A stretch of DNA of 64,000 nt from Panopea generosa (Eukaryota; Mollusca; Bivalvia; Adapedonta; Hiatellidae): contig CM055912.1 in the NCBI GenBank assembly GCA_029582155.1, positions 1,736,001 to 1,800,000 of the forward strand. Reading direction: 5' to 3'. This document shows positions 1 to 64,000 of the stretch, one piece after another. A program made the position numbers and the translations under genes. Each line of letters begins with the position of its first letter. Position 1 is the stretch's first letter. A model generated the notes under the pieces. It was not told where the DNA came from. It made no database searches and saw only the letters and a program-made list of their open reading frames with translations.

Positions 1-59
1 TTGATATTTTAAACCATGTATATTTATATATAAATAGATACGTTTTCACACCATAAATA

Positions 60-175
60 TATCTGCTGTGGACTGTGTTAACAATAAAGCTGATGACTAT
101 ACTTTGTGCATGGATGAATCTCGGCTGGTGAACCAGACTGGTTAATGGTGGAGAAACAATGACCTGGACCTTGAG
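60..175 (+). pseudogene. Candidate damaged internal exon of an unidentified plus-strand gene
   Basis: The stretch ends in a good donor (TTGAG then gtgaga at 176). Read from 132 it gives TRLVNGGETMTWTL and leaves two bases. These join the single leading base of the exon at 1751 to make a serine codon, so the phases agree. The same frame has a TGA at 129-131. Upstream of that, a different frame is open (ADDYTLCMDESRLVNQT), as if one frameshift separates two halves. No clear acceptor is visible. It could be a decayed exon, a consensus error or chance; the product is not recognised. Confidence 0.25.
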
Positions 176-1299
176 GTGAGATATCTTGTTTTATTTGTTT
201 GCAGTGATAAGTGCAGCAATATTTCAGTTTTGCAAGCATTTAAATCCAAATCATATTGCAGGTTATCTGTGTCTGTTCAGTGTTTACATTGTTTGTCTCT
301 CAGTCAGTACCTTCTTTCCTTCTAAGTAATAATGGAATAGTCCAGTATCAAAGCTAGAAGAGTCTTATGACATGTGTACTGGAGTTGTGTGATGTAATGG
401 TGTAATTTTTAAAGTTTCATTTGGTTTACACATATTTCATTGATTTTAAATAACAAGCAAAATGGTCGGGCTACCAGTTCCAACAAAATTAGTAACAACC
501 CTCCCATTCAATTTGCAAATAACATAAGAATCAAGATTACAATAACATTCAATAAAAAATAAACCAACAATCGAAGGAAGTTGATAAATAAATGGAAATA
601 AACAAAAGGAGAAAGAAAGAGAGAAAAGGCATAATAGTTTTATCTTGAAGCGTTGTCATAATATTGTAACGGTGTATTTAAGGGCTGTAAACAAGCTGGG
701 TATCTGATACCATGAAAGTCAGTTGTTGTAAAATTGTTTTTAATGAAACGATGTATAGATTTTACCTGGCATTCATTAATCTTCGTCAATATGCTCTGTG
801 TTGAAACGCCTTCTCTTTACAGCTTTTCTTGAACGTGATGTGTGATGCAGATTTACTAGTGTATTTGAATCAATTCATCAACAGTAATATCACTACTAAC
901 GTTTGGTCACTATAGAAATTAATGTATGCATATTCACAGAATATTCATGAGTGCCGGGTAAATATCAACGGACAATACCTGTGTACTGATAAATATAAAT
1001 GAATTTTCTTCACGGGTATTTTAACTCTTGACAAATGAAAGTGCACATGTAAATGGCATACAGAGTGAAAAAGAAATAACAAAGTTTCATTCTTCGAAGA
1101 GTGGTATAAGTATTGTTTGTAAAAAAAATTAAATTAATAAACACTCCTTTTTGTGAAATTCATCACCCCCTGGGGTGTATATTCAGAGGAATATGGTATA
1201 TGTTGATGGTTACAGTTAAGATGTAGCCAGAGGAAATTAAAGTTCACCAACATGACTGTGTTTTTTTTTTTCAAAGATTGAAATATTAACGTCACACGG
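176..1299. other. AT-rich non-coding stretch, probable intron
   Basis: No gene, array or recognisable mobile element is seen. Short open frames here have no coding character. It would be intronic if the exons at 60-175 and 1751-1829 belong to one gene. Confidence 0.5.
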
Positions 1300-1530
1300 G
1301 TCCACCGTGGCCGAGTGGTTTTCGGTGCCATCTCATGAACACTTGTCTCTCAATGCTGAGGTTGTAGGTATGAGTTCCACTTGGTTCATAAACATTATGT
1401 GGGAAAGTTTGCCAATTGTGGAAGGATGGAGTTCTACCAAATTCGTTCTGAAGTATTCTTCCATCCATAAAACTGAATAGTGCATTATATAACATGCAAT
1501 GGTGTTAAATCCCACAAAAAATATATATAC
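1300..1530 (+). mobile_element. SINE with tRNA-Leu/Ser-like head
   Basis: A box: tggccgagtgg at about 1308. B-box-like: ggttgtaggtatgagttcc at about 1360. The body contains 'gtgggaaagtttgcca' and the copy ends near 'ggtgttaaatccca' and an A-rich tail. A related copy at 12366-12565 shares the head and the 'gagaaagtttgccaa' body. Short ORFs on the minus strand here are by-products. Confidence 0.7.
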
Positions 1531-1750
1531 ATGTACTTGAAAACCAGACCTACATGTACTGTTTATTTATAAATGGGAGCCAGATTAAATGGAGTCTTTT
1601 ACAGTACCACATGTACAACATTGAAAGACGGTTTGTTAACTGTTATAGCACAGCTACAATACAATCTGACAGCTGCTTTTATGTTGGTTATCTGTTTATT
1701 TTTTTTTGTTGTCTACCATCAGCTTATGTATTTTTTCATATCTATTACAG

Positions 1751-1829
1751 CAGATCAGACTTTTGGGACATTGAGAATACACCCTATTCTGCAGAAGTTG
1801 GTGACTGTTGTGTTTCTGAAGAAAAAATG
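1751..1829 (+). CDS. Penultimate exon of an unidentified plus-strand gene
   Basis: The 79-nt exon sits between a pyrimidine-rich acceptor ('tctattacag', followed by another cag, so a NAGNAG acceptor) and a donor (aaatg then gtaaaa). In the frame that starts after one base it encodes 26 residues, RSDFWDIENTPYS then AEVGDCCVSEEKM, and ends exactly on a codon. It is therefore in phase with the terminal exon at 3725. A second frame is also open (DQTFGTLRIHPILQ...), but it would meet a stop two codons into the next exon. I do not recognise the family. The exon call rests on splice signals and phase agreement, not on homology. Confidence 0.45.
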
Positions 1830-1973
1830 GTAAAACGTTAACTTGTTATATTCTAAACTTGTCAAATAATAAGTACTGGTATATGGAATTGGTTCTTTTT
1901 AATGTAGTTGATATATAACTTAAGTATCAAAATTTATATTACATACCGAAACTCCATTAAGAGTATTTTATAA

Positions 1974-2215
1974 AACTACGTCATTTTTATTCTATCGAGG
2001 GCTAACAGACGATCAGTTACTCTAACCACTTATTCCTGGAATTGTATGGTTAACCATAACTAGAACAAACCCATATATAACTGATAACATTCCCATTTGA
2101 ACCAGTATTGGGAAACAAATCAAATGCTATATCATGCATCAATCATCACAGAAACTGGCTGGGTGGGGATTCAAACTTGCAGCACCTGGATTGATAGTCA
2201 GCTGCACTGCTAAAA
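1974..2215 (-). mobile_element. Degenerate tRNA-derived SINE (family A), reverse
   Basis: The left end matches the reverse complement of the family-A 3' end ('cgtcatttttat', 'gagggctaacagacgatcag'). The right end matches its tRNA-like head ('ggattcaaacttgcagc', 'gattgatagtcagctg'). The middle is diverged. Reference copy: 9364-9645. Confidence 0.6.
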
Positions 2216-3453
2216 TACTTCAGATAATAATGTAGTTTAAAAGTTAAAAAATTGAATTTTAAATTGCAAAATGTCGCTTTAAAGGTGTTCAAATGTGTTC
2301 TGTTCTTTTGGAATAGGAAACTACATTGACAGAGTGAGATGTCAGTGGAGATAACAGATGGCAGTGTGTATATATGAGACAAACATTACACCTGCTTACA
2401 GTGTGCGCACACAATACACCAGCTTCGTTGTGATTGTAAAGAAGAGTCAGATCTGCTGTAAGGTAACACATTTTTATTTCCTGATCCTTCTCCGGCTCTT
2501 AAGGGAGAAATGCTATAAATGTGTGTAAAAATAAAATATTTTTAAAATGGATAAAAGGCATTTCATTACCATTAATAAACAAAATTTAATGTTTGGGTAT
2601 GTCAAAACCACCAAAATGTGACAAAGTCATTATTTGATTTGTAGTGGTAACTTGAAATAAAATTCCCATTCTAAAAATACCACAAATGCTCCCACCACAG
2701 GGCTTGTAAAAACATTTTAAAGGAAACTTTAAAAATCATTTTCTCTAAATGTTCAAGCCATATACCTGAATAGGGTTGTTGAAGTCAGCTACCTGGGATC
2801 ACATTTGGGGCCGCCACAGGGATCACTTTTTTATGTAGAGTTATATAGGGAAAATGTTAAATTTTTCATGTGAACAAAATAGGAACACCATTTCTCATTG
2901 ACTATACTTAGATAGCAGTTAAACATCCACAAGATCTTGAACAAAAACAATTCCTCTAGCGGTTTGTTTTCAGTAGAGTGATTCAGGCCCTCTTGGGCCT
3001 CTTGTTATTATTAGGTGTAAACCTGTATTATGGGTAAAATTGAAATTTAGATTAAATCATGCGATTCCTATTTTGGCATTTTGAAATAGATATTCCTTTG
3101 GCAATTCAGGGTCAGTGAGTACCGGTATATATAGGTGTGATGTAAATGTAGTGATAAATGTTTTTTTAGCCAATTTTAATTTTTTTTAAATCTGGTATAT
3201 TCACTTTAAAAGGCAAGTGTTGAAAATGAGCAAGACCAGTCACACTAAAGTTGTGTGTGATTCTGAGGATATTAATCCCTTTGACAAATAGTCCCAGGCC
3301 AATATTGACAGGTAGTAAAGTGTGAACTAAAGTCATCATTTGAAAACCCTATCTTAATCAATAAAAGGGAGATAACTCCATTAAATAAACAGAACTCATA
3401 ACTTATTTCATTAGGTATCCACTTCATCTGGTAACACATTGACTAAAATTATA

Positions 3454-3629
3454 AAGTCAAACCTGTCTGAAGCAGCCAGTCATGGGAAGGAGCAAAAGTG
3501 GCCTTTTAAGACAGGTTGTTGCTTAATACAGGTTATTTTACTCTGAAAACATAGAAATGGTAAATAGAAAATGAGGTAAAGACAGGTGGCTGCTTAATAG
3601 AGGTGACTGCTTACACAGGTTTAACTGTA
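3454..3629. mobile_element. Short TIR element (MITE), copy 1
   Basis: The ends are inverted: 'aagtcaaacctgtctgaagc' on the left and 'acaggtttaactgta' on the right. The inside repeats 'aggtggctgcttaatagagg'. The same element, with the same ends and internal motifs, is at 10471-10649. I know the type as common in marine invertebrate genomes. Confidence 0.65.
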
Positions 3630-3724
3630 ATGTCATTATTCCAAAACCCTGATTTTAATAGTTTATGTCTAAAAAGGAGAGCAGAACTTTTGTTCTGAAA
3701 GTTGTTAACTATTTCTATTTTCAG

Positions 3725-3784
3725 GTTCTGATGAGATTTGGAGGTATCAATACTACAATCCTACAGAGTTACTTCTACCAGTAA
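3725..3784 (+). CDS. Terminal exon (19 codons plus stop) of an unidentified plus-strand gene
   Basis: The exon follows a classic acceptor ('tatttttcag'). It reads VLMRFGGINTTILQSYFYQ and ends with TAA at 3782-3784. It is in phase 0 with the exon ending at 1829. The short C-terminal peptide looks like real coding sequence, but I do not recognise the protein. No clear AATAAA signal is visible just downstream, so the 3' end of the transcript is not placed. Confidence 0.45.
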   Translation, partial: VLMRFGGINTTILQSYFYQ

Positions 3785-3931
3785 CTGGATGATGGTCATC
3801 TCGGTCCCTTCAGAGACATTTTAACACTAAATGATCAATATATTTTTTCTTTTCTTTTTATAGATGTGAAGAGATGTAAAATGAAGAGATAATTTTTACT
3901 CATGAATTAAGCTTTCTTTGTGTTCTTTGTG

Positions 3932-4809
3932 TACACTGCGGTCCCCTTATGACGCGGTCTGATATAACGCAAATTCTGTTATAACGCGGTTTTTGCTTGG
4001 CTCCTATTTTTTCGGTGGGGTGGAAAAGTCGTGATATAAAACTTGAAAATCTGCACGAATGATCAAATGACAACAAAACAATAGATCGTCGCCATGTTTT
4101 GATTTGATAACTGCTCATCTTCTACTCACCAATTAGCCTTGAATATAACTATTACAACCATTACCTCATGGTGGTTTAAAGGATAGTTTAAGTGATTGAT
4201 TCATGCCAGCATTGACTATTAGCAGTTTGTAATAATCCCGAGTGCTTCAATAAATGCTGTCACGCGCCAAACATGGAAGCCATATGCAAACTTTGTTTTT
4301 AATCGAGTGATCATGTGATCAAGCAACGAAGCGGTTGACAGGTATTAATATATCGCGGGTATCTTATCGGATCGTAAACACAAACTTATTTTTATTATTT
4401 TATTGTTGTTAATACTTCAGATATACATTTTTAATTTTTTAACACTATCAGCGTTGAGTTTAAATTGAAGCGTAATTTTTTATATAGACACCGTTTTTTC
4501 TCCTTCCGGGTTAAACGGAAATGGCTGCCAATTTTAGAATAATCAAAACATGAAAACGTTTTTCTTTCTTTTCTTTTTTTTTTTTTGAATTAGTTTTATA
4601 CATATCTAAGTGTATCTGTTGTAACCAAATACGCGTTGTAGCATATTACAATGCCAACAATACCATTTACTTAGAGTTAGACAGCATGATAGGTGTGAAT
4701 AACCGACATCGATTTTTTTCGAGGTAACTATCGCTATAACGCGGTCCGCTTATAACGCGGTTTCGTTTTGTGGACCCCAAGAACCGCGTTATAACGGAAC
4801 CCGAGTGTA
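3932..4809. mobile_element. Non-autonomous TIR DNA transposon, 878 bp
   Basis: Left end 'tacactgcggtccccttatg'; reverse complement of the right end 'tacactcgggttccgttata'. Subterminal 'ataacgcggt' motifs recur near both ends (about 3963-3990 and 4735-4795). The interior carries no transposase. The minus-strand ORFs at 3900-4118 and 4667-4903 are terminal-repeat readings, not genes. The TA at each end suggests a TA target site. Confidence 0.75.
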
Positions 4810-5396
4810 CTAGAGCCAGTAACTCGTACAAGTTATAGGCAAGGTTCAAGTTTTTTTCGGTACGGTTCCTGTCTGTTTCCAGTCTGAAACATTCAAATTC
4901 CAATATTGAAAGCTATACAAGTTTCAGATTAGAAGACTTTGAATTTCTTTGTTCTAAGTTTCATTATGATAGGGCATAATTTTATTTTCTATTTATCTAA
5001 CATTTGCCATACTGCATTATTAATTCTTTTTTGAGGAAATAGATACAAGTCCTGACTACTGAAGATAAAAGTTGGTAAATTTTCATTTAAATTATTCTCA
5101 TTTGTTGGCTTTCAATTTTTGTTTCCACACTTTTGGTATGCTTTCAATTAATAATTTAAAAAATCTGGTTTATTATTAAGTGAGTACTGGCTTTTACAAA
5201 CTAAAAAGTTTTTAATGTTTCTTTGTCTACTATCAAATATATATATATCACTTTATTGTAGGTGATTTTTGTGTTCTTTTATTTTTCAGACAAAAATTAA
5301 AAACGAATTTAATTTCATTTTGGAATTGGTAGGTAAAGGTGTGTATTAAGTCAGGAAATTGTGTTTACAATTTATGAAAACAAACATTGGTTAATG
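4810..5396. other. AT-rich intergenic sequence
   Basis: No gene or clear repeat is seen, apart from runs of A and T. Confidence 0.5.
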
Positions 5397-5420
5397 AGAG
5401 AGAGAGAGAGAGAGAGAGAG
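5397..5420. repeat. (AG)n microsatellite
   Basis: About 12 GA dinucleotides in a row. Confidence 0.9.
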
Positions 5421-6714
5421 CAAGCAGTCATTGTTGTTTTATACATGTACTTGTAGATCTGTATTGCTTTGTAGCTTAAATACAATGTACAGAGTTAAAA
5501 TTTTCAATTGAATATATTAATTTAGTTATTGATTATTAATTGTTCTCATTTATATAAATTTACAAATTATGCGTTTATAGATGGTAATTATTAGTTTATA
5601 GAAAAAAAACACATTTTTAAGCAAAAACAATTTTTTCAGAGAAAAGTACAAGATATTGTACTCGGACACCCACATTGTCGGCATAGATTTTTGATGGAGC
5701 TCCAAGAGCCATGTTAAATTAAGGCTCAATTAGACAGTCAGAGAATTTGTACATTTTTCAACATCAGGAAATTTTGAATTTGGTAAAATGAACTTAATTC
5801 AGGAATTCTGACATCCCAGAAAGGGATCTTTTAATTTCAGTAATTTTTTAATAAATAAAAAAATCATATTTATAATAGAAGTTACTTTTCTAATTGCACA
5901 AAATAAGAGGTGGTTAGGATTGGCTATATGGGGAGGTTTGGAGGCCAACTTTTTTTTCATTAAAACTCTCATTGATCTGTTGTCTCTCATTACAAACTAC
6001 TTTTACATTTTATTTTTTTTTAAATTTTCTATACAGTCATTATGAAATGGCAGAAATGTTATGACTTTTTAAGCTGTAAAGATTTATAAGATAGTTAGAT
6101 AACATACTATTTCTTAAATACTCTTCTTAAAATGATATAAATGCATTTGAATTTAATGTCAGTACTATTTAACTTTAATATTGAGCTATAAATTATCATA
6201 CATGTAGGGTAGTGTTCTTTTATTTTGTTTTTTCTAGACAAAATAGCAAAATGAATTTCATCTTTTTCTTTTTTAAACCTCAGCTCAATGAGTTGTCATA
6301 TATCTAATTTAATATGCTAATAGAGTAATTGATTATTAATTGTTCTTTCTTGTCTCATCTGTATTAACAAATTATGTGTTAATAGATGGTAACAATTTTT
6401 GTTGGTTCATAGAAAATACAACATTTTCTAGCTTAATTTTTTTCTAAGAAAAATAGGATATGTGTTACGCTGACACCGCATTGACGGCATAGAATTTTGA
6501 AAGGAAGCGCTTTATGTTTTTATTTTTTTTATTTTTTAGCAGTCTGGCTAATTATCGGTCATACAACAATGGTATTTTACATGTGTTCTACTGCCATTTA
6601 GGCTGCTCAAGGAGCCATGTTAGATTTAGGCTCAATTAGAAAAAGTCAAAGAATCTGTACATTTTTTAATGTCAGGAAATGTTTGCTTTGGTAAAAAAAA
6701 CTTATAACCTATAA

Positions 6715-6760
6715 TGTGTTGGTAAGCCGTAAAACCCTATTCATTCATTCATTCATTATA
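6715..6760 (+). mobile_element. 3' end of a SINE/LINE with (CATT)n tail
   Basis: 'tgtgttggtaagccgtaaaa' then ccctatt and cattcattcatt. The same 3' end is at 10240-10290. Confidence 0.55.
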
Positions 6761-7225
6761 GAAGCTAATTTCTAATTATACATAATTAAAGAGGTGGTAA
6801 GGGTTGGCTGTAGGGGTGGTGGAGGCCAACTTTTTTTTCATTAAAAATTTGATTGATCACAAACTATTTTTACATTTTATATTGTTTCTAAAGATTTTCT
6901 AAACATCATTATAAAATGTCAGAATGTTTTTGAACGGAAGAGCTTTATGTTTTGATTGTTTATATTCAGCAATCTTGCTAGTTACTTGTCATACCTAGAT
7001 GATATTTTACGTATCTGCCATTTAGGCTGCTCATTGGGCCATGTTAAATTTAGGCTGTATTAGACAAAGTCAGAGAATCTACACTTTTCAATGTCAGGAA
7101 AATTCGGATTTCGGTAAGATAAACTTAAGTCAGGAATTCTGACTTCTTAGAAAGGGATCTTTGAATTTTAATAATTTCTTAATAAATATCAAAAGTCATA
7201 TTTATCGAAGCTAATTTTCTAATTA

Positions 7226-7713
7226 GGGTTATTCCAGAAAAAAAAACTCAGGGGGTGGGGTCGGAACTGTACCCTATTTTTTACTGGTGGTGGTGGGTAA
7301 AATAGTCACTTTAACTTTGCTGGGTGAGGGTATATTTTAATCAAAACACTTTAAGTGGTCTTTTTGTCTGAATTCTATCGGCAGAAAGATTAATTAACCC
7401 TTTACTTCATATAGACACCTTTGGACACCTTATATAGAATGCTTTTGAATTGTTGGGTGAATTATGTTTATATTAACTAACAAAGTGGAGCAATCTGAAC
7501 TCTTCCTGCACTGTTTTCACAGGCCTTCTGTGATTTGTGCGGAAAAACGCATATCTATGGAGTAAAGGGTTAAAATAAGAGTTGCATGTCACTAACAATA
7601 TCTTTAGAAAATACTTTTTATTCTGTTCAACTAAAATTCTGGTGGTGGTACCCTAAAAAATAATTCCAGTTCCAACCCCCACTCCACCCTGAGATTTTTT
7701 CCTGAAATAGCCC
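7226..7713. mobile_element. TIR element (MITE), 488 bp, host of a nested insertion
   Basis: Left end 'gggttattccagaaaaaaaa' followed by ctcagggggtgggg; reverse complement of the right end 'gggctatttcaggaaaaaat' followed by ctcagggtggagtggg. The subterminal 'ggtggtggtacccta' motif is also inverted. No ORF. It interrupts the third copy of the 0.9-kb block. Confidence 0.75.
7398..7569. mobile_element. piggyBac-like MITE nested in the previous element
   Basis: TTAA flanks at 7394-7397 and 7570-7573. Inverted ends: CCCTTTACTTCATA on the left; the right end (TATGGAGTAAAGGG) is its reverse complement bar one base. TTAA plus CCCTTT is the piggyBac signature. A fragment of the same right half is at about 15780-15852. 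Confidence 0.75.
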
Positions 7714-8825
7714 ATATACAAAATAAAAGAGGTGGTAAGGGTTGGCTATATGGGGAGGTTTGGAGGCCAACTTTTTTTTTTCATTGAAACTTTGATCGAC
7801 CTGTTGTCTCTTGTTACAAACTACTTTTACATTTTATTTGCAAGATTTTTTATGCATCATAAAATGGCAGAATGTTATGACTTTTGAAGCTTCAAATTAA
7901 AATATGCAGTCAGTTAAAAAACATATGGCTTATCACCACAAACTATCAGAAAGAACTATACTCTGTCCCTATCTTGTTGGCAAAAATTATATATGCTAGG
8001 GCAAAGTTGTTGTGTAATGGCTTTTCAACACAAACATGGGTTATATACAATTGTCTGAGAGAAAGAATTTGCCTTACTGTCTGAAAGCTTATTATAATGT
8101 ATATGCAGTGTTTAACAGCTTCTCAAGTTCTTGTTTTGAACTTATCAACACAGACATGGGTTACATGTATATATGAGTCGTCTGAGAGAGAGAGAATTGT
8201 TGATATGTAGAAAATACAGACTGGTAGTCATTGTTTGATAATGCAGTTCTGCAGAAGAGAGTTAAGACTTGAACAGTCATAGTTAGTTGTTTCATACTTG
8301 TAGGTCTGTATTGTTGGGTCATGTTGTAAATATTGTATTGTATTTTATGCCAATATTCTAATAGTTTGTCATTATTATCTTTTCTAATTAAATGTTTCCA
8401 GTGGTTGATATTATGTAGTAGAACTTGGTTATTTTAAACCCTGACATGAGTTATCTCCCTTCACTAATTGAAATGAGCTGTTTATATTCTCAATCAAGGC
8501 TAGTACTGTAGTGATTACTGTTAGCCCTGTACTGACACCAGAGATCGACAATGCAATGACCTCTCAAAAATACCTGGAAGATTCTGGGTCGTGTTTTACC
8601 AACATTTACATAACTAGGCAGAAACTTAAAAACTAAATGTTTATGTAGACATTATGATTTCCTTAACTTGGGTAAAGTACACAGTGACTTAATTTAACAA
8701 AAAAAATTGTTCTAGTTTTAGCAACAATTTTTAACTACAAATCAAAGAAATATCAGAAAGATGGAAAAAAAAATTCTCCATGAGTGGCAAAAGTTTCATA
8801 TCAATATTAAAAGAAGTTTTTATTA

Positions 8826-9035
8826 TTTCACGAGTTCAAATCCCTGCCCAGCCACAATCTCCGTGATGGTCGATAGACAACATTGTGTCTCATTATCATT
8901 CGTCTCTCACTGCTAATTTAAGTGGGAAAGTTACAGTTACTTGTGGAGATTGGGTGTGCTTGAGTACTGGTTAACCTTCCAGGATCCTAGGAAATAGTGG
9001 TTAGGTTATGACACTAAATATTCAATAAATCAATC
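8826..9035 (+). mobile_element. Family-A SINE, 5'-truncated
   Basis: Starts inside the B box ('gagttcaaatccctgcc'). It then follows the family body ('cattgtgtctcattatcatt', 'aagtgggaaagtta', 'gtgtgcttgagtactggtta') to the tail with 'caataaatcaatc'. Confidence 0.75.
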
Positions 9036-9363
9036 TTATTTTCTTACTTTAAAAAACGGCTAAAAGTGACAAAATTATCACCCCAAAAAATTAAGTATGA
9101 AATTTTTCATTTCTTTAAATCTTGAAACTATATATAAAAAAAAAGGCAACTAACTTATTGAGATTTTGTGAAGGCTCGCACGAACACAAATCAAAGTTCT
9201 TACATTGCAGAATGCAATTCTTGTCAAAACTATCATTCCCAGCAAGTTGTGTATAAAATGGTTAAAGTACACCTGATTTCAAAGTTTGTATACTGCAGCT
9301 TAAATAAAAATTAGGAGAACTATTACTTCAAACCGCAATATCTTTTAATTCATGATCATTTTG
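9036..9363. other. AT-rich, nothing recognised
   Basis: No ORF, array or mobile element is evident. Confidence 0.5.
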
Positions 9364-9645
9364 CGTGGCTGGATCTGATAAGCTCAGTCAATAACGTGTC
9401 TGACTACCAATCAAGGGGTTGTGAGTTCGAATCCCCACCCAGGAAGTCTCTGTGATTATTGATATATGACATTGTGTCTCATTATCATTCATCTCTCGAC
9501 GCTGATTCAAGTGGGAAAGTTATCAGTTACTTGTGCAGATGGGTTGTGTTTGAGGACTTGTTAACCTTCCAGGAAACTGATTAGGTAAACAGATCATCTC
9601 TAAGCCCTTGATGGCATAAAAATGACGCTAAATAGTCAATCAATC
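9364..9645 (+). mobile_element. Full-length family-A tRNA-derived SINE
   Basis: tRNA-like head with an A-box-like 'gataagctcagtc' and a B box 'gttgtgagttcgaatcccc'. The body has 'cattgtgtctcattatcatt' and 'caagtgggaaagttatcag'. The 3' end 'atggcataaaaatgacgcta' is followed by a (caat)n tail. It is the best reference copy for the fragments at 1974, 8826, 13068, 16229, 20846, 21303, 31930 and 62187. Confidence 0.85.
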
Positions 9646-9839
9646 ATTTTTCTTGATCAAAACATTTTAAAACATCTAAAATAACATACAACTTACATTT
9701 AAATACAAGAAATCAGTTATGAATTATGAATGATTATTTATCAAATAATTAATCCTTTGTGAGCTGTTTTATCATGTTAGTTGGGAGATTTTTTATCTTT
9801 TTTTCTGTACAAGTGCTTACTTTAAATTAAAAATAGTAA

Positions 9840-10290
9840 AGTTTTCAACCCAAAAAGCCCTTGTGGTTTCGGCTAAGAATAGAATCACTGCCGATCTCTG
9901 CAGAGGGGTAGGATTCCTCCGAATGGGTGTCATGTTTTTTTTATCATTTTTTTGCCATAATAATTGTCGTTAAATTATCAACCCCTGTGTGGTTTCAGGG
10001 AGCCATATGAGTGATGGCAAGAATAGGACCACTGTGGCTCATGCATGTCGTAAGAAGCGACAATTTGAGTAATACAATAGAATTTGCTGAAACTCTGCAG
10101 TTCAGCAGGTATCAAGGTTCTAGGTTCATTCTGCATATTCATTTGTTGGTGTATTTTTTTAAATCTGTATGTTAATTTGTTGTTTTTGTACATGTAGAGT
10201 GAACCTGGAATCTTCCTTCCTGTTGGCATCAAATAACCTATGTGTTGGTACGCCGTAAAACCCTATTCAGTCATTCATTCATTCAACCCA
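9840..10290 (+). mobile_element. Retroelement fragment ending in (CATT)n
   Basis: Contains two related starts ('cccttgtggtttcggctaag' and 'cctgtgtggtttcaggg') and ends 'ggtacgccgtaaaaccctat' plus (catt)n, as at 6715-6760. No coding sequence. Confidence 0.5.
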
Positions 10291-10470
10291 AAATTACAAT
10301 CAAGCCCTTTCATTTGATAGCAAAACCTATTGGTTGGTTCATTACGAGTTGTGTTTGCAAAATTTTGAAAATGCAAAATGTGCCACCCAAAACATAGACA
10401 AGCACCTGCAGTATCTTATCTTTGCTTATAAGTATGTCTGGTATGTACATAAAACTTGTATTGTTTAATG

Positions 10471-10649
10471 TACAGTTAAACCTGTCATAAGCAGCCACTC
10501 AAGCAAAAGAGCAAAAATGACCCCTTAAGGCAGGTGGTTGCTTAATAGAGGTTGATTAAAACTAAAATGATAAAAATGGTTAACATAAAATGTGGCTGTT
10601 TAAGACAAGTGGTTGCTTAATAGAGGTGACTAACACAGTTTTGACTGTA
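10471..10649. mobile_element. Short TIR element (MITE), copy 2
   Basis: Ends 'cagttaaacctgtc' and 'acacagttttgactg', with TA on both sides. Inner motifs 'ggtggttgcttaatagaggt' occur twice. Same family as 3454-3629. Confidence 0.7.
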
Positions 10650-11155
10650 TATGTAAACATTTAAGTTAGATTTATGTTACTCGGTATACATTCTGAATGC
10701 TAAGTTTTTGAAGTATTTACTTTGCTATGTAAATATTGGTGAAACTCTAAATTGCTATAGAAGTTAGTGGGCACATTTCTTGCTTGGAAGCAATATTTAA
10801 GTAAAACCATGATAATGTCATTTTCACGCATTACTGGATACATGTATATATGGTATATAACATGTTTACTGGTAAAGGAATACCTGAGAATGAGTAAAGC
10901 AACTGTCCATCTGCATGTTACTTAAACACTTATTTGCACAGAGCTTGGCTCAAACCCATGATCCAAGCTGTGAGAGGCTAATGGATGGTAGATGGACCTT
11001 CTACCACCAGACCAGGGAGAAGCCTTGTATGAAATACATTATACATCATACTTTCTATGAAATAATCTGTTTTATTATATAGGTAATTGATAGGTTTCTT
11101 AAAAAAAATTAAAAACATTAATTTTAAAATGCATTTTTAACCAACTTAAAAGAAG
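10650..11155. other. Intergenic; possible reverse tRNA-like SINE head
   Basis: 10935-11025 contains 'ggctcaaacccatgatcc' and 'ccttctaccaccagacc', which in reverse resemble a B box and an A box. The remainder is AT-rich. Confidence 0.3.
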
Positions 11156-11270
11156 TGTCCTCTGTGGCCGAGTGGGCTAAGGCGCCAACTCAAAATCACT
11201 TACCTCTCACTGCTAAGGTCGTAGGTTCGAGTCCAGTTCGCTCCAAAAGCTTTACGAATACATTTCCATC
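11156..11270 (+). mobile_element. SINE head, tRNA-Leu/Ser-like
   Basis: A box 'tggccgagtgggctaaggcg'; B box 'gtaggttcgagtcc'. The head is close to a tRNA, but the spacer and 3' side do not make a foldable tRNA, and related copies are at 1300 and 12366. Confidence 0.65.
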
Positions 11271-11842
11271 GTCCTTGTTACTATTTTGTGAAAGTATATG
11301 CAGTGTGTAATATTTTTACCGATATATTTATCGCTCCATCGATATAGGTATCTGGGAATTTATCGTTATATTGCGATGATATTGATCTTTCTATAGATAT
11401 AGTGTTCGCAGTGTTCAGGTATATAACATTATATCACTATTTCTGTATATTTATAAACGAGTAATTGTACCCATTTGAAGGCTACACTGCAGACTAGATG
11501 AGAATATGTGCAAGACCAATAACTGCAATCTAAATGTAAGAATAAGTTTTTTGCAGTTATGTCCCTTGTTAAATTATAAAAAATAAAACTAATATATTCA
11601 CAAGAGGTAACGCGGTTTCTGGCAAACATGTTTTATACAACTGTTTATTTGATGTAGTAACTGCCAATGCACGTGTTTAATATCTCATCACTCTCAAAGA
11701 AAAAAACTATACAAAAAATTTGAGAATGTGGTTATTGAAATGCTATTAAGAAATAGTTCTTCTAAACAAAGTTGAGTAAAGTATGATAGGAAAACATGCT
11801 AGATCGATGATCTAATAAAAGTGCACCGTATCAATTGTAATA
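11271..11842. other. AT-rich, nothing recognised
   Basis: No supported feature. The minus-strand ORF at 11429-11629 has no coding character. Confidence 0.5.
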
Positions 11843-11945
11843 GTATGTTGGCAGCTCACGCCAGAGGTTGAGGGTCCCTTTCCGAAGCTCGCCCACTGGA
11901 TGTCTCTCAACAACACTCGGTATTGGTTCTACTCGGGAATTGTAA
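11843..11945 (+). mobile_element. Family-B SINE fragment
   Basis: 'ttggcagctcacgccagagg' and 'caacactcggtattggttct' match the family-B head and body at 19588-19745. Confidence 0.55.
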
Positions 11946-12365
11946 ATTTACACCAAATTAAGCATATAAGCTACGTAATTGTGTCTATTGAATTGCCTTA
12001 TCAAGTAGTGATGCATAATTTAACAGTGCTTTGTTTACATTAAGTTTTAAAAATGGTTAAGCCAGAAGCCTCTGTCCAGAACATTCCGAAATGAAAAAAA
12101 CAAGAAAATGTAAAGATCTCTATCATGCACGATTTGTTAACCTGACATTGTATTTCCAAACCAGATTTCCTTAAATTAGTTCAAGTGCTTTTTGTCGTTA
12201 ACGTGTTACATTTGGGGTCAGCCCATAAGTATATAACAAACCGAAAGGGTTGATGATAATATTCAAATCGGCATAAAAATCGATTACCAATGTTGTTATA
12301 AAATGCACAGAAAGTCGAAAGTCACCAGCAAGCCGATACATAAATTATATATTTACGAACTGTGG

Positions 12366-12565
12366 AGTGTCCTCCGTTGCCGAGCGGTATATGGCACTGT
12401 CTCATTATCACTTATCTCTCACCGCTAAGGTCGTTGTTTCGAGTCCCGATCGATGCAAAAATCTTTATGTGAGAAAGTTTGCCAACAACAAAAAATGAAT
12501 ATGCCATATACACATGTAAGCTTTAAAGAATTTGAAATATGTTGCGTTAACTCCCATTAAAACAA
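12366..12565 (+). mobile_element. SINE with tRNA-Leu/Ser-like head
   Basis: A box 'ttgccgagcggtatatggc', B box 'cgttgtttcgagtccc', body 'gtgagaaagtttgccaa', then a (caa)n-like tail at about 12560. Confidence 0.7.
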
Positions 12566-12767
12566 CAACAAAACGAAGAGTAGTAAATGTATTTGACTAT
12601 ACTATGATTCAAATCGCTATAACTGTTCTTTTTATGTAATTGTTGCAGTTGTAGGCGGCTTGGCTTAACCCAGTGGCGGGTTTTCTACTGAGGGTTTTAA
12701 ACTGCTCTTTCTCCACAACTTCATCACTCGTTGCTCTGTCTGTAGTAGTCTAAGGTGCTGTTGTCTC

Positions 12768-12880
12768 AACCTCTCACCACTGAGGACTCTTGAGGACTGG
12801 TCGTCCTCTCACCACTGAGGATTGGTCATCCTCTCACCACCGAGGACTGGTCGTCCTCTCACCACCGAGGACTGGTTGTG
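12768..12880. repeat. 25-bp minisatellite, about 4 units
   Basis: Unit 'gaggactggtcgtcctctca' plus ccacc. Each unit is partly self-complementary (gaggac / gtcctc). Confidence 0.8.
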
Positions 12881-13067
12881 GGTAAGAGGATCTTACATGA
12901 GTGCTCATTTATTAAACAGTTGGCAAATATAAAACTCTGCTGTGCATTATATCACAAAAAATTAGGAAAAAATGCTTTTTCGGAGATGCTATAATACATA
13001 TATTCCACTATTGTACCTCGGGGAATTAATCTTTGTCATTTAGTTGTTTGGTCAAATTTTAACAACA

Positions 13068-13242
13068 GTCTCCATAATGACTGATATACTACATTGTGTC
13101 TCATAATCATTCGTCTCTCACCACTGATTCAAGTGAGAAATTATCAGGGGTGCGCTTTTCAGGGTCCCAGGAATCAGTGATAAAGCTGATCGTCTGTTAG
13201 CCCTCGATGGCATAAAAAGGATGCTTAATATCCAATCAATCA
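13068..13242 (+). mobile_element. Family-A SINE, 5'-truncated
   Basis: 'cattgtgtctcataatcatt', 'gatcgtctgttagccctcga' and tail 'caatcaatcaat'. An internal segment is lost compared with 9364-9645. Confidence 0.7.
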
Positions 13243-13299
13243 ATTTTTAGCCATTAGAGCTAAATTAAGGGTGCTATTACATTTACACCGGTAAAAATG

Positions 13300-13605
13300 T
13301 CAAAACATACGTTTACATATAAATAGTACTACACGCGTTTAACATACGTTTCTGGCCATATGTTTAATGTATGTTTAACATGCGGTCAAAACGTATGTTT
13401 TCATGGGAATAGTACCACGCATGTTAAACATATGTTTAAAGTACGTTAAACATATGCTAGAATACGTACATTTTTCATATAAATAGTACCAAGCATGTTA
13501 AACATATTGTTAATGTAAGTTTAACATATATTAGAGTACATACGTTTTTCATATAAATAGTACCACACATGTTAAACATATGTATGTAATGTGTATTCAA
13601 TAAAC
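13300..13605. repeat. Imperfect tandem repeat, period about 80-90 bp
   Basis: 'catataaatagtaccacaca' followed by 'tgttaaacatatg' recurs three to four times with variable spacing. The unit is rich in small palindromes (catatg, acatgt). It abuts the palindromic element at 13626. Confidence 0.65.
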
Positions 13606-13625
13606 AGTTAAATATGTATGTTTAA

Positions 13626-14116
13626 AGCAACACATCCACGTTTAAACTTTTTTTAAAAAAAAATTCAATTGAGTTGTGAGCACATTTCCCATACATAAAT
13701 TTATGGTCAGTGAGCTGCATATGTGCTAACAAACACTATCCAGAACGCTTTAGAATTATAAAAAAAGATGTTCAACGTATAAAGCGTGACAAATGCTTTA
13801 TAAATTATTTTTAAATTGCCGAGGATTCCAACTTTGCTTCAAATTGAATTATGCGAGTCGTATTAAAAAACTTCACATTTTAGTGCGTAGTGTACTTTAC
13901 CTGCCTTGAAAGTCATTTTGACAATTTTTTTTGACTCGAGTGAGTTACACGCTTGTTTTATAAAGTGTTAGTCACGCATTATAATTTGGGCATCATTTTG
14001 TTCGGGATTGTGTTTATATGCTCATATACAGCTAATTGATCATATGTTTGTATGGGAAATGTGCTCATAACTCAATTAATTTTTTTTTTTAAAAGTTCAA
14101 ACGTGGATGTGTTGCT
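13626..14116. mobile_element. Long-TIR foldback MITE with TTAA flanks
   Basis: TTAA at 13622-13625 and 14117-14120. The left arm starts 'agcaacacatccacgttta'; the reverse complement of the right arm starts 'agcaacacatccacgtttg'. Similarity between arms continues for over 200 bp (for example 'gagcacatttcccataca' in both), so almost the whole 491 bp folds on itself. No ORF. TTAA suggests a piggyBac-type target, but the ends differ from the piggyBac-like element at 7398. Confidence 0.8.
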
Positions 14117-14120
14117 TTAA

Positions 14121-15299
14121 ACTGTTTATAAAATGTATGAAAATTTAAAGTAGATTTGGTGTTTGTTTATCCATTTTAAGTGTTTTTAATTAAAATTAGA
14201 AAATGTCACACCATTGGCCCTAGTTGCACAGCTGATAGAGTGTGTACTATCCTCTAATGATATTCACCACTGGATGACAAATTAAGACAAATTTATTAAC
14301 AGACACAATGATTAAAAAATGCAAATCTTGTACAGACAATAAACAACAGAGTGAAGTTTAATGTCTACTCTGTCACTGGCAGTCCATAGGCTCTGGTTCC
14401 ATATTCACAATCTTAATTTGAGTATGCACTGAAACTTAAATTTCATGTTTATAAACATAATTATTTTTAAAGTTAATTCTTACAATATTATGCATATAAT
14501 TGTATTCTGAACATTTCAAATACAAATATCATTAACCATCAAATGAAATAATTTGAAATATCAGCTCGAGTGTATGCTCATGTTGAGATGTTTCGTGAAG
14601 AAGGTGCCTATTATTGTCTACACTTCCTTTACCCATCAATATATTAATAAAGAAAAAAGATTTATATGATTGATATATTTAATGATGATTTTAATACAAT
14701 ATCATTTCAAACTTTTCTGTTTCTGGTGATGTGCTCAAGCCTCTGAAAGTACAAGTAACATAACATTATATAACTGCTAAGAGTTAGGTAAACACCCAAT
14801 GAAAATGTGGGTGCTAGAGTACAAACATCATAACTAACTTTAAGTTTTGCTTAGGAGAGGTAAAAAGAAGTTACTTAAAACTGAAATATTACTGTAAGGG
14901 TGCTATTGATAATTATGATCCTGAGCAAAAAAATAATGACTTAGGCAATGCCGAGGTTGATATTATTTTTTGAAGGTTGATAATTTTCTGTTACATGAAT
15001 GTGATATTTATTTTTTAAAAAAAAGTAACTTATGCAATAACACATATGCAGATGTGTCTATTGTTAAGGGCACTTGTTTCAGCGAAATGTAGCAATTATG
15101 TATTAATCAACTCAAATTACACAAATTTATATTTAATTCATATTCAAACAAGAAATGTAACTGATGAGTGTCACATGCCCCTCAAAGGGTCTGTGAAAAT
15201 AATGATATATTCTATAATAAGTAGCGATTTAAATGTATCTATTAAAATGAAGAGTAATGGGCTGACATTTCAGATTAGACTGGCAATTTCATGTGTTTT
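14121..15299. other. AT-rich, nothing recognised
   Basis: The plus-strand ORF at 15046-15309 is AT-driven and has no domain or splice context. Confidence 0.5.
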
Positions 15300-15905
15300 T
15301 TTACATTAAAGTGTGACCTTGACATTTGTGTAAATTTGAACTTGACATCTGATGTAAAGATATGAATATTTTTACAGGCAAATGCAGGTGACACATCATC
15401 ATGACATGTTGATCACTTGTGTCAAGATATTGTAAAATCCCTCCTTTTTAGACAGAGTTACAGATCAGACATGTAAAATCAAACAAATTGAAAGTGTGAC
15501 TTTGACCTCAGACATGTTGCCAGGTCATGTTGTTAATAGAGCAAAGTGTTTTTAAAATCCATCCATGTATGACAAAGTTACAGACCGGACTTACATTCTC
15601 AAACATACTCAAAGTGTTGTCAAACAAACTCAAAGTGTGACCTTGCCATTTGAGGTACGAGTCTGGGTTTTATGCACGACAATGATGAATTGAGCCAAGT
15701 GATTTTGAAATTTATCCATAGGTGATAAAGTTACAGACCTGACACGAAATCTCAAACAGACTGACAGTGTTATTTTTTAAGCTTTCCTGCAATGTTTTCA
15801 AAGGCCTTCTGTGATTGGTGCGGGAAAATGGGTATCTATAGAGTAAAGGGTTAAGTATGACCTTGACCTTTGAAATGGGAGTCTTCTTTTCCTCAGAACT
15901 CATGA
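15300..15905. repeat. Dispersed molluscan repeat, about four modules of roughly 150 bp
   Basis: 'gtgaccttgacatttg', 'aaatccatccatgtatgaca', 'aagttacagaccggac' and 'ctcaaagtgtgaccttg' recur at about 15310, 15480, 15645 and 15855. One module is interrupted by the piggyBac-like fragment at 15780-15852. The module type is known to me from other mollusc genomes. Confidence 0.65.
15780..15852. mobile_element. Fragment of the piggyBac-like MITE
   Basis: 'ggccttctgtgattggtgcg' and 'tatagagtaaagggttaa' match the right half of 7398-7569. Confidence 0.7.
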
Positions 15906-16211
15906 AAACAACTCCCATCTGACAGATAAAATGACACTGACATTGTCAAATCAATACTAAAATACAAAGCATTTTGTGATACAGATTTTTCAACAATGCA
16001 ACTAAATGACTGATATGGTATTGTGAATTTAACATAAATACTTAAAGTGGGATTTTATAATGTCAGTTATTGACCCCTCAATATAAATATTGTGAGACAA
16101 AGAAATGATAAAATTCAACGGTCGCAAATATTTGTAGTTTGATTGAAAGGTGACAATTATATCTTTAAAAAATTGATATTCCTTTTAATATGTTAAAATG
16201 AAATTTTTTAC

Positions 16212-16568
16212 CTTTTGAATATCTCTCATTCTCTATCTCTATCATTCATCTCTCACCACTGATTCAAGTGGGAAAGTTATCAGTTACTTGCGGAGACAGG
16301 GTGTGCTTGAGTACTGGTTAATCTCAGGAAACAGTGGTTAGGTTAACTGATCGTCTGTTAGCCCTCAATGGCATAAAAATGACGCTAAATATTCAATCAA
16401 TCAATCAATTGAATATCTCTCAGACCTTTTGGAATCCCTTTCTCTGTAAATATCCCATTTATTAGTTCTGGAATCGGACATAACATCTTGGAAATACCGC
16501 TCAAATGAAAGCCACTGCCACGTACTGTCAGCTTGTTCAAGATACTGGCATTTGTGAAGATAAGCCCT
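16212..16568 (-). pseudogene. Minus-strand exon split by a SINE just before its donor (unidentified gene)
   Basis: The acceptor is 'aattcttacag' (exon starts at 16568). The frame continuing from the exon at 17966-18100 is open for 53 codons. It begins RAYLHKCQYLEQADSTWQWL, continues with FERYFQDVMSDSRTNKWDIY and ends SKRSERYS. At 16409 the sequence enters a SINE (16229-16408) flanked by a 14-bp direct repeat, ttgaatatctctca (16215-16228 and 16409-16422). Past the far copy lies AAAAG then gtaaaa, a normal donor with the exon ending at 16212. Without the SINE the exon would be 163 nt. With it, the frame hits TGA two codons into the SINE. The protein is unidentified; it looks basic and helical. 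It may be a pseudogene, a null allele or an exon with a new end. Confidence 0.6.
16229..16408 (+). mobile_element. Family-A SINE inserted in an exon
   Basis: 5'-truncated copy with 'catctctcaccactgattca', 'gtgtgcttgagtactggtta', 'aaaaatgacgctaaatattc' and a (aatc)n tail. A perfect 14-bp target duplication shows a fairly recent insertion. It is antisense to the split exon. Confidence 0.85.
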
Positions 16569-17965
16569 CTGTAAGAATTTACAAATAAATCAATAAATGT
16601 AAAGTAAGACTTAATACTTACTTCTTAATATATCTCTATATAACTCAATATAACATCCGACTGTTTATTCCGTAAAATTACATATGAACACCATGTATCA
16701 TTTCTTTTATCTTATACCGAATAATGGTACATTGAAAAACAATATAAAAAAAAGATTGTTTGTTCTATTCGAGTATAACACACATTTTTGAAGGTCCAAT
16801 ATACTATTTTTTTCTATACCTGAGGTAAAAAATTAAAGATTGATTAAAATAAAATGAAACAAGCAAATTCAATGAATTTATGTCCCCCATTTTTTTCAAA
16901 ATATTTGATTATGGCATTCGTAAGTGATTGAACGGAAACCCCTAAAATTACGATTTTTTTTATTTTACTTACCAAATCAACAAAATTGAATAGGTCCTAT
17001 AACTGCAATACCTTGTATGAAGTTTTAATCAAATATATGCAGTGACTGCTTGAGTTACAAAATTTCTAAGTGAAACATAGGCTTTAATTTGCCAACAAAT
17101 CTGGTATGAGTTATCTAATTTCATTATTTGAGTTGGTTTCATTACTACAAAACCATAAGTAAAGTTTCAATCAAATACATTAAGGGTTTGTGAGATATGG
17201 TCTTGAACTTACAAACAAAACTTTAACCAGAATTGGTAAGTTAAACAAGGGTAATTTTTTGCATTATATTCATGCAATAGTAATCCAACTTAGTTATTGT
17301 AGTAGGGTTGGTGACTGGGAAGGCTTGTGTAAAGTTTCAAGGCATTAAATGCAAAGGTTACTGAGTAGGGACGTGCATGCAAAACTTTAACCAAGGTGTG
17401 ACACCAATGCTTGGACGAGTAGAATAGCTCTATTTATTCTGTGAATAGTCAAGCTTAAGTGATTAAATACATATGAATGCAAAAATATTCGTGGTCCAAA
17501 TGATATTCCTATAAATGCAAAAGTCGCCATCTTGAATATGAAATTGAAAAATCTTGTAAATAGTCTCACATACACCAAAAATATCCATGTGAGTATAACT
17601 AGCCAAATTGGCAAGTGGTTTCAGAGAAAGTTCTGCTAATGGATGACAGACTACAGATGACAATACAATGTATTACTTAGCAATTGTATAGGTCCTTCTG
17701 ACCTTTTGCCAGTAGAGTAGAAATATCATTGGCAGAAAAAATGGCAACTGGAAGATAAATACTGTTAGAGCCATTTATCTGAGTTGAATAAATAGCATTG
17801 TAATTTTAAAGTATATTATATACATTATATCAAATTTTCATATTTCTTTCTTTGTTCTATATGACATTATCCATCAAAATGTATAAATATTTCAATATGA
17901 GAGTAAATGAAAGGGACTTGGTATCAGGCACTTTATCAGTATTAATTTCATATTTTCATACTTAC
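16569..17965. other. Intron, including a dispersed bivalve repeat with a 3' hairpin
   Basis: About 16860-17460 matches a module I know from bivalve genomes ('taagttaaacaagggtaatt', 'caaaactttaaccaaggtgt'). It ends near 17418-17460 in a hairpin: 'agctctatttattc' against 'gaatagtcaagct'. Elsewhere AT-rich, no exon seen. Confidence 0.45.
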
Positions 17966-18100
17966 AAGGATCAGTGTCAGTGGCAGTCTTCCTTGGCTAC
18001 ACACCTCCTCTCCAACAGGTGTGTGAGATGACAATAAGCGATTACACAGTTCCCTCAGTGACAGAGATTTAATGTCACCTTTCAGGCATTCAGCTACTAT
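17966..18100 (-). CDS. Clean internal exon, 45 codons, unidentified protein
   Basis: Acceptor 'attcatttcag' (exon starts at 18100); donor CTT then gtaag (exon ends at 17966). The length is exactly 135 nt, phase 0 at both ends. Only one frame is open. It begins IVAECLKGDIKSLSLRELCN, continues RLLSSHTPVGEEVCS and ends QGRLPLTLIL. The other two frames stop within the first four codons. It joins in phase to the exon starting at 16568. Leucine-rich helical character is visible, but I recognise no domain and it does not resemble the dynein exons upstream, so it may be a separate gene. Confidence 0.65.
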
Positions 18101-19587
18101 CTGAAATGAATAAAATGGATACATACCATGTTCAAAAGGTCGCAGCAGTTATATTATTTAAGTGCACAACACATGTATTTAATTTAAAGCTCGTAAAAAG
18201 TTATTTTTTGTAGAATATATCAAAATAAAGGTTTGGATTTTACAGAACGAATATAAAAAGAGTTATAACAACTGTTGGAAGAACTTTTTTTTTTGCATAG
18301 TATTCCCATATAAATATCAAAGTCCCTTGTACACTAACTGTTGTTTAACAAACTTAAACATGCTTGTATATGGATCACTTATACCAAAGTAAACTTGGAT
18401 CATCAGTTCTGAGAATAATAATTTAATGATCTATTACAACTTAACAATGATCCAGACATTAAGACTGACATTACTTAATATGGATGAGAAAATCAAAAAA
18501 ATTCCTGTTTTCTCACATGTTCCCAAGTTAAATTGGTCCCCCAGGGCAAGGTAAATTTTAGCTTGAAAAAACCTGAGAGATGCATTAGGTGCAACAATAT
18601 AAAAGCTGTAGGGCTTGTAGTTTGGGAAAAGAAATTTTTTGAAATTAAAAAAAAGAAAGAATGATAAACCCTTGGGACATGACGAAATTTTACCCCAGGG
18701 TCATGATTTTAACAAACTGGAGAGAGTTCCATGTAAGAATGGTTCACACAAAATTTAGTAACAATCTGTCAAGCGGTTTCAGAGAAGAAGTGGTTTGAAG
18801 AAAAATTTAACAATGAGCTAATGAAAGACACAGAGTGATCACAAAAACTCACCTGTGAGCTCTGGACTTATATTCATAAATACTTTGAGTCTGAGATTTA
18901 GAATCAGACTCAAAATGTCAAAAATTTAAGATTCAAGTTACAGCTATGAAACAAGCAAATCATTATCTTTATTTGCAGAATTGAGTAGTTTGAATGGTTA
19001 TTTAACAGAAAATGTTACAGGTACACATTTCTTAGCCATAAGTGCATGTTTACCAGTTTTCACAAATATGTAAGATTTGAGTCTGATTCTCAGACTTTAA
19101 TTATTTATGAATTTAGGCCCAGGTTAGCTAAAAAGGATGAAATTGAAAAAAAGTCACAGTTATCACAGTGCATACATGTTTGTACAATTTAACTATGCAC
19201 TTGTATAATATATGGTGTCTGAATAGTATTAATGACATAGTTGGATATATACGTTTCATATTTGCCTCACTCATGTAACAAGTTTTTGTTATAATTTCAT
19301 TTAACTTCTATCAAAATTTTATTATACTGTACTACCATGTGTCCCTTTAACAAGATATCCAAGAGCTATGTTAGTGCTCTATAGAGGCTGTAGATTACTT
19401 TGACAAGGTCATCTATAAATTGATTTTATCAAAAGTTATTTTCAAAAAATTATTATTTACTTCTATTCTTAATTTCATAGAATATAAATCATGAAAGTGC
19501 TGCAGCACTTATAAAGCAATAACCAGTATTTGCAATCATTCGAACCCAATAAAAAATAAAACATTTACACATTACACATTTAAAATT
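18101..19587. other. Non-coding, with a dispersed bivalve repeat
   Basis: About 18530-18870 resembles a widespread module ('ctggagagagttccatgtaa', 'agcggtttcagagaagaag', 'aaaaactcacctgtgagct'), apparently related to the one at 21731-22155. The rest is AT-rich. Confidence 0.45.
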
Positions 19588-19745
19588 GTTGGGAGGGACA
19601 GTGTAGTCGATAGGATGTTGGCCTCTCATGTCTGAGGTTGCGAGTTTGATCTCCAGTTCTACCCGACAACACTCAGTACTGGTTTTAGCCACGAGAGCAT
19701 TTCATATATAAGTTCTAAGCTTTCTTCGCAATTGAGCTAAAAGCA
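19588..19745 (+). mobile_element. Family-B tRNA-derived SINE
   Basis: Head 'agtgtagtcgataggatgtt' (A-box region) and 'gaggttgcgagtttgatctc' (B box). Body 'actcagtactggttttagcc' and 'aagctttcttcgcaattgag'. This copy is key: its body matches the sequence joined to the end of the 64-bp array at 44184-44275. Confidence 0.75.
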
Positions 19746-20279
19746 GTTATTTCTAGCCTGTTAAAGTGATTGGGTGATCTTCATTACTTTTCATGTTTTC
19801 AAAGATATTGTACCAACCTTTCATCTCATCTGATTTCTAAGTTCAGTAAACCTTGTAGTGGAGAAAGCCACAACTTTCTGTGTTGCATATGTGCTGCTTG
19901 CAAACCCGTCATCATCAATCATTTTTTTAATTATGTTCTGCAAATCAAAATTATGAAATTGTGGCTGATGATACGGCTGATTGAAGAGCTCTTGCAAGCT
20001 TCTATGGGCAAAAACATTGTAATAAAGTATAATCACTTACATTAAAACTTTTCTTAACACCTTATGTGTAATTCGTATGCAAATTTCTATTTCTGTCTTG
20101 TGAACAAAAATAGAAAATGTACTTTATTTAGAAAAAAAAAGATAGATATATATAAATAATTAATGTATCTAAATGTATTCAAAAGTATTCGCAGTGAATT
20201 ACTTTAAAAATGTCACTATCAAAATAGTGTTATGATTATAAATGATATTGCCGCAGTTTTCTACCATAATATAAACCTC
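19746..20279. other. Nothing supported
   Basis: ORFs overlap on both strands at 19770-20045 without splice context or recognisable protein character. Confidence 0.4.
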
Positions 20280-20540
20280 TGAGTTGGCCTAGTGGTCTAG
20301 AACGTCATGTGTTTGGCATGGTACTGAAGTCTGTCAGCACTAAACTGTTGTTGAAAATGGCAATAATCACCCCAAAATACAATACATTCAGTAAAATATC
20401 ACTTGAATGCAGAAAATGTATACTTCTCTCTTACCATTTGATTGTTTCTTTGAGTATTTAGCGTAATTGTTATGCTATTTAGAGCTAACAGATGATCAAA
20501 GGGTCGTGGGTTTGATCCTCCAACATGGCTATGTGTGAGA
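20280..20540. mobile_element. Composite of SINE pieces
   Basis: Tail-to-head pieces: a tRNA-like head at 20281-20335 ('gttggcctagtggtctagaa'), a reverse family-A 3' end at 20455-20500 ('tatttagcgtaattgttatg'), and a forward B-box-like 'tcgtgggtttgatcctcc' at about 20504. Confidence 0.4.
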
Positions 20541-20845
20541 CGGAGATTATATCCATATATGCTTAGTAGTGTTTCTACCCAGGAATACATCGAGCCTGAT
20601 TTGTCTAAGTTATAATAAGTTGTGTCACAATCAAAGTGAAATAAATACATTTTAAGCAAGAGTTTACAGACCATTAGTTAACTGATCTGCACAACTAACT
20701 GATATTTTCTCCATTTGAAAGGGTACAGGAAATGATTAACTGGGACATGTCTTTTGATGGGACAATTTGTTAAATATGGGACAAGTTGTCTCGAAACTTG
20801 TGACGAGTTTTCTTTGGGACAACTTGTCCATAATTCGTTTGAAAC

Positions 20846-20987
20846 AGTGGTGAGAGACGAATGACAATGAGACTGATAGTCATTTATCAGTCAACACGGA
20901 GAATGTGTTGTAAATTATTGGCAGGTATTCAAACTCATGACCCCCTGGACTGATAGTCAGACACGCTAGCAACTGATCAAAGAGGGC
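20846..20987 (-). mobile_element. Family-A SINE head and middle, reverse
   Basis: 'ggtgagagacgaatgacaat', 'caggtattcaaactcatgac', 'ctggactgatagtcagacac': reverse complement of the family-A 5' half. Confidence 0.65.
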
Positions 20988-21302
20988 CTGCATGTCTTCA
21001 CCATTTGTGACCAATTGACTTCAGTGCTCACTACATAAAAATAAAATCTTATTTTACATGAAAGAAAGAGTTAATTTTTATTTACTACAAATATAAATTA
21101 CGTTTGTTGATAATAAAAAAAAAATTTGAGGATATTTATTGGGGTTAAGTGTCATTTTCAACACATAACATAATTATCTATGATATATCCAATGGTACTG
21201 TTGGAGGAAATCATCAGAGTACTTGGGACACTGTCCTTCCAAAAGACCACAATAGTCATTGAATGGCAGTGCCTTGGACCACTGATAAAACAGTGGAAAA
21301 TG

Positions 21303-21430
21303 GATTGATTGATTGAATACTTAACGTCATTTTTATGTTATCGAGGGCCAACAGACAATCAGTTAACCTTACAACTATTTCCTGGGATCCTGAAAAGTTA
21401 ACCAGTACTCAAGCACACCCCATTTCGGCA
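21303..21430 (-). mobile_element. Family-A SINE 3' half, reverse
   Basis: 'gattgattgaatacttaacg', 'gagggccaacagacaatcag', 'accagtactcaagcacaccc'. Confidence 0.75.
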
Positions 21431-21730
21431 AGTAATGGGAAATGGAAAAATGGAATTCCACTGAATTGAAGTGAAAAGAAGATGATTGAAACTATGATGA
21501 TAAAGTCGAATAAGAAAGTTGAGTCTTTTTTATTTCAAATACAACACTTAACAGAAAGTTAATGTTTTATCAATGATGGGGTATCAAAACAAAAGCTAGT
21601 GAGACAGAGACATTAATGAATCTGTTGAAATGGCCAGAGTTTGTTTACAAAACAAATTCTCTGCTGCTGGTATAACCCAAAATAATTCAAAGTGATAATT
21701 GAGTTTCTCATCTATATGACATTAATTAAC

Positions 21731-22155
21731 AAGAGGGCCAAGATGGTCCTATATCGCTCACCTGACTGACCTTGAGTCACCCAACTTAAGTAGATTATAT
21801 CATACATGTGAACTCAAAATTCCAGAAAAAGGACATGGGCAAGTAGTTAGAATTTTGATTTGTTTTGAAGATGTAACAGATATGTAGAAGAGTTCAAACT
21901 TGGTAGAGGTTCACCCATGGTAAATGTCAGTGAAATTACATCAAAATCAGATCTGTAGATTCTGACAAGAAGGCTTTTGAAGTTTTTACTATAACTATCT
22001 ATATAGTAAACTAGCACCTCACTGTGGCGGTCAATTTTTTTAACAAATCACAACGGCTTGAATAAAACTTGGTAAAGGGTCACCCAAGGAACATTTCTGT
22101 GAAATTGTTTTAAAATTGATCCAGTGGTTTTTGACAAGAAGATTTTTTAAGTTTT
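21731..22155. repeat. Dispersed bivalve-type repeat module
   Basis: 'aagagggccaagatggtcct' then 'atatcgctcacctga' at the left edge. Inside, two sub-modules share 'gaaattacatcaaaatcaga' / 'gaaattgttttaaaattgat' and 'tctgacaagaaggctttt' / 'tttgacaagaagatttttt'. It runs straight into the 33-bp array. Confidence 0.6.
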
Positions 22156-22560
22156 GAGAAATTCAACTTGACCACATTGGTGCCAGACGAGAAATTTAAC
22201 TTTTTAACAATGGTGCCAGATGAGAAATCAACTTGACCACAACAGCATCAGATGAGAAATTCAACTTGACCACAACAGCACCAGATGAGAAATCAACTTG
22301 ACCACAATGGTGCCAGATGATAAATCAACTTGACGACAATGGCATCAAATGAGAAATCAACTTGACCACAACGGCACCAGATGAGAAATTAACTTGACCA
22401 TAATGGCACCAGATGAGAAATTCAACTTGAACATAATGGCGCCAAATGATAAATTCAACTTGACCACAATGGCACCAGATGAGAAATTCAACTTGACCAC
22501 AATGGCGTCAGATGAGAAATCAACTTGACCACAATAGCACCAGACGAGAACTTTTACTTG
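22156..22560. repeat. 33-bp minisatellite, about 12 units
   Basis: Unit 'aaattcaacttgaccacaat' plus ggcaccagatgag; some units are 31-32 bp. The third array base varies (ggcgcc, ggcacc, agcatc). Confidence 0.85.
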
Positions 22561-22676
22561 TGATAATGAAACACCAAATTTTATTTTTTTAAATTTAAAC
22601 TAACTTTAAATCAAATTTATATATTATAAATGTCCGTGCTGTAAAAATTTAGGATGGACATCTGTTCAACATATAC

Positions 22677-22817
22677 CAACCATTTCAATGGCCAATGCCT
22701 TGTTAGCCACACCAGACACTTCATTAATGGATTCTGTATACTGATCAAACAATATTCTATAATCTTCTCCAGAGTGAACTCACCAGTGGTGTGGTCGAAA
22801 TGACATTGCATCTTTGT
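22677..22817 (-). pseudogene. Dynein heavy chain exon (linker-proximal region, DHC_N2), frameshifted
   Basis: Acceptor 'aaattttag' (exon starts at 22817); donor gttg then gtatat (exon ends at 22677). The first part reads KMQCHFDHTTGEFTLEKII. A shifted frame then reads LFDQYTESINEVSGVANKAL plus AIEM. Together they follow the well-known dynein heavy chain pattern 'FD..S.EFTLEKI(I/V)EL.L.QYAE.I.EIS..A.KELAIE' in DHC_N2, the segment just before the motor's linker. The frames differ by one, so at least one indel separates them, and the second frame has TGA upstream. In axonemal dyneins this region carries the tail into the motor. Which paralogue it belongs to cannot be told. Confidence 0.7.
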
Positions 22818-22882
22818 CTAAAATTTACAAACAAGCCAAACCACTTGTGTATATCAATCTCACAAACACAGATACTTTTTAA

Positions 22883-24074
22883 CTGCACACATATGATACA
22901 TGTCTGCACTAATACGATAATGTCTGCACACATACAATACATGTCTGCACACATATGATACATATCTGCACACATACGATACATGTCAGCACACATATGA
23001 TACATGTCTGCACACATATGATACATGTCTGCACACATATGATACATGTCGGCACACAAACGATAAATGTCTGCACACATATGATACATGTCTGCACTAA
23101 TACGATAATGTCTGCACAAATACGATACATGTCTGCACACATATGATACATGTCTGCACACATATGATACATGTCTGCACAGATACGATAATGTCTGCAC
23201 ACATACAAAACATGTCTGCACACATACGATAATGTCTGCACACATATGATACATGTCTGCACACATATGATACATATCTGCACACATACAATACATGTCT
23301 GCACACATACAATACATGTCTGCACACATACGATACATATCTGCACACATATGATACATGTCGGCACACATATGATACATGTCTTCACACATACGATACA
23401 TGTCTTCACACATACGATAATGTCTGCACACATACGATACATGTCTGCACACATATAATACATGTCGGCACACAAATGATAAATGTCTGCACACATACGA
23501 TACATGTCTGCACATGATACATATCTGCAAACATATGATACATGTTGGCACACATATGATACATGTCTGCACACATACAATACATGTCTGCACACATATG
23601 ATACATGTCTGCACACATATGATACATGTCTGCACACATATTATACATGTTGGCACACATAGGATACATGTCTGCACACATACGATACATGTCTGCACAC
23701 ATCGGTACATGTCTGCACACATATGATACATGTCTGCACACATATGATAATGTCTGCACACATACGATACATGTCTGCACACATATGATACATGTCGGCA
23801 CACAAATGATAAATGTCTGCACACATACGATACATATCTGCACACATATTATACATGTCTGCACACATATGATAATGTCTGCACACATACAATACATGTC
23901 TGTACACATGATACATATCTGCACATATACGATACATGTCGGCAGTACTCGGCACACATACGATACATGTCTGCACACCTAAGATACATGTCGACACACA
24001 TACGATAAATGTCTGCACACATACGATACATATCTGCACACATACGATACATGTCTGCACACATACGATACATG
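22883..24074. repeat. 21-bp minisatellite, about 57 units
   Basis: Unit 'acacatatgatacatgtctg' plus c, with a 20-bp variant (gataatg for gatacatg). Because 21 is a multiple of three, several frames on both strands stay open and give spurious ORFs of up to 362 codons (minus strand, 22757-23845). Confidence 0.95.
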
Positions 24075-25240
24075 ATTTTACATATTTTTATGGGGTTTAA
24101 TACCAATTTAAAACATTACATGTTATAAATGAAAGCCTGTTAAAAATCTTATGGCTAGTGACTGCAGAACAAGTGTAGGCAGAACCACCATCCATCCACA
24201 AATAACTTAACTAAAAATGTGTCTTGATCAATAGCCAATTTTTTACAGAAAATTAGGCAATAACTTGTATAAAAGTTGACCGACAGTGGCAAATATCCAA
24301 CTTGTCCTATATTTGGTTATTATACAGCTATTAATTAAATACACAGACATCTTCAGAGGTAATTAATAGGAAACACATTTTTTAGCTTGGACAGATGAAA
24401 GCATAAAAATATGCACACATAATGATTGTGTTTGGACTGAACTGGGCTCCAACTCACATCCTCAGTGGTGAGAGGGAAGTGACTATAAGATATTTATACC
24501 TTATATTTATACCATATTTATGCCTTATATTTATACCATATATTTATGCCTTATATTTATACTATTTAAGCAAGGAGAACCTGGAAGTATGCTATAAGTA
24601 TATTACATTCTGTAGTAATTGTATCTGCCTATTGTCAGGGCCTTTTTCCTGGAACTTGGGGAGAGGCCCAAAGCCTTGAGATTCGGAAAATACAGCGGGA
24701 TTGAGGGAAAAATTAGGAATATTTTTAAGGCTGTAGCAAACTGAAAATTAAGCGTAACACTGTTAAGATAATGTTCAAACCAAATAATTATTGGATATTA
24801 CAGTAATATGTCATATCAGCATATCCTTTAAATTAATGCAAACTTAAACTTGATTATTCATCCATAACTATCAGTTTTGTACAAGGTTACTGGTAGACCC
24901 AATGAATCTGACCTCTATTATAAATTATGTACTATAGACAAGGCAAAATAACCTATTTTAAGGTACAATTATTAAGATAGTGTTATGGTTCTTTCTGTGT
25001 GCACCTCCACGCATTGCCCTATTATTTTTTAACACTTTTGAAAATATGCTCCAGACAAGCAAAAACAAGCAAAAGGTCTGATTAAAAGTACAAAAGGGGA
25101 GATAACTCTGTCATTATTCAAGAGTGGGTTCACTCTGCACTTGTGCACATTGCCCACAATCCATGTTCAAAATGTCACTGGATTCCCTTCAGTATTCTAG
25201 TTATTTTTGGACAAGAAGTTGAACGGACACACAGGTGGAG
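24075..25240. other. Non-coding, with an AT microsatellite and a repeat fragment
   Basis: 24495-24570 is a short array of 'ttatatttatacca' and 'tttatgcc'. 24640-24720 ('cagggcctttttcctggaac') looks like the edge of a dispersed repeat. No exon seen. Confidence 0.4.
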
Positions 25241-25822
25241 GTATGTGTGTGTATACATCGGACAATGTGGCAACTATATGTGTGTGCGTATACATCAGAC
25301 AATGTGGCAACTATATGTGTGTGCGTATACGTCGACCATGTGGCAACTATATGTGTGTGCGTATATGTCGACCATGTGGCAACTATATGTGTGTGCATAT
25401 ATGTCGATCATGTGGCAACTATATGTGTGTGCGTATATGTCGATCATGTGGCAACTATATGTGTGTGCGTATATGTCGATCATGTGGCAACTATATGTGT
25501 GTGCGTATACGTCGACCATGTGGCAACTATATGTGTGTGCGTATACGTCGACCATGTGGCAACTATATGTGCGTGCGTATATGTCGACCATGTGGCAACT
25601 ATATGTGTGTGCGTATATGTCGATCATGTGGCAACTATATGTGTGTGCATATGCATCGGACCATGTGGCAACTATATGTGTGTGCGTATACGTCGACCAT
25701 GTGGCAACTATATGTGTGTGTGTATACATCGGACAATGTGGCAACTATATGTGTGTGCATATACGTCAACCATGTGCCAACTATATCTGCGTGCGTATAC
25801 ATCAACCATGTGGAAACTATAT
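25241..25822. repeat. 36-bp minisatellite, about 16 units
   Basis: Unit 'gtgtgtgcgtatatgtcgac' plus catgtggcaactatat. The 36-bp period keeps all frames open, producing long ORFs on both strands that are not genes. Units vary mainly in the centre (tcgacc, tcgatc, cagaca, cggaca). Confidence 0.95.
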
Positions 25823-27049
25823 GCTTGCCCTTTAGGGAGCATAACAAATCAAACAATTTAGCTATTGTGATTTTTTAGGGATTTTAGGTCACTAGTTTCA
25901 GTTGAGTTAGGTGAACATCTGTTATTCAGAGCATGTTTGGTCTCTTTCACTTTGATGACCAGAGACAATATGTTGAGAGATAATTAAATAAGACCCTGAC
26001 ACCAGTTTCACTAAACATCTCAACTTGATTTTTTGAAATGATGTAACTTCATCCCATATTGATTATTGCATGTTACCCTAAGATTGGTTCCAATTTCAAT
26101 TATGTGTGGTGATTTAATGTGTAATGAGTTCAAGAAATGATTTAAGTTGTGGGAATTATTTCTGATAATGCCTCCAATATGGTTGCCTGTATGGACAATA
26201 TATGTGTAATAGAGCACTTTCAATTTCCCCCCATACTCTTCAGCTGTTTATCCGCAGAGCTTTTGACACTGTGCCATCAATCTCACGTACACTAACTGTA
26301 GCAAGATTGGTGTCATATTTTCATCGGTCTGCGTGTCAGGAGCTGAAAGTTCGACAGAAACGGAATGATCTGTCTTAAAATGCTTTGATTCTGGACTGCC
26401 CAATGATACATATAAAACTTTTGTTTTACTTTTTAAACAACTCAAAATCTGAATACATTTTATGTTCATGTAAATATTCACCCCGCAGCAGTTACTTACC
26501 CATACACATTTAGCTGTCTTGAAACCTCGGCACGTATTAGAATGGTGGAAAAAGTCATTTATATAGTAGAATAGCCCTGCGCCCATCGTGGGCTTGTCAA
26601 TTTTTTATCTGGGCTAGAGTTGGTTTTATAAACTATTGCTCAACAGGCCCCTCTAGAAAAACTGGGCCCTATTAAAAAATATCCCAGTCAAGCCCGAGAT
26701 ACAGTCTTAATTTGTCAATTACCAAACCTTAAATAGTAATAATCCTCCTTGCCACATTCCTACCCAATGAATTAATCATCGACCACATGTTATTAGTTGG
26801 CATTGTTTTTGCATACGACATGTCATAAATCTTAGTGGGAGGAGTTTAACTCTTGGTATCAACCACTCACTATCCATTATTCACAGAACAGAAGTACTAT
26901 ATAACAGATGTGGTTATTCAAATAAAATTTCACAAAATTTCAAAATTGCATTGTCATGAGCGACATGTCAGCCATTTGTTTGGAGAGTTATTTAAACATT
27001 TATGGTACATATTAGTAATTAACTGTAAATACAATTCCTGTATGAAATT
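25823..27049. other. Non-coding; possible decayed protein-like patch
   Basis: On the minus strand at about 26190-26330 two frames read VREIDGTVSKALRINS and EEYGGKLKVLY end to end with a one-base offset. There is no splice border and no family I can name. It may be a relic of a mobile element. About 26580-26700 is repeat-like. Confidence 0.25.
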
Positions 27050-27280
27050 TGACGCCTGTAAAATTGGCGTAAACCAGGCATAATTTCATAAAAATCCTGG
27101 CGTAAATTTCGTTCATTTGAAGTATGTAAACCAAGTGTAAAATAAGACGTAAACCGGGCGTAAATTTCACGAAATATGCAAATGAGCTAAAAACCAGGCG
27201 TAAAAAGAACCAGGCATAAAATGTCAGAAACCAGGCGTCAAAAGAACCAGGCGTAAAAAGAACCAGGCATAAACAAGGAA
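27050..27280. repeat. Cluster of 'ccaggcgtaa' motifs
   Basis: Eight or so copies of aaccaggcgtaa or close variants (aaccaggcataa, aaccgggcgtaa), loosely spaced. The same motif occurs in the opposite orientation at 29600-29850. Confidence 0.7.
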
Positions 27281-27499
27281 TGTGTCTCTGGACATGAATG
27301 TCCTTGCTGTAAGCTTTAATACAAGCTTGAGTGCATATGGCTTCTTATTCTTTACCACAAATGTCAATGAAACAGTGTGTGGACAATATAAAAAATTTGT
27401 ATGTAACTAATTCTTACCAATTACATCCTAGAATATAATACTATAATAATAAACAACAAAGTCATATGGTTAGATAAGCTTTGAAGTCTGTGACCAGGC

Positions 27500-27630
27500 T
27501 TCTGTTTCATCATCAACACCACCATTATCATCATAATCATCATCAACACCATTTTATCATCATCACCATCATTAGCAACAACAATTTCAGCACCATAATA
27601 ATCAACACCACCACCATCATCATAATTTTG
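27500..27630. repeat. (ATC/ACC)n imperfect microsatellite
   Basis: Runs of atcatc, accacc and aacaac. Confidence 0.85.
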
Positions 27631-28354
27631 TCAAGTTTTACTTAAATACTTAAAAACGTAACCTATTTTTACTGGCTATGTAAATACTGTTTAACTAATG
27701 TCAATGAAACAGTAAGTGAATGCAGTTTTTCTGGAGGCAAGACTAATATCTGGATTAACTGTATGCTTTTCTTTAATTTAAGTTTTTAAGTATTTAAATA
27801 TATATTTAAATATATTGGTGAAACAAAAACCAGGAGCTAGGAACATTAATGAACTTCTATTAAATCTAACAAATATAATATAATTTTTATTTATTAACAT
27901 TTTATTATACATATTTCATTAAATATTCATTTCTTTGAAAAATAGTTTGGTCCCTACTGGTATTCAGGGGTCATTATGTTGATGTAAGGTAGTTATATTT
28001 TTGTCAAAGGTTGCATATTCTAATAATAATGTAGCTGCTCTGATGGTCAGAAATTGAATGCAAGAATATAAACATGAATTATAGTAATTCTTAAACATTC
28101 AAAGCAGCTGTATAAAAGGCAATCAAGATAAACACTCACAATAACTTCCACTTTTGAAACATCTATTATTAAAATCCCTGCATCCTTTCTAGAATATTGC
28201 TACATATTCTTTAACACTAAATTATGTTATTTTTATTATAAACTTCTTATCCTTTCTTCCAAATACATTCATTAAAATTGGCATATTCTTCAATAGAAAA
28301 TAAATAGGAATCATTATGAACACAAAGCTGTTTCTCCTTGAATGAAACATTTGA

Positions 28355-28670
28355 TGTTGTTGTTGTTGTTGTATGGTGTTTAGCGTCGCTTTCAACAATT
28401 TTTCAGTCATATCGCCACGGTGTCTACTTGAGACAGTATTCTAAGCGCTGTCACACTGCAGTATCATGCCGCAGACACGTGGTATGATACCCCACCCAGT
28501 CACATTATACTGACAACGGGCCGACCAGACCTAGAACTCTCCTTTAAATGCTGAGCGTCAAGTGAGGAAGCTTCTAGTACCATTTTTAAAGTCTTTGGTA
28601 TGACCTGGCTGGGGATCGAACCCACGACCTTCCGCATGCGAGGCAGACACTCTACCACTATGCCGCAGTT
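28355..28670 (-). mobile_element. Full-length tRNA-Ala-like SINE (family C)
   Basis: Read on the minus strand: head 'gcatagtggtagagtgtctg' (A box), 'ctcgcatgcgg' in the anticodon-arm position, B box 'gtgggttcgatccccagcc', a long body, and a (caa)n tail. Flanked by a perfect 13-bp target duplication, atgaaacatttga, at 28342-28354 and 28671-28683. Confidence 0.95.
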
Positions 28671-28683
28671 ATGAAACATTTGA

Positions 28684-29599
28684 ATTTGGCAGATATGTAG
28701 GTCAAGATAAAATGCTGGTCATTTACGGGTCAGTTTTTATCAATGACTAGATCTATGGGGGTTACTGAGGTAGTTTAAAACATTATCAGGATTGTTTAAC
28801 AGCAAATGCTGCTGGTTGTATGGTTATAGATGAACAAACCCCCTTCTTGTACCTTCCTGCACGTCTCACAGCACTATTACATTTCCCATAGGGCTCCATT
28901 GTAACATTTATGTCCAAAACAGAGTGAAAATTTAAATTCAGCAGCATGTGTCTGGGCTCAAATTCTTCACTGGTTCAAGATATGCAATTATAAAGAAAAA
29001 AAAATATACCTTGACCAGGTTGTTCTTTTTTTAAATTCAATGCTTTTGTGAGACCTATCAATTTCCAGAGTAATAATATGTCAACTATTCACCCTAGATG
29101 CGGTTCGAACCAACAATTCTGAAATGACACAGAATTGTCCAGAAAGCTGGTATCAGCATCAAATTTTCAGTGGTGATTTCTAAAATACTGACGATTTAAC
29201 TCATGCTAGCAAAAAACAAAACATTGCAGTACAAAGCCCTGAAAAAAAAAGAAAAAGAGAACAAAAGTTTTATTTCTACCTCCTTCATTTGTAGGTCTGG
29301 AGTACTCAATGGAGATAATAGTGGTGTGAGTCCTGCAGGAGTATTACGACTTGTGTGTACAACGTATTTGCACTCCAAAATTATCAAAACATGAATTACA
29401 TATTGTGTTATAATGAAGGCAATAATAGGTCCTATGGAAAACGGAACAAAAGCTGACTTAAATGTCGAGTTTAATTGTCTTTTCCATTATATTTCCTACC
29501 AAAAATATATATGAATCTTTTTTTCATAATTTTGAAAAAAAGTTATTAAAGTATTATTATATTTTTTTCTTTTTTTTATTAGATAATCTTTGTGTACAA
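28684..29599. other. AT-rich, nothing recognised
   Basis: A B-box-like 'gcggttcgaaccaac' is at about 29100 without other SINE parts. ORFs on both strands at 29196-29394 overlap and lack support. Confidence 0.4.
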
Positions 29600-29850
29600 A
29601 ATGTAACGCCTGGCTGGTACACTTTGATGAAAATTCTAAGTTCATTTTTAACAGTTACAAGTGGCTGGCTGGCAGAATTACGCCTGGCTGACAGAATTAC
29701 ACCTGGATTCCGGAGATTACGCCTTATAATTATGGTTGCATTGGTAAAGAGATTACGTGTCCAGCTCCTTTCCGCCTGGTTTGGGACACGTAACTATCAT
29801 TTCCGCTTGGTTTCCACCTCCAAACTAGGCGGAATATGCCCGATAAATTC
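29600..29850. repeat. Cluster of 'ttacgcctgg' motifs, inverted relative to 27050-27280
   Basis: 'taacgcctggctgg', 'attacgcctggctg', 'attacacctggatt', 'tttccgcctggttt' and 'tttccgcttggttt'. The plus ORF at 29462-29911 runs through it and is not supported as a gene. Confidence 0.65.
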
Positions 29851-30410
29851 GTATGTGATTACTTTAAAAGATAATGCACATACAAAACACCCAGGTTTAA
29901 ACAATGTGTAAATGAAGGCGTGTTATTTATTAGCGTTCGTGTACACGTTTACAGAAATCAGTAACCATGACAGCCTTAGTTCAGTGTTGCCAATCTTGTT
30001 CTTATTGGAATAACCAACCAATGGGTTTCTCCTATTGTTTTGATGTTTAATTTGCCAATTGAAAATAACATTAGACTGGTTAACTACTTTTAAGTTATTA
30101 CTACACTGGTCTTTTTTTCATTCATAAATAAAAAATGAAATCTCAGCTGTGTACATAATGTCTTTTTTTTTCTTTTTATACACTTAATTCTCTTTGCTCA
30201 TTTACACAAATACAAACCTAATCTTCAGTGCGGTATAAAATATATACATGTATTATTTCTCCACAGTCAAATATGCTATACCTTATAAACTTGAATTTGA
30301 CAGTCAACTTTAAAAATAATCTTACAACAAAATTCTATCATTTTAACTATTAAAAAAATATCCTTCCCCTATCGTTCAATTAACATTAGCAAGATAGCTG
30401 AATACACAGT

Positions 30411-30595
30411 TGACCTGACACGAGAGCAACTACTGCTCCACCCACTGGCTATGTGGCACTGTTTGTCCAAGTAAATACAATGTAATATAATGTACTGTTT
30501 ACTTATAGGCTGTTAGTTTGTCTAAGAACAATGGTGGAACTGGAAACAATATTGATCACTGATTGGATTATCAAATTGTTTGATTGACAGCTTGC
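30411..30595. repeat. Dispersed repeat, copy 1
   Basis: 'cactggctatgtggcactgt', 'ttgtccaagtaaa' and 'aatattgatcactgattgga' match, in order and orientation, 35335-35467. This copy has about 55 extra bases in the middle. Confidence 0.65.
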
Positions 30596-30608
30596 ATCCG
30601 GCAATTAC

Positions 30609-30758
30609 TTTATAAAGTTCTCTACTATATTTATTCAGTTTCTTAAAGATGGCACCACACTGGCTCTCCATATTGTTTAAACTTGCAATCCTTCCAGCTG
30701 GCTTGCAGACTTTCCCAGTTCTTGTTAAGGATTCAGATAGTCTCAATCAACTCAAGTC
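30609..30758 (-). pseudogene. Dynein heavy chain tail exon (DHC_N2), disrupted
   Basis: Acceptor 'acccacccgcag' (exon starts at 30758); donor TATAAA then gtaatt (exon ends at 30609). One frame reads LELIETI, then TGA, then ILNKNWESLQASWKDCKF. A second frame reads LNNMESQCGAIFKKLNKYSR plus ELYK. The dynein pattern here is 'L..(I/V)W.L...W...W..WK..KF..L....ME..A....KKL.KLSREL', so the TGA stands where a tryptophan is usual and an indel follows KF. The acceptor lies directly at the edge of the 46-bp array. It fits before the exon at 22677-22817; at least one exon between them was not found. Confidence 0.7.
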
Positions 30759-30760
30759 CT

Positions 30761-31760
30761 GCGGGTGGGTATATAATTATATATATAAGTAAGCAATATC
30801 AGGGGGACAGGTGAGTATATAATTATATATATAAGTAAGCAATATCAGGGGGACAGGTGAGTATATAATTATATATAAGTAAGCAATATCAGGGGGACAG
30901 GTGAGTATATAATTATATATGTAAGTAAGCAATATCAGGGGGACAGGTGAGTATATAATTATATATATAAGTAAGCAATATCAGGGGGACAGGTGGGTAT
31001 ATAATTATATATAGGTAAGCAATATCAGGGGGACAGATGGGTATATAGTTATATATAGGTAAGCAATATCAGGGGGACAGATGGGTATATAGTTATATAT
31101 ATATGTAAGCAATATCAGGGGGACAGGTGAGTATATAATTATATTTAAGTAAGCAATATCAGGGGGACAGGTGGGTATATAGTTATATATAGGTAAGCAA
31201 TATCAGGGGGACAGGTGAGTATATAATTATATTTAAGTAAGCAATATCAGGGGGACAGGTGGGTATATAGTTATATATAGGTAAGCAATATCAGGGGGAC
31301 AGGTGGGTATATAGTTATATATAGGTAAGCAATATCAGGAGGACAGGTGGGTATATAGTTATATACATGTATAGGTAAGCAATATCAGGGGGACAGGTGG
31401 GTATATATAGTTATATATAGGTAGCAATATCAGGAGGACAGGTTGGTATATATAGTTATATATAAGTAAGCAATATCAGAGGGACAGGTGGGTATATAGT
31501 TATACATAGGTAAGCAATATCAGGGGGACTGGTGGGTATATAGTTATATATAAGTAAGCAATATCAGGGGGACAGGTGGGTATATATATAGTTATATATA
31601 AGTAAGCAATATCAGGGGGACTGGTGGGTTTATAGTTATATACATGTATAGGTAAGCAATATCAGGGGGACTGGTGGGTATATAGTTATATATAAGTAAG
31701 CATTATCAGGGGGACAGGTGGGTGTATATATAGTTATATATAAGTAAGCAATATCATGGG
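30761..31760. repeat. About 46-bp minisatellite, roughly 22 units
   Basis: Constant core 'gtaagcaatatcagggggac' plus aggtg, with a variable (TA)n stretch, so units range from about 42 to 50 bp. Its first bases form the splice acceptor of the exon at 30609-30758. Confidence 0.95.
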
Positions 31761-31929
31761 GACTGAGATTTACTATTTGTAAGATGTATATTGACATAAC
31801 ATGATATCCAATAACAATTTATGACCATTTTACATTTCAAATATAAATTTGACATCAGATTCATGAAAAGATAAGATTTATATTGAGTAAGATTGCATTT
31901 TAAAGCATTATAAACCCATAACATATCTG

Positions 31930-32020
31930 TTTGAATAGTTAGCATAATTTTTATGCCACCAGGAGCTAACAGATTATCAGTTAACCCAACCTCTTTCATC
32001 TGGCAACCAAGAAGGTTAAC
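31930..32020 (-). mobile_element. Family-A SINE 3' end, reverse
   Basis: 'tagcataatttttatgccac' and 'ggagctaacagattatcagt'. Confidence 0.6.
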
Positions 32021-32039
32021 CAGTAGTTTATAGTATAGT

Positions 32040-32216
32040 TTATACTAAACATTGATGAAAGTTCAGAGCTTATTTAGACCGCTCTCAAGTCGGCGTCCTG
32101 AGTAGAACCAGTACTGAGTGTTGTTTTATGAGAGGCATCAGGTCAAACTGGGGATCAAACCTACAACCTCTGGTGAAAGCAGCCAACACTCTATCCATTA
32201 CACTATCACCCCCGCT
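32040..32216 (-). mobile_element. Family-B tRNA-derived SINE, reverse
   Basis: Read on the minus strand: 'gatagtgtaatggatagagt' (A box), 'gttggctgctttcacc', 'agaggttgtaggtttgatcc' plus cc (B box), then the body 'caacactcagtactggttct' and 'aagctctgaactttc'. The head is the closest match in the window to the 64-bp array unit. Confidence 0.85.
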
Positions 32217-33422
32217 GTACTCGAGCTCACTTATCTTCACAAGTTACTGACAACTTTATTGACACTGTATTATAAATGCTTTGAAAAATCATATAACTTG
32301 ATTACAAATTTTGTTTACTGCTGGTCAAATGTTACTCAATATATTTTATGATATAAATATAGCAGCCAATATAATGATTTCAATTTCACTCTTTTGTATG
32401 ATTGACTGTATAAAAGTTATACTATAAAATACCACCTTATATATTTATAAATGACTTTACATACATGTATTGTGCTATTAAGGTATTAGATCTGTAATGG
32501 CCAATATCGCAACCATGCCTAAACTTGGTGTCTTTGTTATCACCATCCTATGAGGGATGTATTTCTGAGATTTTACGGTCTAAAGTGAAAATTATTTAAA
32601 TTTTAAGTGTCAAATGCCTATAACCTCAAAACGGCAAAAAATGAACAACTACAAAACACAATGAAATAGCTATAATTTTCATATTTATACCATAAATGAT
32701 ATATAAAAGGCATTTTTACATCACATCAAGACCGCTGAATAGACTAAACCTAAAGAAACTAACATATCTTCCCTCTTTTTTTTTATAAATCTTAAAAAAT
32801 CTTACCCTACCCTGACTTTCGAATTGTTATTTTTTTCACAAAATATTCTAAAACTTCATAGTTTGAAATGTCCTAGCATCATTTCTATTATAACCCACCC
32901 ACCCAAAAATAATGTTATTTTTCTTCCAAAAATTGTTACAAAAAATAATTATTTTCTAGTATTCTAGCCCAACCACTATCACAAAACAGTTCTCATATTG
33001 TATATAGAACTATACTTCATTGTTAAAAGTAATAAATGCATGAAAATAAAACAAACTTTTGCAATAACCCTTGCCAAATGGTGAAATATTTTATAAAAAT
33101 GTACTAATAATTAGGAACCTACATTTTCATCAAACACTGGATACTTTCTATTGAAAACTTTAAATGTTTGGTGTAGATATTGCTAACAGAAATATTTCAT
33201 AAAAACTTTGTCTTTTATCTTTAGTAATAACTGTGTATTTATTGGTTTGACTTGGCAAATGATATACAAAACTAGAACTGGTAGCTACAACAATGAAATA
33301 TATTTGGAAAGGGTAGGGGTCAGGTGTTAGAATTTCTATCTAAAAAATTGGTTGTGTTTGTCACATATTTATGTGTTGAATACGCTGAGCAAACCATCTC
33401 TGTAAATAAAAAAACTATAAAA
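32217..33422. other. AT-rich intronic sequence
   Basis: No exon, array or named element recognised. Confidence 0.5.
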
Positions 33423-33515
33423 AAAACTGAGCGCAAGTCGAGATCGAACCCACAACCTCAAGTGTGATAATCCACCGCACTAACCTCTTTACCAACGAGT
33501 CCACAACGTCCATGG
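33423..33515 (-). mobile_element. tRNA-like SINE head, reverse
   Basis: On the minus strand: 'ggactcgttggtaaagaggt' and 'gaggttgtgggttcgatctc'. Confidence 0.55.
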
Positions 33516-34233
33516 TGTTACAATTAATTTAGATATATGAAAAGTAAGAAAATGTGACACTTACAATAACATTACTGTTTTGCTTTGATCAATATCAAAA
33601 TGAAGAAAACAAATGTGACATTCCTTGTTATTGCGCGAAAATTTTAAAATCAAATTTACAAATGAAATCAGGTTTTAACTGTTTGACAGTAAAACATATG
33701 GTAACCTTCAGAAAGTATGATTTATATATATGAAATTTCAGAAATAGTTTCAAGTTCTGAAAAAAACTCGTAAAGAAATCTTTAAAAATACAATTTGATA
33801 TTTGCTTATTAATGTTTTTATTTTATATATATATAATATAAGTGATATTTTAGTAATATTTAACATAAAATTGTTTATCAGGCTTAAATTCATCAAAAAC
33901 TTCAGTCTGTGAATTGAACTCAGACTCAAAATCTTATATTTTACAAATCCTGTAAACATAAACTTATGGTAAGAAATGTGACTTTTTAACATTTAAAATT
34001 GTTTGTTTCAGCAAGTAAATATAGAAATGTGTTTGTTTAATTGATATTATCTGGATCTTATCTTTTCTTTTACAGTTTGAGCCAGAGTCCAAATCTCAAG
34101 ACTAAAATTATTGATGAATTAAGGTCCAGACCTTTGAAAAGAGTCGACAGGTTTAGTAATTAATTTATTTGACTGGTTTAGTTGACAGGATTTGACTCCC
34201 CTGTTATAGGATCAGACATAATTTCAGTTTTAC
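33516..34233. other. AT-rich, nothing recognised
   Basis: The minus ORF at 33750-33992 reflects AT content. Confidence 0.5.
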
Positions 34234-34324
34234 CTTGTGTTTCTTCAACATTCCCTCGGCCTCAATAAGTTTTTCCTGGAAAGGTGACCCCTTCTGTACT
34301 GAGGTCATTCAATATGGACTTAAC
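34234..34324 (-). pseudogene. Dynein heavy chain tail exon, frameshifted at a G-run
   Basis: Acceptor 'ttccacacag' (exon starts at 34324); donor CACAAG then gtaaaa (exon ends at 34234); 91 nt. The first frame reads VKSILNDLSTEG; after a GGGG run the next frame reads SPFQEKLIEAEGMLKKHK. 'K..L..A...L.KHK.KFK' is the dynein heavy chain pattern at the DHC_N1/DHC_N2 junction. One surplus G in the run explains the shift. It follows the exon at 35129-35271, whose end LETYEVALPED leads naturally into it. Confidence 0.65.
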
Positions 34325-34420
34325 CTGTGTGGAATTGATATAAATAATGTTATCAAGGACATTCACAAGTTTGGAGTTCTATTTACAAACTCTACTTCAT
34401 AGACTAATAACAAAATAAAT

Positions 34421-34780
34421 GTGATAGTTATGAATGTCCTATCCCACATCTGTAACTACAAATGTTGACAGTTATGAATGTCCTATCACACATCTGTAAC
34501 TACAAATGTTGATAGTTATGAATGTCCTATCACACATCTGTAACTACAAATGTTGATAGTTATGAATGTCCTATCACACATCTGTAACTACAAATGTTGA
34601 TAGTTATGAATGTCCTATCACACATCTGTAACTACAAATGTTGATAGTTATGAATGTCCTATCACACATCTGTAACTACAAATGTTGATAGTTATGAATG
34701 TCCTATCACACATCTGTAACTACAAATGTTGATAGTTATGAATGTCCTATCACACATCTGTAGCTACAAATGTTGATAAC
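34421..34780. repeat. 44-bp minisatellite, about 8 near-identical units
   Basis: Unit 'tgatagttatgaatgtccta' plus tcacacatctgtaactacaaatgt; only two or three substitutions in the whole array. Confidence 0.95.
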
Positions 34781-34786
34781 TATCAG

Positions 34787-35128
34787 GTTTATTAAGTTTC
34801 CTTTGTGAATAAACTTGTGTTAGCCGTTACAAGGTAGCTAAAGGTCTCACTTAACGGTAACAAGATTATTGCACTTGAGAAATTAGAGCTGTGTAAATTG
34901 GGGTTATGTCCCCAGACAAGGATTCTGACAGACGGACAGATGTACGAGGAAAGTTGAAGCTATATTCTAGCTCTTCAGGGAACATAATAAATTAAGATAT
35001 GAAGGTTTCATGAACTCTTCCTGACTGACTTCTACAGTAAGATCAGATTTCATCAATTTGAAGTATTATTTTCATCATTACTGAAATAATAATAAAAAAT
35101 AATGAAATTGAAGTAATTATGAACTTAC
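34787..35128. other. Short intron, nothing recognised
   Basis: Lies between two dynein-like exons; the 44-bp array takes up part of the same intron. Confidence 0.5.
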
Positions 35129-35271
35129 ATCCTCTGGAAGAGCAACCTCATATGTCTCCAAGACTGATCACGCAGTGGTGGGAACCTCTGTTGCGGTAAG
35201 CCTGCTGTTGAGATTCCCACAAATCCAAGCTATTTACTAATTCATCCAAGGTTGGTGGAGACTTGCTTACA
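35129..35271 (-). pseudogene. Dynein heavy chain tail exon, two frameshifts
   Basis: Acceptor 'tttcatcacag' (exon starts at 35271); donor GGAT then gtaagt (exon ends at 35129). Three frames in turn give VSKSPPTLDELVNSLDLWES, then RFPPLRDQ, then LETYEVALPED. The known dynein tail pattern is 'P.(S/T)L(D/E)EL...L.LWE...........(R/Q)FPPI.(D/E)QF..LEKYEV.VPE', so all three pieces are in the right order. Two indels are needed to join them. In an axonemal dynein this segment is stalk-distal tail, used for dimerisation and intermediate-chain binding. Confidence 0.72.
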
Positions 35272-35334
35272 CTGTGATGAAAATAAAACTTTTGTTAACA
35301 ATCTGAAAACCTTTATTGACCATTGTTAATTGTG

Positions 35335-35467
35335 TTACCAATTGACCAACACAAGACTGACAATCGCTACAGCCACTGGCCACTTGGTGTTGCTTGTCCA
35401 AGTAAAATGGTGGCACTTGAAGCAATATTGATCACTGAATGGATTATTGACTTGTTTGACTAACAGC
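35335..35467. repeat. Dispersed repeat, copy 2
   Basis: Matches 30411-30595: 'ttgtccaagtaaa', 'aatattgatcactgaatgga', 'tgtttgactaacagc'. Confidence 0.65.
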
Positions 35468-35508
35468 ACTCATCAGTTCAATTGTTTTAAAATTAAAATG
35501 CGTAGACA

Positions 35509-35941
35509 TCTTACTCCCAATCAGGGGTGGTACCTTACTCCCAATCAGGGGTGGTATCTTACTCCAAATCAGGGGTGGTATCTTACTCCCAATCAGGGGT
35601 GGTACCTTACTCCCAATCAGGGCTGGTACCTTACTCCCAATCAGGGGTGATATCTTACTCCCAATCAGGGGTGGTATCTTACTCCAAATCAGGGGTGGTA
35701 TCTTACTCCCAATCAGGGGTGGTACCTTACTCCCAATCAGGGGTGGTATCTTACTCCAAATCAGGGGTGGTATCTTACTCCCAATCAGGGGTGATATCTT
35801 ACTCCCAATCAGGGGTGATATCTTACTCCCAATCAGGGGTGATATCTTACTCCCAATCAGGGGTGATATCTTACTCCCAATCAGGGGTGATATCTTACTC
35901 CCAATCAGGGGTGATATCTTACTCCCAATCAGGGGTGGTAT
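35509..35941. repeat. 24-bp minisatellite, 18 units
   Basis: Unit 'atcttactcccaatcagggg' plus tggt. Variants tggtac, tggtat and tgatat are ordered in blocks; the last seven units are nearly all tgatat. The 24-bp period creates spurious plus-strand ORFs. Confidence 0.95.
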
Positions 35942-37227
35942 AATCTTGTAAAATATCTACTTGTCCGTAGATGACATCTACTTGTCCATTCAAGACCATT
36001 TACCTTAAAACAAAACAATTGGCAAAAAACTTTTACTTTAGCTTATAAAATTCAATAGATGGAAATTCCCCTTTTCAATGCCATGAATCTAAATGATTTC
36101 AAATAACTTATTTTGGTGGAAACACAACATGAGCAATTTTTGCATACTTCATCTTTCCCTTTTTAAACTGTAACTGAGAATATTACTTGCCCACGGGCAA
36201 GTAAACTCACATGACCATATTTGAAAATGTACACTACAGATAACTCAGCCATCCCTACAAATATATATTGTGTTACAATGAATTGTAAGAACTCCTTCCA
36301 CCAGACAAAATGGCAGCTGTATAGTCAATTTTCACTGTTATCATGTAAAAAAAACTCAAAGTTATATGTTTATTGATTATTAAAAAAATGCTTTTATTTA
36401 TCACCAAAAAAAAAAAATCACCCATACAACAAATTTATAATTAATTGAATAACAAATATGATGGCAACATCAATAATTATATGACACCTACAACATATTT
36501 GTAAAATGTTTCAATGTTTAATATTAATATTAATTGTTGTAAATTCATGTTTTTCCAATTCTAATGTGGTTGGTGTTAACAGTCCTTATTTATAACATTT
36601 TTTTTTCATATTTTACAGGAAAAAATGTCATTACTTTTCCATTAAAAAACAAATAAAGCATTAAAGACACACCATCCCACATCCTCAATTGAAAGATGTT
36701 TTGTATAATCTAAAAACCTTCATTAATATTATTGCTGCAATTGGATGCAGAAATATCACAAAGGACAGGAAACTTGCATCTCTCTATTAAAAGTTGATAA
36801 AATAGCACATGAAAAAATTGATATTTTGTCAAATTAATCACTCAGATTTCACAGGAAATGGATTTCATATACATAAAATGTTTATCTAATCATAAGTATT
36901 TTAACAATTTTAAACATAATTCACTGCTAGCGGTGAAGAGAATTTCATTTTGCGAAAAAAAAGTTACGTTTGTATTTCTGAGATGAAATCAAGATTTGAC
37001 ATGAATACATGACATGAGCATTAATAACATCTCAATGAGTTGCTTTTCTTCTTCTATATAAGTTCTTGATAAAAAATAATCTGTAACCTCCTTAATGCGG
37101 TTTGACAAGTAATTTATCATTTGACAAGTTTTCCACTTGGGACGTTTGGGGATTTCCTAGAATAAAATTTGATATTTATGAAGTTAACTAAAAATCACCT
37201 TGATTCAAAGCATACACTTTCAATTTC
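35942..37227. other. AT-rich intronic sequence
   Basis: No exon, array or mobile element recognised. Confidence 0.5.
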
Positions 37228-38294
37228 TGAAGAGACAAGCATTTGAGAGAACTGCTGAAGAGACAAGCATTTGAGAGAACTGTTGAAGGGACAAGCGTTT
37301 GAGAGAACTGTTGAAGAGACAAGCATTTGAGAGAACTGCTGAAGAGACAAGCATTTGAGAGAACTGTTACAGAGACAAGTGTTTGAGAGAACTGCTGAAG
37401 AGACAAGCATTTGAGAGAACTGTTGAAAAGACAAGCATTTTGAGAGAACTGCTGAAGAGACAAGCATTTGAGAGAACTGCTGAAGAGACAAGCATTTGAG
37501 AGAACTGCTGAAGAGAAAGCGTTTTGAAAGAACTGCTGAAGAGACAAGCGTTTGAGAGAACTGCTGAAGGGACAAGCGTCTGAGAGAACTGCTGAAGGGA
37601 CAAGCATTTGAGAGAACTGTTGAAGAGACAAGCATTTTGAGAGAACTGCTGGAAAGGCAAGCATTTGAGAGAACTGCTGAAGAGACAATTGTTTGAGAGT
37701 ACTGCTGAAGAGACAATTGTTTTAGAGAACTGCTGAAGAGACAGCGTTTGAGAAAACTGCTGAAGAGACAAGCATTTGAGAGAACTGTTGAAGAGACAAG
37801 CGTTTGAGAGAACTGCTGAAGAGACAAGTGTTTGAGAGAACTGCTGAAGAGACAAGCATTTTGAGAAAACTGCTGAAGAGACAAGCATTTGAGAGAACTG
37901 TTGAAGAGACAAGCGTTTTGAGAGAACTGCTGAAGAGACAAGTGTTTGAGAAGACTGCTGAAGAGACAAGCATTTGAGAGAACTGTTGAAGAGACAAGGG
38001 TTTTGAGAGAACTGCTGGAAAGGCAAGCATTTGAGAGAACTGCTGAAGGTCTAAGTGTTTGAGAGAACTGCTGAAGAGACAATCGTTTGAGAGAACTGCT
38101 GAAGAGACAGCGTTTGAGAAAACTGCTGAAGAGACAAGCATTTGAGAGAACTGCTGAAAAGAAAAGCATTTGAGAGAACTGCTTAAGAGACCAGCATTGG
38201 AGAGAACTGCTGAAGAGAAAGCGTTTGAGAGAACTGCTGAAAAGACAAGCGTTTGACAGAACTGCTGAAGAGACAAGCATTTGGGAGAACTGCT
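37228..38294. repeat. 28-bp minisatellite, about 38 units
   Basis: Unit 'agagacaagcatttgagaga' plus actgctga, with 27- and 29-bp variants. The minus-strand ORF of 361 codons (37195-38280) is a reading of the array with an 84-bp (28-codon) period. Confidence 0.95.
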
Positions 38295-38440
38295 ATTAAG
38301 ATTATATTTTTTGATTAATTAAACCTCTGTTTAAAGATAACTTTGAAGGCTCCAACTGTGTTAATAGTTGCTCTATATTGATACCTAATCTTATATTCAG
38401 ATTCCATTAAAGCTTGTTCTTTAAATGATAGTTTACATAC

Positions 38441-38577
38441 TTTTCAGCATTCTCCTTCGATCAAGAGTTCATTAAGTTCCTTCATCCTGGTTGTGGCAAT
38501 CTCACTGATTTGTTCTACCATTCTGTTATGTGAGACAGGATGGAGTTTTTCAACGGAGAGCAACCTAGCAGCACAAA
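38441..38577 (-). pseudogene. Probable exon of the same minus-strand gene, frame disrupted at its end
   Basis: Acceptor 'gaacattcag' (exon starts at 38577); donor GAAAA then gtatgt (exon ends at 38441). One frame is open almost throughout: CAARLLSVEKLHPVSHNRMV, then EQISEIATTRMKELNELLIE, then TGA four codons on. The last bases in another frame give ENAEK. It has a clear coding character: helical, with spaced leucines. Dynein tail is suggested by position and style, not by a signature I can name. Confidence 0.45.
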
Positions 38578-38816
38578 CTGAATGTTCAGGATTGCCTCTT
38601 GTGTTTGTACATTGTTGACAATTTCAGTGTATCACATAATTTCATTAATCACATATACCAGAGCAACAGATAAGTTAATACTGTATACCTTCATCATTAT
38701 AATTTCAAATGGGTTACATCCGTCAAATTGAACAGGGTAATATAAAGCTCCTGATATTTAGTTTTTCTAGTTTGTACAATATACTTGGTAATCAACCCAT
38801 TCAAAGTCTGTGTAAG

Positions 38817-41800
38817 TGAGACAGAAATGCAGTTAATAGTGTTTGCTGCTAACACTAGAGGTTGCAGGTTTGATCCCTAGCGAGGCAGTAATGTAGTTTA
38901 TAGTGTTTGCCCCTAACACTAGAGGTTGTAGGTTTGATCCCCAGTGAGGCAGTAATGTAGTTTATAGTGTTTGCCGCTAACACTAGAGGTTGTAGGTGGT
39001 TTGATCCCCAGCGAGGCAGTAATGCAGTTTATAGTGTTTGCTGCTAACACTAGAGGTTGTGGGTTTGATCCCCAGTGAGGCAGAAATGCAGTTTATAGTG
39101 TTTGCTGCTAACACTAGAGGTTGCAGGTTTGATCCCCAGTGAGGCAGTAATGCAGTTTAAAGTGTTTGCTGCTAACACTAGAGGTTGTAGGTTTGATCCC
39201 CAGTGAGGCAGTAATGCAGTTTATAGTGTTTGCTGCTAACACTAGAGGTTGTAGGTTTGATCCCCAGCGAGGCAGTAATGCAGTTTATAGTGTTTGCTGC
39301 TAACACTAGAGGTTGTAGGTTTGATCCCCAGTGAGGCAGTAATGCAGTTTATAGTGTTTGCTGCGAACACTAGAGGTTGCAGGTGTGATCTCAATTGAGG
39401 CAGTAATGCAGTTTATAGTCTTTGCCGCTAACACAAGTTGTTGCAGGTTTGATCCCCAGCAAGGCAGTAATGTTGTTTATAGTGTTTACTGCTAACACTA
39501 GAGGTGGTAGGTTTGATCCCTAGTGAGGCAGTAATGCAGTTTATAGTGTTTGCCACTAACACTAGAGGTTGTAGGTTTGATCCCCAGTGAAGCAGTAATG
39601 CAGTTTAAAGTGTTTGCTGAGGTTACTAGAGGTTGTAGGCTTGATCACCAGTGAGGCAGTAATGCAGTTGATAGTGTTTGCCGCTAACTTAAGAGGTTGT
39701 AGGTTTGATCCCCAGTGAGGCAGTAATGTAGTTTATAGTGTTTGCTGCTAACACTAGAGGTTGTAGGTTTGATCCCCAGCGAGGCAGTAATGCAGTTTAT
39801 AGTGTTTGCTGCTAACTTTAGAGGTTGTAGGTTTGATCCCCAGCGAGGCAGTAATGCAGTTTATAGTGTTTGCTGCTAACACTAGAGGTTGTAGATTTGG
39901 TCCCCAGTAAGGCAGTTATGCAGTTTATAATGTTTGCTGCTAACACTAGAGGTTGTAGGTTTGATCCCCAGCGAGGCAGTAATGCAGTTTAAAGTGTTTG
40001 CTGCTAACACTAGAGGTTGTAGGTTTGATCCCCAGCGAGGCAGTAATGCAGTTTATAGTGTTTGCTGCTAACACTAGAGGTTGTAGGTGTAATCCCCAGT
40101 GAGGCAGTAATGTAGTATATAGTGTTTGCTGCTAACACTAGAAGTTGTAGGTGTGATCCCCAGTGAGGCAGTAATGTAGTTTATAGTGTTTGCTGCTAAC
40201 ACTAGAGGTTGTAGGTGTGATCCCCAGTGAGGCAGTAATGCAGTTTATAGTGTTTGCTGCTAACACTAAAGGTTGTAGGTGTGATCCCCAGTGAGGCAGT
40301 CATGTAGTTTATAGTGTTTGCTGCTAACACTAGAGGTTGTAGGTGTGATCCCCAGCGAGGCAGTTATGTAGTTTATAGTGTTTGCTGCTTAGAGGTTGTA
40401 GGTTTGATCCTCAGCGAGGCAGTAATGTAGTTTATAGTGTTTGCCCCTAACACTAGAGGTTGTAGGTTTGATCCCCAGTGAGGCAGTAATGTAGTTTATA
40501 GTGTTTGCCGCTAACACTAGAGGTTGTAGGTGGTTTGATCCCCAGCGAGGCAGTAATGTAGTTTATAGTGTTGGCCGCTAACACTAGAGAATGTAGTTTT
40601 GATCCCCATCGAGGTAGTAATGTAGTTTATAGTGTTTGCAGCTAACACTAAAGGTTGTAGATTTGGTCCCCAGTAAGGCAGTTATGCAGTTTATAATGTT
40701 TGCTGCTAACACTAGAGGTTGTATGTTTGATTCTCAGTGAGGCAGTAATGCAGTTTATAGTGTTTGCTGCTAACACTAGAGGTTGTAGGTTTGATCCCCA
40801 GCGAGGCAGTAATGCAGTTTATAGTGTTTGCTGCCAACACTAGAGGTTGTAAGTGTGATCCCCAGTGAGGCAGTAATGTAGTTTATAGTGTTTGCTGCTA
40901 ACACTAGAGGTTGTAGGTGTGATCCCCAGTGAGGCAGAAATGCAGTTTATAGTGTTTGCTGCTAACACTAAAGGTTGTAAGTGTGATCCCCAGTGAGGCA
41001 GTAATGTAGTATATAGTGTTTGCTGCTAACACTAGAGGTTGTAAGTGTGATCCCCAGTGAGGCAGTAATGCAGTTTATAGTGTTTGTTCTTAGAGGTTGT
41101 AGGTTTGATCCCCAGAGAGGCAGTAATGTAGTTTATAGTGTTTGCTGCCAACACAAGAGGTTGTAGGTTTGATCCCCAGTGAGGCAGTAATGCAGTTTAA
41201 AGTGTTTGCTGCTAACACTAGAGGTTGTAGGTTTGATCCCCAGTGAGGCAGTAATGTAGTTTATAGTGTTTGCCGCTAACACTAGAGAATGTAGGTTTGT
41301 TCCCCAGCAAGGCAGTAATGTAGTTTATAGTGTTTGCCGCTAACACTAGAGGTTGTCAATTTGATCCCCAGCGAGGCAGTAATGTAGTTTACAGTGTTTG
41401 CCACTAACACACGAGGTTGTAGGTTTGATCCTCAGTGAGGCAGTAATATAGTTTATAGTGTTTTCTGCTAACACTAGAGGTTGTAGGTTTGATCTGCAAT
41501 GAGGCAGTACTGTAGTTTAGTGTTTGCTGCTAACACTAGAGGTTGTAGGTTTGATCCCCAGTGAGGCAGTAATGTAGTTTATAGTGTTTGCCGCTTACAC
41601 TAGAGGTTGTAGGTTTGATCCCCAGCGAGGCAGTTATGTAGTTTATAGTGTTTGCCGCTAACACTAGAGGTTGTAGGTTTGATCCCCAGCAAGGCAGTAA
41701 TGATATTTATAGTGTTTGCCGCTAACACTAGAGGTTGAAGGATTGATCCCCAGTGAGGCAGTAATGTAGTTTATAGTGTTTGCTGCTAACACTTGAGGTT

Positions 41801-44183
41801 GTAAGTTTGATCCCCAGTGAGGTAGTAATGTAGTTTATAGTGTTTGCTGCTAACACTAGAGGTTGTGGGTTTGATCCCCAGTGAGGCAGTTATGTAGTTT
41901 ATAGTGTTTGCCGCTAACACTAAAGGTTGTAGGTTTGATACCCAGCGAGGCCATAATGTAGTTTATACTGTTTGCCGTTTACACTAGAGGTTGTAGGTTT
42001 GATCCCCAGCGAGGCAGTAATGTAGTTTTAAGTGTTTGCCACTAACACTAGAGGTTGTAGGTTTGATCCCCTGCGAGGCAGTAAGGTAGTTTATAGAGTT
42101 TGCAGCTAACACTAGAGGTTGTAAGTTTGATCTTCAGCAAGGCAGTTATGTAGTTTATAGTGTTGCCGCTAACATTAAAGGTTGTAGGTTTGATCACCAG
42201 GAAGGCAGTAAGGTAGTTTATAGCGTTTGCAGCTAACACTAGAGGTTGTAAGTTTGATCTTCAGCAAGGCAGTCATGTATTTTATAGTGTTTGCCCCTAA
42301 CACTAGAGGTTGTAGGTTTGATCCCCAGTGAGGCAGTAATGCAGTTTATAGTGTTTGTTGCTAACACTAGAGGTTGTAAGTTTGATCCCCAGTGAGGCAG
42401 TAATGTTGTTTATACTGTTTACTGCTAACACTAGACGTGGTAGGTTTGATCCCCAGTGAGGCAGTAATGCAGTTTATAGTGTTTGCCGCTAACACTAGAG
42501 GTTGTAGGTTTGATCCCCAGCGAAGCAGTAATGCAGTTTAAAGTGTTTGCTGAGGTTACTAGAGGTTGTAGGCTTGATCCCCAGTGAGGCAGTAATGCAG
42601 TTGATAGTGTTTGCTGCTAACTTTAGAGGTTGTAGGTTTGATCCCCAGTGAGGCAGTAATGCAGTTGATAGTGTTTGCTGCTAACTTTAGAGGTTGTAAG
42701 TTTGATCCCCAGTGAGGCAGTTATGTAGTTTATAGTGTTTGCTGCTAACACTAGAGGTTGTAGGTTTGATCACCAGCAAGGCAGTAATGATGTTTATGGT
42801 GTTTGCCGCTAACACTAGAGGTTGAAGGATTGATCCCCAGTGAGGCAGTAATGTAGTTTAAAGTGTTTGCAGCTAACACTAGAGGTTGTAGATTTGATCC
42901 CCAGTGAGGCAGTAATGTAGTTTATAGTGTTTGCTGCTAACACTAGAGGTTGTGGGTTTGATCCCAAGTGAGGCACTAATGTAGTTTATAGTGTTTGCTG
43001 CTAACACTAGAGGTTGTAGGTTTGATACCCAGCGAGGCAGTAATGTAGTTTATAGTGTTTGCCGTTTACACTAGAGGTTGTAGGTTTGATCCCCAGTGAG
43101 GCAGTAATGTAGTTTATAGTGTTTGCTGTTTACACTAGACGTTGTAGGTTTGATACCCAGCGAGGCAGTAATGTAGTTTATAGTGTTTGCCGTTTACACT
43201 AGAGGTTGTAGGTTTGATCCCCAGCAAGGCAGTAATGTAGTTTATAGTGTTTGCTGCTAACACTAGAGGTTGTGGGTTTGATCCCAAGTGAGGCACTAAT
43301 GTAGTTTATAGTGTTTGCTGCTAACACTAGAGGTTGTAGGTTTGATACCCAGCGAGGCAGTAATGTAGTTTATAGTGTTTGCCGTTTACACTAGAGGTTG
43401 TAGGTTTGATCCCCAGCGAGGCAGTAATGTAGTTTATAGTGTTTGCCGTTTACACTAGAGGTTGTAGGTTTGATCCCCAGTGAGGCAGTAATGTAGTTTA
43501 TAGTGTTTGCTGTTTACACTAGAGGTTGTAGGTTTGATACCCAGCAAGGCAGTAATGTAGTTTATAGTGTTTGCCGTTTACACTAGAGGTTGTAGGTTTG
43601 ATCCCCAGTGAGGCAGTAATGTAGTTTATAGTGTTTGCTGTTTACGCTAGAGGTTGTATGTTTGATCCCCAGCGAGGCAGTAATGTAGTTTTAAGTGTTT
43701 GTCGCTAACACTACAGGTTGTAGGTTTGATCCCCTGCAAGGCAGTAAGGTAGTTTATAGCGTTTGCAGCTAACACTAGAGGTTGTAAGTTTGATCTTCAG
43801 CAAGGCAGTAAGGTAGTTTATAGCGTTTGCAGCTAACATTTGAGGTTGTAAGTTTGATCTTCAGCAAGGCAGTAAGGTAGTTTATAGCATTTGCAGCTAA
43901 CACTAGAGGTTGTAAGTTTGATCTTCAGCAAGGCAGTTATGTAGTTTATAGTATTGCCACTAACATTAAAGGTTGTAGGTTTGATCCCCAGCGAGGCAGT
44001 AATGCAGTTTATAGTGTTTGCTGCTAACACTAAAGGTTGTAGGTTTGATCCCCAGGAAGGCAGTTATGCAGTTTATAGTGTTTGCTGCTAACACTAAAGG
44101 TTGTAGGTTTGATCCCCAGGAAGGCAGTTATGCAGTTTATAGTGTTTGCTGCTAACACTATACGTTGTAGGTTTGATTCCCAG
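38817..44183. repeat. 64-bp minisatellite, about 84 units, made from a SINE's tRNA-like head
   Basis: Unit 'gaggcagtaatgcagtttat', 'agtgtttgctgctaacacta', 'gaggttgtaggtttgatccc', cagc. The second half is the B-box region of family-B SINEs: 'agaggttgtaggtttgatcc' plus ccag is identical to the SINE at 32040-32216. A-box-region similarity is weaker. A few units differ by small indels (for example near 40389, 41092 and 41515). Variant types (gctgctaac, gccgtttac, gcagctaac) form local blocks, a sign of repeated local duplication. Confidence 0.95.
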
Positions 44184-44275
44184 CTTGACCAGTACCAGTT
44201 TTATCCAGGAAGAGGACTTGTTTAAGCTCTGAGCTTTCTTCACAATCAAGCTTAAATGGATGAGTATAAACTAAA
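44184..44275 (+). mobile_element. Family-B SINE body still attached to the array
   Basis: Directly after the last array unit comes 'ccagtaccagttttatccag' and 'gagctttcttcacaatcaag'. These match 'tcagtactggttttagcc' and 'aagctttcttcgcaattgag' of the SINE at 19588-19745. The array's last unit is thus the head of this SINE. Confidence 0.8.
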
Positions 44276-44589
44276 CTCCCAGACTGTGCTCCGTTTTGTT
44301 TCCTTTTGAATATACTATTACTTCTATTACAAAGAATGACAAATAAACTGTGATAATTTCAGCTATTTTATTTACATGGCAAAATATGCAGATAACTAAA
44401 GTTTTTTTTTTACAGGTGCTTTCTCATCCCACAAGAAAAATATGAAAATATTTACTTACTTTTGTGTCCTCCAGCATTACAAGTCAAGTCAAATCAATTG
44501 TAACAAACATAGCCATTTTAAAATTTTATTCCATGTAACAATTTCATCTATTTTTTTTGTCATTTAAGCATTTTAATTCTGGAGTAGAA

Positions 44590-44832
44590 CTATGTGTAAA
44601 ACCCATGAGCGAGCTGCTTTGTTCTATGTGTAAAACCCATGAGCGAGCAACTTTGTTCTATGTGTAAAACCCATGAGAGAGCCACTTTGTTCTATGTGTA
44701 AAACCCATGAGCGAGCCACTTTGTTCTATGTGTAAAACCCATGAGCAAGCAACTTTGTTCTATGTGTAAAACCCATGAGTGAGCCACTTTGTTCTATGTG
44801 TAAAACCCATGTGCCAGTCACTTTGTTTTATG
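44590..44832. repeat. 34-bp minisatellite, about 7 units
   Basis: Unit 'ctatgtgtaaaacccatgag' plus cgagccactttgtt. Confidence 0.95.
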
Positions 44833-44963
44833 TTGTTTAGTAATTATTTTACCAGGAAAAACATATTACAAGTACGAATTGTATTAGTTCAAAGAACTTG
44901 TTATGTATTCTAAGAAAATTAACAAGTTCAAATAATCAATATTACCATATACATGTCACTCAC

Positions 44964-45094
44964 CTGGCAATGTCAGCATCAAACAAGGACACCTGTAGGT
45001 TTAGTTGCTAGTATCGGCAGATGAAGACTACATTCCTGTACTGACCACTGTCTGAATCTTCTTCTTATCCTCGTGCAATCACTTGATGTATGAG
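44964..45094 (-). pseudogene. Probable dynein heavy chain tail exon, disrupted
   Basis: Acceptor 'tacatttcag' (exon starts at 45094); donor GCCAG then gtgagt (exon ends at 44964). One frame reads SYIK, TGA, LHEDKKKIQTVVSTGM, TAG. Another reads QLNLQVSLFDADIAR at the exon end. Both resemble dynein tail style ('..EDKKKIQ..' and '..L..FDADIAR..'), but no frame is open across all 131 nt. The dynein call is weaker here than for 22677, 30609, 34234 and 35129. Confidence 0.4.
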
Positions 45095-47276
45095 CTGAAA
45101 TGTATGTTAAACATTTTACAAACATGAGAAGCAAAGGTAAAGGCATAAAGAAGGAATATCTTACACACCCTTATTCTTAAATAGCCTAAAACACACATGG
45201 CAAATAGCATATTTATAATTGTTTGGAATATCATAAAACATGTTCTTTTATGCACTGTAAATTTGATGGAATCTAAGTTGGAAGAACTTATGGCTCAACC
45301 CAATCTCAAAACATTTGAAATAAAATACAGTCAAAACTCTTTATCTTGATATTGCTCGAGTCGATATTCTGGTAGTGTCAATATTTTTATATCCCCAACT
45401 TTTTCCCCTTTTTTGTGTAGGAAAATATATTTTACTTTTAACTGTCTTTTAATATTGTCTGTGTTGATATTTTGGATATCTTGATCCCAGTTTTAGTTCC
45501 TGATTGATCATTTCACACCTTTAATTGAATGTTTGTCTAGATATAATAATTGTTGACAAACTATTGTTTTTTTCCACATTGTGTAAAAATCTATGTGTTT
45601 TATTTTTCAAAGTTATGACCTGACACTAATTACTAATCTACTGCAAAGTTGTCAGTTTCAATGACTGACAGCATGTTGCAAACATTTGGTTATCTTATTG
45701 GGAAATTGTATAAATATCATTTGATTCAATAATCAGCTTCAACTTATATCTCAAACTGAAGCTGGACCACCATTAATTTCACATAGACCGTAATATTAGC
45801 ACAGTAGACTGTCACACTTACAGTTGTACTCCAAACTCATTGAGAATTTCCAGAATTCATATTCAATTCAAGCAGAACACAAAAAAAAACAGTTAAAAAC
45901 ATGGGTATTAACTGCTTCCAATTTCACAATTTTGCTCAAAGCGAAAGTAGGTATTTCACATACAGAGGTTAAATCAGCCAAATTATGCAAAATTCTTACA
46001 GTATAAGAAAAAATCCCATCTGTGTGTTATAGCTACAAATCCATTCAATTTTGCACCATTCTCTGGGAAAATATATTCCCTTCACAAATTCACATTGCAA
46101 TAGTACCTGTCAACTGCATTTTCACACTCACACCATCTTGAACGACCACTGTCAATTTTCTATGGAACTACTTTCGGGTACTATCATTTTGACCTCCTGG
46201 TTCCAGGTCTAAATCCTACATGAAACTGTTCCATTAATTCTGACTTTTAAAAACATATGGCTGTGCTCTCCTACCTTAGGGCTAGTGGTTAGAGTAGATT
46301 CCATTGCTGTATCTCAAAAACTGTCGTTCACATTCATGTGCCAGTTGAACCTATGATATTGCGTCAAATTCAGGGGAAAATCCAAAGATCTGGCAATCCG
46401 CACAAACTAAAAACAGTTATACAACTATTTTAGGCTAGATAACATACCACTACCTGCATATATTTATCCGTATACATTTACTCTGTCTGAAAATTATAAA
46501 ATTAAGGAATGCCAAATAGAGATATAAAAAAAATATTTTTTTAGTCGACTGTATAGAAATTGGTGCCATTTTTCAGAGATTTCTAAAGAAAACAAATTCC
46601 CACAAGAAAATCTGGATTTGAAAATTGTCAAATTAAAATGCACATTAATTACCCATATATTACTAATGTAACCATGGTAAAACATCTCGAAAAAAAGTTA
46701 AGATTTTTTTTTGACAGCCTTTCAACTTTTGCTGGTATTTTGACAAATTGTCCAAAATGGCCAAATTCTGGAACAATTCAGAAAGTCTAAAAATATAATA
46801 ACTTTTTTATTCATGATTCAAATTTGATGAAACTTGCTAGATACTAAGTCAATAGTATTTATAATCTGAAAGTGAAACTAGTTTCTCTATCATACAAGTG
46901 AGAGAAAATTTATAAAAAAAATAGATGTATGCTTATACCGACCAAAACATTGAAATTCTGACTAAATCTCTACATTTATTTTACATAATTATTTTTTACT
47001 TTAAATAAAATGTATATTTTACTATTTATTTATTGTTCTAATGTTATTAAATCATTTTGAATAAAATAAGCTCAACAGAAAGAAGCAGGCTTCCATGTCA
47101 GGCAAGTTGCATATCAAAGAAGGCATCCTGCTGTGCTAAATAACAGGTCTGAAAACAGAAGCCAAAACAGGTAACAAGACTGCCAAAACAGGTAACCAGA
47201 TGCTCATGTCCACTCCTCCCATGTTTATATTCTGCTATATAAGGCACTGTAGAAACTGGGATATTATCATTCCACC
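45095..47276. other. Non-coding, with a TIR-element edge
   Basis: About 45325-45490 starts 'acagtcaaaactctttatct' and carries 'ttgatatt' motifs. It resembles a common invertebrate MITE, but the second end is unclear. 46270-46375 contains a weak tRNA-like head. The rest is AT-rich. Confidence 0.35.
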
Positions 47277-47402
47277 ATGAAAGGTGAAAGAAAGAGGAAA
47301 CATGCTATGTTCAAGAAAAACTGCACACCTTATAATAAGCATCATCATCCAACAATAGCAACAGCAGTGGCAGCAACAGCATGGCAGCTAAAAAGTCGAT
47401 AA
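47277..47402 (+). CDS. Short ORF, 41 codons, possible mobile-element protein start
   Basis: Starts MKGERKRKHAMFKKNCTPYN and is basic, then Ala/Thr-rich, and stops at TAA. A basic 'RKRK..F.K...P.NK' start is typical of uncharacterised mollusc proteins linked to Mutator-type or other transposon genes. It overlaps the ORF at 47381, which is in another frame, as if one gene were shifted. Confidence 0.3.
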   Translation: MKGERKRKHAMFKKNCTPYNKHHHPTIATAVAATAWQLKSR

Positions 47403-47641
47403 AGCAGTCTACTTCTTCACTTTCACTCTGCAGTCAGACATCCACATCTACCAGTCAAGAAGCTGATGTGCTAGTCTTGCGTCACAGGCCTGAAACAGTC
47501 AACAAAACACAGGACATCAATCGAGAGGCAGAACATGATGGCAATCGAATCATAGACAATGACAAAATGATGGAGGCATTCAACAATTGTACCATCTTGA
47601 AGAAAAATCATTCAGCCATAGAACGAGACTGGGTTTGTTAA
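47381..47641 (+). CDS. ORF, 86 codons, possible mobile-element protein fragment
   Basis: Serine/threonine-rich N-terminal part, then EADVLVLRHRPETVN and GNRIIDNDKMMEAFN. The 'GNRI(I/V)D.DK' style is one I associate with N-terminal parts of transposon-linked mollusc proteins; the usual continuation (a CxxC zinc site) is missing because the frame stops. Composition differs from the AT-rich flanks. It could be a 5' fragment of a degraded gene. Not certain. Confidence 0.35.
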   Translation: MAAKKSIKQSTSSLSLCSQTSTSTSQEADVLVLRHRPETVNKTQDINREAEHDGNRIIDNDKMMEAFNNCTILKKNHSAIERDWVC

Positions 47642-47921
47642 AATTGATTTATTATCCACTCCCCAAGCTCCTGTGGACATACCACAAGTTAGATACCTCT
47701 TCTTACACCACCTTTATGTCTTCCTTTGTCGCTGCACCCACCTTCAACTTGTTCATCCACCTTAAATCATACAAGTTATCTTAAAATAGGTTATTTTTAT
47801 CCTAGTAAAGTTGTCAGTATTTATCAATATGTCAGAAAACAGTTGTAAGTTGTCAAAGTACCATGAAATTGTATCTTCTAGGCCAGGTTGGTTCAGGTAG
47901 TTTTGAACAATAAACACTTTG

Positions 47922-50900
47922 TGTAGCACATGAGCCTGTGGTACAGCATTGGACCATGGATCGGAGGGACGAGAGGGGTTAGAATACCTGCCATATGTAG
48001 CACATCAGTGTTTTTTTTCACCATTTTGGGAAGATGACCCATACCCTTGGGATTGGGAATTTTAGCGGCATTTTCATTAACATTGGGAATTTTTTTTGCA
48101 TTAAATATATTTATATATTTATAAAAACCGTACACTTGCTTATCGGGCCATTTAATTAAATAATCAATGTCATACTAAATTCAGAATGGGGAAAACTTTC
48201 TTTATTTTATCAAGGAAGTATGACAAGTTTCAATTTACATTTTTGAAGCTTTCAATTGGGAATTTTTACCATTCAATTGGGAAAACAAGATATTATTTGC
48301 CATTGGGAATATGACCCAATAACGGCTATAAAAATGGCCGAAAAAAAACACTGCACATGAGCCTGTGGTACAGCATTGGACCATGGAGGGGCAGGGGTTA
48401 GATTACCTGCCATGTGAAGCACATTAGGCTGTGGTACAGCATTGGACCATGGATCGGAGGGACAGGGGTTAGATCACCTGCCATGTTTAGCACATGAACC
48501 TGTGGTACAGCATTGGACCATGGAATGGAGGGACAGGGGTTAGATCACCTGCCATGTGTAGCACATGAGCCTGTGGTATAGCATTGGACCATGAATCAAT
48601 CTGCCATGATCACCTGCTATGTGTAGTTCATAAGCCTGTGGTACAGTATTGGACCATGGATCAGAAGGGCAGGGGTTAAATCACCTGCCATGTGTAACAC
48701 ATGAGCCTGTGGTAAAACATTGGACCATGGATCAGGGGGACAAGGGTTAGATCACCTGCCATGTGTAGCACATGACCCTGTGGTACAGCACTGGACCATG
48801 GATCAGAGGGGCAGGGGTAAGATCACCTGCCATGTGTAGCACATTAGCCTGTGGTACAGCATTGGACCATGGATCAGAGGGACATGGGTTATATCACCTG
48901 CCATGTGTAGCACATGAGCCTGTGGTACAGCATTGGACCATGGATCAGAGGGACACCTGCCATGTGTAGCACATGAGCCTGCGGTACAGCATTGGACCAT
49001 GGATCAGAGGAACAGGGGTTAGATCACCTGCCATGTGTAGCAAATGAGCCTGTGGTACAGCATTGGACCATAGATCAGAGGGAGAGGGGTTAGATCACCT
49101 GCCATGTGTAGCACATGAGCCTGTGGTACAGCATTGGACCATGGATCAGAGGGATAGAGATTAGATCACCTGCCATGTGTAGCATATGAGCCTGTGGTAC
49201 AGCATTGGATCATGGATCCTAGGGACATGGCTTAGATCACCTGCTATGTGTAGCACATGAGCCTGTGTTACAGCATTGGACCATGGATCAGACGGAGAGG
49301 TGTTAGATCACCTGCCATGTGTAACACATGACCCTGTAGTACAGCATTGGACCATGGATCAGAGGGACATGGGTAAGATCAACTGCTATGTGTAGCACAT
49401 AAGCCTGTGGTACAGCATTGGACCATGGATCAGAAGGGCAGGGGTTAGATCACCTGCCATGTGTAACACATGAGCCTGTGGTAAAACATTGGACCATGGA
49501 TCAGAGGGACAAGGGTTAGATCACCTGCCATGTGTAGCACATGACCCTGTGGTACAGCACTGGACCATGGATCAGAGGGGCAGGGGTAAGATCACCTGCC
49601 ATGTGTAGCACATGAGCCTGTGTTACAGCATTGGACCATGGATCAGAGGGACATGGGTAAGATCAACTGCTATGTGTAGCACACAAGCCTGTGGTACAGC
49701 ATTGGACCATGGATCAGAAGGGCAGGGGTTAGATCACCTGCCATGTGTAACACATGAGCCTGTGGTAAAACATTGGACCATGGATCAGAGGGACAAGGGT
49801 TAGATCACCTGCCATGTGTAGCACATGACCCTGTGGTACAGCACTGGACCATGGATCAGATGGGCAGGGGTTAGATCACCTGCCATGTGTAACACATGAG
49901 CCTGTGGTAAAACATTGGACCATGGATCAGAGGGACAAGGGTTAGATCACCTGCCATGTGTAGCACATGACCCTGTGGTACAGCACTGGACCATGGATCA
50001 GAGGGGCAGGGGTAAGATCACCTGCCATGTGTAGCACATGAGCCTGTGTTACAGCATTGGACCATGGATCAGAGGGACATGGGTAAGATCAACTGCTATG
50101 TGTAGCACACAAGCCTGTGGTACAGCATTGGACCATGGATCAGAAGGGCAGGGGTTAGATCACCTGCCATGTGTAACACATGAGCCTGTGGTAAAACATT
50201 GGACCATGGATCAGAGGGACAAGGGTTAGATCACCTGCCATGTGTAGCACATGACCCTGTGGTACAGCACTGGACCATGGATCAGAAGGGCAGGGGTTAG
50301 ATCACCTGCCATGTGTAACACATGAGCCTGTGGTACAACATTGGACCATGGATCAGAGGGACACCTGCCATGTGTAGCACATGAGCCTGGGGTACAGCAT
50401 TGGACCATGGATCAGAGGAACAGGGGTTAGATCACCTGCCATGTGTAGCAAATGAGCCTGTGGTACAGCATTGGACCATGGATCAGAGGGAGAGGGGTTA
50501 GATCACCTGCCATGTGTAGCACATGACCCTGTAGTACAGCATTGGACCATGGATCAGAGGGACATGGGTAAGATCAACTGCTATGTGTAGCACATGAGCC
50601 TGTGGTACAGCATTGGACCATGGATCAGAGGGACATGGGTAAGATCAACTGCTATGTGTAGCACATGAGCCTGTGGTACAGCATTGGACCATGGATCAGA
50701 GGGACATGGGTTAGATCACCTGCCATGAGTAGCACATGACCCTGTAGTACAGCATTGGACCATGGATCAGAGGGACATGGGTAAGATCAACTGCTATGTG
50801 TAGCATATGAGCCTGTGTTACAGCATTGGACCATGGATCAGAGGGAGAGGGGTTAGATCACCTGCCATGTGTAGCACATGACCCTGTAGTACAGCATTGG

Positions 50901-53900
50901 ACCATGGATCAGAGGGACATGGGTAAGATCAACTGCTATGTGTAGCACATGAGCCTGTGGTACAGCATTGGACCATGGATCAGAGGGACAAGGGTTAGAT
51001 CACCTGCTATGTGTAGCACATGAGCCTGTGGTACAGCATTGGACCATGGATCAGAAGGGCAGGGGTTAGATCACCTGCCATGTGTAACACATGAGCCTGT
51101 GGTAAAACATTGGACCATGGATCAGAGGGACAAGGGTTAGATCACCTGCCATGTGTAGCACATGACCCTGTGGTACAGCACTGGACCATGGATCAGAGGG
51201 GCAGGGGTTAGATCACCTGCAATGTGTAGCACATTAGCCTGTGGTACAGCATTGGACCATGGATCAGAAAGACAGGGGTTAGATCACCTGCCATGTGTAG
51301 CACATGAGCCTGTGGTACAGCATTGGAGCATGAATCAGAGGGACAGTGGTTAGATTACCTGCCATGTGTAGCACATGAGCCTGTGGTACAGCACTGGACC
51401 ATAGATCAGAGGGACAGGGGTTAGATTACCTGCCATGTGTAGCACATGAGCCTGTGGTACAGCACTGGACCATGGATCAGAGGGACAGTGGTTAGATTAC
51501 CTGCCATGTGTAGCACATGAGCCTGTGGTACAGCATTGGACCATGGATCAGAGGGACAGGGGTTAGATCACCTGCCATGTGTAGCACAAGAGCCTGTGGT
51601 ACAGCATTGGAGCATGAATCAGAGGGACAGTGGTTAGATTACTTGCTATGTGTAGCACATGAGCCTGTGGTACAGCACTGGACCATGGATCAGAGGGACA
51701 GTGGTTAGATTACCTGCCATGTGTAGCACATGAGCCTGTGGTACAGCACTGGACCATCGATCAGAGGGACAGTGGTTAGATCACCTGCCATGTGTAGCAC
51801 ATGAGCCTGTGGTACAGCACTGGACCATGGATCGGAGGGACAGGGGTTAGATGACCTGCCATGTGTAGCACATCAGCTTGTGGTACAGAATTGGACCATG
51901 GATCAGAGGGACAGGGGTTAGATCACCTGCCATGTGTACCACATTAGCCTGTGGTTCAGCATTGGACCATGGATCAGAGGGGCAGGGGTTAGATCACCTG
52001 CCATGTGTAGCACATGAGCCTTTGGTACAGCATTGGACTATGAATAGGAGGGACAAGGGTTAGATCACCTGCCATGTGTAGCACATGAGCCTGTGGTACA
52101 GCACTGGACCATGGATCGGAGGGACAGGGGTTAGATCACCTGCCATGTGTAGCACATGAGCCTGTGCTACAGCATTGGACCATGGATCAGAGGGACAGGG
52201 GTTAGATCACCTGCCATGTGTAGCACATTAGCCTGTGGTACAGCATTGGACCATGGATCGGAGGGGCAGGGGTTAGATCACCTGCCATGTGTAACACATT
52301 AGCCTGTGGTACAGCACTGGACCATGGATCGGAGGGACAGGGGTTAGATCACCTGCCATGTGTAGCACATGAGCCTGTGGTACAGCACTGGACCATGGAT
52401 CAGAGGGACAGGGGTTAGATCACCTGCCATGTGTAGCACATTAGCCTGTGGTACAGCATTGGACCATGGATCGGAGGGACATGGGTTAGATGACCTGCCA
52501 TGTGTAGCACATAGCCTGTGGTACAGCATTGGACCATGGATCGGAGGGAGAGGGGTTAGATCACCTGCCATGAGTAGCACATTAGCCTGTGGTACAGCAT
52601 TGGACCATGGATCGGAGGGGCAGGGTTTAGATCACCTGCCATGTGTAGCACATAAGCCTGTGGTACAGCATTGGAGCATGAATCAGAGGGACAGTGGTTA
52701 GATTACCTGCCATGTGTAGCACATGAGCCTGTGGTACAGCACTGGACCATGGATCAGAGGGACAGGGGTTAGATCACCTGCCATGTGTAGCACATTAGCC
52801 TGTGGTACAGCATTGGACCATGGATCGGAGGGACAGGGGTTAGATCACCTGCCATGTGTAGCACATGAGCCTGTGGTACAGCATTGGACCATGGATCGGA
52901 GGGACAGGGGTTAGATCACCTGCCATGTGTAGCACATGAGCCTGTGGTACAGCATTGGACCATGGATCAGAGGGACAGCGATTAAATCACCTGCCATGTG
53001 TAGCACATGAGCCTGTGGTACAGCATTGGATCATGGATTGGAGGGACAGGGGTTAGATCACCTGCAATGTATAGCACATGAGCCTGTGGTACAGCATTGG
53101 ACCATGGAGGGGCAGGGGTTAGATTACCTGCCATGTGAAGCACATTAGGCTGTGGTACAGCATTGGACCATGGATCGGAGGGACAGGGGTTAGATCACCT
53201 GCCATGTTTAGCACATGAGCCTGTGGTACAGCATTGGACCATGGAATGGAGGGACAGGGGTTAGATCACCTGCCATGTGTAGCACATGAGCCTGTGGTAT
53301 AGCATTGGACCATGAATCAATCTGCCATGATCACCTGCTATGTGTAGTTCATAAGCCTGTGGTACAGCATTAGACCATGGATCAGAAGGGCAGGGGTTAG
53401 ATCACCTGCCATGTGTAACACATGAGCCTGTGGTAAAACATTGGACCATGGATCAGGGGGACAAGGGTTAGATCACCTGCCATGTGTAGCACATGAGCCT
53501 GTGGTAGAGCATTGGACCATGGATCAGAGGGCAGGGGTAAGATCACCTGCCATGTGTAGCACATAAGCCTGTGGTACAGCATTGGACCATGGATCGGAGG
53601 GACAGGGGTTAGATCACCTGCCATGTTTAGGACATGAGCCTGTGGTACAGCATTGGACCATGGAATGGAGGGACAGGGGTTAGATCACCTGCCATGTGTA
53701 GCACATGAGCCTGTGGTACAGCATTGGACCATCAATCAATCTGCCATGTGTAACACATGAGCCTGTGGTACAGCATTAGACCATGAATCAGAGGGACAGC
53801 GGTTAGATCACCTGCCATGTGTAGCACATGAGCCTGTGGTACAGCATTGGACCATGAATCAATCTGCGATGTGTAGCACATGAGCCTGTGGTACAGCATT

Positions 53901-56900
53901 GGACCATGAATCAATCTGCCATGTGTAGCACATGAGCCTGTGGTACAGCATTGGACCATCAATCAGATGGACAGGGATTAGATCACCTGCCATGTGTAGC
54001 ACATGAGCCTGTGGTACAGCATTGACCATGAATCAGAGAGGCAGGTGTTAGATCACCTGCCATGTGTTGCACATGAGCCTGTGGTACAGCATTGGACCAT
54101 GGATCAGAGGGAAAGGGGTTAGATTACCTGCCATGTGTAGCACATGTGCCTGTGGTACAGCACTGGACCATGGATCGGAGGGACAGGGGTTAGATCAACT
54201 GCCATGTGTAGCACATAAGCCTGTGTTACAGCATTGGACCATGGATCAGAGGGACAGGGGTTAGATCACCTGCCATGTGTAGCACATGAGCCTGTGGTAC
54301 AGCATTGGACCATGGATCGGAGGGAGAGGGGTTAGATTACCTGCCATGTGTAGCACATGAGCCTGTGGTACAGCATTGACCATGAATCAGAGAGGCAGGT
54401 GTTAGATCACCTGCCATGTGTTGCACATGAGCCTGTGGTACAGCATTGGACCATGGATCAGAGGGAAAGGGGTTAGATTACCTGCCATGTGTAGCACATG
54501 TGCCTGTGGTACAGCACTGGACCATGGATCGGAGGGACAGGGGTTAGATCAACTGCCATGTGTAGCACATCAGCCTGTGTTACAGCATTGGACCATGGAT
54601 CAGAGGGACAGGGGTTAGATCAACTGCCATGTGTAGCACATAAGCCTGTGTTACAGCATTGGACCATGGATCAGAGGGACAGGGGTTAGATCACCTGCCA
54701 TGTGTAGCACATGTGCCTGTGGTACAGCACTGGACCATGGATCGGAGGGACAGGGGTTAGATCAACTGCCATGTGTAGCACATAAGCCTGTGTTACAGCA
54801 TTGGACCATGGATCAGAGGGACAGGGGTTAGATCACCTGCCATGTGTAGCACATGAGCCTGTGGTACAGCATTGGACCATGGATCAGAGGGAAAGGGGTT
54901 AGATTACCTGCCATGTGTAGCACATGTGCCTGTGGTACAGCACTGGACCATGGATCGGAGGGACAGGGGTTAGATCAACTGCCATGTGTAGCACATAAGC
55001 CTGTGTTACAGCATTGGACCATGGATCAGAGGGACATGGGTTAGATCACCTGCCATGTGTAGCACATGAGCCTGTGGTACAGCACTGGACCATGGATCAG
55101 AGGGACATGGGTTAGATCACCTGCCATGTGTAGCACATGAGCCTGTGGTACAGCACTGGACCATGGATCGGAGGGACAGGGGTTAGATCACCTGCCATGT
55201 GTAGCACATGAGCCTGTGTTACAGCATTGGACCATGGATCAGAGGGACATGGGTTAGATCACCTGCCATGTTTAGCACATGAGCCTGTGGTACAGCATTG
55301 GACCATGGATCAGAGGGACAGGGGTTAGATCACCTGCCATGTGTAGCACATGAGCCTGTGGTACAGCATTGGACCATGGATCAGAGGGACAGGGGTTAGA
55401 TCACCTGCCATGTGTAGCACATGAACCTGTGGTACAGCATTGGACCATGGATCAGAGGGACATGGGTTAGATTACCTGCCATGTGTAGCACATTAGTCTG
55501 TGGTACAGCATTGGACCATGGATCGGAGGGAGAGGGGTTAAATCACCTGCCATGTGTAGCACATGAGCCTGTGGTACAGCATTGGACCATGGAATGGAAG
55601 GACAGGGGTTAGATCACCTACCATGTGTAGCACATGAGCCTGTGGTACAGCATTGGACCATGGAATGGAGGGACAGGGGTTAGATAACCTGGCATGTGAA
55701 GCACATGAGCCTGTGGTAAAGCATTGGACCATGGATCGGAGGGACAGGGGTTAGATCACCTGCAATGTGTAGCACATATGCCTGTGGTACAGCATTGGAC
55801 CATGCAGGGGCAGGGGTTAGATTACCTGCCATGTGAAGCACATTAGGCTGTGGTACAGCATTGGACCATGGATCGGAGGGACAGGGGTTAGATCACCTGC
55901 CATGTTTAGCACATGAACCTGTGGTACAGCATTGGACCATGGAATGGAGGGACAGGGGTTAGATCACCTGCCATGTGTAGCACATGAGCCTGTGGTACAG
56001 CATTGGACCATGAGTCAATCTGCCATGATCACCTGCTATGTGTAGTTCATAAGCCTGTTGTACAGCATTGGACCATGGATCAGAAGGGCAGGGGTTAAAT
56101 CACCTGCCATGTGTAACACATGAGCCTGTGGTACAGCATTGGACCATGGATCGGAGGGACAGTGGTTAGATCACCTGCCATGTGTAGCACATGAGCCTGT
56201 GGTACAGCATTGGACCATGGATCAGAGGGACATGGGTTATATCACCTGCCATGTGTAGCACATGAGCCTGTGGTAAAGCATTGGACCATGGATCAGAGGG
56301 ACACCTGCTATGTGTAGCACATGAGCCTGCGGTACAGCATTGGAACATGGATCAGAGGAACAGGGGTTAGATCACCTGCCATGTGTAGCAAATGAGCCTG
56401 TGGTACAGCATTGGACCATAGATCAGAGGGAAAGGGGTTAGATCACCTGCCATGTGTAGCACATGAGCCTGTGGTACATCATTGGACCATAGATCGGAGG
56501 GATAGAGGTTAGATCACCTGCCATGTGTAGCATATGAGCCTGTGGTACAGCATTGGACCATGGATCCTAGGGACATGGGTTAGATCACCTGCTATGTGTA
56601 GCACATGAGCCTGTGTTACAGCAATGGACCATGGATCAGAGGGAGAGGTGTTAGATCACCTGCCATGAGTAGCACATGACCCTGTAGTACAGCATTGGAC
56701 CATGGATCAGAGGGACATGGGTAAGATCAACTGCTATGTGTAGCACATGAGCCTGTGGTACAGCATTGGACCATGGATCAGAGGGACATGGGTAAGATCA
56801 ACTGCTATGTGTAGCACATAAGCCTGTGGTACAGCATTGGACCATGGATCAGAAGGGCACGGGTTAGATCACCTGCCATGTGTAACACATGAGCCTGTGG

Positions 56901-59900
56901 TAAAACATTAGACCATGGATCAGAGGGACAAGGGTTAGATCACCTGCCATGTGTAGCACATGAGCCTGTGGTACAGCACTGGACCATGGATCAGAGGGGC
57001 AGTGGTTAGATCACCTGCAATGTGTAGCACATTAGCCTGTGGTACAGCATTGGAACATGGATCAGAGGGACAGGGGTTAGATCACCTGCCATGTGTAGCA
57101 CATGAGCCTGTGGTACAGCATTGGAGCATGAATCAGAAGGGCCAGTGGTTAGATTACCTGCCATGTGTAGCACATGAGCCTGTGGTACAGCACTGGACCA
57201 TAGATCAGTGGGACAGGGGTTAGATTACCTGCCATGTGTAGCACATGAGCCTGTGGTACAGCACTGGACCATAGATCGGAGGGACAGTGGTTAGATTACC
57301 TCCCATGTGTAGCACATGAGCCTGTGGTACAGCACTGGACCATGGATCAGAGGGACAGTGGTTAGATTACCTGCCATGTGTAGCACATGAGCCTGTGGTA
57401 CAGCACTGGACCATGGATCAGAGGGATAGTGGTTACATTACCTACCATGTGTAGCACATGAGCCTGTGGTACAGCACTGGACCATGGATCAGAGGGACAG
57501 GGGTTAGATCACCTGCCATGTGTAGCACATGAGCCTGTGGTACAGCACTGGACCATGGATCGGAGGGACAGGGGTTAGATCACCTGCCATGTGTAGCACA
57601 TGAGCCTGTGGTACAGCATTGGACAATGGATCAGAGGGACAGGGGTTAGATCACCTGCCATGTGTAGCACATTATCCTGTGGTACAGCATTGGACCATGG
57701 ATCGGAGGGGCAGGGGTTAGATCACCTGCCATGTGTAGCACATGAGCCTGTGGTACAGCATTGGACCATGGATCGGAGGGACAGGGGTTAGATCCCCTGC
57801 CATGTGTAGCACATGAGCCTGTGGTACAGCATTGGACTATGAATCGGAGGGACAGGGGTTAGATCACCTGCCATGTGTAGCACATGAGCCTGTGGTACAG
57901 CATTGGACTATGAATCGGAGGGAAAGTGGTTAGATTACCTGCCATGTGTAGCACATGAGCCTGTGGTACAGCACTGGACCATGGATCAGAGGGACAGGGG
58001 TTAGATCACCTGCCATGTGTAGCACATGAGCCTGTGGTACAGCACTGGACCATGGATCGGAGGGACAGGGGTTAGATCACCTGCCATGTGTAGCACATGA
58101 GCCTGTGGTACAGCATTGTACCATGGATCAGAGGGACAGGGGTTAGATCACCTGCCATGTGTAGCACATTAGCCTGTGGTACAGCATTGGACCTTGGATC
58201 GGAGGGACAGGGGTTAGATCACCTGCCATGTGTAGCACATGAGCCTGTGGTACAGCATTGGACCATGGATCAGAGGGACAGGGGTAAGATCACCTGCCAT
58301 GTGTAGCACATTAGCCTGTGGTACAGCATTGGACCATGGATCGGAGGGGCAGGGGTTAGATCACCTGCCATGTGTAGCACATGAGCCTGTGGTACAGCAT
58401 TGGGCCATGGATCAGAGGGACAGGGGTTAGATCACCTGCTATGTGTAGCACATGAACCTGTGGTACAGCATTGGACTATGAATCGGAGGGACAAGGGTTA
58501 GATCACCTGCCATGTGTAGCACATGAGCCTGTGGTACAGCACTGGACCATGGATCGGAGGGACAGGGGTTAGATCACCTGCCATGTGTAGCACATGAGCC
58601 TGTGGTACAGCATTGGACCATGGATCAGAGGGACAGGGGTTAGATCACCTGCCATGTGTAGCACATTAGCCTGTGGTACAGCATTGGACCATGGATCGGA
58701 GGGGCAGGGGTTAGATCACCTGCCATGTGTAGAACATGAGCCTGTGGTACAGCACTGGACCATGAATCGGAGGGACAGGGGTTAGATCACCTGCCATGTG
58801 TAACACATTAGCCTGTGGTACAGCACTGGACCATGGATCGGAGGGACAGGGGTTAGATCACCTGCCATGTGTAGCACATGAGCCTGTGGTACAGCACTGG
58901 ACCATGAATCGGAGGGACAGGGGTTAGATCACCTGCCATTTGTAGCACATTAGCCTGTGGTACAGCATTGGAGCATGGATCGGAGGGACATGGGTTAGAT
59001 CACCTGCCATGTGTAGCACATTAGCCTGTGGTACAGCATTGGACCATGGATCGGAGGGAGAGGGGTTAGATCACCTGCCATGTGTAGCACATTAGCCTGT
59101 GGTACAGCATTGGACCATGGATCGGAGGGGCAGGGGTTAGATCACCTGCCATGTATAGCACATGCGCCTGTGGTACAGCATTGGAGCATGAATCAGAGGG
59201 ACAGTGGTTAGATTACCTGCCATGTGTAGCACATGAGCCTGTGGTAAAGCACTGGACCATAGATCAGAGGGACAGGGGTTAGATCACCTGCCATGTGTAG
59301 CACATTAGCCTGTGGTACAGCATTGGACCATGGATCGGAGGGACAGGTGTTAGATCACCTGCCATGTGTAGCACATGAGCCTGTGGTACAGCATTGGACC
59401 ATGGATCGGAGGGACAGGGGTTAGATTACCTGCAATGTGTAGCACATGAGCCTGTGGTACAGCATTGGACATGGATGGGCAGGGGTTAGATTACCTGCCA
59501 TGTGAAGCATATTAGGCTGTGGTACAGCATTGGACCATGGATCGGAGGGACAGGGGTTAGATCACCTGCCATGTTTAGCACATGAGCCTGTGGTACAGCA
59601 TTGGACCATGGAATGGAGGGACAGGGGTTAGATCACCTGCCATGTGTAGCACATGAGCCTGTGGTACAGCATTGGACCATGAATCAATCTGCCATGATCA
59701 CCTGCTATGTGTAGTTCATAAGCCTGTGGTACAGCATTGGCCCATGGATCAGAAGGGCAGGGGTTAGATCACCTGCCATGTGTAACACATGAGCCTGTTG
59801 TAAAACATTGGACCATGGATCAGTGGGTCAAGGGTTAGATCACCTGCCATGTGTAGCACATGAGCCTGTGGTACAGCACTGGACCATGGATCAGAGGGGC

Positions 59901-61950
59901 AGGGGTAAGATCACCTGCCATGTGTAGCACATTAGCCTGTGGTACAGCATTGGACCATGGATCGGAGGGACAGGGGTTAGATCACCTGCCATGTTTAGGA
60001 CATGAGCCTGTGGTACAACATTGGACCATGGAATGGAGGGACAGGGGTTAGATCACCTGCCATGTGTAGCACATGAGCCTGTGTTACAGCATTGGACCAT
60101 GGATCAGAGGGACAGCGGTTAGATCACCTGCCATGTGTAGCACATGAGCCTGTGGTACAGCATTGGACCATGAATCAATCTGCCATGTGTAGCACATGAG
60201 CCTGTGGTACAGCATTGGACCATGAATCAGAGGGACAGCGGTTAGATCACCTGCCATGTGTAGCACATGAGCCTGTGGTACAGCATTGGACCATGAATCA
60301 ATCTGCGATGTGTAGCACATGAGCCTGTGGTACAGCATTGGACCATGAATCAATCTGCCATGTGTAGCACATGAGCCTGTGGTACAGCATTGGACCATGA
60401 ATCAGATGGACAGGGGTTAGATCACCTGCCATGTGTAGCACATGAGCCTGTGGTACAGCATTGACCATGAATCAGAGAGGCAGGGGTTAGATCACCTACC
60501 ATGTGTAGCACATGAGTATGTGGTACAGCATTGGACCATGGATCAGAGGGAAAGGGGTTAGATTACCTGCCATGTGTAGCACATGAGCCTGTGGTACAGC
60601 ACTGGACCATGGATCGGAGGGACAGGGGTTAGATCAACTGCCATGTGTAGCACATGAGCCTGTGTTACAGCATTGGACCATGGATCAGAGGGACAGGGGT
60701 TAGATCACCTGCCATGTGTAGCACATGAGCCTGTGGTACAGCATTGGACCATGGATCGGAGGGACAGGGATTAGATTACCTGCCATGTGTAGCACATGAG
60801 CCTGTGGTACAGCATTGGACCATGGATCGGAGGGACAGGGATTAGATTACCTGCCATGTGTAGCACATGAGCCTGTGGTACAGCACTGGACCATGGATTG
60901 GAGGGAGAGGGGTTAGATCACCTGCCATGTGTAGCATATGAGCCTGTGGTACAGCATTGGACCATGGATCAGAGGGAGAGGGGTTAGATTACCTGCCATG
61001 TGTAGCACATGAGCCTGTTGTACAGCATTGGACCATGGATCAGAGGGAGAGGGGTTAGATTACCTGCCATGTGTAGCATATGAGCCTGTGGTACAGCATT
61101 GGACCATGGATCAGAGGGAGAGGGGTTAGATCACCTGCCATGTGTAGGATATGAGCCTGTGGTACAGCACTGGACCATGGATCGGAGGGAGAGGGGTTAG
61201 ATCACCTGTCATGTGTAGCATATGAGCCTGTGGTACAGCACTGGACCATGGATCAGAGGGACATGGGTTAGATCACCTGCCATGTGTAGCACATGAGCCT
61301 GTGTTACAGCATTGGACCATGGATCAGAGGGACATGGGTTAGATCACCTGCCATGTTTAGCACATGAGCCTGTGGTACAGCATTGGAACATGGATCAGAG
61401 GGACAGGGGTTAGATTACTTGCCATGTGTAGCACATGAGCCTGTGGTACAGCATTGGACCATGGATCAGTGCCTGTGGTACAGCATTGGACCATGGATCA
61501 GAGGGGCAGGGGTTAGATCACCTGCCATGTGTAGCACATGAGCCTGTGGTACAGCATTGGACCATGAATCAGAGGGACAGGGGTTAGATCACCTGCCATG
61601 TGTAGCACATGAGACTGTGGTACATCATTGGACCATGGATCAGAGGGGCAGGGGTTAGATCACCTGCCATGTGTAGCACATGAGCCTGTAGTACAGCATT
61701 GGACCATGAATCATAGGGACAGGGGTTAGATCACCTGCCATGTGTAGCACATGAGCCTGTTGTACAGCATTGGACCATGGATCAGAGGGACATGGGTTAG
61801 ATCACCTGCCATCTTTAGCACATGAGCCATGTTTAGCAGCATTGGACCATGGATCAGAGGGGCAGGGGTTAGATTACCTGCCATGTGTAGCACATGAGCC
61901 TGTTGTACAGCATTGAACTATGGATCAGAGGGACATGGGTTAGATCACCT
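47922..61950. repeat. 71-bp minisatellite/satellite, about 193 units, tRNA-like
   Basis: Unit 'tgtagcacatgagcctgtgg', 'tacagcattggaccatggat', 'cagagggacaggggttagat', cacctgccatg. A tRNA-like layout is visible: 'ggtacagcat' like a D-arm end, an anticodon-arm-sized block, then 'caggggttagatcacctg' like a T-arm with a degenerate B box. Small variants (gatcgg/gatcag, cattgg/cactgg, tta/tga) mix throughout. Some units are 70 bp or lack a segment. All ORFs in this interval are readings of the array. Confidence 0.95.
48006..48353. mobile_element. TIR element (MITE) inserted in the 71-bp array
   Basis: Ends CAGTGTTTTTTTTC and GAAAAAAAACACTG are exact inverted repeats; inner similarity is 'ccattttgggaagatgaccc' against 'atgacccaataac'. 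The array is interrupted with cacat repeated at 48001-48005 and 48354-48358, a 5-6 bp target duplication. CAGTG ends recall hAT elements, but an 8-bp duplication is not clear. Confidence 0.85.
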
Positions 61951-62186
61951 GATTCGTATTTAAATTAGATTACTTTTTAGGTCAGACAATTTTGTAAGTT
62001 AGATTCTTATTTGTTTTGATTTGTCATCAGTCTCAATGAAATTGGATTTCAAATAATTCAGCGCGCTATCCCTCCGACAGCTTTTGTTGAAATGAATATT
62101 TATTATATGGAAAAGGAAAAATATATGTTTATCAATAAAAATAAATGCATTTACACACAAACATATGTTAAGGCTAGTTGTCAAAA
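61951..62186. other. Unique flank of the array
   Basis: AT-rich, no supported feature. Confidence 0.5.
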
Positions 62187-62460
62187 CCGGGTCCTGTTAG
62201 CTTAGCAGCTGACTATCAATCCAGGAGTTGAGTGTTTGAATCTCCACCCGGCCATACTGTCCATGATTATTGATATTCGACATTGCCTCTCATTTTAAAT
62301 CATTTCACGCAGCTGATTAAAGCTGGAAAATTATCAGTTACTTCTGGATATGGGTGTACTGAGTATATAACTGTCCAAAATCCAAAATCCTGAGAAAAAC
62401 ATTGACTGGTTGCTGGTTAGCCCTCAGTGGCATGTAAATGATGCTAACAATTCAAATAAA
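62187..62460 (+). mobile_element. Family-A SINE, near full length, diverged
   Basis: Head 'gttagcttagcagctgacta' and 'gagtgtttgaatctccaccc'; body 'gaaaattatcagttacttct'; 3' end 'ttagccctcagtggcatgta'. Confidence 0.75.
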
Positions 62461-62664
62461 AAACTGGTTTTTCAAAGGAAATGTCAAACTTTAAACTGAA
62501 ACTTTCAAGAAAATTATGATACAATCTGTTTAAAAGTCAAGCATATTATTTTAAATACAAAAATTGTGTTTAAAGAAATATAAATCTATGTTTAAAAACT
62601 TATGTAAAATAGACAAAATATTTTAGTGCAATAGTATATAAATACTTTGAAATTTTATAATTAC

Positions 62665-62765
62665 CTCCTGTCTTAGTTTGTGTTCTAAGTAGTCTTTCTT
62701 CACCATTCTGAGAAATACGCCAACTTCTTTTCAGACATGACGATCTGCCGCCTCTTAGATTTGTA
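62665..62765 (-). pseudogene. Minus-strand exon, frameshifted, unidentified
   Basis: Acceptor 'aattcatttcag' (exon starts at 62765); donor CAGGAG then gtaatt (exon ends at 62665). The first frame reads YKSKRRQIVMSEKKLAYF; a shifted frame reads LRMVKKDYLEHKLRQE. Both are clearly coding in style (charged, helical). One indel separates them. It could be an upstream exon of the dynein-like gene, which would put the whole 71-bp array in one intron, but I see no dynein signature. Confidence 0.45.
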
Positions 62766-63639
62766 CTGAAATGAATTGGAAGAGTGTCATTAAAAAAACT
62801 TACCATCCATATTATTTTACATTACACCATATTTAATAATTACCCTATGTATTTTGTTCTGTAGATAAACTGTCTGGCTGATAAACATAATTTTTATGTT
62901 TATCACGTCAATGCAAGGCTAAAATGCGTTCAGTATCGTTTTGAACTGCATTTTCGTATTTTCTCTAAAGTTTATCATAAAAAAAAATGCAAACCATTAA
63001 CGAAATTAAAATGCATTTCAAACACAAAACAAACGCGTTTGACATGCAAAACGAACACAATTGAAATGCATTTTTGGTGTACTTGAACGGATTACGGTCC
63101 AGATATTTTCTGTTGGTAAAATAAACATTATCATGCTTTGCTAAGCCTTGCGGCAATATCATTTCATTGTTTGATCACCCACTGTGAAGGAGGTCAATTC
63201 TGATTAAGCCATCAAAAATTTAACAATAGTAGGAGAGTTTTTCGGAAGAGTCTATCGTTACATGCCTTCGATGTGTGATCTGCAACCCATATATTGGTTC
63301 ATCGAAACGGTTATGTTTCTTTGATATACCGCTAGCCGTAATGTGTTAACTTGTTTTTTTCAATTGGTCAAAGCTGGGACTTTCAGACTGAAACTTGCAT
63401 GCTTCATTTAAATATTCAATGAAAACATGCAGTATTACTTGTTTGTTTGAGATTTTTTAACAATAACTTTAATTATAATATGAATGACATTTATTAAGGA
63501 AAGTGATCAAACCTGGACCGATTTTTTATGTCGAACCGGAATTGTTTGCGTTAGTCTTAACGTTTGGAAAAATAGTTGTCCACAGAGTACAGATCTGTGC
63601 ACCATTAACGTAATTAAATTGGCTAAAATCCAATGATGG
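62766..63639. other. AT-rich, nothing recognised
   Basis: Local inverted motifs (atgcatttcaaacac / cacaattgaaatgcattt) at about 63010-63075. Nothing coding. Confidence 0.4.
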
Positions 63640-64000
63640 AAATTGTCTGTCTGAGTTTCTTGTTGTTGCTGGAGAGAAACTCACTGAGTTCAAGGGGGTC
63701 AAAATTGTGGACACTCCTATTCTTCGTCAGCAATTCATTAAGACAAGACAGACCTTTCTGATGATTTAATCCAAGAGATTGAGAGAAGGTTTCCTGCAGT
63801 GGCCACATATGTTATCTCTAACATGGCTGTACTGAACATGAGTGATCTGTCTCTGCTGTCAGAGAATATGGAGTTACCCAGTTGAAGGCTATTACAGATC
63901 ATTATGGATAGGAAGACAGTGGAAATCCTCCATTTGTTGATTCACAAGAAACCTTGCTGGAATGGGAGAGATGTTAAGCCCTAGTTGTTCAACAGCAGTA
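63640..64000 (+). pseudogene. Degenerate hAT-like transposase or ZNF862-type fragment (runs off the window)
   Basis: Successive frames read SEFLVVAGEKLTEFKGVKIV, then DDLIQEIERRFPAVATYVIS, then EYGVTQLKAITDHYG, then PPFVDSQETLLEWERC. This order ('..L...I..RFP......', '.YG...L..L..HYG', 'PP.VD...(L/C)..EW') is what I know from hAT-like C-terminal regions of ZNF862-type proteins, which are abundant in invertebrates. At least three frame changes and two stops are present, so it is not functional as written. Confidence 0.5.

Follow-up and report, generated by a model that had tools for sequence, protein, structure and literature searches.

The window, as the analysed stretch of DNA is called here, comprised 64,000 bases of Panopea generosa contig CM055912.1 (assembly GCA_029582155.1, positions 1,736,001 to 1,800,000 of the forward strand). 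Sixteen tandem-repeat stretches, added together, covered 24,815 of the 64,000 bases (38.8%). One of these was an array of 64-bp units that ended in the body of a SINE. The following features made up this locus:

38818..44184, plus strand: tandem array of 84 units, each corresponding to a SINE head, starting close to the SINE 5' end and extending slightly beyond the B-box-like motif GGTTTGATCCC (TRF, unit cutting, head homology).
44121..44184, plus strand: last head unit of the array, contiguous with the SINE body and carrying array-specific states (unit cutting, column comparison).
44185..44277, plus strand: SINE body and tail joined to the array, with core CAGTACCAGTTTTATCCAGGA and tail GTATAAACTAAACT (BLAST, shuffles, alignment).

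Cutting at unit starts divided 38818-44184 (+) into 84 head-to-tail units of about 64 bp, and TRF reported an array at 38815-44183 with period 64, 84.0 copies and 89% matches, in agreement with the original prediction of about 84 copies. Successive unit starts were separated by 64 bp in 76 of the 83 cases, by 67 bp in two, by 63 bp in two, and by 62, 59, and 58 bp in one each. For the last unit a fixed length of 64 bp was used, which placed its end at 44184 (TRF end, 44183). With gaps excluded, units differed on average by 0.068 from the consensus and by 0.114 from each other. The first unit began near the start of the SINE heads themselves, and the sequence 5' of the array (38401-38814) contained zero matches to the SINE queries or the SINE profile. 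The 3' border of the unit fell just past the B-box-like motif, at the transition from SINE head to body. Unit borders thus fell near the SINE 5' end and at the head/body transition, and the unit therefore corresponded to the head module.

Dispersed copies of the same SINE family were located elsewhere in the window:

19588..19757, plus strand: copy with head and body (BLAST, profile, shuffles, alignment).
32026..32216, minus strand, referred to as 32216(-): copy with head and body and with A- and B-box-like motifs 44 nt apart (BLAST, profile, shuffles, box scan).
11839..11940, plus strand: diverged copy in which the first part of the head is absent (matched to the 32216(-) copy; profile E = 1.5e-11).
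20482..20657, plus strand: diverged, probable copy with part of the head and a body (profile E = 0.0011, match at 20502-20644).

The SINE profile was built from three sequences, namely the element attached to the array, the 19588 copy, and the 32216(-) copy. Two further profile matches, at 28608-28655(-) and 33437-33488(-), covered the head only; their E-values were similar to or better than that of the 20502 match, and the sequence following each did not align to the array-attached body. The copy at 20482..20657 was assigned to the family by its body part. The core CAGTACTGGTTYTA was recognizable in five copies with three or fewer mismatches. A parent SINE was thus represented in the window by dispersed copies with a shared head and body (19588, 32216(-), and the diverged copies at 11839 and 20482). 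The SINE at 28300-28680(-) presumably resembles the V-SINE type of molluscs.

The array unit was homologous to the heads of these dispersed copies. Against the 32216(-) head the unit consensus aligned with z = 14.0 and against the 19588 head with z = 8.0; in neither case did any of 1000 dinucleotide shuffles equal the score, which bears out the identification of the 64-bp unit as a SINE head. The 5' half of the unit alone showed modest similarity to the heads, matched by two of 1000 shuffles for each head. The stretch agaggttgtaggtttgatcc, which the original prediction had reported as common to the array and the SINE at 32040-32216, was found in both, in reverse complement in that minus-strand SINE.

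The sequence joined to the array was homologous to the bodies of the same copies. The stretch 44184-44281 aligned to the 19588 copy's body (19660-19760) with z = 9.6 and to the 32216(-) body with z = 7.7, scores reached by 0 of 1000 shuffles in each comparison. In a BLAST search of the whole window, the attached body matched 19674-19742 at 74% identity over 70 bp (E = 2.4e-6). Homology of the attached body with the SINE at 19588-19745, on which the prediction depended, was thereby established and non-homology excluded. Body homology extended from 44190 to about 44277. The attached body was without about 25 nt that lie between head and core in the 32216(-) copy. The last unit passed into the SINE-homologous body without a break and in register.

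Local tandem expansion of a single inserted SINE's head, with the body kept at the 3' edge, very probably accounts for this arrangement. Expansion in place next to one SINE, as originally proposed, was also the simplest account. One copy of a tRNA-related SINE family would have inserted at the locus, and tandem duplication beside the body would have copied its head, beginning close to the first bases and ending shortly after the B-box-like motif. Unequal exchange or replication slippage, with duplications of multi-unit blocks among the events, may then have brought the array to 84 units, the SINE body staying at its 3' edge throughout. The units would have lost their tRNA-like form.

Relationships among the units were consistent with growth within the array. 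Adjacent units were more alike than permuted units, with a lag-1 distance of 0.098 against an overall mean of 0.114 (0 of 5000 permutations were as low). The array held three exact repeats of at least 110 bp, measuring 190, 146, and 112 bp at lags of 320, 1534, and 384 bp, respectively. The longest belonged to the following feature:

42906..43545, plus strand: block of about five units duplicated recently within the array, with 190 bp of exact identity at lag 320 (unit comparison, exact-repeat scan).

The likeness of neighboring units and the long exact repeats agree with unequal exchange or slippage in which blocks were duplicated.

An AGT triplet occurred in the 5' flank before the first unit and again at the end of the head. 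This pair could represent microhomology of the first duplication; three bases are no proof. A direct repeat between the start of the head and the start of the body was considered as the cause of the unit borders and rejected as not significant. Counting the shared CCCAG end, 141 (unit), 1671 (first unit), and 979 (last unit) of 2000 shuffles were as good; without this end, the values were 433 (unit) and 1517 (first unit) of 2000. A target duplication spanning array and body, proposed at the outset as a check, could not be told from chance: the best candidate, AGTCTGTG/AGACTGTG, was equaled or bettered by 956 of 2000 random flank pairs. For the two dispersed copies with head and body, 19588 and 32216(-), the best target-site duplication matches were only 5 and 3 bases and were not convincing.

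A possible but rather unlikely alternative is that the inserted element already carried several heads. Template jumping of the reverse transcriptase at the 5' end of the RNA would have produced a multi-head subfamily, one member of which later expanded locally. The unit boundaries, near the SINE 5' end and the head/body border, are those that a jump at the 5' end predicts, and the sections of Vassetzky et al. (2023; PMC10702118) drawn on here record multimeric and dimeric SINEs. Against this, no multi-head copy was found elsewhere in the window, and a duplication mediated by short repeats could give the boundary equally well.

Under local expansion of a single-headed SINE the element precedes the array, and the evidence for this order came from likeness to tRNA. 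ARAGORN relaxed to 80% of its threshold called four of five SINE-head stretches tRNA-like, including 32216(-) and 19588, and found nothing in the array consensus or in any of 84 array windows. At the same setting, 13 and 14 of 300 shuffles of the 32216(-) and 19588 head stretches gave hits, as did six of 300 random 100-mers from the window. At default settings ARAGORN found no tRNA gene in the window, and Rfam gave no tRNA match in either the 32216(-) head or the array. The array thus did not score as one of tRNA genes, with hits in 0 of 84 windows under relaxed ARAGORN and no Rfam tRNA match. The A- and B-box-like motifs of the 32216(-) head stood at tRNA spacing (44 nt), and six of 300 shuffles scored as well; the corresponding counts were 256 of 300 for the 19588 head and 21 of 300 for the array unit consensus, neither of which was significantly box-like. 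The SINE heads can be called tRNA-like with moderate confidence. Since they are in a more tRNA-like state than the array units, the SINE-first direction is favored, also with moderate confidence.

The opposite order, in which the array came first and the heads of the SINE family descend from array units captured by a SINE, is very improbable. It agrees with the states of the units themselves. At 10 columns the two SINE heads agreed and the array consensus differed; the first and last units had the array state at all 10, and the SINE state was seen in no unit at eight of these columns and in one single unit at each of the other two. In closeness to the two SINE heads the last unit ranked 78th and 84th of 84, and the first unit ranked 77th of 84 for either head. 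The direction of events cannot be read from the junction by itself: the last unit has the array-specific states, other units are closer to the SINE heads, and taken alone the junction is compatible with an array-first order. The original prediction had read the direction from the intact junction; the contiguity stood, and the reading of direction from it did not. What counts against an array-first order is that relaxed ARAGORN recovered the 32216(-) and 19588 heads and none of the array windows, that the box-like motifs of the 32216(-) head are spaced as in a tRNA, and that a third copy, at 11839, had the SINE state at two separating positions compared by eye.

A chance insertion of a SINE beside an unrelated 64-bp array, or an assembly artefact at the join of array and body, is scarcely credible: with 38.8% of bases tandem and many unrelated minisatellites in the window, adjacency of an array and a SINE is expected, but chance insertion is refuted by the homology between the array unit and the heads of this SINE family, and the last unit continues into the body in register.

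The product of SINE-head expansion is most likely a neutral, locally amplified, non-coding, SINE-derived minisatellite of no use to the host. No open frame of at least 90 codons overlapped the array, and a Pfam scan of 10 of the 37 listed open frames gave no match above the cut-off. Rfam found no family at gathering score anywhere in the window; weak microRNA-like matches in one array stretch were far below gathering scores. Folding of the RNA of one SINE head, the 64-bp unit, and the 71-bp unit of a neighboring array (see below) was no better than that of shuffles (27 to 173 of 200 as good).

Comparable systems are known. As described in those sections of Vassetzky et al. (2023; PMC10702118), the SINE-derived satellites (sSats) of squamate reptiles are built from tandemly repeated pieces of tRNA-related SINEs, each about 70-290 nt long, with a few to hundreds of units per locus and local subvariants. 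Most have, at one end, a longer terminal unit that reaches the SINE terminus. The array described here likewise combines tandem units of a partial SINE with such a terminal unit. Its unit was part of a SINE and shorter than the SINE, as judged by the shuffle tests against two heads; its 84 tandem units exceeded the minimum of four for such satellites; and 44121-44277 formed a longer unit with head and body to the SINE terminus, the tail-like end of which was common to the 32216(-) copy. In a minor gecko variant the unit also matches the tRNA portion of its SINE, but averages 151 nt. The snake unit, at 67 nt, comprises box B and part of the body, whereas the unit here is the whole head. According to the same sections, squamate sSats derive from other SINE families and occupy thousands of loci in most snakes; satellites of this kind lie at several genomic loci with a preference for subtelomeric sites, and one locus was visible within the 64-kb window here.

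Among molluscs, the PcH-sat of the limpet Patella caerulea was traced to part of Nin-SINE (Petraccioli et al., 2024), and is thus, like the array here, a molluscan satellite from a SINE. In the portions of that paper used here (PMC11121367), PcH-sat has a 179-bp unit with a 118-bp SINE segment, mainly of the 3' part and without boxes A and B, and makes up about 10% of the genome at mainly pericentromeric sites; the present array has a 64-bp head unit and occupies one locus in the window. Tandem families related to tRNA are also listed for amphibians in the consulted parts of PMC10702118: Cynops PolIII/TAN, Xenopus OAX, Rana/polIII, and Hydromantes Hy/polIII. Their units, like those here, have a tRNA-related portion (questioned for Hydromantes) and measure about 200-360 nt where a size is given. 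That source judges their link to SINEs inconclusive, whereas here the SINE body is attached. Further SINE cases appear in sections of a review on repeats that originate in transposable elements (PMC9659126), and bivalve elements are treated in parts of PMC10294476 and PMC5139131.

Satellites with an attached SINE terminus (PMC10702118) and a molluscan SINE satellite (PMC11121367) being on record in these excerpts, the novelty first supposed for such a case did not hold. In open-licence literature, compared by description and not by repeat sequence, no description of this array or SINE family was found. Exact patterns had 0 matches in IMG/VR (three patterns) and in GTDB contigs (one pattern), which is uninformative for an animal repeat. 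At this single locus, the tandem array would still be attached to the retroposon from which it arose, with the head module as its unit. The locus lends one more example to the view that satellites can start from SINEs, and it opens no new class.

Ten other array consensuses and the 71-bp one had no dispersed match in the window beyond the edges of the arrays themselves, except for one weak 17-bp match. A transposable-element origin of the other minisatellites was set aside for want of such matches in the window.

The largest array in the window, at about 14 kb, lay about 3.7 kb from the 64-bp array and contained an inserted element:

47918..61952, plus strand: array of 71-bp units with A- and B-box-like motifs, a candidate only; 195 unit anchors from 48353 on (TRF, unit anchors, box scan).
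48006-48353: inserted terminal-inverted-repeat element of 348 bp with CAGTG.../...CACTG ends, splitting the 71-bp array near its start (inverted ends).

The box-like motifs of the 71-bp consensus were 35 nt apart, compared with 44 nt in the SINE head, and its box score was equaled by 0 of 300 shuffles, in a test series of eight array consensuses and two SINE heads. A relationship of the 71-bp unit to the 32216(-) head or to the 64-bp unit was rejected, 763 and 768 of 1000 shuffles, respectively, being as good. ARAGORN hit the unit only at the 70% threshold, at which 49 of 200 shuffles also hit, and Rfam gave no match in a 231-base stretch of the array. Structure-based tests gave no support, and the 71-bp array is a lead and not a second SINE-head case. 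It is improbable that two separate tRNA-like heads in one 64-kb stretch each became satellites, as the 64-bp and 71-bp arrays; if so, promoter-bearing SINE heads would be preferred seeds for the birth of minisatellites in this lineage, here within a region already 38.8% tandem repeat. Spacing within the 71-bp array was regular, with 167 of the 194 measured intervals exactly 71 bp.

Tandem arrays made up 38.8% of the window. Beside the 64-bp SINE-head array lay an array of approximately 14 kb (47918-61952) with a 71-bp unit containing A- and B-box-like motifs; six 52-bp deletion variants occurred within it. This 71-bp array is possibly a second tRNA-like array, one without a known parent. Its first copies were the insertion site of an element flanked on each side by CACAT:

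48006-48353, 348-bp element, inverted ends CAGTGTTTTTTTTC/GAAAAAAAACACTG

Further minisatellites were densely clustered at 22155-38294 and 44590-44833, with units of 21, 24, 28, 32, 34, 36, and 44 bp, among others.

Dispersed repeats were also present:

28300-28680, minus strand, SINE with a tRNA-like head and (CAA)n tail
1979-2213, 8832-9651, 13065-13247, 16219-16411, 20839-20976, 21299-21435, and 62197-62365, a second dispersed repeat family

The minus-strand SINE was apparently intact, with the flanking repeat AATGTTTCAT, and resembles the molluscan V-SINE type. Its head had a weak Rfam tRNA match at 28605-28668 (24.5 bits, below the gathering threshold). The second family, the more abundant one, is probably another SINE; a tRNA-like B box was found near 9424.

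Several direct repeats of approximately 180-370 bp each (5506-7891; 70-84% mutual identity) looked like an old duplicated segment. An open frame of 100 amino acids at 47339-47641, which might be an exon, had a weak Pfam match to MTBP_C (E = 0.007, below the cut-off).
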